This document shows positions 1-64,000 of a DNA stretch of 64,000 nt, piece by piece. The DNA comes from Effrenium voratum (Eukaryota; Sar; Dinophyceae; Suessiales; Symbiodiniaceae), in NCBI GenBank assembly GCA_963377175.1, contig CAUJNA010001713.1, positions 400,016 to 464,015 on the forward strand, in the 5' to 3' direction. A model generated the notes under the pieces. It had not been told where the DNA came from. It worked only from the letters and a program-made list of their open reading frames with translations, and ran no database searches. The translations under genes and the position numbers were made by a program. Each line of letters opens with the position of its first letter. Positions within the stretch are counted from its first letter, which is position 1.

Positions 1-3000
1 TTGGCCCCTGCCGGCCGGGCAAGAGGCCAGAAGTGACGCTGCCTTTTCCTGAGCCTTGCCTTAAGCAAGTTCGCTTCATAGGGAAATGATAGCATGGGGC
101 AAAACCGGTCAAACAGGGCGGGAACAGCTTCTAGTGGGGAAACGTGACCGGTGCAACCTCAAGCACCGCTTTGAGGCCAGCTTGCCAAACAACCGATAGC
201 TCTCATCCGGAAATGTTCTGAACTGTCTGCAAAAAGCATCGTGGATAAAGCAGACCTTCGGAATTAGGACCCTGGTATAGAGATGTCTTTCCACTGGCGC
301 TGGTGTCCGAGTTGGCCGCGTCCCACCGGACTCGCTTGGAAGGACTAGCCTTTGGTGGCTTTTTGGCGAGTTGCTTGGGGCCGGTTAATCAGGGTGGCGC
401 TTGCTCAGATCTTAATGAGGTCGGGTCTTGCGTACATGAGTTTTGGTGGTTTGGGGCACAATCTCGATTAAAACTCGCTTATCCCACAATCTCAAAGCCG
501 CTTGCTAAACCAGCCGCACACCTAGCACAAATCAACTCCAGCCTGGATATCAGCCCCTTGCCCAGCCTAAATTTACCCCAAACCAACCCAAGACCCGCCC
601 TCGTTAAATCTAAGACAGCCTAAAACCCACTGTGATTCAACCAGCCCCGAGCATGCTGATTCTCTTCGGGTCAATTCAAGAACGTCACGTCAAAACTAGT
701 TGTGCCCCTCCAACTGGTTCTCCTTTGACTTGAACATGGCCCAAAAACAAAGTTCCCCGGCTTTGACCATACCGAGTTCCGTATCCCATTTGGAGACAAG
801 CCCACATTGGGATTCATGACCTTCACCATTCCTTTTCGATCCACCAAGCCATATTAACCGTCCTTCCAATGCACGCACATGTGAGCTGCCCTTAGACTGC
901 AATCAATCCCCTTGTCTTCGCATCAAGATGTTTTCTGGACAATGCCTTCTGCTTGGCCAACAGTCAAGGCCGGGCTTGGACGGCTGCTTGCTTCCGACTT
1001 GGACTGTACCAAAAAAACAGATCAACTCCATGCAGCACAACATGCGGCGCAACGGGATGCGCCGAGCCTCGTTTTGGTCGCTCACTTCCGTGGCCAGGGT
1101 GCGCATCGCAGGGATGAGCTTCATCTGGCCACGGCTTGCATGAGGAATATGGGCTGGATGCGAAACCAGCAATCGGAAAGCTGCGATCTAAGGAGGTTAG
1201 GCGGAAATCATGTGAACCCCCCAACTGCCACCAAATCAGAACCAATAGGCAAAATCCAAGTGAGCCTGATGATGCTGGGGAGCCAACCAACCAGCCAGGA
1301 GTGAATGGCTTGTTTTTTGCAGGAGCCATGGACAAAAACTTGGCTTCTGGTGAGTGAGCTCGATCTTCTGGTAGTACTTGCTAAGTGTGGCCCATGCAAT
1401 TTCCTTTCCAAGCGTACTTTTGAACGTAGCTTATACCGTACAGCAGGTATTTTCTAATCCATTGGAAGAACAAACTCCCAGGACATATGGGAGAAGCCGG
1501 GCCTGTGCCTTCCGGCAGCACTTCCATCCTCGGTGAACAAAACGAGAAAGGAAGCTTCATCACGCCCAGGAGAGGTAGCCATTGGCCCGCCTCAAGCCAT
1601 CCTACGATGGCCGTTCCCCCCTCCCCCATTTACACAAAAGCCAATCTAGAGACCTCAAGGTCATCAATTCTGTCGGGGAAGTGCGAAGGGGTGCCAAAAG
1701 GTGGATCCCCAAAAAATCCGAAAGGTAAATGTCCAGAGCCCCAACCGGGATCAATATTGACAAGTGTTGAGGCCTTGGGCCTCGAACTGCGCTCGAATTT
1801 TGCTTCAAGGCAACGCTTCGATTGAAACAATGGGCACTGAAGCCCATGGTTTGACGGCCCTTGCTGAAGCAACGCACGGCATCAAACGACTCGGGTCTTC
1901 GCCAAGACCCCCCGCCCACCCGCCAACTAGGGAGGTGGCAGTGGCGGTGCATTCTGCCAGGCTTCCCTCGGCTGCAGGCGTTCAACAGGTATGCTCCCTC
2001 AACGTGAGACCCCTGACAAAGGGCCTTTTAAAAAGACAATTGTCTTTCAAGTCACCCTTTGGTACTAGTCTACTAGTCCACGTTGGCTGCTTCCCTCAGA
2101 GTGACCCACTCGTTACAAATTAGGCCGTGTCCGACGTCTGAATTTTGGACTGACAAACCTAACCTTCCCTGGCAGTCACTTGTCATGATTAAATTATGTT
2201 CTACCCAAGCGAAACCACACTGGGAACAATGGATTTTAGACAACCATACAATTTCAAACTAAGCCATGACCAGCCAATTTGACAATGGCCCACATGAGGC
2301 CCTCCATTAGCACTGGGAGCCCTATTTAATATTGTTGCGGGGGGCCTTAACAACCATAGGAATCAGCATTGCTACCGCATATTTGGCGTGGATACCTCAC
2401 CATCTGACCACAGGCAAAAGGAGAAGGAAAAACTGAAGAAGAAAAAATCAGAAGAACAAAACAAAAAAACAAAAGCCCATCCTTGGCCCTTTGACCCGGG
2501 CCTGCCCGCTTTGCAGCGGGGGGTCGGCGCCTGCGCGGCCGCCTCACCTCAATCGGACTACAAAGGCTGGGACATGTCAAACCAATGGATGACCTACAAA
2601 AACCGGGATAAGCCGCCGAACGGACCAGTGACATTGAATTCCACACATGACTCCAAAAAACAGGCCTTCAGGACGGCCTGTGACAATTGGATGTTTTAGC
2701 AATGCATAGAAAATGGGGATGTACCTAAGAACATAAATGCCCTTTTGGTTCTTTCTGAAGTTGGCAGGCACTTGACCGACGCTGCCCTTGTCTCAGCTCA
2801 TTTTGATTGTCAACTGCGCGCTGACTTTATGGCAGCTGCCTACGCTCGCTGGCTACAGCAAACTGCATGGCAGCGCGTGCTTGCTGGTACTCAGCACTGG
2901 GGCTCCTTGCCAAAACATCTGCTTTGACAAAGGGTCTCCAACTTCCCTGTATGCATCGCCCAAAGGAGTCACAAGGCCAAAAGCAATATAACATTCCCTG

Positions 3001-4491
3001 ACAATGGCAGCATTGCTCGAATTGCTCGCAGATGCAACATGGGGTAATTAGTCCAGGGTGATCCAGGGCATTTGCTAGACATTGGCACATGCACTCGAAT
3101 TCTCACGTCGCGGCAGCTCAGCGCACGAAATTCCGATCGAGCCTTGCAGTAGAGTAAAACAATGTCTAAGCCAACCGTGTACGCTCGCCTTACCACATAA
3201 CAATGTCCCTCTAAGGAGGTTGTATGTAACTCTCGCTCATGAACGGCGTTAACCAAACAAATCGGTACCAACTTTGAAGGGCCGTGCACCACCAAATGAA
3301 ACATGTTGGCCAAAGGCTTCAACAAATTCGCAAGTCGTAAAGTTTGAATGAAGTAGCTAAGCCGACGAATCAGCTCTCACTGCTGCATGTCGATGAGCTG
3401 CTCGGTGTCTTACTGCTCCTCCAATTCACACTTTTTGAGAGGAGGACCAATATTCAAGCTACGCATCATGAATAGTGCCAAAGGTTTTCTATCGCTTGCA
3501 AACATTTCTCCCCTCCCCTAATGGAAATTGGTAGGGTAAGTTCTTTTCTAGTTTCTGCAGCCATCTGGCTTAGTCGCGCGCTTGAATGACAAGTTGGGGA
3601 TTCTGCAAATCTGTGGGTCTGCTACCCGCTTGTTGATGTTGCCACAAAAGATCGGCTTGGTCGCTCCCAACCTCCTCTTGGCTGCCATCCAATCGAGGAC
3701 CCCTGCGAAGCACAGGTGCACAAGCTAGACAACCACGGAAACAGTTGATTAATGCAGCAACATGCCAAACACTGACTCACTTGCGGTGACTCAGCCGCTT
3801 GTTCAAGTGACACACTCAACGCCTTGCCCCAAAAACCATGAGGGGTTCCCTTCGGATTGTTTCTTGGGGGGAATGAATCCCTGAAAGCCACCACTCAATT
3901 TACTTTAGAGGACCCCCCTTGAAACGGGGACTTTTCTAGAGGAGACTCCATCCAACGATCATGGAAGCTCACGATCGGAGGGTTTCATTGTCTTACGCAA
4001 ATCCCCAAAGGCGCACCCTCAAAACTATTTGTTGAAAGGCAGTCTCATCAAGACCCTGTTAATTGCAGCTTTCCAGTGACCCCTGCAAATCATCATATCA
4101 CCAGCCTTCATATTGTGGATCCATTTGGGGCTGGGCCTAGCAAACGTGAAATCCTTTTTAAGGCGCTGTACATGTGGGTATTAACAATGCCCTCCCCCAA
4201 ACCAAGATGGAAGCTCCCAGGACCCCTTTGGAAGACTGGGGTCCATTTACAGAGGCCTTCTGGGAGCTTCTTTGTTAGCCTGAGAGAGTGTAGATAAGTG
4301 AGAGAATGCAGAAACCACAATCGGGAACTTTGGGGCGAGGGGCAAATGTCAGCTTCTGTCGCGAAGCTCCCCAGACCCCCAGTGGCCATGGGGAAAAAGG
4401 GCAAACCCCTCAAGCAAAAAGGCAAAACGGGCAGCACTGGAGGTACCGTGGATGGTTGCGAAATGAATTTCGTCCAACCATCCACCGTATT
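1..4491. other. Non-coding stretch, no gene seen
   Basis: No frame here reads like a protein for more than a few residues, and no structural RNA or clear tandem repeat was seen. Open frames of 60-130 codons occur on both strands, but they overlap one another and have no consistent composition. A GC-rich patch at about 2,500-2,550 lacks convincing splice borders. Confidence 0.5.
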
Positions 4492-4620
4492 TCAAAGTGC
4501 CAACCCGTCAATCTCTGGCGCCTTGCAGGCGCGAGCAATGAGCTGCAGATCCGCCGCGATGCGCTCCTCCACCTCAGGATTGGCCCAAGGTCCGGCCTTT
4601 TTCTTCCCAAATCTTGGCAT
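4492..4620 (-). CDS. Candidate first exon or short ORF, product unknown
   Basis: From an ATG at 4620 the minus strand reads 42 codons with protein-like composition. It opens MPRFGKKKAGPW, continues with an acidic amphipathic stretch (NPEVEERIAADLQLIARA) and stops at 4492. A possible GT donor lies near 4505, so it could be the first exon of a gene running leftwards, although no following exon was found. The basic start followed by a helix is more structured than the surrounding DNA. No family was recognised. It could still be a chance frame. Confidence 0.33.
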   Translation of the reverse strand: MPRFGKKKAGPWANPEVEERIAADLQLIARACKAPEIDGLAL

Positions 4621-7600
4621 GCTAGCAAAACAAACATCGCACGTCGTGTTCTGCAGCCCCACCACAAAAACTGAACAGAGCCAAACACAAGTTTCAAAAG
4701 AAATGGGCAAGACACGCAAAATGCATGCAAAGGACAGTGAGTTGATTGTTTGCCACGAAAGGTATTAAGTCCGAACACTTGGAAAGTGAGGGCGGAAGGG
4801 AACGCAAACGGTCCATCCGTTCGATTTGTTTGAAATCAAGAACTTATTGCATTCAGCACCCAGCCGCATGCCGCATGACGAACATATGAAGCCATACCAC
4901 GGTTCAGACACACGAGGTGCAATGTCAGTCTTGGTTGTGGGATGGGAGTGGATGGCATACGACCCGATCTGTCTCAATCAGCGAAGGGCAATAATCCTGA
5001 ATGATGGAGTGGGAAACATGTGCTTTCATCCTGCAAATTTACGCCCAACGTTCAGAGTAGCAAACATGGGAATCAGAAGAGCCGTCGAATATCCGAAACG
5101 CGCACAAAAACGAGTTTCGGACCGCGAAGGTAGATTAGAACAATACTCATTGAACACAAATAATTACAAAGCGGTAGTTCCTGGATGAGTTCACTGGCAG
5201 TGTCGCCGGTAAAAAGGCCCTGCACGCCCAATCTAGGTAGAGTTGATACACATGTTTGCGTGTTCTTTCTTTGGGTACTCAGTCGGGCCGCCCCGACTGA
5301 ATTCGTGGGGGAAGGATCCCTGTGAATCGGCAGTTGGTGTCTGCAACAAACAAACTCCAATCCCAAACTCTCCATATATGCAATAGTTAGGAACATTTAC
5401 CCTCCAAATGGGTCAACTATGGTCAGATGTTAGCATACATTACTAACACGGATTGTGTGGGAATTGGGAAACACTTCACCAACAGTCCGGCCCTTCTGCA
5501 ATTCGCAAGTAGTCAAGAGCCAAGTCTTCCTCACTGAAATCTCATGCCCTGCTTTGGGATGCTTCTGAATTCTTACCCACGCGGCTGTCATTTCCCGGGC
5601 CCGTCTTGGGCAGGTCCAGTCAATCTGGTACTCCTGGCGTGGCCAACCCCAACTCTGCTCAATAGCCCCCCCGCACCTTGACATAATAAACCCTCAAAAG
5701 GCACTTGGATCATTCGCATATGCATTTGCAGGTTCTCTGGTCCAATGTCTCAACCCCTCGCCACAAAGCAACAACACCTGGCTTGCCAATGCTTGCCAGA
5801 GCATCTGGATTGGCAACACAGCTTTCCTACCTCTCAGGCTGGCGCGCTCGTGCATTCGGCCCAAGCATGTGCCAACTGCAGCTCCTTCTCAAGCTCAAAT
5901 GGGCTGCTGTAGCCCCGGTCGCTGTCCTTGGTGGAACAGATGCAAATAATTACGTCCAATCACAAAGGCCATGCTTGAAACACGTACAGTGCCGTGCTGG
6001 AAGAGCGGCAACGCACTTCACCAGGGTCGAGAGCATCCCTTGTCAACGGCCATCTGCCCCCAACCCCAGATTCGCTGACGGTACCTTTTGGGCTGGTGCT
6101 GAAGGGAGGCCAAAGTGGAACCACCATTTTCCGGGGGTCCCCAATTTTGACGCAAAATGTGTTGCGCAACAACTGCCGGCCACGTTCAGAAAAGCGTTCC
6201 TGGCCATTGCCGGGCCACTCCAGCGAGGCAAAAGACCTCTAATGCTTGGAAGCGCCGTCCTGCCCATTGGGAAGAACACGGGGCAGCATGGGATTCGGGG
6301 AATGAAGCCCTCGGCTTGAGTGGACAAGAAACCAACGAAAACCGAAACCGAGTGTTGCAGGAAATTCACTGCTGGCTTGGCCAGAAACTGCCATTCTTTG
6401 CCGCTTGGGTTCAACCCCCCCCCTCTCTGTGGATTCATTGGAGCGCAGGCTGCATGGATAGGTGCTAACGCTGGTGGCTCCCTAACTTGCAGCAACATCT
6501 GCCAACTCCAGTGATTCAATTAGTTGAAGTGACGGCTGCCTGACACAAGCAAACAAGACCAGGGCGTTGCCTGCTTAAAACCAGCTCCTACACAACACCC
6601 AGCGAGCTTGCAGGATAGAGCCTGCACACTGCAAACAAAGATGGCTTCACGACCGGCCCCTGAACGCATCCACCAATGTTCAAGGTTTGCCCATGACGTC
6701 CACCTCCCCCCAAAACAACACAAACTGATCACCCGTTGAAGACATGACATGGGTATTCTCACATGAGGCCCTTTGAATCCAATCAAGAGGGGTCTGACAT
6801 TTTCCGAAACTCCCACCTCCCGCCTGGCACATCAGATCTCAACTTGATAGGTCCCGCCTCGGCCACGCTCTTCCGGGGTGGCCTGGAACCTGGCCTCCTG
6901 AGAGCAGGCGAAAAGCTGCCACAACAAAGAGGCAAGTCACCAGATACCCCCGGAGCCTCTCACAGTGACCCCCCCTCAAAAGTCAAAATCATGTAAACTG
7001 AAGGGCTTTTGAATGCTTTTGACTTTCTTAACATCTTAATGTTCAAAGGAACGGCTGACGGTACGGCGAATCTTATGTCCTGGACGAACAAGCTGCTGCT
7101 TGAGGCGACCGTGGAACAGTCCGACATGGATCTGGCCAGTCGCCTGCCGTCGAATGCGCCCACTCGCCAAACGAACGCAGCCGCCAATTGTTTCACGCAG
7201 CAAGAACCGCCCAGCCCACACAAAAAATAAATAAAACACCAACAACATGGAGGAGACACACAAAGGCTCGGAGAAACACATTTTAGGGATCAAACACACC
7301 AAACACCAAATTGTGGAACTAGAATAGTTGGATGGCACAACATAGGAGTTCGAAACTTGCAGTGCAAAACCATCAAGAATACATTTCCAAATCTTGCCCA
7401 TGCCGGCAATCCACGGCATTCCATGTCATGATCTAGACCTAGCCCTGGGAACCATATCAAGTTCTACGTTGGGGGGCCAGTAGATCGTGCGACCAGTATG
7501 GACGGAACCCTACAATTTTCAAAACTATGGCCCTCCTTCCCAGAATGCGCTCCTTCTGGAGAACACCCCACTGAGACCAGCCAACTCCACAAAGACCAAG

Positions 7601-7869
7601 TCCTAATATTGGGACAAGCCACCTACCAACTCGCGCGGAGAGGAGCCACACATATTTTGTGAGAAACCCGCCTGATGGAATTGGCTGATCCATTCTCATT
7701 GTATATCCACCAACCCCCCGTTTCTGATGGTTTTCGTATTAATACCTGGGATTACACCCTTGGGAACTGACCCATAATGGTTCAAATAACACGGTTTCAT
7801 CCGGAAATGTGTCTAAATGGGGTCAATACCTGGTGGACCCTTAGACCGTTGGACCTCCCAGCCATCGGC
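4621..7869. other. Non-coding stretch, no gene seen
   Basis: Nothing supportable was found. Long overlapping frames at about 5,700-6,500 occur on both strands at once and read as noise. Confidence 0.45.
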
Positions 7870-8002
7870 AGGCGAGTGGCGCGCCTCCTGCGGCCCGCCG
7901 CCGCCAGCAGCGAGAGCACGCGCTGCTGCTCCGCGCAGTCCGGCGCCAGCAGCGTCAGCGAAGCCTTCGCCAGCGTCAGCGGAATGCCTCGGGGGAGATG
8001 GC
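7870..8002 (-). CDS. Candidate exon, GC-rich island, product unknown
   Basis: A sharply GC-rich patch in AT-richer DNA. On the minus strand, after an AG at about 8003 preceded by a T-rich tract, one frame reads a leucine/alanine-rich helical segment (IPLTLAKASLTLLAPDCAEQ, then RVLSLLAAAGRRRR). The start border is plausible; the end is uncertain because no clear GT donor is present (dinoflagellates also use GC and GA donors). No family was recognised. Confidence 0.3.
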
Positions 8003-8162
8003 CTCCAAAAACGGGAAAAAAACAGCCCGATTGGCGCAGAATTCGTCAACTTGATATTTGGTTGTTCAATAGATGATATTTTTAGAAATAAGCTCAGGCG
8101 ATATCCCCAACAGCATGCGGTGCTTTTTTAGTGCTCGCACCATCCCGCAGCCCTCGCAGAGC

Positions 8163-8240
8163 CGTGGAACCCTCGTGGAACCTTGGTGGAACCCTGGTGG
8201 AACCCTGGTGGAACTCTGGCAGAACCCTTGGAACCCTGGT
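8163..8240 (+). repeat. 12-bp minisatellite (GGTGGAACCCTG)
   Basis: Several consecutive, slightly diverged copies of a GGTGGAACCCTG-like unit stand in a row, ending with a looser copy (GGCAGAACCCTT). The array is in phase with codons and gives a spurious repetitive peptide. Confidence 0.8.
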
Positions 8241-10007
8241 GCTTGCCCAGAATCGCAGGTTTCACTCGAGGAATGTGGAGTTCACATGCTGGCAAATGTC
8301 TTTGGTCCTTGAAGCCCTGCAGCTCCGTGAAATGTTGCGAGTCAATCGGCCGAGCATGGCTGAGGTTTCGACCCAGGGCTTAGCGGAAGTTCTTGCCAGG
8401 GCTTGAGAACCCCCAGCTATCGTGGTGGTACGTTGTGAGACCCCCTTGACTAGCAATCAAGTGGATATGTTGCGCCACGCACATAAGAGTGGCTGGAAAA
8501 AACCGATGCCGTACTACCCAATAAGATAGCAAGAACTAGGGGCACATCCATCTGGCACTATAGATCTCCACCATGGGGCTCGCCAAAGCAGTTCCCAAAT
8601 GATTGACATGCAAATGAATGCATGGAACATCCAAAAACTCCGGCGCTTCACTTGATCAACTAAGTGATGTTCCCCTGATTAAAAATACACGCTGTCCTTC
8701 GGTCAGCAAGATTCTACAAAACTGTTTTGGGGGGTACCCTGGCACCCTGACTACTGCGGTGCTCTCCGGTCTTCCCCCTGGCTATTGGGATTGCAGGCAA
8801 GCAACATAAAATGCGTTGCCTAACTTTTCCGAGGAGAGGGTCAATAATATCATATCGTCTTTGTATGCCCAGGGAGGGGCTGGCCTTGAGAGGAGGTGCC
8901 GTTTAAATTCAAAAGCTTGTCAAACCTGGAGTTGAGTATATTGTAGTATAGGACAATTGCTGCTTCTGGCCGAGAAATTGGCAATCCTTGCAAAAATGAA
9001 AAGAAGCATTGGCCTCCTGATTTAACATTCCTTTGGGGCTGTTTGGGTGGAGACCAAACACGGATCAGGGTCACTAGTTTTGATTGAAAGTGGGCCAGGA
9101 AAAGCGGGCAAACTTAAGAAACAATGCCAGGCCTCATTCCGTTCCGAGTCTAGCCCTGCCGAGATACGGTACTGTGGCTGGCAAATGGCAGCCGCCGAGG
9201 CCGGAACTTGCTCAGGTACGGCACGTGGCTAGCAGGGAGCGCGCACAGGGTTGCCAGCATTTCGCGCGTCTCGCAATTTAGCCACTCTATATTCTACCCG
9301 ACGGAAGCAGCTGTCAAATATTTGCTGCAAACGCAGCCCCATGTCAGCACTACCACAAGCACGGACGATCATGGACGATGCCAATGCGTGGTCTGCCTGA
9401 CACAGGACTCAGGTGCTGCGCAGCCAATCAACGCGCTGAGCTCCTTGCTAGGAGCCCTCCAAGTGTCCTCCCTAAACACTCCATGTACGCAAGCTTTACT
9501 CATATCTACCCTGCCAATGGGTCAATAGGTTGGTATCTACTACCAACATGGATTGTGTGACCGGATGCACGCGCACCCGGAGCCTCATGTCTCTCCTGAA
9601 TGTCACGGAGGTCCGTGAACGGGATCGGCTTGCACAGCGGTGATCCAGAGGTGTTCGAGTAAAATATCACCTGGTGCAAAGCTCTCTTGCTGGAAAGACG
9701 CAGATACTGTGCATAGACGGAATCTTGCATCATCTTGACATGATTCCCCTGTAAATGCAAGCGAAGACTGTTTCTATTGGCTTCAAAAATTGAAACAAGG
9801 GGAATCCAGTGTTTATTTCAAAGCGGTGCAGGATTTCGTCCATCCACAGTGGCACGCACCAACATTTAGACAGGTGCTCTGGGCTTAAACCGGCGGTGGG
9901 GAACAGCGCATGGTGCGGCCGGGGATACCTCTTTGGCCGGCTCGCGTCACGAAGCAACCAAGAAACTTCCAGGCCACCAAACCCCCTGTTGCCAAGTCCA
10001 AGCTTAC
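8241..10007. other. Non-coding stretch, no gene seen
   Basis: No protein-like frame, RNA gene or obvious repeat was found. Confidence 0.45.
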
Positions 10008-10182
10008 CATCTACCAGCACCCACTGAAGGTCTGATCCATGTCTTGCCAACATAGCCAACATGGCATCGTACATCGGGGGCTCCCCTTCCGACACGCCAG
10101 TGTTGATGCAAAAGGCCAGCGCTTAGGCCCATGCCTCCTTGTCAAAGTCGATGAAGAGCCATCGGTATCCTGCGTCTTCTTG
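10008..10182 (-). pseudogene. Candidate exon with an in-frame stop, product unknown
   Basis: On the minus strand a 26-nt T tract (10228-10203) is followed by an AG acceptor at about 10183. The next 175 nt read a protein-like segment (GYRWLFIDFDKEAWA, a stop, then ALAFCINTGVSEGEPP and DAMLAMLARHGSDLQWVLVDG). It ends at a good donor, ATG|GTAAGC (GT at 10007-10006). The only break is TAA at 10125-10123, one substitution away from a glutamate codon. This reads as a decayed exon or an exon carrying a base error. No family was recognised. Confidence 0.35.
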
Positions 10183-10202
10183 CTTTGCGAGTACCGTCAA
10201 TT

Positions 10203-10228
10203 AAAAAAAAAAAAAAAAAAAAAAAAAA
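10203..10228. repeat. Poly(A)/poly(T) tract, 26 nt
   Basis: An uninterrupted run of A on the plus strand. Read on the minus strand it is a T tract about 20 nt upstream of the acceptor of the candidate exon at 10182, so it may be that intron's polypyrimidine tract. A retroposed poly(A) tail is the alternative. Confidence 0.8.
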
Positions 10229-12858
10229 CGTAAATGGTGATTTGTTGGTTTGAGGTCCGGTGGATGCCCGAAGCAAACTGCTCAACTGCAAAGCAAACAT
10301 CCAAGTTGCATCAGAAAACAGTGGTCATACCGTCATACCTATGTCGCCCATGTTCTGCCTGTCTCCCTTTGAAGCCTTTTGCACTCCACACACCCTTCAA
10401 CAAGCCATTGGAGAACACGGAACCCGGTCCTGACACCCATGGCCAGGGACTCCGACTTCGCAGCACCGGCAGCACTGACAAGAAGGCCTTGTGAACGCCT
10501 GGGCTGGTTTTTGAAGAAGCTGTTGAGTGGCGGATGGGGAGCAAAAGGTGGAAAGCAGCCAGGAATGACTAAGGTCTGTTGGGAAGCAAAGGCATATGCG
10601 TTTCGGAAGTTGGGCGGGTCATCACGCGGGATTCCAAGACTCACAGCCGTCCGAGAGTTATAGGAGCGGTCTCGGAAGGCTGTGGGGGGCCGAGCGATCA
10701 GCCCCGTCCATATGTCCGAGTTTCTTCCAAGATCAAATGTCAAATATCAGAAGCAAGCCATGAGATGCACGAAGCGGTATCTCCAAGGCATGCTGACCCT
10801 GCACTATCAAACCAGGCAATTACAACCAGGACTACTGCACAAACAGTTGCAACACAGCGCTCTTCCGCTGACCTCGTGACATGTTCTAAAGCTTGCATCA
10901 GAAAGCGCCCTGGCCTGAGTAGACTTGCTTGTTGCCGTGGCCCATCCACGGATCAAAAGCGCCTTCTTGCCGGACACTGTACTCCAACGGGGCGCCTGTA
11001 CATTGGGCCAACGGCTGCGGACCGCGGTAGCCAAAGCTCAGCGGCCAGGACACGACTTCCAGCTGTAGGCCCTGCAACCAACTCCTTTAGCCAGTCAATA
11101 GGCAACTCATGGCAACTCAACAACGCAAGCTGGGGTTGCCCTCAGCCAGCAACAGCCCACCCCAGGCTTGAAAATCAATTCATGGACGTTCAACTTACCT
11201 TCGGTTGGACTACGCTCCCACTTGTAGGGCGGGGTAACCGCAAACACAAAGCCCCGCCAAGCCTGGAACTCAAGTGCAAAGTGCGTTGTTGACCAGAATG
11301 ACAGGTTCCAGAGCTGTGAGTGGCGTGCTGCATGAATCTAATACGCTGCAGAACCTCAGCGTTTGCATCCTTTCACAAATGCAAGTCGGCAACCCGAACG
11401 CATGTACAAAAACAACTCCATGCAAGGAGCGACACGTTGCGCCGACATGACTTGGGAACCTGGCATGCCTCATCCTGCGCAGTAGGTTCCTGCGAATGGG
11501 GCGAAAACAAATAAATGAGGAGCTTGATGGAAACACCGGTTGACAAGACACAACAAGATCAGGCCACTGGACTTGTACGTGCCCTCATGCCAAACATCAG
11601 CATGCGTTGATCATATGCAAACCATGGGTTGACCCCACACGCAAGAGAATAGACCCTTTGAACTCAGACTTTGACTGGTGCGCGGGCTAACCAAGGTGCA
11701 CTCCCTTTCCAGCTTTCCAGTCAACAGCTGGCTCCCATGGCCTTGTGGCAAATGGCCATTGGCTGCATGAAAGGCAGCCAAATGGCAATCAATTGATGCA
11801 CGACCTTCCCAATGCTAAGGGATGCAGACGAGCAGCTCCGGCAGCTCCAGCCAAACAAAATAAAAGCAAAACATGAACCATAATGGAATCGTACGGCTAA
11901 AGCGATTGGCACCATGACACGGATGTCTCCATTCAGACTTTTGCAGGGCCGTGGAAATACGAATGGCAATGCCGTGCAATTTTGATACAGCTTCTGATAG
12001 ACCACTAGGCGCAAATACAATCGGCAGCCTTCAAAGCGTCCCAGCGTCCCTGCCTGCCGGCTTAGCTCAGCCTGCCAGGAGGGATGTCCACGATTCCGTG
12101 TTTCCCCCCTTATGCACGTCTTCTGTTTGGGCATCGTCAACTATTTCAGCTCAGACATTTGATTGGTCCATTGAATCCATTGTGCCCTGCAAACCAACAG
12201 CAACGAGGCAAGCCCAGCTCATTGCCTAGTTGTGCCAAAATAGGAAAGCCTCACAAAACCAACCAGCCGTTGCAAACGCAATCGCTGTCCGAACGAGGCC
12301 ACGCGAATCAAATTAAATCTAAGTCCCTAAACTAGCAACACACTGCTTGCCTCACATGTCACAGAACCCGGAACACCTAAGACATACAGGAACAGCGAGT
12401 GTGGGGTGTCCCGCAAATTGGCGGGGGGGGGGGGCGGGGTTGAGTGTGAAACAGGAACCCGCAAGGTATTGCTCCCAAAGATCCACAATACAGAAGCTCC
12501 TCACAACTAACCAGGTTTCAACAGAATGGTTTTCGCAACGCTGCGCAGGCTGCGCTTTGTACGAAGTTCGCAGATCCAACGCCATACGTGTTGTTTACAC
12601 CCTTCCTTTTTCGCACTGTATTTCCAGCAGGTTGTGGCTTCCAGGGGCGAACTGGGAGAACATGAGTCACAATCAAAACCTGGTATTAAAATGGTCTACC
12701 CAGAACCATGTGAAGAATTAAGAAGGCGGCCGCAACTATTTCTGGCTGGGACCGCTCCTTACTAACCTGCATCTACCCGGGTTTTGAGCACGTGGCTCAC
12801 ATGAGAAAAACACAAGTCACACCCAGTTCGGGCAAAAAAACGCATCGCTCCCACTCAC
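10229..12858. other. Non-coding stretch, no gene seen
   Basis: A frame of more than 200 codons starts at about 10.58 kb on the plus strand but has mixed, low-complexity-like composition and no recognisable segment. A short poly(G) run sits at about 12,423. Confidence 0.4.
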
Positions 12859-12950
12859 CTTTCGAGCGCCGCCTTCACCTCCGCCTTGGCATCTGCCAGT
12901 TCCTTCTCCACGGCGGCGCGGAGCCTATCTTGCGGGATGGGGAAACGGGC
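12859..12950 (-). CDS. Candidate internal exon with canonical splice borders
   Basis: On the minus strand a pyrimidine-rich acceptor (CCATTCTTTCAG) ends at 12951. A 92-nt open segment follows and stops at a canonical donor, CTCGAAAG|GTGAGT (GT at 12858-12857). It encodes FPIPQDRLRAAVEKELADAK and then AEVKAALER, a charged alanine-rich helix. Acceptor, coding-like composition and a consensus donor together make this one of the better exon candidates in the left part of the window. The protein family is not recognised and the partner exons were not identified with certainty. Confidence 0.42.
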
Positions 12951-15097
12951 CTGAAAGAATGGGGGTCCATTGATATGGTGGATGCCCCGTATTCCGCGTT
13001 CCCTGCAATATGTAGGGCATTTGCCGCACTGTGGATCGACACTATCCTGACCAGTTGGAATGGATGAAGCCCTGTCAAGACCGGAAAGACCCACCTGTCA
13101 ACAGGTGCAGGATTTTGTTCCTCCGCCGTATCTAGCCGAAATATGGTGAAATATTATGTTGCACAAATCTGAACTAAGACATGAACTCAAAGGGACCTCT
13201 GTGTGAGCCGCAAATCTAGTCTCAGCCTTGGGGCTGCGGGGTTCGATGCGGCTCATCGTTGAAACGCAGCATCATCCTTCGTTGCATCAAGTAAAGCACA
13301 AAGTTGAGCAGATTGCGATTGAGCCCTCCAAAAGATGCTCAACGCAGGATCGAGAGCCTCAGTGTTAAACGGAGTGCGCTAGCAGCATGCCAACATGTGA
13401 GGAAAAGTGGGTGCCAAGAAGAACCTCTTGGGTGCTTGTTTCATTCACAGCCGACTCTCAAATCAAATCCTCAAACCCAGTTCAACAAAGTGCGGCCCTC
13501 TTCAAGTGAACCTGCCTTGCGGTTCATACCACAAAGGCTGGCGACAAAAGCTGAACCTGTAAGGACATCGCTTAAAGGGAAAAGGACATGTACCACTTAC
13601 CAAACGGGGCTGTCATCCAAGTGGAGGTTGCACTGCTATTCCGCAGCAACCTGGATGTCGAAAACACACCTAAACATGATTCCAGCAAGCCTTAGGTCAA
13701 CCACTTGTTCTTGTGCTGATGGTTTGTGGATTGCAGGATGCCCATTCACGTGTGTCCAACAGGGACCTTGCTGCCGCCTGTCAGACACAGGACTGCCAGC
13801 CTAGTTTAAAGGTTGATGCTCTTACTCAAATCTCCTGTGGCCATGATCTGCAAATATGGGTCCTTGGGACAACATCTGGAAAATCAGCCTTGGAGAGAAG
13901 CACTGAGCCTCGAGAACCCAAGAGTAAAACCATAGCAGGGGCTCCTACATTTCAGGGTGAACCCCCGGTTGAGTGAGCAAACTTCATTGCTACCTTGGGG
14001 ATGCTTCCCTCGTCTGAGGTACACAGAAAACCTTTACTTTAGCCTACTTAATACTTAAAAACGACATATTTCTGAAGGAGACCTCAACAAACTCCTCAGA
14101 CTCGTGGCCATGGTTCCCAGAACCCTCATTCCTCATGTTTCCTTATGGTCATGGCGAACGGCTCCCTTGGTAATCCTCATAGCCGTGGCCTCCAACAGGC
14201 CCTACCAAGAATTCTATGTGGTGTCAAATTCTCTTTGGGTCATAGTGGCTCCCTGTAGGACCCTCCGGCCCCAGCCTTTGGAGTGTGCGCTCCGTGAGCT
14301 CTTGGAACTCCCACCGTGCTGCTTGTAGCACAGCCTGGCAGCCCATAGGGAGCCAGAGTTCCTGATGGTTTCCCTGTAAAGCAACCTTTAAGCGGTTGAA
14401 TCGCCCTCAAGCACAAACATAAGCACACTGACACACACACCCTCACACACACACACTTACACGAATATATATATATATATGTATATATATATACACATAC
14501 ATATGTGCACAATATGATTCACACACATATGTATAATTACACATATAGATATTTTCATACTCTCATATTGGCATCCTCGATAGTTCATCAGGAATCAGTA
14601 CATTGCTTGTCAGGCATTAAACATACCAAGTGGCTAACGAAAAACCAGTCGTCTTGTTGCTGAATTCCTGTAACGGCGATTCTGCGAGAAACAATCAGTT
14701 ATAGTACGAAGGGGTGTTACTCAGAAGGTGGCACCCTCCAGTTGTGTTTCTATATGTGTGCTATTAATTTGCTATGTGTGTCTATTGGTTGTGAATGGGA
14801 CCGCATGGCTTGGCTGCAACCTCGAATAGAACCTCAAAGCACATGTTCGCTATCTCGTTTTTTTGGAGGGTTCCGGCGAACAGCTTCTGAGGCATCGCAC
14901 AAGGCCTACATCAAGCGGTGCTCATGTCTTGGTAGAGCATGTGTCACGATCCACCTTTGCGCCCACGAGCTGCTCCGCTCGGAAGGTTTGAGGCTGAGTC
15001 GGAAGGTATTGACTATGTAATTATGTTGGTACAACTACGCCCTGACGCAACATCCGTCGATGAAGGCGTTGAAAAAAAGAGCCATAGAGAAAAGGAC
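12951..15097. other. Non-coding stretch with one microsatellite
   Basis: No protein-like frame was found. A CA/TA dinucleotide tract lies at about 14,430-14,500. Confidence 0.45.
14430..14500. repeat. CA then TA dinucleotide microsatellite
   Basis: Runs of CACACA pass into TATATA and GTATAT with interruptions, giving spurious frames of alternating residues on the minus strand. Confidence 0.8.
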
Positions 15098-15187
15098 CTA
15101 TATAGCTTCTGAACGCCATCTAAAGTGAAAGTCAGCCAAGTCCAGTCAATTGCTTGCTTCATGTGCGCCCTCAGCCCTTCAAGATCT
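15098..15187 (-). CDS. Candidate internal exon, product unknown
   Basis: Minus strand: acceptor CCAATTTTCCCAG ends at 15188. The 90-nt segment encodes DLEGLRAHMKQAIDWTWLTF and then TLDGVQKLY, and ends at TATAG|GTCC (GT at 15097-15096). The composition is that of a folded protein (tryptophans and an amphipathic helix). It lies downstream, in minus-strand sense, of three similar segments up to 17.2 kb and may belong to the same gene. Splice phases of neighbouring candidates do not all match, so exons are missing or some borders are wrong. Confidence 0.42.
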
Positions 15188-15683
15188 CTGGGAAAATTGG
15201 CACCTCCACCGCCATCGTCACGTGGCGCCTCAGACGGGCATGCCGGCTCCAAGTTTGTGGGCGCAAACCTTTCGACCTGTCAGGCCAAAATTGGGCCAAC
15301 ATATTCCTGTTGAAACACCGATGAGTCATACAATATTTCCGACAAAAGGCCAACAATGTGCCTACCCAATGCTTTTAGACTTGCGCGCATGGTGTTAGCC
15401 AAACGCCAATGTGCAAACTCAACGCCGTGGGTTAAATGAGCCTAACATCCACGAGCAAGTCAAACACAAACGCCATTCAACAAAAAAACGCGCAGCCCTG
15501 TTGATTCCTGTCAACGGGATCCTTGCATGATCCATCGATCGATGTGTTTGGTAAAGGCAAAAAGGGCTGTCAAAGGCCAGTCAAAACACTTTGGGCGCTG
15601 CTGAATTTTTCAGCCCCTCTGTCCAAGCCGACGATTCCTTGCACGCTTTTGCTTTTAGATTGCTCGCTTTCGGCGCCTTCAAC

Positions 15684-15812
15684 CTGGGGGCTTCCACGGA
15701 GCTTGAGCCATAGCTTGGAAAAAAAGGGCAAGGTCCAGCTCTGAGGACGTGACCTCTACGACTCTCTTCCATGCACCTTGAGCCTCAATGGCCCTGCGAG
15801 CATGGACCTTCT
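15684..15812 (-). CDS. Candidate internal exon, product unknown
   Basis: Minus strand: after an AG at 15814-15813 the frame reads EKVHARRAIEAQGAWKRVVE, then VTSSELDLALFFQAMAQAPW, and ends at CCCCCAG|GTTGAA (GT at 15683-15682). The acceptor lacks a strong pyrimidine tract, so the true start may lie further upstream. Composition is protein-like and the strand agrees with the neighbouring candidate exons. No family was recognised. Confidence 0.38.
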
Positions 15813-16512
15813 CTGCCATGTTCAGTGACTCGGCATTCCGGTTGATTGGCCATAGGATTGAAATCCAAGCAATCTTCAGACTCAAGCAAGGATGAGGAAT
15901 GGGATGGCATGTTTTTGCCTTCAAAAGGCTGCCAACCTAGAAAGGGAAAGCCGAGCGGTCTGTCTCAAGTCACGGAGCAATGCCTTGTTGAAGAGCAGCA
16001 AGCACGGCCAGTTCAGGGAGAATCAGGGTTGCCAAGGGCCATCAAAATGGGAGTAGTTCCCGCACCCCTCACATCCTTGATCCCCCAAACTCACGTCATT
16101 TTTTGTCCAATGAAGCATGCTGCAGGGGCTTTTCTGGTCGCAGGAGCTCAGCGTGGTGGCCCGTCACCCATAGAGCACATCCTGGACATCATCGGCGTTG
16201 CCTTGCCAATGCACATGTCTGGTGCTTTCGTCTGCCGTTTTTGGGACATCTGCAGAGGCTTTGGTTTACCTCAACGCCAAGGGTGGCAGCTTGCCAAGAA
16301 AAGTACCAAAGCCAGTCAACATGAACTGAACAATTTGGATGGCTGATGGTTGGACCTGGACTTGTTTAACCAGGTTTTCTCATAGAAGCCGCTGGCTTTT
16401 TGAGAGGTGCCCATTTCAATGGTAACGGCGCCTGTAGGCCGCCAGCACTGTTGAGAGGTCTTTCAAGGGTCTCTTTAAAGCAAACCACCAAAAAACGCAA
16501 GGCTTTGACAAC

Positions 16513-16661
16513 CTGAATGAAAATTGTTGCTTTTGCAATGTCCTCAAAACCGCGCGAGTGCGCCCCCAAAATGGCATCGGCCAGCGATTCGTCTAGGCGA
16601 AAGGCTTTTTCTGACAAAAAAGGCTGGTCCAAACTTTCGTTCTTCTTCCACAAGCCCACTT
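16513..16661 (-). CDS. Candidate internal exon, product unknown
   Basis: Minus strand: the frame from an AG at 16663-16662 encodes VGLWKKNESLDQPFLSEKAF, then RLDESLADAILGAHSRGFED and IAKATIFIQ, ending at CATTCAG|GTTGTC (GT at 16512-16511). The 49 codons look like a folded helical protein and contain no stop. A 60-bp minisatellite lies in the supposed intron just upstream. No family was recognised. This is the most protein-like of the cluster. Confidence 0.42.
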
Positions 16662-16677
16662 CTTGTGAGTGTTTGTC

Positions 16678-17010
16678 GGCACTTGAGCGTGGGTTCTTGC
16701 CATCTGTGGGCATGGATGCATTGATGAGCGGGTGCTTCTAGCCATCTGTGGGTATGGATGAGGAGCGGGTGCGCTTGATGCTTACCATCTGTGAGCATGG
16801 GTGTTGATGAGCGGGTGCACTTGTGTGTGGGTTCTCACCATCTGTGGGCATGGATGCATTGGCGAGCAGGTGCACTTGAGAGTGGGTTCTTGCCATTTGT
16901 GGGCATGGATGCACTGAGGAGCGGGTGCACTTGACTGTGGTTTCTTACCATCTGTGTGGGCATGGATGCATAGAGGAGCGGATGCACTTGAGCGTGGGTT
17001 CTTAGCATCT
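16678..17010. repeat. Diverged minisatellite, unit about 60 bp
   Basis: Five to six imperfect copies of a unit containing GGTTCTTGCCATCTGTGGGC and ATGGATGCAT, followed by GAGCGGGTGCACTTG. The array lies between two candidate minus-strand exons, so it is probably intronic. It creates spurious histidine/cysteine-rich frames. Confidence 0.8.
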
Positions 17011-17099
17011 GCGCGCTTACAGGTTGCCCGGGCCAACAACAGGTGCACCTGAACCCGGTCTAGCCGCTGCGCTTGTTGCGCCCGCCATGACTTGTTCAC

Positions 17100-17245
17100 T
17101 TTTCTGCAGGGACAAAGCTGCTGGCCGGAGTCAACGGGCGCCGCCACCATTTCAATGGCTGACTCGCCAAGTGGCGAACCAACGCCTTGACCACAGGCTC
17201 ACCGACCAAGAACGCTGCCTCACAGGCAACCTCCAGGAAGAAGTC
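17100..17245 (-). CDS. Candidate internal exon, product unknown
   Basis: Minus strand: acceptor CCTCAGCCCAG ends at 17246. The following frame encodes DFFLEVACEAAFLVGEPVVK, then ALVRHLASQPLKWWRRPLTP, and reaches a possible GT donor at 17099. An alternative donor (GTCG|GTGAGC) lies inside. The start is well supported; the end is not. It is the first, in minus-strand sense, of four protein-like segments in 15.1-17.2 kb that may form one gene. No family was recognised. Confidence 0.38.
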
Positions 17246-18270
17246 CTGGGCTGAGGTCCCTTGCTGGGGTCCGGGCTGAAGGGGTCCAGCATGATGCTCC
17301 ACTATACTATACATTCCAGCTTTCCATCTGTGGTAGTGGCCAGAAAGCGTCCCAGTTTTCAAAGGGTTGCAAGCGAATGTCAAACAATCGCCATTTTCGT
17401 CCCTCAGAATTGATTGGGCCATATGACCTCCGGCGGGGGGAGAGTTAAGGTGAATTGCCATAACTTCGTCTGCAAGTCGCCATGTTGGGTTCTGGGCTGC
17501 GGCCCGGCGGAGGCTCCACAAAGTTGCTGGTGCTTCCTGGGTCACCCGCAGGCACGTGCATTGCACAAGCTAATGGCAAGGTCACGGTGCTGATTTTGGG
17601 AAAGCAGTACACTGCATTGAACATACATGGCGCAACTCCCTTTATGTGGGTAGCAAAAGGGATGTTGAAGTGATTTAGTTCAATCCCAAACTGGAGAGAT
17701 ACGTCATCTGAATCTGCTTTCACCCAACCTGGCAAATGTGACCTGAACCTTAGGCTGCCAGTAGTCTGAGAGGCAACTTGGTTGCCTGCCCTTCGGCCTC
17801 CAACATTTTTTTGGAGGCAACTTCTCGAAAGTCCGAAAGGATCAATTCGAGAAATTCCTTCAGTACGACAGTCAACCAAGAAATGGTCTCACCCGTAACG
17901 AACAACAGACCGTCGCTCCATCGGCCGTGCGTCTCAGTACCAGCAAGGCCTCAGGCCCACGGCTGCGTCCCAGGCGCTGCAACGCTGCCAAGGCCTGCCA
18001 CACACATCTGCCACGAAACTGCCCTTTGAATCGCCGTGAGGAAGGGATCTCACTTGTATCTCATAGGTGAGCGAGCGTTTGGAGCACTGCGTGGGTTAAC
18101 GAGGTGCCGAGCAAGCGCCACCATTCGCCAGCTTGGAGAAGCACCTGAGTATTCAGTTCTTGTGTGGTCCTTTGACTTCCATTTACTTTTTCGCCCCTGG
18201 CAAAATTGCAAATTCCAGCATTGAATCGATTCCTTCAACCAGCCGAATGGAAAATAAATAAGCAGGTCAC

Positions 18271-18404
18271 CAGGTCTCCCTTTTCAGCAAATGGAAGTTG
18301 GTGAACATGGAGATTCTCATGCCCACCCGCCGCTGCTGGTTGCCGCGCCTGGGCCGTTGCAAAGTCCTCCATGGCCGAGGCAGCGAACTGCGGCACCCCC
18401 TGCG
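18271..18404 (-). CDS. Candidate exon, GC-rich island, product unknown
   Basis: Minus strand: acceptor CATCCGCTTTTCAG ends at 18405. One frame reads QGVPQFAASAMEDFATAQAR, then QPAAAGGHENLHVHQLPFAE, to a possible donor CTG|GTGACC at 18270. A second frame is also open here, so the choice rests on composition. No family was recognised. Confidence 0.28.
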
Positions 18405-19250
18405 CTGAAAAGCGGATGCCGAAGCCTTTGGGCGGAGTACCATTTCTTTATGGGCGTGTTTGTTTCGAGGGTACCCCTTTTTTGGTAGTGTTTAAAGTGA
18501 CACCAAACGGAAGACGACCATTTTGGGGGGTGAGGAACTCCAGGGTCAAACAATTGGATCACACCCGAAAGTACGTGTGACGGGCGGAGTCTCACGCGGT
18601 GCCAGCTTCACCGCATGAACTGGGATTTCTTGGGCGTGAGCACGTTTGGACTGGGCTTCTCGTCAAAAAACACCCCCGTTGCCTGCAACATGTTTGGTCT
18701 TGGCGCGGTAGACAAACAAGTTCCCCACATGCGCGTGAACGGTAACTATGCCTGTGATATCTGCTCTTGGGAGCTCCTCACACAAGCTCCCCTGCATGCC
18801 CGCGTAGTTATATGCCTGCAAAATCCTGCGTGTCAAAGTGCTAGGTCTGAGGTTCTCATCACAACAGGTTCTTGCCAGCGAATTGGCATTGTTGGTCTGG
18901 AGTTCGCACAAAAAGACATACGCTCGTGCATAAAGCACCATTTTGGCCTGGGGGTTGCGCCAACAAATGCTCCTCCGATGTCTGCGTTCTCATCACAAAA
19001 GGCCCCGGTGTGAACATGCAAAGCCATCTCTGGTCTGGGAGTTTCCTGCCCTGGCCAGGGTTTAGCGGAGGAATAATGTTAACACCCGATTAATCATGGG
19101 CCAGTCAATAATTGAAAGTGTTTGTCCTTACTATGGTCCGCCCCCGTTATTGATGGGGACCAGAATGACTGAAAGTTGTTTTGCCCGGGAGGAAAATTCA
19201 AGACATATCCACAAATCAATTTTAATTAAAAAACACATCCCCGCCAGCCC
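18405..19250. other. Non-coding stretch with faint degenerate repeats
   Basis: A loose motif (TTTGGxCTxGG followed by CAAAAA or CAAACA) recurs irregularly at about 18,648, 18,691, 18,887 and 18,941. No gene was seen. Confidence 0.4.
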
Positions 19251-19760
19251 CCCCTCCCAGAAAATAAACTCTCAGTTGCTTTACTCAAAAGTTTCGGTTG
19301 GTGGCCCACTTGCTTAAAAGCATCCCCTTTCAATTGGTGGCCCACTTGCTTAAAAACATTCTCCTTTGAATTGGTTGCTCAAACACAAAACCCAAAGCCA
19401 GCTGAAGCCTCTGAAAATTGAAAACCACCCCCAGCCCTGAAACTGCAAATTCTTTATTAAACCGTGTTGAAAAGATGCAAAAAACAATCAGGACAAGGGT
19501 GCCCCTCACAGACCCGACTGAACCACAACAATGCGTTCTTTCGGGGGACCACATTAGTCTGCAAGCCCCCAGCCCCCCCTCCCAGAAAATAAATTCTCAG
19601 TTGCTTTACTCAAAAGCATTCCCCTTTCAATTGGTGGCCCACTTGCTTAAAAGCATTCCCCTTTCAACTGGTGGCCCACTTGCTTAAAAGCATCCCCTTT
19701 CAATTGCTGGCCCACTTGCTTAAAAGCATCCCCCTTTGAGTTGGTTGTCCAAACACAAAC
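19251..19760. repeat. Nested tandem repeats (CCCACTTGCTTAAAAGCAT family)
   Basis: A 35-40 bp unit (TTGGTGGCCCACTTGCTTAA, then AAGCATCCCCTTTCAA) occurs several times in two blocks. A larger segment starting CCCCTCCCAGAAAATAAA is duplicated at about 19,251 and 19,567, so the array is a repeat within a repeat. Confidence 0.85.
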
Positions 19761-19876
19761 CTAAAGCCAGCTGAAACCTCTGAAATGTGAAAACCATCCC
19801 CCTCCCTGGCTCAAGCTCAAGCCCTCCTTGGCTGAAAGGCACACCCTTTGAATGGCTACAGAAAACTGACATGACT

Positions 19877-19981
19877 GCAATACTAAAGTAGTATTCCAAA
19901 AAGTCTGCTCAGGAAGAAGTGGTTGCAATACTAAAGTAGAATTGCAAAAAGGAAGCGGCGGCAATACTAAAGTAGAATTGG
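19877..19981 (+). repeat. CAATACTAAAGTAGAATTG copies, inward-facing left set
   Basis: Three copies of GCAATACTAAAGTAG-like sequence lie about 40-50 bp apart. They are the exact reverse complement of the unit that recurs in the array at 20,193-20,559, giving an inverted arrangement around a loop of about 210 bp. Confidence 0.8.
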
Positions 19982-20192
19982 GCCTCAAAATCCTCCATTG
20001 TTTGGACGTCCCAAAAGTGAGCCTTCATTGTTGAGGGGGGGGGGCCTTTATCAATCAAGTGCCAACATTCGCGCTTCCGTTTTGTAATGTTGGACTCTGT
20101 TTAGTGTGACCCCCCCCCCCCCCTGGAACAGTGGAACCAGTCGGCGGGACTCTCTTTAGGGAGATCCTGGGGGATCTGGGAGGGACAGTACT

Positions 20193-20559
20193 TACTTTAG
20201 TATTGCCTTCTACTTTAGTATTGCCAAGGCCCCCTCTCAGATTCCCAGTACTGACTTTAGTATTGCCAATTCTACTTTAGTATTGCCAAGGCCCCCTCTC
20301 AGATTCCCAGTACTGACTTTAGTATTGCCAATTCTACTTTAGTATTGCCAAGGCCCCCTCTCAGATTCCCAGTACTGACTTTAGTATTGCCAATTCTACT
20401 TTAGTATTGCCAAGGCCCCCTCTCAGATTCCCAGTACTGACTTTAGTGTTGCCAATTCTACTTTAGTATTGCCAAGGCCCCCTCTCAGATTCCCAGTACT
20501 GACTTTAGTGTTGCCAATTCTACTTTAGTATTGCCAAGGCCCCCTCTCAGATTTCCAGT
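20193..20559 (+). repeat. 62-bp tandem array with TACTTTAGTATTG
   Basis: About six copies of a 62-bp unit. Each unit carries the motif TACTTTAGTATTGCC twice, separated by CTCTCAGATTCCCAGTACTG. The copies are nearly identical, so the array amplified recently. It sits immediately left of the GCT/GAG-rich transposase/protease region. Confidence 0.9.
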
Positions 20560-20714
20560 GCTTGCAAATGGTTGAGATGAGCTGTCCCCTTAGCCATTTT
20601 CTTGCTCTTGCTTTTGCTTAGCTCCAGCCCGTGTTCACTTTCTGCTGGCTAAGTGTCTCAGCTGCATTTGTTTAGCTTGATTTTAGTTTAAATAGCCATC
20701 CCTCAGCCCAGGCC

Positions 20715-20885
20715 ATGAAGCAGCACCTCAAGAGCGTGGTCTTCATCAGCTTCCTGTTGCTGAGTGGCATCATTGCTCAGAGCCACTGTGCTGCAATAGA
20801 GGGGGGGGGGGAGGAGGGAGGGGAAGGGATGGGAAGGGAAGGCTTGAGTTTCCTAAGAGGGCTTTATTTTGAAGGATTTTTCTGA
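20715..20885 (+). CDS. Short ORF with signal-peptide-like N-terminus
   Basis: An ATG at 20715 opens 56 codons. The first 26 residues (MKQHLKSVVFISFLLLSGII followed by AQSHCA) have the basic start, hydrophobic core and small-residue end of a cleavable signal peptide. The remainder is Gly/Glu-rich from a G-rich tract and ends at a TGA near 20885. Only the first part may be genuine, as a first exon. It stands just upstream of the zinc-finger-like segment. Product unknown. Confidence 0.3.
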   Translation: MKQHLKSVVFISFLLLSGIIAQSHCAAIEGGGEEGGEGMGREGLSFLRGLYFEGFF

Positions 20886-21069
20886 GAGGGTTTAGTTTCA
20901 AGGGTTTCTCTGAGAGGGCTTCAAGTTTGAAGGGGTTTCCTGAGAGGGGTGTTTGAGGCTGAGTTTTGGTGCTGAGGGCACTGAGTTTGGAAGCTGAGCA
21001 CCTGCAGCCATTTCTTGCTCACAGTCCTCAGCTTACTCCTTGCAGCTGTGCTGAGCAACGTACCCTCAG

Positions 21070-21306
21070 ATGATTCCTCCTGCTCCTAAGCCTGATGCTT
21101 TGTTTGCCAGCTCAGTCAAGGGCCCTAAGACCCAGCTCACCTTCAGCAGGGTTCACTGGGCTGAGCCTGAGATCTTCTGTGCCCATTGCAACTCAGCTGC
21201 CAAACACAGACATTTTAAGCTTTTGGCTGACCATCTTGCTTGCTTAATTTCTTTGCTTAGTAATGTACTTAAGGCACCAACAGCTTATTTAAGTCTCTGT
21301 GTTTGA
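21070..21306 (+). CDS. Zinc-finger-like N-terminal exon of the transposase/protease gene
   Basis: From ATG 21070 the frame reads a short Pro/Lys-rich start (MIPPAPKPDALF), then VHWAEPEIFCAHC and KHRHFKLLADHLACL. The spacing C-x2-C-x14-H-x2-C resembles BED-type or related DNA-binding zinc fingers found at the N-terminus of many transposases. After about 60 residues the frame becomes hydrophobic and non-descript, so the exon probably ends near 21,250. Composition (GCT, AAG, GAG) matches the downstream transposase segment. The zinc-finger assignment is an inference from spacing alone. Confidence 0.45.
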   Translation: MIPPAPKPDALFASSVKGPKTQLTFSRVHWAEPEIFCAHCNSAAKHRHFKLLADHLACLISLLSNVLKAPTAYLSLCV

Positions 21307-21330
21307 TTTCTTTGCAAGTAAGGTGCTGAG

Positions 21331-21762
21331 GATGGCAAGCAAACTAAGCTTTGGCAAGCTGAGCAAATCTATGAGTACCACAAGAAGGTACTCACAGTGG
21401 CTGAGAGGCTCCCTTGGGCAAATTTCCTAAGGTACGAGCTTCAGATCATCCCTAAGCCACTTCATTCAGGAGGTATCTTTGGAGGGATCCCCTATGCTGA
21501 GCCTCCTTCTCAGCACTCCAAGTTCCCTGAGAGCAACAAGGCTGAGGAGGAGAAGGCTGAGGAGGAGCCTGAGCCCTTTGACATCCTCAGTGAGAAGCTC
21601 AGCTGTGTGGAGGAGCACATTGCAAAGGCTGAGCAGACCACTGAGGTGGCCCTTGGCTTTTTCAGGGGCCACGGCTTTGGAACAACTTGCAAAATGGATT
21701 CCCTAAATCTCAGGCCTTTAATCTTTGAGCTGGGGAAAGCTTGGGATGAGCCCCCCCTTTAA
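21331..21762 (+). CDS. Second exon of the transposase/protease gene, acidic linker
   Basis: The open frame begins just after CTGAG at 21330, with no ATG, as expected of an internal exon. It reads QAEQIYEYHKKVLTVAERLP, later PKPLHSGGIFGGIPYAEPP, then a Glu-rich stretch (KAEEEKAEEEPEPFD) and a short helix (SEKLSCVEEHIAKAEQ). From about 21,679 it runs into the first unit of the 264-bp minisatellite, so the real exon probably ends near there and the stop at 21,760-21,762 lies in repeat. Function unknown; it continues the composition of its neighbours. Confidence 0.4.
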   Translation, partial: DGKQTKLWQAEQIYEYHKKVLTVAERLPWANFLRYELQIIPKPLHSGGIFGGIPYAEPPSQHSKFPESNKAEEEKAEEEPEPFDILSEKLSCVEEHIAKAEQTTEVALGFFRGHGFGTTCKMDSLNLRPLIFELGKAWDEPPL

Positions 21763-23180
21763 ACCTAGAAGGCTAAGGGCTTGAGTTTTCAGTTTCCAGC
21801 AACCCCCAAACCCAGGTGAACATTAAAGAGGACCCCAAAACAGTCACACTAAAGAGGGTCAGGGCATCCTGTGGGCACACCCCTTTGTGGGATTGATTGC
21901 CCTCACTTTTTTGTAAAGAAGTTATCTTAAATTTGATGGTTTGGGAACAACTTGCAAAATGGATTTCTTAAATCTCAGGCCTTTAATCTTTGAGCTGGGG
22001 AAAGCTTGGGATGAGCCCCCCCTTTAAAACTAGAAGGCTAAGGGCTTGATTTTCAGTTTCCAGCAACCCCCAAACCCAGGTGAACATTAAAGAGGACCCC
22101 AAAACAGTCACACTAAAGAGGATCAGGGCATCCTGTGGGCACACCCCTTTGTGGGATTGATTGCCCTCACTTTTTTGTAAAGAAGTTATCTTAAATTTGA
22201 TGGTTTGGGAACAACTTGCAAAATGGATTTCTTAAATCTCAGGCCTTTAATCTTTGAGCTGGGGAAAGCTTGGGATGAGCCCCCCCTTTAAAACTAGAAG
22301 GCTAAGGGCTTGATTTTCAGTTTCCAGCAACCCCCAAACCCAGGTGAACATTAAAGAGGACCCCAAAACAGTCACACTAAAGAGGATCAGGGCATCCTGT
22401 GGGCACACCCCTTTGTGGGATTGATTGCCCTCACTTTTTTGTAAAGAAGTTATCTTAAATTTGATGGTTTGGGAACAACTTGCAAAATGGATTTCTTAAA
22501 TCTCAGGCCTTTAATCTTTGAGCTGGGGAAAGCTTGGGATGAGCCCCCCCTTTAAAACTAGAAGGCTAAGGGCTTGATTTTCAGTTTCCAGCAACCCCCA
22601 AACCCAGGTGAACATTAAAGAGGACCCCAAAACAGTCACACTAAAGAGGATCAGGGCATCCTGTGGGCACACCCCTTTGTGGGATTGATTGCCCTCACTT
22701 TTTTGCAAAGAAGTTATCTTAAATTTGATGGTTTGGGAACAACTTGCAAAATGGATTTCTTAAATCTCAGGCCTTTAATCTTTGAGCTGGGGAAAGCTTG
22801 GGATGAGCCCCCCTTTAAAACTAGAAGGCTAAGGGCTTGATTTTCAGTTTCCAGCAACCCCCAAACCCAGGTGAACATTAAAGAGGACCCCAAAACAGTC
22901 ACACTAAAGAGGATCAGGGCATCCTGTGGGCACACCCCTTTGTGGGATTGATTGCCCTCACTTTTTTGTAAAGAAGTTATCTTAAATTTGATGGTTTGGG
23001 AACAACTTGCAAAATTGATTTCCTAAATCTCAGGCCTTTAATCTTTGAGCTGGGGAAAGCTTGGGATGAGCCCCCCCCTTTAAAACTAAAAGGCTAAGGG
23101 TTTGAGTTTTCAGTTTTCAGCAACCCCCAAACCCAGGTGAACATTAAAGAGGACCCCAAAACAGTCAAACTAAAGGGGGT
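21679..23180 (+). repeat. 264-bp minisatellite, nearly six copies
   Basis: A unit starting GGAACAACTTGCAAAATGGA and containing GAGCTGGGGAAAGCTTGGG and AACATTAAAGAGGACCCC repeats at about 21,679, 21,946, 22,209, 22,473, 22,737 and 22,999; the last copy is partial. Internal copies are almost identical while the two outer ones are more diverged, the usual pattern of unequal exchange. The array lies between two coding segments of the transposase/protease gene, so it is probably intronic, and its first copy overlaps the end of the upstream open frame. Confidence 0.92.
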
Positions 23181-23208
23181 CTAAGGGAAACATGTCCAGG
23201 TTAAGCAG

Positions 23209-24582
23209 TTGAGGGTGAGAGGAGGAGGCCCTGAGCACAACCAGCTGGTCCCAGCAGAAGAAGGAGCTGAGGCAACACCACCCAAGCCTAAGCAAGCTCA
23301 ATTTGGCTTGAGCAAGTTCTTTGGCAGCCCTGAACAAAAAGCAGCAGCTAAGCCAGTGGTGCTCAAACCTAAGCTGCCATATGAGAGATACACTCTTTCT
23401 AAAGCTCAGCAAGAGGCACGAGCAGCCAAAGAAGCTTATGAGGAAAGGCTGGCTGAGCTTGAAGCTGAGGCTGGCACATGCAACCCAGAGCAGGCAGCTA
23501 AGAGGAGAAGGCTGGTGGAAGGTGTTTTGTCAAAGAGACTGCAGGGCCTGCCCAGAAATGACCTGAGAAAGAACCGCAGGCTTGAGCTCTCAGCCAGCAA
23601 GAAAAAGTCCATAGCTGAGGACTTGGAGGCTGAGCAGGCCAATTTCACAGATGACAAGAGCTTTTGGAGAGCCATGTGCTTGAAGTATATGCTCCCTAAG
23701 AAGGAGCTGGCTCGTCTCCTTGCCCGAAAGGATCGTTGGGCTGAGCTGGCTGCTAAGCCAATTGTGAACAGGAACCAAAGGAACAAGCTCAGGAAAAGAC
23801 TTCAAGGTGCTGGTAGACAGGTTCCTTACCCTGGCATTGTGAAGCACTTGTCTCAGTGGCTTGCCTTAGAGAGGAGCTTTGGCCACACCGTGCTGCCCCA
23901 AGATGTCCTAGCTGAGTTCCTTGCTCAGCTCAACACATCAGCAAACAAAGACTCAGCAAAAGCACAAGACAAGAAGCTGTCAGTTCTGCAGCAGCACAAA
24001 TTTGCTGAGGAGGCTGCTGGAAAAAAGGAGAGGTCTAAGAAGCTCCAGGCCTCAGGTACATACAGAAAGACCTTCAGCAAGAGGCTGCTGAGATGGATGG
24101 GTGCTAAGTTCACAACTGCTGAGCTTGTGAGCACCATCTCACCCACTGAGGCTGAGGTGAGGTGCAAGCTGACCTGGCAGGAGTTTGACTACACCCTGTG
24201 GCTTGCCTCCCTCAGCCCACTTGAAGAGCTGAGTGCAGCCAAAGTCGCGGTTGACCCTGAGAACTTTGTTGCTGAGAGAAAGCACTTGGTGGTGGGGTTC
24301 TCAGACCAGATCCCATTGTGGGCTAAGTCTACAGGGAGGAAGGCTGTCTTTGCCAAGGATGAGGTTTGGCAGCCACATCAGGTTAAGGACTTTTCTGAGG
24401 TGGGGCTGGCAGTGGCTGAGGCCATGAGGACTGATGAGCCTGCTGAGATGCTTGTGCTGCCAATTGGCTACAGCACCCCAACTAAGAAGAATGCTCTTCA
24501 GGATGGCCAAAGCCCTGCTTCCACTCTTGCTCGCTCAGACACTGCAAACTCCCTGGACACCACACCAGCTGTGAAGCTTTGA
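23209..24582 (+). pseudogene. DDE-transposase-like segment of the split element
   Basis: A 457-codon open frame without a clear ATG start (the first usable codon is TTG), consistent with an exon following the intronic repeat. It is basic and Lys/Glu/Ala-rich. It has a coiled-coil part (about residues 55-150), a helical DNA-binding-like region (LSQWLALERSFGHTVLPQDV, about 220-245) and VVGFSDQIPLWAKSTGRK at about 360-380. The acidic residue within a GFSDQIPLW-type context is what is expected around the first catalytic Asp of Tigger/pogo-like DDE transposases; this is an inference. The frame stops at 24,580, while coding composition continues in another frame, which indicates a frameshift just before the stop. 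Confidence 0.5.
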
Positions 24583-25091
24583 CACACCACTGCAGCACTC
24601 AGAAAGCAGAGGCTCCTTAGAAGAATGCTTGGAGCAGCAGCTACTTGAGGAGCCCAGCCCAGCAGAGAAGATGCCTGAGAAGCTTGAGCCAAAGCCCAGC
24701 CCATCCTGAGGAGCTTGAGCCCAGCCCAGAGCAGAAGAGTCCTGAGCCAAAGTGTGAGGCAAAGCCTTTGCCTAAGGCTGGAAGTTTCAGCATCCAAGGC
24801 AACTCAGCAGATGACAGGTTCAGGATCACCTATGAGGCCAGGCAGCTGATCTATGGTTTGTGCAACCCTGATGAGCCACCAAGTGGTGATGTTGGCAAAG
24901 GCCTCTTGGTTGTGCCAGGCCAATGGGCAAGGCTGAGCAACATCTCTGAGAAAGGCACTTGGATCAAGACAGAGACCTTTCAAGTTGGTGAGAAGACAAT
25001 CACCCACTCAGCTGGAACCTCAGCTGGCAGAGCCTTGGAAGGCTTCAGAAAGGTCAGAGCCCCGACCTTGTATCTCAGCTTGAGATCATGA
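24583..25091 (+). pseudogene. Continuation of the transposase-like region in shifted frames
   Basis: Coding composition continues past the stop of the previous segment, first in one frame (KAEAPLEECLEQQLLEEPSP), then after about 24,700 in another (PEELEPSPEQKSPEPK, later RFRITYEARQLIYGLCNPDE and WARLSNISEKGTWIKTETF). Near 25,060 the sense switches again to the frame of the next segment (DLVSQLEIMSQPAS). Three frame changes within 0.5 kb fit single-base indels in a decaying gene, or uncorrected sequencing indels. No domain is named for this part; it lies between the proposed first and later DDE residues. Confidence 0.45.
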
Positions 25092-26252
25092 GCCAGCCAG
25101 CTTCCAATGTGGACTCAGTCATTCTGTGCTGGTGCATTGAGGCCCAAGCAGCTCAATACCCTTGCTCAGTCTGGCAAAGGGACTGCTTCAGCTCAGTGTT
25201 TGCTGAGTCTGCCACCAAAAGCATGGCCTTGGCTCAGCAAATCTCCTGCTTGGTTGCAGCAAAGTGCACTTCCAAGCTGCAGATCACAGACTCTGACTTT
25301 GCCAAGCAGTTCAAGAGCTTAGTCAGGTCCAAGCTTGTGAGCCTCAGGCAAGAGCATCAAGCCCTGAAAACTGCTCAGAAAGAGGCTTGGAAGGTTGGCC
25401 CTCTTGAGATAGTCAGGTCTGTGGTGCATGCTCAGTGGCAGATGTCTGAGAAGAACTGCGAAGACCAGTGGGTGCTTGCAGCAGCAGTAAGGAATGGCAT
25501 CTTAGCATGCACACCCAACACTCAGACTGGCAAGCTTGCCATTGTCACTGAGCAGCACTGGGCTAAGAAGGCTGGCTTTCAGATGGGCAGCAAGAGGTTC
25601 CCACCTGAGTGGCTCAGAGACAGGCTGAAGTGGCTTGAAGCTGATGGCAAGCCCAAGAAGGCAGACTGGAGCCTGAGCAGGTCAGCATCAGCCATCTCAG
25701 ACCTCGTGCGGTGGGACTACTACAACCCTGAGGAAGACAAGGAGGCTAAGGTGGATGCTGAGCCAGACATCCAAGATGAGCTTGCACCAGAGCTTGAGCT
25801 GAGCTTGCAAAACAGCCTGAGTTTGAGGCTGCATCCTCGCCTGAGAAGGCAGGCCTGGAGAAAGGCTGCTGAGGAGAAAGTAGCTAAGGGGACTGCCTTA
25901 GAGAAGAAGAAGAAGAAGGACTGGAGGCAAGGCTGGAGGAGCAAGCTCAGACCCAGCATTGTTGCAGGGCTGAGGTCTAAGCTGCTTGGCAAGTCCAGAG
26001 AGGAGGCCTTAGCAGAGCAAGTGCCTGTGGTTCAGAAGAAGGCTAAGGCAAAAGCAGGAGCTAAGAAAGTGAAGCTGGCCTCATTTCTGAAGCCTTCAGC
26101 CAAGACAAAGCCATCACTTGCCAACAAGCCTTCTGCTAAGAAGAAGTCTGCTAAGAAGCAAGCCTTGAAGACCTTGGCAGACAAGCAGCTGCCAGCTGCG
26201 AAGCCTCAGCAGGAAGCACCCCCTTTGCCACCACCTTCTCAGCCACCACCTG

Positions 26253-26287
<35 letters not shown>

Positions 26288-26740
26288 AAGGTAGGAGAAT
26301 GGCTGGAGCAGAAGCTCATTTGCTTCTCAGACCAAGCTGGCAAGCTGAGGTTTGGAGTTTCAGGCAAGGCCACTTGCTTTTCTCAGGGCAGGTACTCCTT
26401 GCTCACAGCTTCAGGCACTTTCCTCATCCCTGAGGAGTGGCTGTGTCTGCTAAACAGCAGGCCAGACACAGCAGCCTTTGTTTGGCCAAATTTCAGGCAG
26501 CTTGCAAAGTCAGAAGTGAGGGGCAGCCTGGCCTGCTCTCCAGTGCTTGTGCTGAGCATCATGGAGTTCCCAGCCCATGACCTCATTCAGTTCCCTGACC
26601 ACAAGGAGCCACTGCTGGTTGAGGATCAGTGGCTGTGGGCTGGCTGGCACATGCTGAGATGGGGGCTGCTCAAAAGCACAAGCAAGTGCCTGAGCACTTC
26701 TCAATCACCTGTGTGGACCCAGCTGTGCCAGCACTCCTGA
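25088..26740 (+). pseudogene. Transposase-like C-terminal region and protease linker
   Basis: A 550-codon frame. Residues about 5-80 contain SVWQRDCFSSVF and then SCLVAAKCTSKLQITDSDFA, KQFKSLVRS. The CTSxLQxTDxxFxxxFK pattern is very like the conserved block around the last catalytic Asp of Tigger/pogo-type DDE transposases (TTSLLQPLD...FK). Next come a helical part (about 95-200), an acidic segment, a long Lys/Ala-rich basic stretch (about 260-370) and a Pro/Gln/Glu repeat (EQEQEQEQEQE) at about 395. The end of the sensible frame is near 26,655, where the protease domain continues one frame over, so the last 25 or so residues of this frame are read-through of a frameshift. Confidence 0.5.
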
Positions 26741-27086
26741 AAGAGTTCCCCACTGAGATGTTTGAGGAACGGGCTGAGAACTTGAAGCAGGCCATGAGAT
26801 CCTTCAAGAAGGTCTTCTTTCCAATCTTCTCAGCCAACCACTGGACCTTGCTGGTGGCTGAGAAGGAAAGCTTGGAGCAGAACTCAGGCTTCGCGTGGAA
26901 GGTGTATGACTCCCTTGAGCAAAGAATGAAGGCCTCAGCAGAAGCAGAAACAATGGTAGGCAGCCTTGTCGACCCTGAGTTCACCTTGCCTCAGAGAACC
27001 AACTCAGTCTACCAAAAGCAGGGCAGCCTTGATTGTGGCTTCTTTGTTCTGGGTTGGATGGAGGAAGAGCTGAGGGTCTCCAGAGG
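26629..27086 (+). pseudogene. Ulp1/SENP-type (C48) cysteine protease domain, split by the retroelement
   Basis: This frame takes over at about 26,655. It shows the C48 signatures in order: SANHWTLLVA (catalytic His), VYDSL (catalytic Asp) and YQKQGSLDCGFFVLGW (Gln of the oxyanion hole and nucleophile Cys in the Q-x5-DCG motif). All catalytic residues are present. In the family this fold cleaves SUMO-like tags or processes polyproteins; Ulp1 domains also occur in several plant and protist DNA transposons. The frame is interrupted at 27,087, shortly after EEELRVSRG, by the left LTR; further codons before the stop at 27,147 belong to the LTR. The true continuation is at 45,178. Confidence 0.75.
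27082..27086 (+). repeat. Left target-site duplication AGAGG
   Basis: The five bases immediately before the TG of the left LTR are AGAGG, and the same five bases follow the CA of the right LTR (45,173-45,177). Five base pairs is the usual length for Copia integrases. Confidence 0.92.
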
Positions 27087-27429
27087 TGTCAAGAGACGGC
27101 AAGGTGACGTCCCGTGGGACGCTGTGCACCGAACCCTCAAGCTTTAATACCAACCACGTAGAAAGGTGTATACGGACGATGCCGTTATAGCCGAACCCGT
27201 GTAAACGTTGTAAGGAAGAAGGAATGATAGTTACACAGTAGTCCTGACAATGCAGCGCAAGCAGTTGTTTTGCTCTTGATGCCGATCACGGAGATGCAGT
27301 CACACATCAGATCTTGAACCTCAAATGTGTCTTGAGCCAAATGGCGATCAATGGAACTTGGGAAGCAACACCAACAAGGACCTCAGAACAGCTACCCAAT
27401 TTCGGCACGGGGCCTAGAGGGTTTTAACA
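27087..27429 (-). repeat. 3' LTR (343 bp)
   Basis: TG..CA-bounded repeat, a near copy of 44,820-45,172. On the minus strand it is the downstream LTR and follows a short purine-rich tract. Compared with the other LTR it lacks a 7-bp duplication beside the spliced-leader-like motif and about 3 further bases, and has several substitutions. Confidence 0.95.
27331..27345 (-). promoter_or_regulatory. Spliced-leader-like motif in the 3' LTR
   Basis: On the minus strand the LTR reads GCCATTTGGCTCAAG. The conserved dinoflagellate spliced leader ends GCCATTTTGGCTCAAG; the two differ by one T. It lies about 85 nt into the LTR in transcription sense. It is either a relic leader acquired when trans-spliced RNA was reverse transcribed or an element-borne leader mimic. 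Confidence 0.6.
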
Positions 27430-27440
27430 TCCCCCATTTG
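27430..27440 (-). promoter_or_regulatory. Putative polypurine tract (plus-strand primer)
   Basis: On the minus strand AAATGGGGGA abuts the 3' LTR directly. A purine run in this position is the expected primer for plus-strand DNA synthesis in LTR retroelements. Confidence 0.6.
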
Positions 27441-28054
27441 GGTCGCATTGTTCATCATGCGGTCCAAACACCACAAAACGTTCCACTGGCCACGGCTTCA
27501 ACTACGAAATCGTGTCGTGCATTCTTTTACTTGCTATCACTACACCGTTCATTCGCTGTGAAACATGCCGGGTTCGATTGTACGAAAAGTGAAACATTCA
27601 TCCTCCAATCGAAGCACACATCCATATGCAGGTGTATATAATACACTGTGGCCACTTCACTTGACCGCCAGTGAACATTCCAGCTGCCGCATTTGCGCAT
27701 CGCGCAGCTGTCATCCATAAATGGGTTGGCCACAAATGTCCACCATGCGCGCCCGCTTGTGATCGGTCTGCATATCTCCGGCAAAGAAACATCGGTGAGT
27801 AATCAATGCAAATCATAGCCATTCCAGATACCATGGACAATGCATAAATAATGAAAAGATATCATCTATAAGGTAATAGTTCCATCCATGAATATCCAGA
27901 GCGTCATAGTCGTCGGAATATGTAACCATGTACACATCCAATCATCTTGGACACATGAATATAAATCATGACATAAGTCGTTCCACCGAAACAGTGTCGA
28001 TGTGACGCAAGTAACAGATGGGGACTGGCCCACATCGTACCGCAATCATCATCT
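27441..28054 (-). other. 3' untranslated region of the retroelement
   Basis: About 0.6 kb between the last coding frame and the polypurine tract. No protein-like frame was seen on either strand; it is somewhat AT-richer than the coding part. Confidence 0.55.
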
Positions 28055-30703
28055 TCACGAAGCATACCTGTCCCCAATGGACAGCCTATGGGTACGTCGG
28101 CGGAACTCCTCGTCCAAGTTCTTCTGGGCTTCTCGTGCCCGGACACACTTCTTGTTGTAGTCCTCTGGCAACCAGTGCCCTTTCCGAAGGCACCAATCCA
28201 GCAGGGGTGTGTCGCATTTGTTCGGGTCGATGGCCGAGATGATGGCGCTCACGTTGACCGTGTAACCATTCTTGCCAAGGTTTAGGCCATCCCTCACGAA
28301 TGATATATACTTACAGTTGAAAGCTAGTGCAAAACATCTGAAAATAATATCACCCACCGGGTGCACTCGGTCCTTGACCAGGAGCTTCATTTCTTCCTTG
28401 GTGACATCGAGGATTCTCGCTGCAATCCACAGCTTGTAGAATGTGTATAGTCCCTCGCATTTGTTCACCATCATACGAATATATTCGTCACGCTCCTCAA
28501 CCGATCGGAAGGCTCTTGTCCGAACATTCTCCGATTGAGAAATCTTCGTTATTGTTGATGGCAAAAGTATACCTTCCTGATCATGCTCGGTGATGTTGGG
28601 GTACCTCTTGAAGTCATTGTGGTAAGGGCAGCCCGGCCTCCCTTCGAGTCCGGCATTCATCGTTCTCTCCTCACCACCTTCAAACATCCCCCACATCTTG
28701 GACAGCTGGAGTGCGATAAATCCTGCCATGTACTGAGCCTCACGCGGCTCGTCAAGGCAGATCGCCATCCGTTGGGAACTTATAATGTCCCGTGACGCCA
28801 GATCGGTGTCGCGGTAATGCCAACCGCCGTCTTCTTCTTCTGACGCATAGCCGGATGTATATCCTTGCGTGTCCATGTCGTCATCTTCTCCCGGAACTTC
28901 CTCCGCTTCGTCCTCATCCTCCTGTGCTGCCGCATCGTGGTTAGCTTCTTCCTGTGCACGCCTGGCATCTCCAGAGACGTTGGGGTTTTGGTTGTCCTCC
29001 TCGTCATCGGATTTGATGTGAATGTAGTATCTTCCGATGGAGATCAGTTGTGCCTCGCACTCCAGGCATAAGCAGAAGCAGGTGGGGATCGCGGTCGCAC
29101 ATGATGGACATATCCGGCACCTCAGTCCTTCCCATGTCTCATCATTCAGGATGACGACTTTGCTGACTTCGTCCCGGACCTCGTTGACCTGTGCGTTGAA
29201 CTCTTCCATCTTGTTGTTTCGATAGAGTTCGCAAGCACGATTAACCATGTCAACGATGTAGTGCAGATTATCGGCACCTGTCTCAGTCTCCGGCATCCTC
29301 TCGCTGATCTTTGCGACGTTCTGGAGGAACATCGCAGCCGACTCTTGGGAAGAGTTGACAAAGCCAGGGCAGATCTCGTTCTCCACACACTTCGAGTACG
29401 CCCTCTTGATGTCAGCGTACTCCAGGCGCTTCCCTCCGTTGCTTTTGCCAATCCAAATGGACTTGACCTCATAGAACGGGATCACGTCAAAGACCATGAA
29501 AGTCCCATTAGCCGCGACTCCAGCCCCATACCGCGCGAGGGTTGCACTGGGAATATAGATGATCGCAATCGGATCCCCTCTCCTCACGTTCCGTAGCGTT
29601 GTCTTCGTCGCCACGTTCATCTCATCCCATGGAGCAAATGCCCCGAAGTGCAGTGCTAGCCTGTTACCGCCATCGATTCCGCCGGGGACTAGCCCACAGC
29701 GTACGATGCTTGGCAGGTTTTCCACATACGTCACATGGAATGCTCCTCCGAGAGTATCACCCATTCTTGCGGAATACCTATTCGCCAGTGCGGATGAGCT
29801 CATGAATCCAAAATCACTGTGACCGGTTGTGACTCGGATGCACCAAGGTCTGTACCATCCATCGCATCTGTTGAACATCCTGTCGATGTCGTCCCGATCC
29901 ACGCCAGCTTCGTTCATTTCCTCCCTGGCTGCCCTCGTGTCGTTCGGGTTCATGATGCTCGGAAACCTTGCTGCCAGAACCTGGAATCTCGACTTCTTGC
30001 TTCCGGATTCCTGCCACTTGATCACCTCCATGATGCCCATGTATCGTTTCGCTCTCGAGGTGTTAGGTGGGAATATGTCGTTGTTTCGGTCGTCAATGAC
30101 AGCATCAATGTCGACCCATCCACCCTCGTCGCACCTGAAAGCACTTCCTCGGCAATTGCCGATCTTGTGTCGAAGGACTCTGCATAGGTCGTGAGATAGC
30201 TGGTTTGCTTGGTCCCTTGTAGTAAATACCGAGCGATCATCACCAATCCTGCATAGTGGAGCACCGTCGAAAGGAGCAATGCAGAAGTTGACACTCTTGC
30301 CAAGTTGCATCACGTCCACTTGCTCAAGGATTGCACCTTTGGGAAAGTACCTGGGGTCAACAATAGACGCATACGCCCATGGCAAGTGCACATCACTCAC
30401 GTCGCCATACTTCGGGATGTAGCACGGGATGGTGTCGCATCCCATCTCAAGCGTCTTCTTGAATGTCCTGCTGTCCCCGCACGGGTTGTAGGTGAGGTCG
30501 ACGCCACCACATTGTAGCTCTCCTCCCTCAGCCGTGTCAGCCATCTCCACCAAGTTAATGGTGTAGCTGTACATCTCAATTGTTTCTTTCCCTGCTTGTC
30601 CTCCTTTCTTTCTTTCCTTGGACGTTGATGAGGACGGTTCCTCCGTATCCCCCATGTCTTCATCAGATGAAACAGGGTCACTGCTGAGTAGCTCACGGAG
30701 CAC
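28055..30703 (-). CDS. Retroelement 3' ORF with Tpt1/KptA RNA 2'-phosphotransferase domain
   Basis: An 882-codon frame whose first usable codon is GTG; it probably continues the preceding frame after a slip. Residues about 165-425 match the Tpt1/KptA family block by block: LSHDLCRVLRH (169-179), EGGWVDIDAVI (about 193), SRFQVL, IRVTTGHSDFG (289-299), AFHVTYVENLPSIVRCGLVP (321-340), NRLALHF (347-353) and a final MVFDVIPFYEVKSIW. The Arg of LRH, the Arg/His of IRxxxGHS, the His of FHVT and the Arg of NRxxxH, which form the NAD+ and phosphate site in the family, are all present. Tpt1 removes the splice-junction 2'-phosphate from tRNA using NAD+. The rest holds a Cys-rich cluster (about 525-550), an acidic linker (about 570-625) and an unrecognised C-terminal domain. 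Its role in the element is unknown. Confidence 0.8.
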   Translation of the reverse strand: MLRELLSSDPVSSDEDMGDTEEPSSSTSKERKKGGQAGKETIEMYSYTINLVEMADTAEGGELQCGGVDLTYNPCGDSRTFKKTLEMGCDTIPCYIPKYGDVSDVHLPWAYASIVDPRYFPKGAILEQVDVMQLGKSVNFCIAPFDGAPLCRIGDDRSVFTTRDQANQLSHDLCRVLRHKIGNCRGSAFRCDEGGWVDIDAVIDDRNNDIFPPNTSRAKRYMGIMEVIKWQESGSKKSRFQVLAARFPSIMNPNDTRAAREEMNEAGVDRDDIDRMFNRCDGWYRPWCIRVTTGHSDFGFMSSSALANRYSARMGDTLGGAFHVTYVENLPSIVRCGLVPGGIDGGNRLALHFGAFAPWDEMNVATKTTLRNVRRGDPIAIIYIPSATLARYGAGVAANGTFMVFDVIPFYEVKSIWIGKSNGGKRLEYADIKRAYSKCVENEICPGFVNSSQESAAMFLQNVAKISERMPETETGADNLHYIVDMVNRACELYRNNKMEEFNAQVNEVRDEVSKVVILNDETWEGLRCRICPSCATAIPTCFCLCLECEAQLISIGRYYIHIKSDDEEDNQNPNVSGDARRAQEEANHDAAAQEDEDEAEEVPGEDDDMDTQGYTSGYASEEEDGGWHYRDTDLASRDIISSQRMAICLDEPREAQYMAGFIALQLSKMWGMFEGGEERTMNAGLEGRPGCPYHNDFKRYPNITEHDQEGILLPSTITKISQSENVRTRAFRSVEERDEYIRMMVNKCEGLYTFYKLWIAARILDVTKEEMKLLVKDRVHPVGDIIFRCFALAFNCKYISFVRDGLNLGKNGYTVNVSAIISAIDPNKCDTPLLDWCLRKGHWLPEDYNKKCVRAREAQKNLDEEFRRRTHRLSIGDRYAS

Positions 30704-31060
30704 TTCATCGCCTTCTCATTTCCAGCAGCCTCCTCAATGTCCTTGCAGTCGCCGTCGTGGGCCAGGTTCGCGCACTTCTTACAGATCCCCATATCTCCCA
30801 TGCACTTCTCCATTGACTCCAGGAATCCTAGTGCCGCTCTCCGCCCGTCGATCACACGCTGCTTCTTGTCTTCCTTCTCAGTATTGGCTTGAGAACTTCG
30901 ACTCGGGTCTGGTGCTTGACCAAGACCCTCATCTTCGCCCTCCGTGGCCTTTCTCTTGGAACCTTGTGCAGAGGGCTCGGTGATCAGGGATCGTGGATGT
31001 CTGGGCTTGACCTTGTTCATGATGTCAAGCACCTCCTTCGTGGGCACGCCGAGCTGTGCG
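30700..31060 (-). CDS. Coding bridge between pol and the Tpt1-like frame, shifted
   Basis: Between the end of pol sense (about 31,090-31,050) and the Tpt1-containing frame (from about 30,715), protein-like sequence continues in a third frame: TKEVLDIMNKVKPRHPRSLI, later SMEKCMGDMGICKKCANLA and GDCKDIEEAAGNEKA. The overlaps with both neighbours are open, so one longer polyprotein interrupted by two shifts of the same direction (each equivalent to -1) is likely. No clear slippery heptamer was seen at either junction, so indels are more likely than programmed frameshifting. A Cys-x2-Cys pair is present. Confidence 0.55.
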
Positions 31061-34000
31061 GACGGTTGTTCCGCTTTCTGTTCTGGCCCGTCGTGTGGGT
31101 CACGTTCCCAGCGAGGTGTCGCACTATTGACTGCTCGAACTCCCTCTTGATCTTCCATGCATCCTTCCACAGTGGCAGTTCGTGCTGGAAGTACGACATC
31201 ACCTCAAAGAATCCCAACACCATCTCGACGACGTCTCCCAAGGATTCCTCGTTCGTGGTTTGTCCCAGGAGTTCATACATCGTTCCTTGGTCGAGCACAC
31301 TCTTGATCCAGGACGAATATGCCACATTGCCAAGATCCTTGCCTATCAAGAAGATGGACATCCTCTCCTCGACTCCCTCGGAATTCTTGCACACGATCAC
31401 ATCCCGGGATGCGCACAATTGCTTCCCGTGACCGTTGTTGTAGAACTGTGCTGCTTGATCCACAGTCATGCTCACGAATCCCACGTGAGAAAGCTCCTTC
31501 TTCAGCCTTGAATACGCGAGCTCCCGTATGATCGTGATCATGGCCTGGATGTTGTTGACGTCCACCATGAGGTTTTGAAGGTCGGGGATTGCCACCACGC
31601 ATTCCGCGAAGAGGCGCGTGTACATTTTCTTCCCCTCGGTAGACATTGCAATACCGTTCGTGTCCGCGTTCCAGTTCGCGCAACAGTTCACGCAAGAAGA
31701 GGGATTGTACTTCGACTTCGGTCCGAGCACCTTCGACTTGCTCATCTGCATCTCCTTAGCGCAAAGTTCGCAGATAAACTTGCTGAGCTCCGTGACCGTA
31801 TACCATCGAAGACGTTGATCACCGGCATCGGCTTTCCCAAAAGCATCCTGCTCGCCGTGTCCTTCATCTTGTTGCTCTTGCTTCCTCTTCGACTGTGCAG
31901 TGAAGGTCGGCTTGTACTCGAATTTCACCTTCGATTCCTCCATGTTCTTCGGGATGTTGAATCGAAGGTCGGGCTCGTTTATGCACGTCCCCTCCAGCTC
32001 ACACACAAACGCGTTGCTTGGTGCGACCGCATCGATGGATTTCTCAATCAGCAGTCGTTTCAGGAGGAAATGTTGCAGGTTCGAGCTCCCAGGGATCTTG
32101 TAGTTCTTTCCTGTGAGCGCATGGACCACGCGCCACAGGCGATCGTTCTCGGTCACCAGCGCGCCTGCCGCCTTGCAGATCTCGCTAACCTTGTTGGCGA
32201 TCGTCCCCAAGTCCCCTCTTCCACCATGGAAAGCAACATCGCGATTCACGCACACCACGACCAGGCCCTTGCATGTGTTGACGAGGTCAGATATCGCCTT
32301 CTGCAGGGAGTCGATGATGGGGTTGGCGGTCACCTGCCATCCGCATCCTCTCATGCACACCCAATCATATAGCGACATCCAGATGTGCACCGACATTGGT
32401 GAGTCATCCATGTCTCGCCTCCGCCGTTCAGCGATGAGCTTATCCAGCTTCTGCAATCGGGAGATGATATTCAACGTGTCGTTGGGTGAGGAGACTTGCT
32501 CACTCGACCCATAGTATGATCTCTCCTCGATGTTTGTCCATCCCTGTTCGTTGACCATCATCTGGAAGGTCTTCGTGCTCCCTTTCGAGTTGACGGCCCT
32601 CAGGGGCCAATCCAGGACCAAGAAGCTCTTCTTGTGGATCATCATGTCGCGAATCGTCGCCTCGCCAATGGGGCTCCTCTTCTGCCTATTGATAATCCGG
32701 TTCAACTGTCCAGGTGCGTTGTCCGGGTTCTTCTCCGCCTGAATCAACGCGTTGATGGCTTTGGCGCCCGGAAGGCGTCCAGTAATCAAGCATCCTGTTT
32801 GGGCACACAAGAAAGCATACAGCTGTAGCCATGCCGCATTTCCCTTCCCAACATAGGAAAGAATGATCTTCTCCGCGCTGGTCTTCTCCTCGAAGTGCAA
32901 TAGCGAAGAGGTCAGGCATCTCAGCATACACTCCCAATACGTTGCGTTCTTGCCTTCTGCAAGACACGGCCCAAATACAGTTTGTATGATTGGGTACCCC
33001 GTATTGTTGTCTATGTTGAATTTCACATTGACAGTCGCGCCGCCCAAAGTGGTACCCCCTTCGAATGAAGTGTAGGTATCGTGTCCAGCAGTTGGATTGA
33101 TAATTACCCATCTGTCGTCGTCACCGCCAGAGTTCATTCGGAAAATGGAGTCGATGATCTCGTTGTCGATCTTGACAGCATCGCTGGCTTGCGACCCCCC
33201 ACTTGGAGCTCCCGGCTGGGGGACTGACCCACCAGCGGTTTGACTCCTTTGTCCGGAGCTTGATGCCGACTTCTGCTGTCGCTCCGTCTTCCGTGGCGGC
33301 TCCGTCTTCGATGAGCCCATCACCCACCATGTCGGCTCTTCCCCAACCACGAAATCCTCGGGGTACTTCTCCAGTTCCCTCTCGATTTCATGAATCGTGC
33401 AGTATTTATTCTGGAAGAAATCGATCATGACGTCCTTCTCGGCCTTCTTCTCGATCTCCTTCATCCAGCTTACCCACTTGCGCCGATCTTGGTTCTCAGC
33501 GGCCCTGTCAGCCGCGTGCGGTGCCAGACTGATGGAGTTGATGTTCATCGCAGGCAGCTTCGACTCATAGATCATATCGATGCACCACAGGAAATCCCTG
33601 GCGTACTCAATCTCCCGGTAGAGATCGTTCAGCTCCCTTTTGTCTGGACGGAAATAAGCTGTATACGACTGATCTTTGGAGTCCTTCTCACCGAGCAATG
33701 GCTGCAATCTCCTCATGATGAAAGAGACGCACATGAGCGAATTGACCGCTCCGATGCACGCGTCAGAGATGTCACTGGGGGTTGACCCACAGATCATCCA
33801 GCGCAATAGGTTGTTCTGGCTGGCATTCTCATCCCTCCTCAGTGCATATGCGAGGTTCTTCATCGATGCCTGCAGCTCATTCTGGTAGACCAACCCAAGG
33901 TCCCAATTCTTCTGGTAGTCGTCCTTGGAACCACGACCGTAGGAGTCGATCTTGGGAGCCTTGATCACGCTCAACGTGAACACTTTCCCCCAGTTTCGAT

Positions 34001-37000
34001 CTCTGTATCTTGCGATTCTCCGGTCGTGCCTCTCAAACTCTGCAGTTGTCTGGAACTCCTCAGAGCTCCTCCACCTTCTCGATGACGATGCCCTAGATGA
34101 CTCGTCGTTGATGAATTCTTTGTACACCTCCCCAACCGGGGTGTTCTGGTGGAATGCTGCTTTGAACGACCGTTCATCGTTGTCCTCGGCCACGCCTAGT
34201 GCGAGATCCCAGATGTTCGCGATTGATCTCAACATATCCGCCCCTTCCATGCAGTACTTGGTTACGTTGAGCAACTCGGGGTTCTTCGCCAGCATCGTTG
34301 CCTCACCGCAAAGTTGGTTCAGCGCCGACACGATCTTCTTTCCCTTGCTGCAGAATTCCCTCCATCCAAGCATACATTCGTCGGCAGAAAGCTGTCCGAA
34401 AACTTTGCTGATGAACTCTAAGGCAACCCTCATAGACTGCCCTTCACCTTTCATCATCCCGCGGCCCTTGGCAGAATAGTACGCTGAGTATGCATAAATA
34501 GCGGGGACGCCGATGTCCTCGATCCACTTCACGCACATACCCAGGTCGCTGCTCACCTCCATCCTCTTGGGCATCCTCTTGCCATCCTCGATGGCGTTCT
34601 TCACCAAATTTCCCAAGAAGATTGCTGCTTGCCTAGATTTCCCAACAGGCACGCAGAAGAACTCATTCGTGTTGACGACAGTCGGATTGGCAGTCATCTT
34701 GATGATATTCTCCAGAACCAGGAAAACCCAAAATAAGCAGCTGCAAATGAAGCCACGGAATTGTCCCAATGCGATCCCAGCTTCAGATTGTGGTGACGAA
34801 CTCGTCCAGCTCCTCCTTGAAGCCTGGGGTTCGGGACTGACCCAGCTCCCCGTATGCACCAGAGGTTCGGGACTGGCCCAGCACCTCGGTTGTGCAGTTG
34901 GGGTGGTGCAGATTTCGCTCGCAGTAGCTTGGTGCTTCCGCGATCTCCTTCGCGTAATGCAAGCAAGAGCGAGTTTCAACGGTGCCGGTTTGAGGCACCT
35001 TGCTCGAGCACGAAAACGGCGAAGGATCACACCCACAATTATAGACGTGTACAACTGGGTTTCTTTGGTTTCACGACCAGCACAAGGTCCATGCTCATGG
35101 TTTCCATTGCATTTCTTAGACAACGAGCCACCAAGTTCAAAGTTCCATGAGACAACTCTCCATGGTTTCTTGATTGGCATGGGTTTCTTTGCATATCTTT
35201 GTTTCAAGCCATAGCGACACCCATCAAACTCGTGACTAGTCCCATCATGCACAACCTCATGCAGTCTCTCATCCTTCCAATAATCACAACTTCCAGGCAA
35301 CTCAAACAAGATCGCAGCTCGTTTTGTCATGGCATGCCGTTTAATTTCAACGAACCGTTCAAACAATCTCCAAAATTCTCTTTGTTTGGCCTCGATTTTC
35401 TCTGCGGTGTCAATTCCGCGAGTCTTGTTGAGGCGTGCCCATGATGATCCCCCCGTGCAAGGCCCGGCGAAGAACAACAAATCGGAAGGTTTGGTAAGCA
35501 CATGTCTGGCGATTCTCCCCCCGTACTCGCTCAGTAAGTCATCAACCAGAGTTATGGTGACAACCTGCGGCCCGTCATGGCGGGCAAGAGCAGTGAACCA
35601 GTTACGTGGTTCGGAACATGCCATCAGCACGATAGGCCGAGCCAAGTCAACACTGTAAAGAGTGACGACTGTGCGAGTTCTCATACCAGGAAGCGAGACA
35701 TGAACAGGAGCGCGAAGCACACCACCGTCGTGTTTGACCATCGCGAGTTCAATACCCGGCGCTAACTGTGGCTTGTGCTTCACCGCAATGCGATACGGAA
35801 CAAAACAACGACCAGGGACAAGCTGCTCGTGATTGATATGCAGACAACGCATGAGCAATTTCAATCGGAGCAACGTTTCCAAAGCAAGGTCGTTAACACA
35901 CTTCAACTCTATGCGCTCGTTCGACAGTTCTTCAACAAATGCGGCCAGCACGGACTGCATGTCAACATCCCCGGACCCGACGTGAATTGGTCGTGGTCGT
36001 GGAGACCGTTCCCGCGCCGGTGCAGCGACCGGTACGGGATGAAACTGCCAAACTGCGCGTTCAACCCAACCATCAATTCGCACACATTGTAGCCCCGGGT
36101 CAACTCTATCCTCAACTTTGAGCCATGACCCATTCTTCAGAAACCAAGTGGAACGAAGCCACTTGCTCCCAAACGGTGTCATAACCGCGAGTGGAGGTTT
36201 CACACGCATCAATCTGGGTCCCTTGGCAACAACAACCGGATCATGTCCTTCATGCTCATGCAATCCCTCTTTGGATGTTAATCCAGACCACCATAGGTCC
36301 GGGGGCATGATCGGTATGTGTGTGTACGGAAATGTTGGAACTCCGTCAACTGTCCCCGAAGCGGTCTGCATGGTCCCCTTTATGGGATCACACGTGGGTG
36401 TGAGCGCCTTGAGGGTATCCGGGTCAGACAGCAAGCTCGGGTCAAGTAGACCAATCTGCAAACATGCATGTTTCCATTTGCGCCCATCATTGAACGCCTT
36501 GGTGTAAATATCGGCCGCCATCCTGTCGGTGACCTCATACGCCAAGTACATGTAATCACGTGTGAACATCTCATGCATCCACGAAATGCTAACACCATGG
36601 CTTCTCTCAAGGTGGCGCATCGTGGGGTTTCTCCCCGATCGCACGACACCGATCATAGCCTTGTTATCGTCATAGAACACAAAGTTCGGTGACTTCTTGA
36701 GAATCCGCTCTACCAGCTTGAGAGCGGGCATACCCATCGATCTCATGGCAACATCGGCCGCAACAATCTCGGCCTCGGGAGTGGAGTGACTCACACAACC
36801 CTGTCTTTTAGAGCTGCCAGACAACGGAAACCGGGTATTAGGCCCTTGTATATTCAAGTGTCCACCGGAGGTGGAACGCAGCGAGTCAATGCATCCCGCA
36901 AAGTCAGCGTCCGCATACAAGGCCAAGTGCACATCGTCCATAGGGTCTCCAACCCAACCGACCATGCGCCAATGTTTGGTATGATGCACATAGCACATCA

Positions 37001-40000
37001 AGTGATGCAAACCCCGATCATCGGAGTCAGTCCACCTATGCACGTTCCGTGCTAGGCGATTCACTTGCCGCAACAAATCGAAGCGAGCAATCCGCGCACC
37101 GTACAGCAACTTCATCAGTACGCTAGCGGCATGCGGAGCAAGGTGTCCACGCACGGGCTCCTTCATGGCCAACTCAGGAGTCCCTCCCCGTTGGTCCGGC
37201 ACTGTGGCAGAACCGTCGGTGGGCACAAGATTGTTACACCAATTGCACACGACTGACGGCCCCTCTCTGGCAGGCTTCCGTGAGACGTGATTCTTTGTTT
37301 CTTCATGCAACTCAGGGGTGACAACCTTATTCAACTTCACGTCGCCCGCCACTTCAAGATAGCGGTCGACACAGGAACGTAGGAACTGTTCCATGTCATA
37401 GGTCACCGTTGTTACTCGGTGTCCGTTCCCGAGAGTGACGTTTCCCTTGCTTTGATTGCAACCAAGGTACATGTCAAGTCCAGTCTCGGGCTCAATCTTC
37501 AAACGTGTACGCAACATGCTCCACCCTTGGGCAAGGTTCTTCTGCGGCCCTGCCATTTTGAAGTCGTCGACATACACAACCAGAACAAGCTGGAGCTTTT
37601 CATGAATGTACACTGAAGGCCATTCTTCGCCGATGGGCTCAAAACCAACGGCACGCACCGACTCATCGCAGTGCTGCTCCCAAAATGTTCCCGCATCTGG
37701 GTGTCCGTACAGCGCCTTCCTCAACGGGACGACTGGTCTTCTGTACTTATCCCATTTGCATTCACTTGGCACGGCCTCCGGTGGCAATTCAATCCAACAC
37801 GGCGTGCCTCTCAAGGTGGCCTGTATATACGCCTGAACAGCGTCGGCCATCTGCACATCCCAGCCATCATGACAACCCAGAAAATCCGCCCAACGCGAGG
37901 CTTCAAATGAAGCAGGGGAGTTCCCCAAATCTTGAAACATCGCAGCTTCAAAGCTTTGGTTCTTCACTTGGTTCCCCAGCAACACGCCTCTACCCTTGAA
38001 CTTCCTCTTAGGATCACCAACAGGCAATTGTGAGTGCTTTTCAACGCAAATGCCATGTGCGCGAGCCATGTGTATTTCCTCCCCCTTCGCTTTTGCTTCT
38101 CTGGCTACAGCGTCATATTCGCGCACCGCGCCAAGATCGAAGACCCCCTGGTCGATTAATCCCGACCACTCTTTCTTCATTGATGCCAATGCATCAGGGT
38201 TGGTCAACATCTCTTTCCGGCCTACCGGCCTGGATACTAAAGCGTCGAAGAATCGTACAACTTTCACAGCTTTCTCTCTGTGCTGTATTCGCTCAGAAGT
38301 CACGCACGGCATCGATGGGTACTTCTTGGCTTCACCGTCTTCGCCTATCGCAGGCATTGCGAGTGGCACTTTTCCAGAAACTATCTCAGCAGACTCCTCC
38401 CATTCATACCAGGTGAGGTCCGTCGATTCGTCGACCGATGGATCCGTCCCCGATGCTGTCTCAGCTTCGTCTTTATGACTCTCCATGACTGATGCAACCG
38501 CCTTCGTCCAGTTTGGAGTCGACTTTGATCGCTCCTCAGACTTGAACTTCCAGGCATAAATTACCACCAGACACTCAAATTCTTTCTCAAGCTGAACGTT
38601 TCGTCTCATGACGTCTTGGGACTGTTTGGAATCCATGAGAACAACCACCCCGTCGACAGGATTAACAACAATCCTGACCCATTCAAGCTCAGCCAAGTGC
38701 TTCCCATCCATTGGGTTCTTGATCTTTGATATGTTCTTCCGCAATCCCCAATTGTACTGCCATTCTACTCCACCCCAGCGGTTCCGAAGCATCGCTCGAA
38801 TTCTCTTACCACCGGGCATCTGTAATGTCCGTGCCTCTGCCGGCGCGGAAATCTCAGACTCTTTACTCTTGGGATCTTCCTCTTTCTTTTTGCCACCGCC
38901 CTTCACCTCGGCCTTCTCTTCCTTGGTGTAATATTTACTCATCATCTTCCATTCTTCAGGAGTGAACTCTGGAGGTCTCGATGTCTTCATTAGCCTGAAT
39001 CCATCCTTCCCGACAGGATACGGTCTTCCGGCCTTGTCGATTTTAACCTCCTTGCCATCGTCGTTGACGTACGTGATGCCATCCCCAGGTAGTCCAACTG
39101 ACACGTGTGGAAGGTCGGACTTCGCAACCTTCTCATCGCCCTTAGGGTGTCCATCTCCTTTCCCTTTTGAAGAGCTCGGTCTAGCATCTTCTTCTCCTGC
39201 ATGATCCCCCCGATCTCCGGCGATTACCTCCGGGCCATCGTCGAGCAGTAGACCAGCGATCTGATCGACTTCATCGTCAAGCAGTCGCTTCTCGTCACTC
39301 TGCAGCAATTCAGGCTCGTAGTCCTCATCCTCGATCAGGCGGTCACGTGCATCCAGACCGATTGCATCGATAGACATCTCTATTCCTTCCAAAGTCTCGT
39401 TGGCAACCTTGTACTTCTGTTGTATTGGGAATGTCAGAGGAGATTTCAGGATCATCCTCTCCGTCTGATGTGGCATTCTCAACCGAGGTGGAACCTTTGC
39501 CTTCTTGATGTTCAGCTCTGCACCCGCAAATGCAGTAAGTGCCCAAGCACGATACTTGTTTGCCCAATGCATGCCAGTGCTCAACACATATCCAGCAAAT
39601 ATACCAGTTTCCCCTCTCGGCTCGAACTTCTCCCTCTTTCCCCCTCGTGCTTCACTCGGCTTGAAGTCCACTAGCGCACCAAAAGGTATCTTCTCGCCCT
39701 TGAACTCCTCGCCATGCAGCCTCATCCATGCACTCGATCCGTTCACCTCTTCGATGTTCATGAGATGACACAGAGTGGTGATGGCTTGCACCCAATAACA
39801 CGTGGGTAGACCGGCATGTACTAGACAAGCCGAAGTCTGGTCAATGATGAATTGATTTGTTCTTTCAGCAAGGGAATTGTTCTGCGGCCGTCCAGGCAGC
39901 GATAGGTCGTGGTTCAGCTTCAGCTCCACGCACGCATTGATCAGTTCCGGGCCGTCATCCGAATATACCTGCTTGATTTTCCTCCTCCCGCAGAAGTGCT

Positions 40001-41879
40001 TGATAGCCCTGACGACTGAGTCAGTGTCTCTTCTCGCGGTGGGATAAGCCATGATAATTCCGGTATATATGTCCCGGATGATGAGCGCATACCTGCCTTC
40101 CACTTCATGATCTCCTGATGCCGTCACGAAGTCGAACGTCACCAGGTCACCGAACGTCTTCACTTCTCTTTTGAATGCTCCCGTTCGCGATCTGAAGTGT
40201 CTCATCTTTGCCTTGACGCATGATTCGCAGAAGGGATTTCGGTATCTGTGTGTAAGCAAATGAGCTATGGAATTGGCGTCCTTCTTGAGGACTCCCACTT
40301 TCCTCTTTATTGATGATCCTTCGTACACGTCTACTTCGATTCCGGCATCTGGATCATCTTCATCAACCTCTTCCTCGTGAGCTTCGGCATCACCATGTCG
40401 ATGCGGGACTGACCCAACATCTACAGGTATTTCCTCAGCCACGGGAGGCGGACGTACCGGACCGGCTCCTCCGGGTGGCCCGAAGTCGAATGCCCCGTCG
40501 TGGTGTTCGCCCTCGGCCTCTGCGGACTCACCGACAGCGGCGGGTGTGACGTCGTTCTCATCGTCACCTCCCTGATCTGCCTCGTCGTTCGTTACCATCG
40601 CCAATACTTCCGAAAAGTGCTCCTTGAGGTCGTCTATCGTAGGGCGATGCCTGTTACTCCGAAGTTTACCATCACTCACTAGGTACGGGATGTCGTCCTT
40701 GACCTGCAAGTGCACGAATCCCTGCTTTGGCGTAACCATGAAAGGTAGTTTACCAGGCATCCAGTGAAATGCATAACCCATCTTCATGCATCTCCTCCCC
40801 ACTGACAATACCGTGGGTGTCTCATCCAATACATGCGGCTCGACAGTCTCGTCCAACTCGTCCACGACTATCTTGGCCACATCAGATGTGGAAGTGGAAC
40901 CATTCGCGGTCTGGAACACGATCTCGTCGTCATCTTTCACGATGTCGACACCCAGGCTCTTCGCCTTGGCTCTTCCAATGAGATCATGACCACATCCGGT
41001 GTCCATCAACCATTTCACCCGTTTGCTGATGCACGTTGACATGGCGAAAACGTTCTTCGGCATACCATGCTGTTTCTTCCAGTCGACAGCCGATTCCTTG
41101 ATCTCGTCCTTGTTCCGATCATACTCGAACATTATGCTGCTCTCCTTGGTCACCGGGAAGTAGTGCTTCTTATATATATCATCCACCACTTCTCTCAGTA
41201 TCTTCGCACGTATCAATGATCGTTGGACTTGATAGGCTGATAATTCACGATGATCACTGCTTTTGAACTTCTTCTCGTCGACGTACACGTACTGATAAGG
41301 CTCATTCTCATTGTCCTCATAACCGTACCATTCTCCTTTTCGTTCCCATTGCCTTCTCTCGTCTTCGAGGTAGGTGATCTCCCCATTCTCGTCGACGTCG
41401 AGCACTTCCTTGAACCACACCATTTTCTCGGGGATCTCGGACTCGCCAGACCATCTCGATGATTCGCTCATCGCGTCGTCATCGTGCTCGTGGTAGACAG
41501 TCTCGGCTTCGTCCGGTTCGACCTGATCAACGTCCTTCTTGAAGCTTACCTTCCCTGCAGGAGCCGATTGCTTCAGGACTATCGCGGGCATTGCGATGGC
41601 CCTCCTCGCAATGGCAGGCGCTGCGGCTTTGGCGGGTAGCCTTCGACTTGGCTTGCGCCTTGTCATTTGACGTTGCTGGAGCTGAATTGTTCTTGATGAG
41701 CTCGTGCCTGTACTTACAAGCGCTTCCTTTATCGCACTTCCCCTTCTGAAACGCGAAGCATGCTCCATCATCTCTCTTTGGTGACGATGATCTGGATTTG
41801 GATTTGCCCTTTCCTTTCCCCTTGGACATACTCTCCAACTTGTGCTCCGTCTTCTTGCTGTGGGAAAAAGTGCATTCAT
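31017..41879 (-). CDS. Copia Pol polyprotein with a very long C-terminal extension
   Basis: 3,620 codons without a stop. In order: aspartic protease around WLMDTGCGHDLI (about 290); integrase (about 530-760) with the HHCC zinc site ending FCESCVKAK and the D,D,E residues in FDFVT, SDDGPEL and NNSLAERTN; reverse transcriptase (about 1,290-1,500) with VVYVDDFKMAG at about 1,438; RNase H (about 1,650-1,795) with YADADFAG, STPEAE and YDDNKA. This order defines Copia. After RNase H come about 1,800 residues: a Rossmann-like, methyltransferase-like segment (LLFFAGPCTGGSSWARLN, about 2,135; ILFELPGSCDYW, about 2,190), a hydrophobic stretch (FICSCLFWVFLVL, about 2,375), then about 1,200 unrecognised residues with Cys pairs. 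It overlaps gag by 353 nt in the +1 frame, so frameshifting is the likely route of expression; an ATG at 41,879 is the alternative. Confidence 0.9.
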   Translation of the reverse strand: MNALFPTARRRSTSWRVCPRGKERANPNPDHRHQREMMEHASRFRRGSAIKEALVSTGTSSSRTIQLQQRQMTRRKPSRRLPAKAAAPAIARRAIAMPAIVLKQSAPAGKVSFKKDVDQVEPDEAETVYHEHDDDAMSESSRWSGESEIPEKMVWFKEVLDVDENGEITYLEDERRQWERKGEWYGYEDNENEPYQYVYVDEKKFKSSDHRELSAYQVQRSLIRAKILREVVDDIYKKHYFPVTKESSIMFEYDRNKDEIKESAVDWKKQHGMPKNVFAMSTCISKRVKWLMDTGCGHDLIGRAKAKSLGVDIVKDDDEIVFQTANGSTSTSDVAKIVVDELDETVEPHVLDETPTVLSVGRRCMKMGYAFHWMPGKLPFMVTPKQGFVHLQVKDDIPYLVSDGKLRSNRHRPTIDDLKEHFSEVLAMVTNDEADQGGDDENDVTPAAVGESAEAEGEHHDGAFDFGPPGGAGPVRPPPVAEEIPVDVGSVPHRHGDAEAHEEEVDEDDPDAGIEVDVYEGSSIKRKVGVLKKDANSIAHLLTHRYRNPFCESCVKAKMRHFRSRTGAFKREVKTFGDLVTFDFVTASGDHEVEGRYALIIRDIYTGIIMAYPTARRDTDSVVRAIKHFCGRRKIKQVYSDDGPELINACVELKLNHDLSLPGRPQNNSLAERTNQFIIDQTSACLVHAGLPTCYWVQAITTLCHLMNIEEVNGSSAWMRLHGEEFKGEKIPFGALVDFKPSEARGGKREKFEPRGETGIFAGYVLSTGMHWANKYRAWALTAFAGAELNIKKAKVPPRLRMPHQTERMILKSPLTFPIQQKYKVANETLEGIEMSIDAIGLDARDRLIEDEDYEPELLQSDEKRLLDDEVDQIAGLLLDDGPEVIAGDRGDHAGEEDARPSSSKGKGDGHPKGDEKVAKSDLPHVSVGLPGDGITYVNDDGKEVKIDKAGRPYPVGKDGFRLMKTSRPPEFTPEEWKMMSKYYTKEEKAEVKGGGKKKEEDPKSKESEISAPAEARTLQMPGGKRIRAMLRNRWGGVEWQYNWGLRKNISKIKNPMDGKHLAELEWVRIVVNPVDGVVVLMDSKQSQDVMRRNVQLEKEFECLVVIYAWKFKSEERSKSTPNWTKAVASVMESHKDEAETASGTDPSVDESTDLTWYEWEESAEIVSGKVPLAMPAIGEDGEAKKYPSMPCVTSERIQHREKAVKVVRFFDALVSRPVGRKEMLTNPDALASMKKEWSGLIDQGVFDLGAVREYDAVAREAKAKGEEIHMARAHGICVEKHSQLPVGDPKRKFKGRGVLLGNQVKNQSFEAAMFQDLGNSPASFEASRWADFLGCHDGWDVQMADAVQAYIQATLRGTPCWIELPPEAVPSECKWDKYRRPVVPLRKALYGHPDAGTFWEQHCDESVRAVGFEPIGEEWPSVYIHEKLQLVLVVYVDDFKMAGPQKNLAQGWSMLRTRLKIEPETGLDMYLGCNQSKGNVTLGNGHRVTTVTYDMEQFLRSCVDRYLEVAGDVKLNKVVTPELHEETKNHVSRKPAREGPSVVCNWCNNLVPTDGSATVPDQRGGTPELAMKEPVRGHLAPHAASVLMKLLYGARIARFDLLRQVNRLARNVHRWTDSDDRGLHHLMCYVHHTKHWRMVGWVGDPMDDVHLALYADADFAGCIDSLRSTSGGHLNIQGPNTRFPLSGSSKRQGCVSHSTPEAEIVAADVAMRSMGMPALKLVERILKKSPNFVFYDDNKAMIGVVRSGRNPTMRHLERSHGVSISWMHEMFTRDYMYLAYEVTDRMAADIYTKAFNDGRKWKHACLQIGLLDPSLLSDPDTLKALTPTCDPIKGTMQTASGTVDGVPTFPYTHIPIMPPDLWWSGLTSKEGLHEHEGHDPVVVAKGPRLMRVKPPLAVMTPFGSKWLRSTWFLKNGSWLKVEDRVDPGLQCVRIDGWVERAVWQFHPVPVAAPARERSPRPRPIHVGSGDVDMQSVLAAFVEELSNERIELKCVNDLALETLLRLKLLMRCLHINHEQLVPGRCFVPYRIAVKHKPQLAPGIELAMVKHDGGVLRAPVHVSLPGMRTRTVVTLYSVDLARPIVLMACSEPRNWFTALARHDGPQVVTITLVDDLLSEYGGRIARHVLTKPSDLLFFAGPCTGGSSWARLNKTRGIDTAEKIEAKQREFWRLFERFVEIKRHAMTKRAAILFELPGSCDYWKDERLHEVVHDGTSHEFDGCRYGLKQRYAKKPMPIKKPWRVVSWNFELGGSLSKKCNGNHEHGPCAGRETKETQLYTSIIVGVILRRFRARARCLKPAPLKLALACITRRRSRKHQATASEICTTPTAQPRCWASPEPLVHTGSWVSPEPQASRRSWTSSSPQSEAGIALGQFRGFICSCLFWVFLVLENIIKMTANPTVVNTNEFFCVPVGKSRQAAIFLGNLVKNAIEDGKRMPKRMEVSSDLGMCVKWIEDIGVPAIYAYSAYYSAKGRGMMKGEGQSMRVALEFISKVFGQLSADECMLGWREFCSKGKKIVSALNQLCGEATMLAKNPELLNVTKYCMEGADMLRSIANIWDLALGVAEDNDERSFKAAFHQNTPVGEVYKEFINDESSRASSSRRWRSSEEFQTTAEFERHDRRIARYRDRNWGKVFTLSVIKAPKIDSYGRGSKDDYQKNWDLGLVYQNELQASMKNLAYALRRDENASQNNLLRWMICGSTPSDISDACIGAVNSLMCVSFIMRRLQPLLGEKDSKDQSYTAYFRPDKRELNDLYREIEYARDFLWCIDMIYESKLPAMNINSISLAPHAADRAAENQDRRKWVSWMKEIEKKAEKDVMIDFFQNKYCTIHEIERELEKYPEDFVVGEEPTWWVMGSSKTEPPRKTERQQKSASSSGQRSQTAGGSVPQPGAPSGGSQASDAVKIDNEIIDSIFRMNSGGDDDRWVIINPTAGHDTYTSFEGGTTLGGATVNVKFNIDNNTGYPIIQTVFGPCLAEGKNATYWECMLRCLTSSLLHFEEKTSAEKIILSYVGKGNAAWLQLYAFLCAQTGCLITGRLPGAKAINALIQAEKNPDNAPGQLNRIINRQKRSPIGEATIRDMMIHKKSFLVLDWPLRAVNSKGSTKTFQMMVNEQGWTNIEERSYYGSSEQVSSPNDTLNIISRLQKLDKLIAERRRRDMDDSPMSVHIWMSLYDWVCMRGCGWQVTANPIIDSLQKAISDLVNTCKGLVVVCVNRDVAFHGGRGDLGTIANKVSEICKAAGALVTENDRLWRVVHALTGKNYKIPGSSNLQHFLLKRLLIEKSIDAVAPSNAFVCELEGTCINEPDLRFNIPKNMEESKVKFEYKPTFTAQSKRKQEQQDEGHGEQDAFGKADAGDQRLRWYTVTELSKFICELCAKEMQMSKSKVLGPKSKYNPSSCVNCCANWNADTNGIAMSTEGKKMYTRLFAECVVAIPDLQNLMVDVNNIQAMITIIRELAYSRLKKELSHVGFVSMTVDQAAQFYNNGHGKQLCASRDVIVCKNSEGVEERMSIFLIGKDLGNVAYSSWIKSVLDQGTMYELLGQTTNEESLGDVVEMVLGFFEVMSYFQHELPLWKDAWKIKREFEQSIVRHLAGNVTHTTGQNRKRNNRPHSSACPRRRCLTS

Positions 41880-44721
41880 TCCCTTTCACGCACCCCTTCG
41901 CCGATTTGAAGTGGTACCAGCAGGGGTTATCCTTGCTTCCGCCCGGACTCTTGCCTCTGTCGCTGGCACCGTCGGACTTGCCGTTCTTGCCAGCGTGGCC
42001 CTTTGCCTTGGCTTTTGGGAGCACAGGAGCGGCATCAGGTCCACCGGGTTTCCCCTTTCTGCCCTTGCCACCCTGGTTCTCCTGTTTGCCAGTTGCTGGA
42101 GCCGCATCCTTCCCGCCTGACTTCATCATCGACTTGACCGATTTCTCCTTCATGTCGAGCATCAGGTCTTCCCGATCTGCCTTGATCTGATAGTCGATCA
42201 ACGCCAATAAGAATTCATACGTCTTCTGAGGATGCTTGTCCGGTAGTCTATGGTAGGCATTGAGGCCGAACTCCATCTTCTTGCTCCCTTTGATCTTCCT
42301 GTAAAGGATGTCTCTGAGAGCCAGCTTACTGGGTCTGTCCTCGCTCCTCATCTTCAGCAGCAAATCATACCATTTGTTCCTGAACATGACCAAGTTCTTG
42401 TCGCCAGGAAAGTCAAGGTTGAATAGATGCTCGATGTGGTAGACAAGATCCGTTCTATCGGAAGTTCTGAATGATTGCATAACTAATGCCACCAACTCTC
42501 GTCCCTTCACGATCACCCCTTGTTGATGTCGTAGTTCAGAGTGTCGTGTAGCATCGAGGTATACGTCCTTGGCTTCGTCAGGTGCTTGTTTCAGCATGTT
42601 CTGCATGCCCATGGCCATCTTAATATCTATCGTAGCGAATCTGTCGCCACCTGAATCGCTAAGCAAATCCAGGTCTGGGTTCAACCCAAGAGCCTGCTCC
42701 AGCCATTTCGTCCATGCGTCGGTATCTGGATCTGCACATGCGCTCAGAACATTCATCAGCAGTTGCATCTTCCAGGTGTCAAGTTGATGGATCTTTGGCC
42801 AGGCCGGAATAGATACTCTCTCGGCCTCTTTCCTCGAGATTCTCGGTCGATCATTCTTGATCTCTCGGTTATCTCTCGATCTCCTTCGTCTCCTCCGTGT
42901 CCGATCGTCTTCTTCCTCTTCTTCTTCCTCGTCTTCCTCATCTCCTTCGTCGTCGTCATCCTCATCCTCATCATCGGGTGGATCATCCGGAGGTCCTCCT
43001 CCGCCACCAGCGAGGCTCAACTGACGTCGACCCGCTCCCTGCCCATTCCCATTGGGCGGGAATCCACCGTAATCCAATGGGGGCGTAGTACCGTTGTTTC
43101 CCCCTCCATCACCACCACCAGTCGTAGTAGTGGATTGTGGGACATGCCCAACAACCCCTTGCATCTGGGATAGGTGTACATCGATCATTGGATCACCGAA
43201 AGACGGAAAGAGGATCGAACCTGGCATCAGCGACGAATTAGGGATTTGATTTGAAGACGATGACGGGATTAACCCAGCCACCTTCTTGTCTATCCTACTT
43301 GAATTAGCCTGGGTTCCTCCCTCAGCGCGTTTCACTACTGCTCGTTCACGATGTCCATCTTTGCTGCTGGAGGCTTCCTGCATCTCCAGCTTCTTGTGTG
43401 CACGTAGTTCCTCGTTGTCAGCATCGAGTTGGCGTACAAAACTCTCTTCTTGCTTGAGCGTCGCCTCTCTTTCTTTCAGTTGTCCCTGAAGCTCATGCAT
43501 CTCCTCGAGGTACTCATCGTACATTCCCTTAGCTGTCAATCTCCAGTACTCAGCCTCCTTCGACTTCTCGTCCATCGTGCACCGTTCCTCTTGTTTCTCT
43601 TCTTTGACCTGGGCTAACTCCAAGATCGCATCCTGACGATGACCACCTTCGACAGCAATCATCTGGTCCTTCATCGACACGTCGGACTCATACTGTTTGA
43701 CGATCTCTTCCTTTTCGCGAAGCAAGCAATCTGCTCTCTTCGATTCCTGTTCCGCAAATACTGTAACGTCATTCAGCCTCGCCATCAGCTGTTCCCTGGA
43801 GTCCTCCAAAGAGTACGTCTCGGGGCGCTTGACGAGTGCATGCTCCAACTGTGATTTCAGACTTTGGACCATCTCCTCCTCGTTGAACTTCTCGATAGAT
43901 GTAGAAGATTCTATGCCTCTGATCTGTTGCTGATAAACTGATATCTGTTGTGAAGCCTCACGGTGTATCTGATTTGCACGTATAGCTGATTCCTGCGCGG
44001 CCGACTTCTCGCTTGCCATGTAGGATTTCATCAATGCAATCTCCCGCTTCTGCTCCATGATAGTTCCTTCAGCTTGCCTCATCTGTTGCATTATAATATT
44101 CGACTCCATGTCTTTCTTCTCCCCGTACTGAAATGCGTTCATTTCCACCTTGCGCATCTGTTGGGCTTCTTCCTCAAACTTGCGCCATGCCTCAGCCATG
44201 TGGTGTTGGTGGTGACTCACTAGATGTCCCGACTGCTTGCTGGCAATCTCGCATCGTCTTTCCAGCTCCTGGATCCGGATGGTGCTTCCATAGTCTTCTT
44301 GGTTAAGATTCGCCATTGCTGCCGACATCTCATCAAGTGTCTTCTGATATTCCCCGATCTCCACCTCCATCTTATTCTTCTCTTTGATCACGGCGCGAAA
44401 ATCTGCACTGGTGGGTGATTTTGACCTCCCACCCTTCGATGTCGATCTCACGCCCTTCTGCGACGTCCGTGGTGTCGCAGGCGAAGATGATGATCTTCTC
44501 GGTGGGGATTCTCTTTTCTTCGACTCCTGATGAACATCGATCTGCTTCCATGATCTTGTGGGAGTAGATATGTCGCTGAATAGCGCGGAACCTCCGCTCC
44601 CAGGTTCATCCTGTGAATCTGCAACCATATCCATCACCGCAGGAAGAGCCATCAATCCATTGGATCCCTCTGAGCTGCTGTTCCCAAAAGTTGCAGTACT
44701 TGGGCTCGCCGAAGACGCCAT
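41527..44721 (-). CDS. Gag-like capsid/nucleocapsid protein with CCCH fingers
   Basis: 1,064 codons from the ATG at 44,721, the first frame after the 5' LTR. Residues about 1-90 are low-complexity and Ser/Lys-rich. About 90-470 are a long coiled coil. About 540-610 are Gly/Pro-rich with an acidic run. About 655-880 form a helical region consistent with a Copia capsid (PAWPKIHQLDTWKMQLLMNV, later LVYHIEHLFNLDFPGDK). The C-terminus has two CCCH-type zinc fingers: C-x9-C-x5-C-x3-H at about 934 and C-x7-C-x5-C-x3-H at about 987. Copia Gag normally has a CCHC knuckle, so RNA or DNA packaging may use a different finger here. It is much longer than usual Copia Gag. The last 353 nt overlap pol, which lies in the +1 frame. 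Confidence 0.82.
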   Translation of the reverse strand: MASSASPSTATFGNSSSEGSNGLMALPAVMDMVADSQDEPGSGGSALFSDISTPTRSWKQIDVHQESKKRESPPRRSSSSPATPRTSQKGVRSTSKGGRSKSPTSADFRAVIKEKNKMEVEIGEYQKTLDEMSAAMANLNQEDYGSTIRIQELERRCEIASKQSGHLVSHHQHHMAEAWRKFEEEAQQMRKVEMNAFQYGEKKDMESNIIMQQMRQAEGTIMEQKREIALMKSYMASEKSAAQESAIRANQIHREASQQISVYQQQIRGIESSTSIEKFNEEEMVQSLKSQLEHALVKRPETYSLEDSREQLMARLNDVTVFAEQESKRADCLLREKEEIVKQYESDVSMKDQMIAVEGGHRQDAILELAQVKEEKQEERCTMDEKSKEAEYWRLTAKGMYDEYLEEMHELQGQLKEREATLKQEESFVRQLDADNEELRAHKKLEMQEASSSKDGHRERAVVKRAEGGTQANSSRIDKKVAGLIPSSSSNQIPNSSLMPGSILFPSFGDPMIDVHLSQMQGVVGHVPQSTTTTGGGDGGGNNGTTPPLDYGGFPPNGNGQGAGRRQLSLAGGGGGPPDDPPDDEDEDDDDEGDEEDEEEEEEEDDRTRRRRRRSRDNREIKNDRPRISRKEAERVSIPAWPKIHQLDTWKMQLLMNVLSACADPDTDAWTKWLEQALGLNPDLDLLSDSGGDRFATIDIKMAMGMQNMLKQAPDEAKDVYLDATRHSELRHQQGVIVKGRELVALVMQSFRTSDRTDLVYHIEHLFNLDFPGDKNLVMFRNKWYDLLLKMRSEDRPSKLALRDILYRKIKGSKKMEFGLNAYHRLPDKHPQKTYEFLLALIDYQIKADREDLMLDMKEKSVKSMMKSGGKDAAPATGKQENQGGKGRKGKPGGPDAAPVLPKAKAKGHAGKNGKSDGASDRGKSPGGSKDNPCWYHFKSAKGCVKGNECTFSHSKKTEHKLESMSKGKGKGKSKSRSSSPKRDDGACFAFQKGKCDKGSACKYRHELIKNNSAPATSNDKAQAKSKATRQSRSACHCEEGHRNARDSPEAIGSCREGKLQEGR

Positions 44722-44819
44722 TGTACTGTGTGGGTTGTCGTTCCTTTATTGTCCCTGTACCCGCAATAAACCAGCTGTCTCCCAGTCCAGTGTAGAGCTT
44801 GCCGATACGGCTGATAACC
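44722..44819 (-). promoter_or_regulatory. Retroelement leader with possible primer-binding site
   Basis: 98 nt between the 5' LTR and the gag ATG. Directly next to the LTR the minus strand reads GGTTATCAGCCGTATCGG. This loosely resembles the initiator-tRNA primer site of many Copia elements (TGGTATCAGAGC), but the match is imperfect and the primer is uncertain. Confidence 0.4.
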
Positions 44820-45172
44820 TGTCAAGAGACGGCAAGGTGACGTCCCGTGGGACGCTGTGCACCGAACCCTCAAGCTTTAATACCAACCACGTAGAAAGGT
44901 GTATACGGACGATGCCGTTATAGCCGAACCCGTGTAAACGTTGTAAGGAAGAAGGAATGATAATCACAGCAGTAGTCCTGACACTGCGGCGCAAGCAGTT
45001 GTTTTGCTCTTGATGCCAATCACGAAGATCCGCAGTCACACATCAGATCTTGAACCTCAAATGTGTCTTGAGCCTTGAGCCAAATGGCGATCAATGGAAC
45101 TTGGGAAGCAACACCAACAAGGACCTCAGAACTGCTACCCAATTTCGGCACGGGGCCTAGAGGGTTTTAACA
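44820..45172 (-). repeat. 5' LTR (353 bp)
   Basis: Near copy of 27,087-27,429 with TG..CA ends; on the minus strand it precedes gag and should carry the promoter. It has a 7-bp duplication (CTTGAGC) beside the spliced-leader-like motif. Confidence 0.95.
45067..45088 (-). promoter_or_regulatory. Spliced-leader-like motif with partial tandem copy in the 5' LTR
   Basis: Minus strand reads GCCATTTGGCTCAAG (45,088-45,074) followed directly by a second GCTCAAG (45,073-45,067). Tandem, 5'-truncated leader copies are the known signature of relic spliced leaders in dinoflagellate genes that passed through mRNA. Whether it marks the transcript start is not shown by sequence alone. Confidence 0.6.
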
Positions 45173-45177
45173 AGAGG
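45173..45177 (+). repeat. Right target-site duplication AGAGG
   Basis: The five bases after the CA end of the right LTR equal those before the left LTR. Confidence 0.92.
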
Positions 45178-45628
45178 TGAGTGGCTCAGAGCTTGGATTG
45201 AGCACACCTCAGCCTTGTGGAGAGAGAGGCTGATGAAGCTCTTCCAACACTTAGCCAAGGAGAGGGCTGTCATTGAGAAAGAGCTTGCGCAGCAAAGAAA
45301 AACCATTGAGAAGCAGGAGGCTAAGCAGCTGGAAAACAAGGCAGCAGCTGAGGCCAGGCTGGAGCAGATAAAGAACAAATCCTCAGCAGCAGCTGAGGCA
45401 GCCAAATTAGCAATCAAGAAAAACTCTGAGCGCTTCACTTGGCAGGATCTCTCAGCCACAGCAACCAACAAGATCAAGTCACTTGAGCACTCCATCTGCA
45501 TTTGCTCTAAGTGCAGGTGGCAATCTGGCTGTGCTGAGTGCGACCCCTGGAAGGCTCTGAGGTATCTGGTTGTTCAGGAGGCAAAGGCTGCTAAGAAGAT
45601 CCCCTTTTCAGGACTGTGGGCAGTTTAG
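45178..45628 (+). pseudogene. C-terminal part of the Ulp1/transposase-like gene, cut off by the retroelement
   Basis: Counting one copy of AGAGG, the frame that stops making sense at 27,086 continues here without a shift: EELRVSRG is followed by EWLRAWIEHTSALWRERL. The fragment is a Lys/Glu/Ala-rich coiled coil (about 30-105 residues from the junction) ending with a Cys cluster (CICSKCRWQSGCAEC) and a short tail with a stop at 45,626-45,628. The Cys spacing could bind zinc; this is an inference. It can no longer be translated with its protease domain because 18 kb of retroelement lies between. Confidence 0.7.
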
Positions 45629-45886
45629 AAAGACTGAGATTTGATACTGAGACTGCGCAGGACCAGAAGATGTGGCCAAGCTTCTGAGCAAGGCTAGCTC
45701 AGAACCAGCCTCCAGCTCAACAGGAGCTACCAAGGCTTAGAAACCCCTTTTCAGGACTGTGGGCAGTTTAGAAAGACTGAGATTTGATACTGAGACTGCG
45801 CAGGACCAGAAGATGTGGCCAAGCTTCTGAGCAAGGCTAGCTCAGAACCAGCCTCCAGCTCAACAGGAGCTACCAAGGCTTAGCAA
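45601..45886 (+). repeat. 143-bp tandem duplication over the gene's 3' end
   Basis: The segment starting CCCCTTTTCAGGACTGTGGG at 45,601 recurs almost unchanged at 45,744. The first copy contains the last codons and stop of the Ulp1-linked gene, so the duplication covers its 3' end and probably its 3' untranslated region. Confidence 0.9.
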
Positions 45887-47140
45887 GTTTAGCCTCAGCC
45901 CGAGCAAATCCAGAAAGCGAAGAAAACAGCTGTGCGTTTTTTTTAAGATTTTTCTGGGGGGGCAAAAAAACTTGCCACAATAGCGAACCGTTAAAACAGT
46001 CACAGGATTCTGAATTAGGAAACAATTTTCTACAATAGCGACCACTAATAATAAAGGAGGTCCAACATTAAGCAAACCAGACATTGCAGCAGGCATTCGG
46101 GATGCTTGGCATCGCAAAAACTCAAACAAAACAACCACCTGCAAGCAATCGTGGGCAGCTCTGTGTTGCGCTGAGGCGTGGCATGTTTGGAGAAGCAGCA
46201 TTGGAGATGCCAGCTCAGCTTATCCCAGGGGTGAGAGGTGGCATTTGCATGACATAACCGACTCACCAAATGCGAACTCTTAAATCTGCACGCCGTCACT
46301 CATGCCATGTCTGCACATATGTTTCTACCAAGGCGAAGCTTTGTAATCTCAGGGGTCGGCAAGACAGAAATCGGAAGGGCAATGTTCTGCCAATAGTCGT
46401 TCTGCTCTCCCCGCCTCTGTCCCCCTGCCGCCCGCCCAGTATGTGGTCCAGTTCCTCGCCCAACCTGCGCTTGACTCAATCTTGACTCACGTCTGCCGAC
46501 TACCAAGGCCAGAGGGGGAGGCGTGTTATCAAAGTAAGTTTAGAAGAAACTTCCGTCGTACTGGAGCTAAGTGAAGGCTAGCTGTCGTTGAAAAGTAGAT
46601 GAGAGTGGAAGGATGAGAGAAACGAAGAGAAGAGAAAAGCAGACAAGAAAAGAAGAAAAGAGGCAAAGAGAAAAGGAGAAAAGTGTTCAGATTGCGTGAC
46701 AAGTGCAGCACTTTGGATGGAACGTGCTGACTCACTGACTGTGTGTTTCTTTTTTGCGTGTTCCGAAGAAGCGGAAACCACCCCTGGCGCGACGCCTGTG
46801 CCTCACAGGTGCGGAACGCGGAACGGACTCAGCGCCGGGCGCATTGGCTCGGACACGTGCGCTTTTCGCGACATGAGCTTGCGTAACAGGCGCATCACTT
46901 CGGCAACCTGAGGTACAGATTGCGTGGCAGGCGCAGCAATTTGTTCGATGTGGTTCGCAAATCCAACTGGCACGGACGAGCAACATGTCACGTGCCGATA
47001 TCGTGACAGGCGCAGAACTTTTGCAAGGATTTTCGCAAGGATTCGTGGAAGGCGTGGCACTTTCGCGATTCCCTGACATGCGCAGCACTCTCGCAGGGTC
47101 AGGTACAAACCTCCTGGCTATTGCATCACTTTCACAAGAG
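45887..47140. other. Non-coding stretch with a degenerate repeat field
   Basis: No gene was seen. From about 46,690 to 47,110 a loose unit (TTGCGTGACAGGCGCAGCAC, followed by TTT and CGCAA variants) recurs at irregular spacing of about 40-100 bp. Confidence 0.5.
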
Positions 47141-47145
47141 AAGTA

Positions 47146-47400
<255 letters not shown>

Positions 47401-47699
47401 AGACTAGGATAAGGTTGACTAGATAAAGAAACAAAGCCCAAGTGGATTGGTAAGCAAAGTATGATAGCAAACAGATAGGTAGATAGATAAACTGACTGAT
47501 AGATAGACACATTGAAAGAGATAGATTAGGTTAGGTTAGGCTAGCTTAGGTTAGATGGATATATTGGTAGATAGGTAAACAGATTAGATAGATAGGCAGC
47601 AAGATAGCTGGATAACTAGACTAGAGAGATTCGACTATAATTGTTTAGAACAGGTAGGTTAACAAATATAAATTGAGAGTAGATAGACAGCAAGTGAGA

Positions 47700-47792
47700 A
47701 TAGAATGATTGATTGATTGATTGATTGACTGACTCATTGATTGATTGATTGATTGATTGAATGATTGCTTGGTTGATTGACTGACTGACTGG

Positions 47793-47835
<43 letters not shown>

Positions 47836-47850
47836 GTCGGTTGATTGATT
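47700..47850. repeat. GATT tetranucleotide microsatellite
   Basis: GATT units with GACT and GGTT variants, giving spurious Asn-Gln-Ser repeats on the minus strand. Confidence 0.95.
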
Positions 47851-47985
47851 GAGTCATTCATTCGTTCATTCATTCATTCATTCAGTGATTCATTCATTCA
47901 TTCATTCATTCATTCAGTCATTCATTCATTTCATTTCATTCATTCATTCATTGATTCATTGATTCATTGATTGATTGACACATAG
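47850..47985. repeat. CATT tetranucleotide microsatellite
   Basis: CATT units adjoin the GATT array directly, with a mixed zone at 47,850-47,870 and GATT variants returning at the right edge. Confidence 0.95.
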
Positions 47986-48715
47986 ATACATAGAGAACTA
48001 GATAGATATAATATGTACGTAGTTAAGCTGATTAGGAAGACACAAAATGATAGATATAGTATATACGTTCAAATGATATATGAATGGATAGACGGATAAA
48101 ATGATAGCTAGATTGTGGATCAAATAGATAGAACGACAAAAAGAAAGACAGATTAAAACAGTGTCGATTTGGCAGAAAGTGAAATCTAAACAAATATTAG
48201 ATAGCCAGCTAAATAGATACGTAAATCGATACATAAACAGATGACAAGGTAGATTGATTTGCTAGACAGATGCGTAGGCTAGACATAGATACACGGTTGG
48301 GTGCGCAGGCAAATACATAGATAGCTAGATAGGTAGATAGATAGATCGATTGCATACATATATATATACTTGAGGAGCGGGTGAACGAAAGCTAGCAGTT
48401 GTTGCATGAGATGGGTCGGTGACAGGGTGGATTCATAGGTAGCTTGTGTACAACGAGAGGCCCGGCAAGATTCGTAGGATGCGACACGCAAACGCACATG
48501 GTGGCGTGGCAAACCTTGAAAAATGAAAACAACGAGAGGCGTCAGAAGCTGTCTTAAAGCACCTCTGGGTTCTGCATGCTGCGTGTGCAAAGATTCTTGC
48601 GAGGTGGTTTACCGAGAAGACTGAGGTCTCAAATGAACAAGCTGAATCGGTGGAACATGTAAAAGTTCGTAGCCAAGTCGGGCAAACCGAGACTGCTGAA
48701 CACTGAGCCACTGCC
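47986..48715. other. Non-coding, AT-rich, GATA-like remnants
   Basis: Scattered AGATAGAT remnants and no gene. A frame around 48.3-48.7 kb has no recognisable content. Confidence 0.45.
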
Positions 48716-48780
48716 CGGGGGGGGGGATGGACCAGGGAGGAATCGAGCCTGAGACCGGGGGGGGGGGAGGGGGGGGGGGG
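48716..48780. repeat. Poly(G) tracts
   Basis: Three G runs of 8-10 nt within 65 bp, a possible G-quadruplex on the plus strand. Confidence 0.8.
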
Positions 48781-49255
48781 TCTAAATAATTGATGTTTTT
48801 CAATCTTTTCGGCTCAAATAATTGAAAAAATCAATCTTTCGGCATTTGAGCCCCTTACCTTGCTTACGCAAGGAGAAACTTCAGCTAGCTGAAGCTAGCT
48901 TTCGTGATATACATATATATACACAGGGACAACTAGACATAGATAGACAGGTAGATAGATGGACAGATAGACAAAAAACAGTAGAGATATATCAAGAAAA
49001 CAAAGTGGATATAAAGGAAATAAGAGAAACAACCACAGAAAGAGATAGTGAACGAGAAGGGAAAGCAACACAAAACAATGGGAATAACATAAAGATAAAA
49101 AGAGGCAGGTCACAATATTTTTCAGAAACAGAGGGCAAGGACAGAGAGCAAAGTCACTATAGTCCCTAAATGGTGAAAACATCGGACAGCCGGATCTGCC
49201 GGCTCTCCTGCCTGCCGAAGCCCAACTTCTTGTGTTGATATCCATGTGTGCGTTC

Positions 49256-49330
49256 GTATCAGTATATATATATACACATATATATATATATATGTGTGTG
49301 TGTTTATACCTATATATATATGTATGTGCA
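49256..49330. repeat. TA/TG dinucleotide microsatellite
   Basis: Alternating TATATA and TGTGTG with short interruptions. Confidence 0.85.
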
Positions 49331-49597
49331 TGTGCAAAATAGCTCGGTATATATACATACTAGATAAACCTACACCGTTCCAATACAAAAAAACACTGAG
49401 CAAACAGCTACCGACTTTCTGGCAAGGCGCTGGCGCTGAAACTCCCAGTCCAGAAGACGTCAGTGGAAAGAGTCGCCTTGCCACTGCGGGCAAAGAGCTA
49501 ACACATCACCCTAAACTCGGCTATGATTCTACCGTATCGGGAAGGACACCCAGTCACATGTGCTCAGTCCCAATGCGTGCCAGTATGCTCTGCCCAG

Positions 49598-49797
49598 CAG
49601 CAAATGACACTTTGCAAGCCTTCGGCCACCGCCTGGACAACTCTCTCCCAGCTGTTGGCCGAAATCAAACAAGGCACCCCCAAGCTGATGGCCGGCGCAG
49701 ATTGCGCGGCCGGAAGATGATGATACTGTTCCCGAAGGTGTTGCAAAGCCTGGAGGAAACCAAGGCAGCATGCGAGCAGCAGGCTCAGTCGAAGTGA
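49598..49797 (+). CDS. Candidate terminal exon, product unknown
   Basis: An acceptor (ATGCTCTGCCCAG) ends at 49,597. The following frame reads NDTLQAFGHRLDNSLPAVGR and ends KMMILFPKVLQSLEETKAA, CEQQAQSK, stop at 49,795-49,797. The last 30 codons have the composition of a helix; the first half is less convincing, and another frame (TLSQLLAEIKQGTPKLMAG) is also open. No family was recognised. Confidence 0.22.
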
Positions 49798-50334
49798 AAC
49801 AAATGCAGGCTGTCCTTGGACCTCTTTTTGTTGGTGCTTGAAGGGAGCCCTGAAGGAAAACCAACTTTTGGGGTGTCCTTCAGTTTTCTGACATCTACGC
49901 ATGAGATGGTTGCTGGGGTTGCCCCTAGCAGCATTGTTGGGGGTGGCGTTTGGGGTCAACAGGCTGCTGGCACCAATAGGATGTGCCACCTGCTGATTTT
50001 CAGGGTATGTGCGACTCTCCATGCCCTGGCAAAGCACATGCTGCAGATAGAAGCGTCAGAATATTACGCACAAATAAACACACCGCAAAACACATGAGCA
50101 TATGCAGAACCAACGAAGTCTCTCTAAATAAGTCAACGAATAGTAGTAAATGCAACAATACTGCATATGCGCCCACATATGTGGAGTGTATGGTGTCAAG
50201 GCTGTTAACGCAAGGTTAGCGTTGCTTTTTACGGGGATTCCTCTTTTCACTTCCACTGGCTTGCTTTTCAACCCCGGCTCATATTGTCCCGTGTCGCCAA
50301 ACCATAGGAGCATCACAATTAGCGCGCGCCATGA

Positions 50335-50590
50335 TCAGCATCACCATCACCATCACCACCACCAACACCACCACCATCATCATCACCATCACCACCACCA
50401 CCACCACCACCATCACCACCATCACCACCATCACCACCATCACCATCACCACCACCACCACCACCAGCAGCAGCAGCACCACCACCACCACCACCACCAC
50501 CGCCGCCACCGTCATCAGCATCAGCATCATCATCATCATCAGCAGCATCAGCATCATCATCATCAGCATCATCATCATCAGCAGCATCAT
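50335..50590. repeat. CAC/CAT/CAG trinucleotide repeat field
   Basis: About 250 bp of CAC and CAT triplets with CAG blocks. On the plus strand one frame gives almost pure polyhistidine and another polythreonine/isoleucine; on the minus strand Met/Val/Asp/Gly runs. All six frames stay open because the repeat contains no stop, so none is evidence of a gene. Confidence 0.95.
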
Positions 50591-51530
50591 CTTTGCGAAT
50601 CTTCATGGGTACTTGAGGCAGCGCCTTCACTTCCACCGGCCCCCCCCCGATGCAACGGAAAGCGGACACAGGCCTCCGAGTCTGGCAACTGAATCGATTG
50701 CGTGAGCTTGTAGGCCCACCTTTGGCCACACGGGCTGTGCTGGTACTTGTCTTTCAGGTCGTGAAGGCAACGAGGTACCCTCTGGAACATTGGGGCTTAT
50801 GGGATGGTTGGAGGGCAGGGAAGAAAACAAAGACATGAAACCGGCTCATGTGCACTAGAGCGTTGCATGATCACGTCTCCCAAGTCCCAGTCATTAAATT
50901 TGTGCCCCAAGCGTGCTGCTTGAATTCGCAAGATTTCCGGCGTTACTGGAACGCTGGGAAGCCAAAGACCAGTTGCTCCCATTGACACCCCCCGGCCTTT
51001 GTAAAACAGATCCGAGGCAAATCGGGGCTGTTCAAAAATGGCAGAGCTGCTTTCCCCGATTTGTCTTCTCGACCATCTTGACCTGAACTAGTCAGGCATC
51101 TGCCGCATTGTGGGGGGGTTGCATTTGCCTCAGTCTCAATGGGGCCCCTTCCCCAGCCCAAAGCCGGAATTCTTGTGCCCGCCAAATCCCTGCCATCGAC
51201 AAAACCAGTTTATAGGCATCTCGAATATCTCAAATGGACCAGGTTACATGGTTCGTGTGGGGGGGGGCAAGGCACTTGGCCCAGCCTTCCGACACACACA
51301 CACACACACACGGGGCAGGGAGTCCACCATAGACCAGTGATTCCAGAGATCTGTTGACCTGTTGGAAACCTGTGCCACTACCCGGACCTCCTGGAATTCC
51401 ATTTTTGTTTCTTGGTTGCTGTTGCCCCCCCTGCAAAAAGTTTAACTTTTTTGGGGGTTTAACGGAAAACACATTTATTTCCCAAAAAGTTAAAGTCTAA
51501 AGATCCAACCCAATCCCATGGCTCCAATTT

Positions 51531-51671
51531 TCAGCAGCTTCGCCCTTTGTCCCCATGGCTTCCAAGGCGCTGCACGAGCCGCGGATTCAACGAGACGACC
51601 ATCTGCTGCCTCTCCGCCTCCGAGGGCAAGGGCTGGCCGTAGGGCGCGGCCCGGTGCTGCGGCAGCCAGCC
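51531..51671 (-). CDS. Candidate exon, GC-rich island, product unknown
   Basis: Minus strand: acceptor GGCCTACAG ends at 51,672. The frame reads WLPQHRAAPYGQPLPSEAER, then QQMVVSLNPRLVQRLGSHG, with a stop at 51,531. A GC-rich patch in otherwise AT-richer DNA, protein-like until about 51,570; the donor was not found. No family was recognised. Confidence 0.32.
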   Translation of the reverse strand, partial: GWLPQHRAAPYGQPLPSEAERQQMVVSLNPRLVQRLGSHGDKGRSC

Positions 51672-52194
51672 TGTAGGCCAGGCCTGAGGATTGCGGCTTG
51701 GGCTGAGGTGACTTGGGAGGATTGAACTGTAGGTTTGGATGGTTGGAATTGTTGGTTTGGATGGTTTGTTGGATGGTTTGGATGGTGGTAATCCTGTCCA
51801 ATCATCGGTGGGGTACGTACGGATGGCTGGAATTGTTGGGTGCTCAGTATGAAGGCAGCAACTGAAGGAAGGTAACCCTGCAACCATTCCGGCTGGACTG
51901 TGCTCTTGGATGGAAGGAAGGTAACCCAGCAACACAAGTGCATTGAAGCCATATGGCTGAATTGCAGTAAGGCCACTCGACAACTGAACTCAAGCTCTCT
52001 TGGAACTGCCTGGAAACCACACCCCCCCAATCCAAACCAACCAGAGGACTATTACCCAACATCATTTTTCCTCTACTTGGTAGTTTGGATTGGCTTGACG
52101 ATTTCCCACAAAACCCGAGAAGGGGGGGGTCAAATCACCAGGCTGCGGGATCTAGGCAGGTCCCAGGCGCTGGGGGCATCTCGCGGGGATCCAG

Positions 52195-52321
52195 GAACTT
52201 CACAGCGGTGCCGTCCACCAAACTCCGCGCCCACACAGCCCCGCCCACCGTGCCCGCCTCCGGGTCCGCACCTAAGCCGAAACCGCCTACCAAAGAGGTG
52301 GAAGATTCGGTTTTGACTTAA
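52195..52321 (+). CDS. Candidate terminal exon, Pro-rich tail
   Basis: An AG at 52,193-52,194 is followed by an open frame encoding NFTAVPSTKLRAHTAPPTVP, then ASGSAPKPKPPTKEVEDSVL, and a TAA at 52,319-52,321. GC-rich, Pro/Lys-rich, unrecognised. A chance frame is quite possible. Confidence 0.2.
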
Positions 52322-53526
52322 AACTAGAAGCCGTAACAGTCCGTGACACCGAGCAAATGCGGGCGAGGCACCAGCGATTCCTGCCAACAGCCATACCGCT
52401 TTCTTGAGGTCAAACCGCTGGTCGTGGCCCAAGGCCGTCACCTCGGAACGGTTCCGGGCTGTACTCCCCTGAGCAAAACGTCTCACCTGTATGACATAAC
52501 CTGTATGACATGGACAAGTCCTTTGCTTTCAAAAGTGGTCACGCCAAAGACCAGACAAGTTCCCCAGCTGTTCGAGGCTGGCCACTGTGATTCTCAATTT
52601 GAATCTCCAATGTGTTTTTGGGCAATCTTGGCCAGCAACTTTGGCTTATTTGCCAAGTCAGTATGGAACTGGAAGTCATGTTTGGCTGTGAGGCTCCCAA
52701 CGTGGCTTCATCCTGGAGTCATCTGAGCAAGGGGGAGATACCGCTTCTGGTTCGGTCTTGCAATCGCGCTGGCACCAGCAAATCTTCGCCTAACGAGATC
52801 CGCCAGTGCAGCCCAAGAATGCCAATGCCACAAACACAAACCTGAAAGGCGTTCAGGGAACGTGAGTAATGGCGAACGCAGGCGTGCCGGCAAGATCTTG
52901 AGCGTTCTCAGTATCAATAAGAGATTTCGCAGCAAGCCTGCAAAAATCCACGTCCAGCCAGCAACCCTACCAACCAAATGAGCAAGTCCCTCCTTTCAGT
53001 TCCGAGACTTGCCAAGTCGACTAGCCACTGCTTGAAGACCAACTGACACAGAACAGTGGCCTCAGAGCAACGACGGAGTGCAGCGACAGCTTTCAGTACG
53101 TTTACACAATCAAAACAGCCCAAAGAAGCGCCATCTTGTGAGAAAAGCTTCTACTCTACCTTTTTAGAGGCTCTACTTTGACACAATAACCTATTGTCAA
53201 AAACAATGACAGCCTTTGCCTTTGCTGACTAAGGCCCCCACGGACATGGCAGCGTTCTTGGAGGTCATCCCAGTCACCATACCCAAAACATGCAGCTCGC
53301 CTTGGGAATGGCAAGCCCCTTGACAGTGATGCAGTTCACAAAACAATGCAAAACATATATACTGACTCTTAGTGAATGTATGAAGCCTATACAATCTAGA
53401 CCTGACGCGTCCGAAAACTGCAGGCAAACAAGCGCCTGCAACTTGTTGCAAGAGCATCTAGTAAGATGAGTGCGGGTACGAAGCACGGGTGCGATGGTTG
53501 GGTGCCTGTCTGAGGTGCTGGTACGC

Positions 53527-53736
53527 GTACGGGGTATGGGTGCGATGTGTAGGTGCGCACTTGTACCCTGCACCAGTACCCCCTGCATACCACGTGCCCA
53601 ATGAGCGCCTGATTAGACCAAATCAGCCGCTAAATCAGGTGCAAAAAAGGTTTGTGGTTCGGGTGCGGGCCAAGGTGCGCGAATTACGGGTGCAGGGTAC
53701 AGGCGCGCACCTACACATCGCACCCATACCCCGTAC
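53527..53736. repeat. 48-bp inverted repeat (possible hairpin)
   Basis: 53,527-53,574 is the reverse complement of 53,689-53,736 with only two mismatches, separated by 114 bp. The arms contain GTGCGATGTGTAGGTGCGCA. Related CGGGTGCG / CGCACC motifs continue on both sides up to about 53,800. Confidence 0.9.
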
Positions 53737-53829
53737 ACGCACCGCGTACCCGCACCGCAAACACGCACCCTATCATCGCACGCGCACCTCGTACCCGCAC
53801 TCGTGATGCGTTGATGCGTACCCACCCTC

Positions 53830-56800
53830 TGCACCCTCTGGCCGTACCTCACGAGCAGGGATAATGGAAAAGAGTGTTCTCACATCTATTGAGTCTTGAG
53901 TCTAGATAACCTGCACCAGCACCCACAATCGCACGTCCGCTAGCGCCCACTTTCCCAAATTTATTTGAAGATAGAACCCCTATAGCTTTCAGCGATCTAG
54001 GAAAATAGAGATACACAAGGGGATGCTGAAGGACATCTTGTCTAACAAACAGATCCTGCAAGATAGAAAGGATACAAAGGACAAACAAAAGACGTAAGTT
54101 CCTCCTCCAAGAGCGCGCCTACGGGTTAACCATCATTAGCTGCTCTTAGGGCGCCGCGGCTTGGCACAAACGCCAGGCTTGCTTCTTTGGCAAGTTGGAG
54201 TTGGCCCTGCACTCCGAAGTTGTTCGGTCAGCGCACGCGCAAACGATCGCTTGCCTGCACCGACCGACGGATTGCCGCTTCTGTGCCGAGTTGCCCATGC
54301 AAATTGCAGATCAACCCAAGAGTTGCGCTTCATCTGCTGCTTCTTCTCGGCAGTCGCGTTTTTGGGCACTACTGACACGCGAGATGATTACATTAACTCT
54401 TGGTGTGTGCACACCGTCTTTCCTGAAGCCCAGCTGCCGGCGTGCACGCAGCGGCGGAAGCAGTCGAACGCCCGCGCCTAGGTCTGCAGAGCCATAGCAC
54501 GCCTCAACGGAGACAACCTGCAGGGTCAGTGCCTGGCCAAGCCAGGTCGTCGAGGTCAGGTCGAGTGGATGCTGGCTGGCACGCTGTCCGATCAAAGTGT
54601 CGATTTATTGTGTCTCGCTTTCTTGCAGATTCTATGCTCCAGATGCTAGCGCGCAGCCGACTTGGAACAAGGCTGGATTGCACCATCGAACAGCTCTAAG
54701 CCCTGAGCGCCCCAGCTGCGAACGTGCCCAAGCCCCAGGAAATGCTCAACCATGAAAAGCAACAGTGGCACATCAACAACTTGCTCAAGGAACGAGCACG
54801 AAACACACCAGCCCTGCAATAGGCATCAAGAAATATGACCACCTCAATCAACTGGCACAAAAAACACGCCAGCCGCGCGGACACTTGCTGAAGAAAGTCT
54901 CGCGGCACGCTCAAGCCTCGCCGAATACATCAAGCTGCCCTCTTCTTCAGTGAGCACGGGCAGAACTAATCCACAAGCGCAATTCCCAGGCAAACCCTGA
55001 CAGCACAATGCGATGGCAAGGCTGAGCATTTGCTTCTGGCAAGCGAGATGCCCCCCCGCCCGTGATGGCAAAAGCCTGTTGAGTCAACATCATTTTTCCC
55101 AACGATGTCTGGCAACCCCTCGGCATAATTGGCCAGGCATAGGCTTGGCCTCAGCCTCCATGGTCAAGCTGGACCACTCTTCGCGAGGACCCCATTCAGT
55201 CCCAACCAGGTCAAGGACAGCGGCCATGCAGCGAAGCCAATACTAACCTACGCCCATGATGGGTGAAGTTGCGCCGAGCAAGGCCGCCCTGATGTTATGT
55301 CGTCTCTCTAGCTAAACTTGGGCCTTGTTGGCAACAACACGCGCTAGATGACGCAAATGAAGGTTGCGCTTCTCACGCCTCTCCGGGGAATAGAAGACTC
55401 TCAACTTTGGAAAACGCCTCGTGTCGCTCGCAAGACTAGGTAGGTCACGTCAATGTCAAGAATGGCACGCTGGCAACCCACTTCCCAACAGGAAGAGTTG
55501 TCTCTAAGGGTGCCCAGCCAAATGCAGTGCAGCCAAAGCCGCTGTTCCACCAAAGGCTCGTCGACCCACCACCGCCTGGAAAGGGCAGCTCTTCGTCCAA
55601 GGGTAAGAGGCGTTTCCACCTTAGTCGCGAAACGGTCGGGGAATTTGGTTTGGCTGCTCACACGTCATGCATGATAGGGCCTCTCGCATGCCAATCCAAG
55701 GTGGAAGGGTTGGCTAGGGGTTGAAACCTGATCCTACGAATCTTGCGTTTTCTCATCACTGGGCCTGCCAGAGTGTATGCCGCAAAAGCCCACTCCTGCA
55801 ATCAGAGTTAATGCAAGATGGTATCTGTGTCTTGTGCCTGCATCCGCCTCTCATGGCTCAATCGGCATATTTTTTTCAAAAAAAAGTCTGTCACCTGATG
55901 CTGCTTGGATCATGTCAGCACATCGCACAGGCCGAAACAAATCACGGCTCACTGCTTGCCACTTCGAACACAGCAACTTCTTCACTGTCCCCCTTCCAGG
56001 CCTGGCGAATTCTGGAGGGAAGGTGGTCACGATGACTACGCGAGGCACCAGATCAGCACAGCCCAACTGCAAAAGCCACAGCAGCGTCGCAGCACGCATG
56101 GCGACTTTCGCGTGCGCGGCACTGGGCAGCTCTTTGGGTCGATATATACTGCCAACATCCCTCGGCTCAGGGATGGGTTGATTTGCTTCTCGCAGCTGCA
56201 TGAACCATCCAGGTGGTAGAACCAGGGCGGCAAGTTGCATAGCATTTGTGGGCAAGAAAAAAAAAAGGACTCCGCAGCCCCACACTTGCTCTGACACGCC
56301 TTTGATGGCCGAAGCTTGCGAAGTGTCTGGGCACCAAAGCGCAACTTGATCCTTTCTTGTCTGCGCGAGGTGGCACGAACTCTGGCTGCTCAGCCTTTTG
56401 CCGAGCAATCGGCAACACCTCTGCTTAAGGGCCTCTGATGGCGGACCTTTTCGACTTGTCATAACCTGGAACAGTGAGGGGTTCAAAGATGAAGGATTTC
56501 CGCATGTTTCCGCATATCTCGAAATGGGCTCATGTTCAGATCATGTTCAGTGGGAGGGGCACTGACTTTGGTCCTTGAGAACGCGATTTGCCGGATCTGC
56601 CGAGGTGTTTCCGAAAGATGCTTCCCCTAGGAATCTAAGCATTCAAAGAGCCGAGCGACCATGGCTTGACTTGAAAGGATGCATCGTTCAGCTACCAGCA
56701 GCAGCCGTCCGCCAGAAGTTCAACTCCCACTGGATTTGCCGCACCTGGCAACTGCCAGCCAGAAGCGCCGGCAATGGAAGGCTCGCGGAATGTGGCAGGA

Positions 56801-58990
56801 CTCAATGAAAGCACGCGACTTTTAGAAATCCTTGTGGATATCTGGTCGACCCGAGTGGCACACTGGTGCACCATGCGGGAACCAAGCAAATCACGTTCCA
56901 ATTCGCGGCCCAAGCCAGGCGTGGCGACTGAGAAACACACAGACCAAGAACCAGCCTTCACACAGTTGGCCAAGTGAGACAACTCGGACCAGGTCATCTT
57001 CCACAACAAGTCAGTAAAAATCCAAATCCTGAAATTGGATATCCCCATAAAACACCGCTTTGGGGGTTAGTCCTTCGCTTTGCGGCATGGTGCCTGGGTC
57101 CGCGCATCTTCTGCGGCCTGCTGGCTGGCCCAGGAATGGCGCCTAAGAGGCAGTGGGCGGAACAAATCATTTCGGCGCTTTATCCATCCAGTGCATTGTC
57201 CCCTATTCATCTGCCTATCCATTCTCTACTAGAACCGGTATTCTCCATAAAATTTGTATGCATGGGGTTTCCATCCAAGCTGTCCATCTCTGCACACTTC
57301 AGGACCCCTCACCGTGTCCATGTCAGTGGACCAAATGCTGCACCTGGGATGAGAACCCGTCGATAACCGACTGGTGCAAAGTGAATTTGGCCCATCCACA
57401 TGGGAAGTGGTACTTGCCTAACTATGGCTTGTTCGCACGCCAAGAAGGCATAGAGTCGCTGACTTGATATAAACCTGAAGGGTCCTGAAGCTGCTACTCC
57501 TCCCGGCGGGGGTAGAGGAGCAACGCATGTGCAGCTGGTTGCCAACCGGGCATGTGTCAAAATTGAACCTTTTCGCGTGCGGATGTGTAAAAGAGCCCAC
57601 CGGGACCATAAAAGGGACATCCTCAAAAAGTCAAAGTAATCGTGAATTTGTGTTTTAAAAGGGGCACAATTTTGAGAGCTCCTCAAAATGTTCACTTGAA
57701 TGCGCCCAGCAATAGGGAAGTGATAAGCTTGAAAAGGTCTGACTTGACACATCCCAAACTGTGCGCAGGGATCTGCTCCAGAAAGCAGGTTCCCAGTCGA
57801 TCTATCAGACCAGGGGTTAACCAGGCTCTATTCAGCAAAAGGATGAACCCCAAAAGCTTTTGCATTGTCGTCTCGTTCTTTTCAACATTAAAACAGTTCA
57901 AAGCTATCAAACGAAGCCCCTCATTTAATTGCACCCCGTTCCTGTCTGTTCATTTTCATTCCGTTAAGACAGGCATGACAACAACAAACAATCACAAACG
58001 TAACAACACAAAACAACCAGTGCCAGGCCGTTACACCAGCCAAGTGGCTGAAAGTTGAAGCACTTGGTCTCCAAGCCCTGACATTGCCTGAGCATCGCTT
58101 GACCAGATTGGCAACATCTCAGTAGGGAATCAAGAAGGGTTCTGGGAATGAGCATAGGGATTCCCGTAAAGGAAACCACGAGGGTGGTCGTAAGGGTCTC
58201 TCCCCCATTCCCGAATCAGCAACACATGCTGCAGGCCAAAACATGCAAAACCTCACGCAGAACCATGCAGAACTATTGCTCGTTCCACTGCGTGCGAAAG
58301 CTGGAAACACTGATGTCTGTTTCGAGGAGGAAATCCGTGCTCAGTGCTCGGAGGCACCTCTGGTTGACCTCCAGCTTCTTACACGTCTCTTGCTACACGC
58401 CCCTCACACATGTCTGCTTCATGATTCAGGAACCCATTCCGAAGCACGGACCAAATGCATACCAAAGAACTTTTTGGTCGGAATCTCCAGCTTCTTTCTG
58501 ATCATCAGCACTTGCATTGTCACTTGCATTTTGTGAGGCAACTGGTCTACAGGAGGGCTCGAGTTCACTGAAGTTGACTGTTCACACCTTCCAGCTTTTG
58601 TGCAGTTTGCTGAAGCACAGAAGGCCACAAATGCAACAGGCAAAACATCTGAGGCAGCCATGGGTAACCATTTGCCCCATGGGTAACCGTTTGAGACGCC
58701 GAGGAGCGCACATCCTCCCAAACACCATTTTCCAGAGCTTTCATCCAGTCTCTGCCTCACATACAGCGTGGCCCGGCCCATCTAAGTGCCTGGCTGCCTA
58801 AGCTGCTGATTCTCCAGTTGCAGGTGCTTTGCCTGTCGGTGAAGAACCTGGCCATTGCGGCGGATGGATGCAGGCCATGAGCCAGCCGGACAGTTACCAA
58901 ACTAAGGGAACCTGTCCAAGCATTTTGAGAAGCCCCTGCTTTTGATGTATTACCACGTCACCAGCCACCAGTTCTGGTCAAGGAACATAT
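53830..58990. other. Non-coding stretch, no gene seen
   Basis: Many overlapping frames of 60-210 codons, none with consistent composition or a recognisable domain. No tandem repeat of note. Confidence 0.4.
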
Positions 58991-58997
58991 TGAAGGC

Positions 58998-59345
58998 AGC
59001 GGATATATATATATATGTATATATATATGCATGTATGTATGTGTGTATGCATGCATGCATGTGTGTATGTATGTATGTATGCATGAGTGTTTAGATGCAT
59101 GAATATGTATATGCATAGGTAATGGGTCTAACCAGTTCTGGTCAAGGAACATATGGCAAGCAACTGGTATACATATATTTATGTGTTTATACATATATAT
59201 ATATATATGTATATCTATATATATATATATATCATGGGTCTTTGAGGGCTCCGTTTTTGGGAAGCGAAACCAAATGGACAACTACCAGTTTTGGAGCCCC
59301 CAAAAACACACACCTATGCATATGCATATGCATACGTATGGTCTA
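58998..59345. repeat. TATG/TA microsatellite islands
   Basis: Two islands of TATATA/TGTATG repeats (about 59,000-59,115 and 59,165-59,235) and a short CATATG tract at about 59,315-59,340. A sequence beginning CCAGTTCTGGTCAAGGAACA occurs before the first island and again between the two, so a longer unit was duplicated. Confidence 0.85.
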
Positions 59346-59775
59346 AACTTTTGTCAAGGCCCACATGCCAACCAAACCATGCCGGACCAAAATCGAATAG
59401 GTCTCTGACGTGGGTTTCAAAAATACAAGGTAAAATGCCATTCAAGGCTGAAGCCGGGATAACCTGGGCGCTGCTCTTTCTTGTGGAAGGACTCAGGCGT
59501 GAGAATCTTGCCCAATCCAAAATGGGCACCGACTGCAGGGTTCCAAAGCTCTGTGGCCATTGTTTGCTGAACAACAAGTCTTACTTTATTTTGCTGGCTA
59601 GTGGGGCAACACACCTTTTTCCACAGCTAAGGTTCAACATCCAACCCAATAACAAGGATATGCTTGCTGTCCATCAACAACTCACTGCCAGCTGGAAAAG
59701 GTCTAATAGAGCGGAATGCCAATTGCTCACACAGCTCCACATCACGCCTTTCATCCAGGTCCAAGAAGGCGGGGG

Positions 59776-60170
59776 GATCACTTTGGTCGCAGTTTTTGGA
59801 TCACTTTGGTCGCAGCTGAAATCCACTCACTTTGGTCGTAGTTTGAGCATTTGCGGATCACTTCTGTCGCAATTTTTGGATCACTTCAGGCGCAGTGGAA
59901 GATAGCTTTTTGAGCACTAACAACAGGACACACGCAAAGGGTGTTGCCTCTCAAACACCTAACAACAAGACATGCCGCGTGGGACAAGGATGTTGCCTCT
60001 CAAACACCTAACAACAAGACATGCCGGGTGGGGTGGGGTCGACAAGGATGTTGCCTCTCAAACACCATAGTCAACGGCGAAGAAACTAGGACCGAAGCGA
60101 GTAAGGAAACTAGGACCGAAGCGAGATGAAAACTAGGACCGAAGCGAGCCAGCAACTAGGACCGAAGCGA
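59776..60170. repeat. Short repeat families in opposite orientation
   Basis: 59,776-59,896 has four to five copies of TCACTTTGGTCGCAG-like sequence. 59,940-60,065 has three copies of TCTCAAACACC followed by TAACAACAAGACATGCCG. 60,080-60,170 has four to five copies of ACTAGGACCGAAGCGAG. The first and last families share a core when one is reverse complemented. Confidence 0.8.
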
Positions 60171-62754
60171 ACCCGCGACCAAAACATCCAGGTCCAAGAA
60201 TCCACTTAGATCGCAGGGCCGGCCATCCAAATGGGTATGTGGGTGATGTTCAAAGTGGCCAACTCGGTATCTGTTCAGGGCCTCCCTTTGCGTGGCGTGC
60301 GTCCCGACGTGTCTCCTAACATCTGCTCCGGTCCGGACTCGCCTCCGCGTTGGAGGAAAAGCTGGCACGGCTTGGCGTGGTTGGGCCTGCCCGCGACAGA
60401 GAGTTTGTGGTCCACCGTGCAATGCTCCGCCTGCACGTCGAAATACAAGGGGTCTAGTTGTGCTCAATTTCTGCTTGCATTCTGACACGACTCAAAATAA
60501 ATGTGACATTACGGAAAGTATTTTCTGATTCTGTCGTGCTCAGGTGGGTTGAACTAGGAATGCACGCCTGATACAAGAAACTGGTGTGATCGAAGTGATT
60601 GACAAGGGTGAGCAACATCTTATTGTGCTGGAGGAAGCAACCAAAGCTCAAGTAAGTCCTGGTGAGAGATCTGAACACTGACGGTAAGTATTGGTTTGAG
60701 TCAAGGTGAGTGCAACACGTGCGGAAATCTTTCGAACAAGTCGCCAACCAGGGCTTGGACTGCCACTCCCTCTTGCAGCTTGTGGGATGGAGGGCACGAG
60801 CCACTGGCTTGAGGACACCACGGACATCGCCCTGCAGGGTCTATATCACCTCAAGCATATCGCCATTTTCTTTCAGGGGACGCGTTGGACATCCTGTGTT
60901 TTGAGCATTCTAGGCTGGTCCTAGGAAAGCCTGGGATTCAGTATTGAAAACATGACCCCAGGAGGATCATGCCATGGAAGCCCTAAACCTCAAAACATGA
61001 TGAAAACACCTGAATGGTGTAGCATGGTTGAAGGTATTGTACATTCAGCACCTTCGGTGGGTTTGCTGGAAGCTTTCCACACGTTATGGAGCCTCTGTAG
61101 GTGGATTAGGGCGATCCATGGATCCGTGGGAGAAGAGGTTCGGGGTCCGTGACGCCGATTCCCAAATCCAAGGGCTTGATAAGTTGGTGTGGAGCTCGGT
61201 TTGGGTACCCTCCTACCAATTGACATGGAACCTGAAAGGAGGTCCCTTTAACAGAAAAATGGTCTTCCAGGACCCCCCTGTCAGGTTCCATGTTAATTGG
61301 GAGGGGCGGTGGCTACAAGCACTTTTCAACCTGCAGCTCCCTAATTCTCCAAGGGCTCTTGGGCTTCATCAGAAGGGGAGCCGATCTATCAAGTAGAAAG
61401 CTGTGAAATCCTCTGAGGCGAAAGGGGCCGGCTGCCGACGGGCCATCTTCACTCCTGCCATCGCAGCGGCTTCGCCTATTGCGCGATCATATGTTCATCA
61501 GTGATGGCGCCTACACCGCAAGCCATCAAGACATTGGCGTGCCTGTGGGCAAAAGAAGGGTAGGCCCTGCTTAAAAACACAACAACCCAACGAATTTCAC
61601 CCCAGTTTGCAGGGCAAGGGCCTTCTTATATCTCTTGCCCTTTGCTGCCGTGCTTGAGCTAAGCTAAGCGATGAGTGAAGCGGTCATATGCAGCTTGCGC
61701 TCGGGGGCCGGCGACTCAGCGGCCCTTCCAGCCCTTGCCCCCTTTGCGGGGTGCTGCTGCCGGCGGTGCGGGGGCTGGTGGGCTCCTGGCGGTCAAGCTG
61801 TGCCTTGGGCACTCGGCCAGTTCTCCAATTCATGGCTTGGATCGGTTTGGAATTTTGGGAGGTGTTTGCCATCCATCCATGTTTATCCTCTACAAGAACC
61901 AAGGAAGACCCCACCACCAATCCCAATCACCAATGTACCCGACCTTAAGAATATCATACAAGCTGGTTGCAACACTAATAATACGTTAATCAACAGTACC
62001 TTGAAGATGGTTGCAGCTTTGACTCCATGTCTAGACTCCAATCCTGGAAAATAACATTGGCCTTCAAGGACTGCTCTGCGGGATGGCATCCATCCTGCTC
62101 AAGCCTTTCTTTAAAAGGGTTAACCTGGTTAAGGAATATCATGCTGACAGCCATGACCAATTTTGCTTACGCCTCATGTGTGGCCTTGGGGGACCTCGCG
62201 GGAAACAAACACGCCCATGTGGATTCATTAAGTCATCTGCGATGTGTCGCCCCCCACCCCTCTTTGGCCTTCAGAACTCTTCTTTTCAGGCTAAGCCTTT
62301 CTGGGGCTACGCCCACGTTGGATCCGCGAGCTCTCGACATTCATCGACGACTCCGCCGGTGGAGACGGAGTGGCCATGTCAAGAGTACGGCTCAATTGGG
62401 TCTGTTCTGAAGAGAAATCATGGTTGCCATTGGCCTGTTGCTGTTCACGGGCATGCTTTCACAAATGTGGGCTATTGACATGGGGCTGCTTTACGTTGCA
62501 AGGGTCCCGTAGGCAGCCTTCAAGCAGGGATACCACATCCCGAGCTTCCCCAGTCGCAAGGCCCGCAAGCCCAAACCAGGCCCAAGGAGCATGCTGCTCT
62601 GGCGCAGCATCTTCACTTCCTGCATCTGTTGTTGCAGCTGCTGGAGCTGCATTTCCAGCTCCTGGGGGTGACAAAAGCCATGTACACTTCATAATTCACC
62701 AGGAAAAGGCCAAGTGCTTGCTAGCACGTGACAGCGGGGGTGGTTTGAAAGACG
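60171..62754. other. Non-coding stretch, no gene seen
   Basis: GC-rich patches at about 60,290-60,420 and 61,690-61,800 have open frames but no convincing splice borders or recognisable segments. Confidence 0.4.
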
Positions 62755-63245
62755 CAAACGCAAACCACCAACAGAACAAAAAGAGACAACAGAGACAAAC
62801 AAACGAAGACACAACCAAACAGGAAACACCTACACAAACAAACCAAACCAACATACCAACAAACAAAAAGCACAAAACACAAACAAACAAACAACAAAAT
62901 CAACAAGAAAACACGCAAACTAACGGACAAGCAGGCAAACAAACACCCAAAACACAAATAAACCGATAAACAAAAACACATCCAAATTCGCCACTAAAAC
63001 AAAAAAACAGACACACACACACACACGCACCCACACAGACACACACACACACACACACTCACGCACACACACACACATGCACAGGCACACATAGGCACAC
63101 ATAGGCACACATAGGCACACGCACACGCGCGAGAACACGCGCGCCCACACACGCGCACACACACGCACACACGCACGACGCACAGAACGACACACACACA
63201 CACACGTACAAACGCACACGCACACACACACACATTTCGCATACT
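62755..63245. repeat. A/C-rich and CA-type microsatellite
   Basis: CAAACAAA-type sequence passes into CACACA with CACG and CATAGG interruptions. Open frames on the minus strand are Cys/Val runs from GTGTGT and are not real. Confidence 0.92.
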
Positions 63246-63672
63246 TGCATACATTGCATTACATTACCCTACACTACATTACATTACGATTCATCCATAC
63301 AAACATACGTACATTACATACATGTTTGCACACATACATACATACATACATACATACATACTTACTTACATTACATTACATTACATTATACTATATTACA
63401 TTACATTACATACATTACATACATACATACATACATGCATACTTACATTACATACATACGTACGTACGCACATACATACATACATACTTACATTACATAC
63501 ATACGTACGTACGTACATACATACATACATACATACATACATACATACATTACATTACATTACATTACATTACATACATACATTACATACAAACATACAT
63601 ACATACACACATACATTACATACATACATACATACGTACGTACGTACGTACATACATACATACATACATACA

Positions 63673-63703
<31 letters not shown>

Positions 63704-63788
63704 CATACATACATACATACAGTACATACATTACATTACATTACATTACATTACATTACATTACATTACATTACATACATACATTACA

Positions 63789-63819
<31 letters not shown>

Positions 63820-64000
63820 CATACATACATACATACATACATACATACATACATACATACATACATACATACATACATACATACATACATACATACATAC
63901 ATACATACATACATACATACATACATACATACATACATACATACATACATACATACATACATACATACATACATACATACATACATACATTACATACATA
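63246..64000. repeat. TACA/TTACA microsatellite running off the window end
   Basis: Long TACA tetranucleotide runs with blocks of TTACA pentamers and TACG. The right 200 bp is almost pure TACA and continues beyond the window. It is not the TTTAGGG telomere type. Confidence 0.95.

Follow-up and report, generated by a model that had tools for sequence, protein, structure and literature searches.

The nearest precedents for a retrotransposon carrying an RNA 2'-phosphotransferase of the Tpt1/KptA type are the DNMT-bearing retrotransposons of Symbiodinium and the viral polyproteins bearing a KptA domain. In Symbiodinium, LINE and DIRS elements carrying DNMTs (SymbioLINE-Dnmt and SymbioDIRS-Dnmt3) are reported to occur in hundreds of copies, with Ka/Ks values below 0.2 for most of them, and Copia elements are reported to lack DNMTs (De Mendoza et al., 2018; PMC5890265). 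As with Tpt1 in the present study, a nucleic-acid enzyme has been captured recurrently there by different classes of dinoflagellate retrotransposons, whereas here the enzyme is Tpt1 rather than a cytosine methyltransferase, and the carriers are Copia and LINE elements. KptA has been described in a few eukaryotic viruses, including Bodo saltans virus, and inside the polyproteins of Beihai picorna-like virus and Botrylloides leachii nidovirus (PMC9503650), as well as in the nucleopolyhedroviruses of sawflies, which are baculoviruses (PMC3230848). Like the retroelement Tpt1, viral KptA is borne by a selfish element, in RNA viruses within a polyprotein, but its carriers are viruses, and PMC9503650 does not use the word retrotransposon in its main text. 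Heat-activated Ty1-copia elements have been mentioned in S. microadriaticum (PMC11453091). In a search covering mostly the non-subscription literature, no paper among the matches listed dealt, judging by its title or abstract, with Tpt1/KptA, a phosphotransferase or an ART in retrotransposons or transposons, which agrees with the remark made in a sequence-only reading of the present locus that no such retrotransposon was known to its author.

The window, i.e., the whole stretch of DNA analyzed here (64,000 nucleotides from the dinoflagellate Effrenium voratum), carries an element of this kind, referred to below as Copia A, with the following features:

27087..45172, minus strand: Copia-type LTR retrotransposon Copia A, 18,086 bp, with an LTR pair, the 5-bp duplication AGAGG on both sides and flanks that join into a single open frame
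44820..45172, minus strand: 5' LTR, TGTTAAAACC...CTCTTGACA, with termini located by self-comparison
27087..27429, minus strand: 3' LTR, with 7 substitutions relative to the 5' LTR over 343 aligned columns and a further 11 columns with gaps
44806..44819, minus strand: putative primer-binding site (PBS), GGTTATCAGCCGTA, the complement of which reads as the anticodon arm of a presumed tRNA
41530..44745, minus strand: gag-like frame of 1072 codons, with weak CCCH zinc-finger matches below the Pfam cut-off
31020..41885, minus strand: pol frame of 3622 codons, assigned from Pfam matches and motifs read by eye
34956..35708, minus strand: unnamed domain in pol (residues about 2073-2295), with the motif GPCTGGSSW, common to a second family, Copia B
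28058..30715, minus strand: Tpt1-carrying frame of 886 codons, in a reading frame differing from that of pol in the window copy
29552..30208, minus strand: Tpt1/KptA domain (PF01885; frame residues 170-388), from the profile match, alignments and fold matches
29057..29119, minus strand: Cys-rich segment after Tpt1, zinc-ribbon-like by eye in the sequence itself, with a similar segment after Tpt1 in Copia B
27430..27445, minus strand: short purine-rich stretch before the 3' LTR, a possible polypurine tract

In the orientation of the element, the LTRs of Copia A start with TG and end with CA. The pol domains show the Copia order (protease-integrase-RT-RNase H) with an RVT_2-type RT. The RVT_2 match (residues 1295-1483, with YVDD at 1438) is the only one in pol above its Pfam cut-off (34.9 vs 31.6 bits), those to the aspartic protease (residues 288-336; 21.6 vs 24.3 bits) and to rve (integrase motifs at residues about 553-680; 22.8 vs 32.6 bits) lying below; PDB integrases match the integrase region with E-values down to 2e-4, and RNase H was recognized by eye from its motif at 1658. 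The LTR pair, the 5-bp duplication, the gene order and the RVT_2 score bear out the earlier classification of the locus as a Copia-type retroelement. The insertion in the window is young, its LTRs differing in 7 of the 343 columns. The flanks, when joined, form one open frame of 288 codons, the first part of which matches a Ulp1-like (C48) peptidase.

The architecture is like that of Drosophila copia and of other internal-tRNA-primed Copia elements in its gene order, its 5-bp duplication and its putative PBS laid out as an anticodon arm, but Copia A reaches 18 kb, and its RNase H is followed by the unnamed domain, by some 1200 residues without assignment and by Tpt1. The unnamed domain gave no Pfam match; its PC motif was recognized by eye, and its single-sequence structure model has a pLDDT of only 31.6. 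No Pfam match was obtained for the approximately 1200 residues between this domain and the Tpt1 frame, none to a cytosine methyltransferase in pol, and no convincing one for the Cys-rich segment.

A Tpt1/KptA domain with conserved Arg and His residues had been proposed in the sequence-only reading on the minus strand between pol and the 3' LTR, along with an HMM search and a structural comparison as checks, both of which upheld the proposal. The domain matches PF01885 with 33.9 bits (cut-off 26, E 4.1e-8), without any match to the NCBIfam equivalog models, and its predicted structure shows the two-lobe fold combining a winged helix and an ART, the best matches being to solved Tpt1 enzymes. The alignments show that the Arg-His-Arg-Arg tetrad (R182, H183, R243, and R352) and the active-site Lys (K241) are intact, as are the NAD-contact residues H327, T329, R378, and R379, the counterparts of CthTpt1 His101, Thr103, and Arg139/Arg140; the tetrad residues and K241 align in sequence order (R182, H183, K241, R243, and R352) with R18, H19, K66, R68, and R121 of CthTpt1, in which the roles of the contact residues have been described (PMC6333775). 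The domain resembles cellular Tpt1/KptA such as CthTpt1 and human TRPT1 (PMC6333775) in its predicted fold and in the nine ligand-contact residues listed, and differs from them in that it is part of a large retroelement coding region and has some 40 additional residues inserted between its KxRF and IRxxxGHS motifs. Its identity amounts to 24-29% with the prokaryotic rows of the alignment and 23-28% with the viral-contig rows. Judging from these comparisons, the domain is a genuine Tpt1/KptA with an intact predicted active site.

With the window Tpt1 as query, the best 146 of 1843 candidate places in the genome were scored (window included); all of them are 98-100% identical, one has a stop inside Tpt1, and decayed copies are under-represented since only the top of the ranking was kept. 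At 20 places picked across this list, the DNA of Tpt1 and of the region where the RT was expected was examined: the RT was present upstream of Tpt1 in all 20, full-length and open in 18, truncated by the end of the retrieved sequence in one and interrupted in another. Absence of the domain from other copies, the outcome named beforehand as telling against the reading, was therefore not observed. At eight of the 146 places Tpt1 lies within an open frame longer than 5000 codons, and in the two copies with the longest frame Tpt1 has the phase of the RT, pol and Tpt1 forming one frame there. Copia A is a young, high-copy Copia retrotransposon, the coding region of which ends in a Tpt1/KptA domain. 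An artefact due to a host gene lying beside an element was ruled out, since the frame is inside the LTR pair and the RT is upstream in 20 of the 20 copies.

The genome (1.16 Gb) was also searched with the PF01885 profile, and the best 150 of 558 candidates were kept, all above the cut-off, with a stop inside in three and the window copy not among them. Profile limits of 10-176, as in three Copia B examples, were found in 78 of the 150 rows, and 31 rows at 136-167 bits belong to the LINE class (both counted by eye, with the class checked only at fetched loci).

In the three Copia B examples (L014, L015, and L028), the RT is 43-46% identical to that of the window and the RNase H part 37%. The RT/RNase H is followed by a frame with the unnamed domain and then by the frame carrying Tpt1 (1114 codons in L015 and L028); the unnamed domain is 26-29% identical to that of the window (28.5%, E 7e-21, in the comparison of pol domains). 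The upstream pieces of L015 encode a gag containing CCCH fingers and include a repeat of 143 bp, which is 99.3% identical to the one at the other end. Among the five places fetched as possible Copia B, L126 belongs instead to a helicase family, and the gapped L129 was left out of the pair counts. The Tpt1 domains of Copia A and Copia B are only 24-25% identical. A single old capture of Tpt1 within Copia is favoured by their sharing the preceding domain, the following Cys-rich segment and the PBS.

In all six Copia B rows covering the site, the tetrad His is replaced by Gly, and in L127 the GH motif has in addition changed its Gly to Glu; because of the loss of this His, the Copia B enzyme may have changed its reaction. 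This bears on whether the domain might cap the 5'-phosphorylated ends of RNA or cDNA with ADP-ribose, or modify some other target, and protect the nucleic acid of the element in this way. Tpt1 enzymes are able to ADP-ribosylate 5'-phosphorylated RNA (PMC9458441), and Copia B appears to keep the other contacts under selection without the His. Copia A and the aligned LINE Tpt1 domains, however, retain the whole tetrad, as would be expected of the canonical reaction, and we regard ADP-ribosylation as decidedly unlikely.

Among the LINE carriers, a main type was examined at nine 10-kb loci. In one of these loci (L010), Tpt1 lies in an ORF1 of 2062 codons, and the ORF after it matches Exo_endo_phos and RVT_1. 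The endonuclease was found downstream of the Tpt1 ORF1 at eight of the nine main-type loci (L009-L012, L020, and L023-L025) but not in L019, where the ORF1 match ends at residue 1889; Pfam showed the RT in one main-type locus. Two diverged LINEs carry Tpt1 at the corresponding place in ORF1: L026, with an RT 35-41% and an endonuclease 31% identical to those of the main type and an RVT_1 match below the cut-off, and L021, with an endonuclease 33% identical. A third group of carriers consists of a multi-copy frame with Tpt1 and SF1-type helicase motifs (by eye, with a weak AAA_30 match); no RT was recognized in the frames scanned at these loci, the flanks having been listed for frames only. L013, which gave the best Pfam score for Tpt1 in the genome search, may be the host's own Tpt1 gene. 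The Tpt1 domains of the Copia B, LINE and helicase groups and of L013 are 21-34% identical to each other, and the tree of these domains, which has long branches, does not resolve the relations between groups or the number and source of the captures. Neither the window Tpt1 nor the LINE Tpt1 had a match in viral_contigs; a three-sequence Tpt1 profile matched six contigs, in which the KptA frames are of ordinary size in five cases and part of a longer open frame in one.

The median dN/dS of the LINE Tpt1 was 0.044 at a median dS of 0.54 (75 of the 88 differing pairs with dS above 0.05; 14 rows representing 13 loci, as L007 and L009 are the same locus, with L024 and L025 not included), as compared with 0.18, 0.35, and 0.13 in three other pieces of LINE ORF1 (11-13 rows). 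These rows were taken from the best-scoring part of a list ranked by profile match, which gives a milder bias than that of the Copia A sample. In the helicase family the value was 0.18 (4 rows, 5 of 6 pairs). Between Copia B L015 and L127, dN was 0.087 with a saturated dS of about 2.5, and between L015 and L128 the values were 0.012 and 0.178. In Copia A, 50 synonymous and 15 non-synonymous single-step variants gave a pN/pS of 0.09 for Tpt1, a value biased downward because the copies were ranked by protein similarity (19 of 21 rows including the window, two rows having been dropped, one for an indel and the other for a stop, and three multi-step variants excluded); the RT of the same copies gave 0.16 (19 vs 11 variants; 19 rows including the window). 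These codon comparisons indicate that Tpt1 is under purifying selection in LINEs and in Copia B. In favour of a chance capture of Tpt1, kept only because the copies are young, the Tpt1 domains of the sampled Copia A copies differ by 1.7% on average, and the window insertion is likewise young by its LTRs. Such hitch-hiking is nonetheless extremely improbable in view of the LINE and Copia B values, of the retention of Tpt1 and most of its active-site residues (apart from the His in Copia B) in two Copia families with RTs so far apart, and of its retention in the diverged LINE L026.

The PBS GGTTATCAGCCGTA comes after the 5' LTR not only in the window but also in all seven other Copia A copies inspected and in one Copia B element, and is identical throughout. 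The LTRs of the two families are dissimilar, their longest match being 9 nt (E 0.24), and Copia B diverges from Copia A beyond these 14 bases. The complement, TACGG-CTGATAA-CC, is laid out like an anticodon arm read from its 5' side as far as the second base of the 3' strand, which is the register in which Drosophila copia reportedly primes with a 5' half of tRNA-iMet. Cleavage of a tRNA may, depending on the nuclease, leave a terminal 2'- or 3'-phosphate, which RT cannot use. If the presumed tRNA assignment holds, the resemblance to an internal anticodon arm gives some support to the idea that Tpt1 serves primer healing only, the primer of the Copia elements being the 5' half of a tRNA cleaved within its anticodon arm, from which Tpt1 would clear the phosphate to give RT a 3'-OH. 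This restricted role seems rather unlikely: LINEs, which use no tRNA primer, also carry Tpt1, which argues against it, the cut in Drosophila may come from an enzyme leaving a 3'-OH, and the anticodon implied by the complement would read GAU, which is to our knowledge unusual for a nuclear tRNA. In its favour, besides the PBS common to both families, are the internal tRNA PBSs of other Copia elements, such as FunCo1 (PMC5445492), and the removal of terminal 2'- and 3'-phosphates reported for a subset of Tpt1 enzymes (work cited in PMC9458441).

The reading we prefer, with a probability of roughly one half, is that Tpt1 acts as an NAD+-dependent RNA 2'-phosphotransferase clearing 2'-phosphates from RNA on which the element depends. 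The element would bring Tpt1 into its own ribonucleoprotein, where the enzyme would clear 2'-phosphates, or the ends resulting from 2',3'-cyclic phosphates, from the template RNA and, in Copia, also from the 3' end of the cleaved-tRNA primer, so that reverse transcription could start or proceed. This role, broader than primer healing, is favoured because Tpt1 is also carried by LINEs. By itself, Tpt1 cannot open a cyclic phosphate. Ribozymes were considered as a possible origin of such phosphates; Rfam gave no match in the window element, and in 11 other loci the only Rfam matches were nine to microRNA families and one to a snoRNA, all below gathering. The points counted against the preferred reading include the different frames of pol and Tpt1 in the window, the Gly of Copia B, the fact that LINEs use no tRNA primer, the downward bias of the Copia A pN/pS and the lack of an end-healing partner recognized by Pfam.

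The phosphates left by attacks of host RNases would be removed in the same way, and counter-defence may be taken as a variant of the preferred reading. Both counter-defence and repair of the element's own RNA or primer had been put forward as possible uses in the sequence-only reading. As an explanation of its own, according to which Tpt1 would repair tRNA or RNA of the element after cleavage by a host RNase, or strip off a 2'-phosphate mark directed against the element, counter-defence appears unlikely, although it accounts for the use of Tpt1 by LTR and non-LTR elements alike. Pfam recognized neither an RNA ligase nor a kinase or 2H phosphoesterase in the Copia A element, and we know of no host defence of such a kind in the dinoflagellate lineage. 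Such a role has been proposed for viral KptA, which is present in sawfly baculoviruses, Bodo saltans virus and RNA-virus polyproteins (PMC9503650, PMC3230848).

The presence of Tpt1 in close relatives of the element and, in the same genome, in jumping genes of an unrelated type points to a benefit of RNA repair for mobile elements. It is conceivable, if rather improbable, that at least two classes of mobile elements have long used RNA end-healing in their replication, Copia healing a tRNA-half primer to a 3'-OH and LINEs healing damaged template RNA; if this were true, retrotransposition would depend directly on NAD+. The PBS common to both Copia families provides a specific, checkable hypothesis about the primer. 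With these elements, RNA 2'-phosphate chemistry joins the few enzymatic functions captured by retrotransposons, and does so in high copy number, in two element classes and under selection. The role of Tpt1 is unclear in many of the organisms possessing it, and an element that retains this enzyme points to a substrate which may be important in reverse transcription or in the conflict between host and element.

In the second Copia family bearing the Tpt1/KptA RNA 2'-phosphotransferase domain (Copia B), the His beside the first tetrad Arg, which is otherwise invariant, is replaced by Gly in all six rows (L014, L015, L028, L127, L128, and L129). Other features, in this family, in the Tpt1-bearing Copia element of the window (Copia A), in a separate Tpt1-bearing family with helicase-like motifs and elsewhere in the window, are as follows.

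Window 34956-35708 and L015:2349-3149: domain 3' of RNase H common to Copia A and Copia B (28.5% identity)
Window 26623-27086 and 45178-45577: Copia A flanks, open frame matching Ulp1-like C48 peptidases
L018:5435 to L104 (minus strand) and L017:1523-7396: frame with helicase-like motifs and Tpt1
Window 20146-20624 and 21673-23181: tandemly repeated units (62 bp and about 264 bp)
Window 63240-64000: low-complexity repeat array

The domain following RNase H has no Pfam match; judged by eye, it has a PC motif resembling cytosine methyltransferase motif IV. The peptidase-like frame is interrupted by the Copia A insertion, and its joined flanks give 288 open codons. In the multi-copy helicase-like family, which may be either a gene family or an element, SF1/UPF1-like motifs recognized by eye adjoin the Tpt1 domain in one frame of 2251 codons (L018 and L104 combined), and no RT was recognized in the frames scanned. 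The low-complexity array gives rise to long open frames in three phases.

Among Copia A copies, Tpt1 shows roughly double the nucleotide diversity of RT (1.7% against 0.8%). The two values come from largely the same copies, and recombination or gene conversion may explain the gap.
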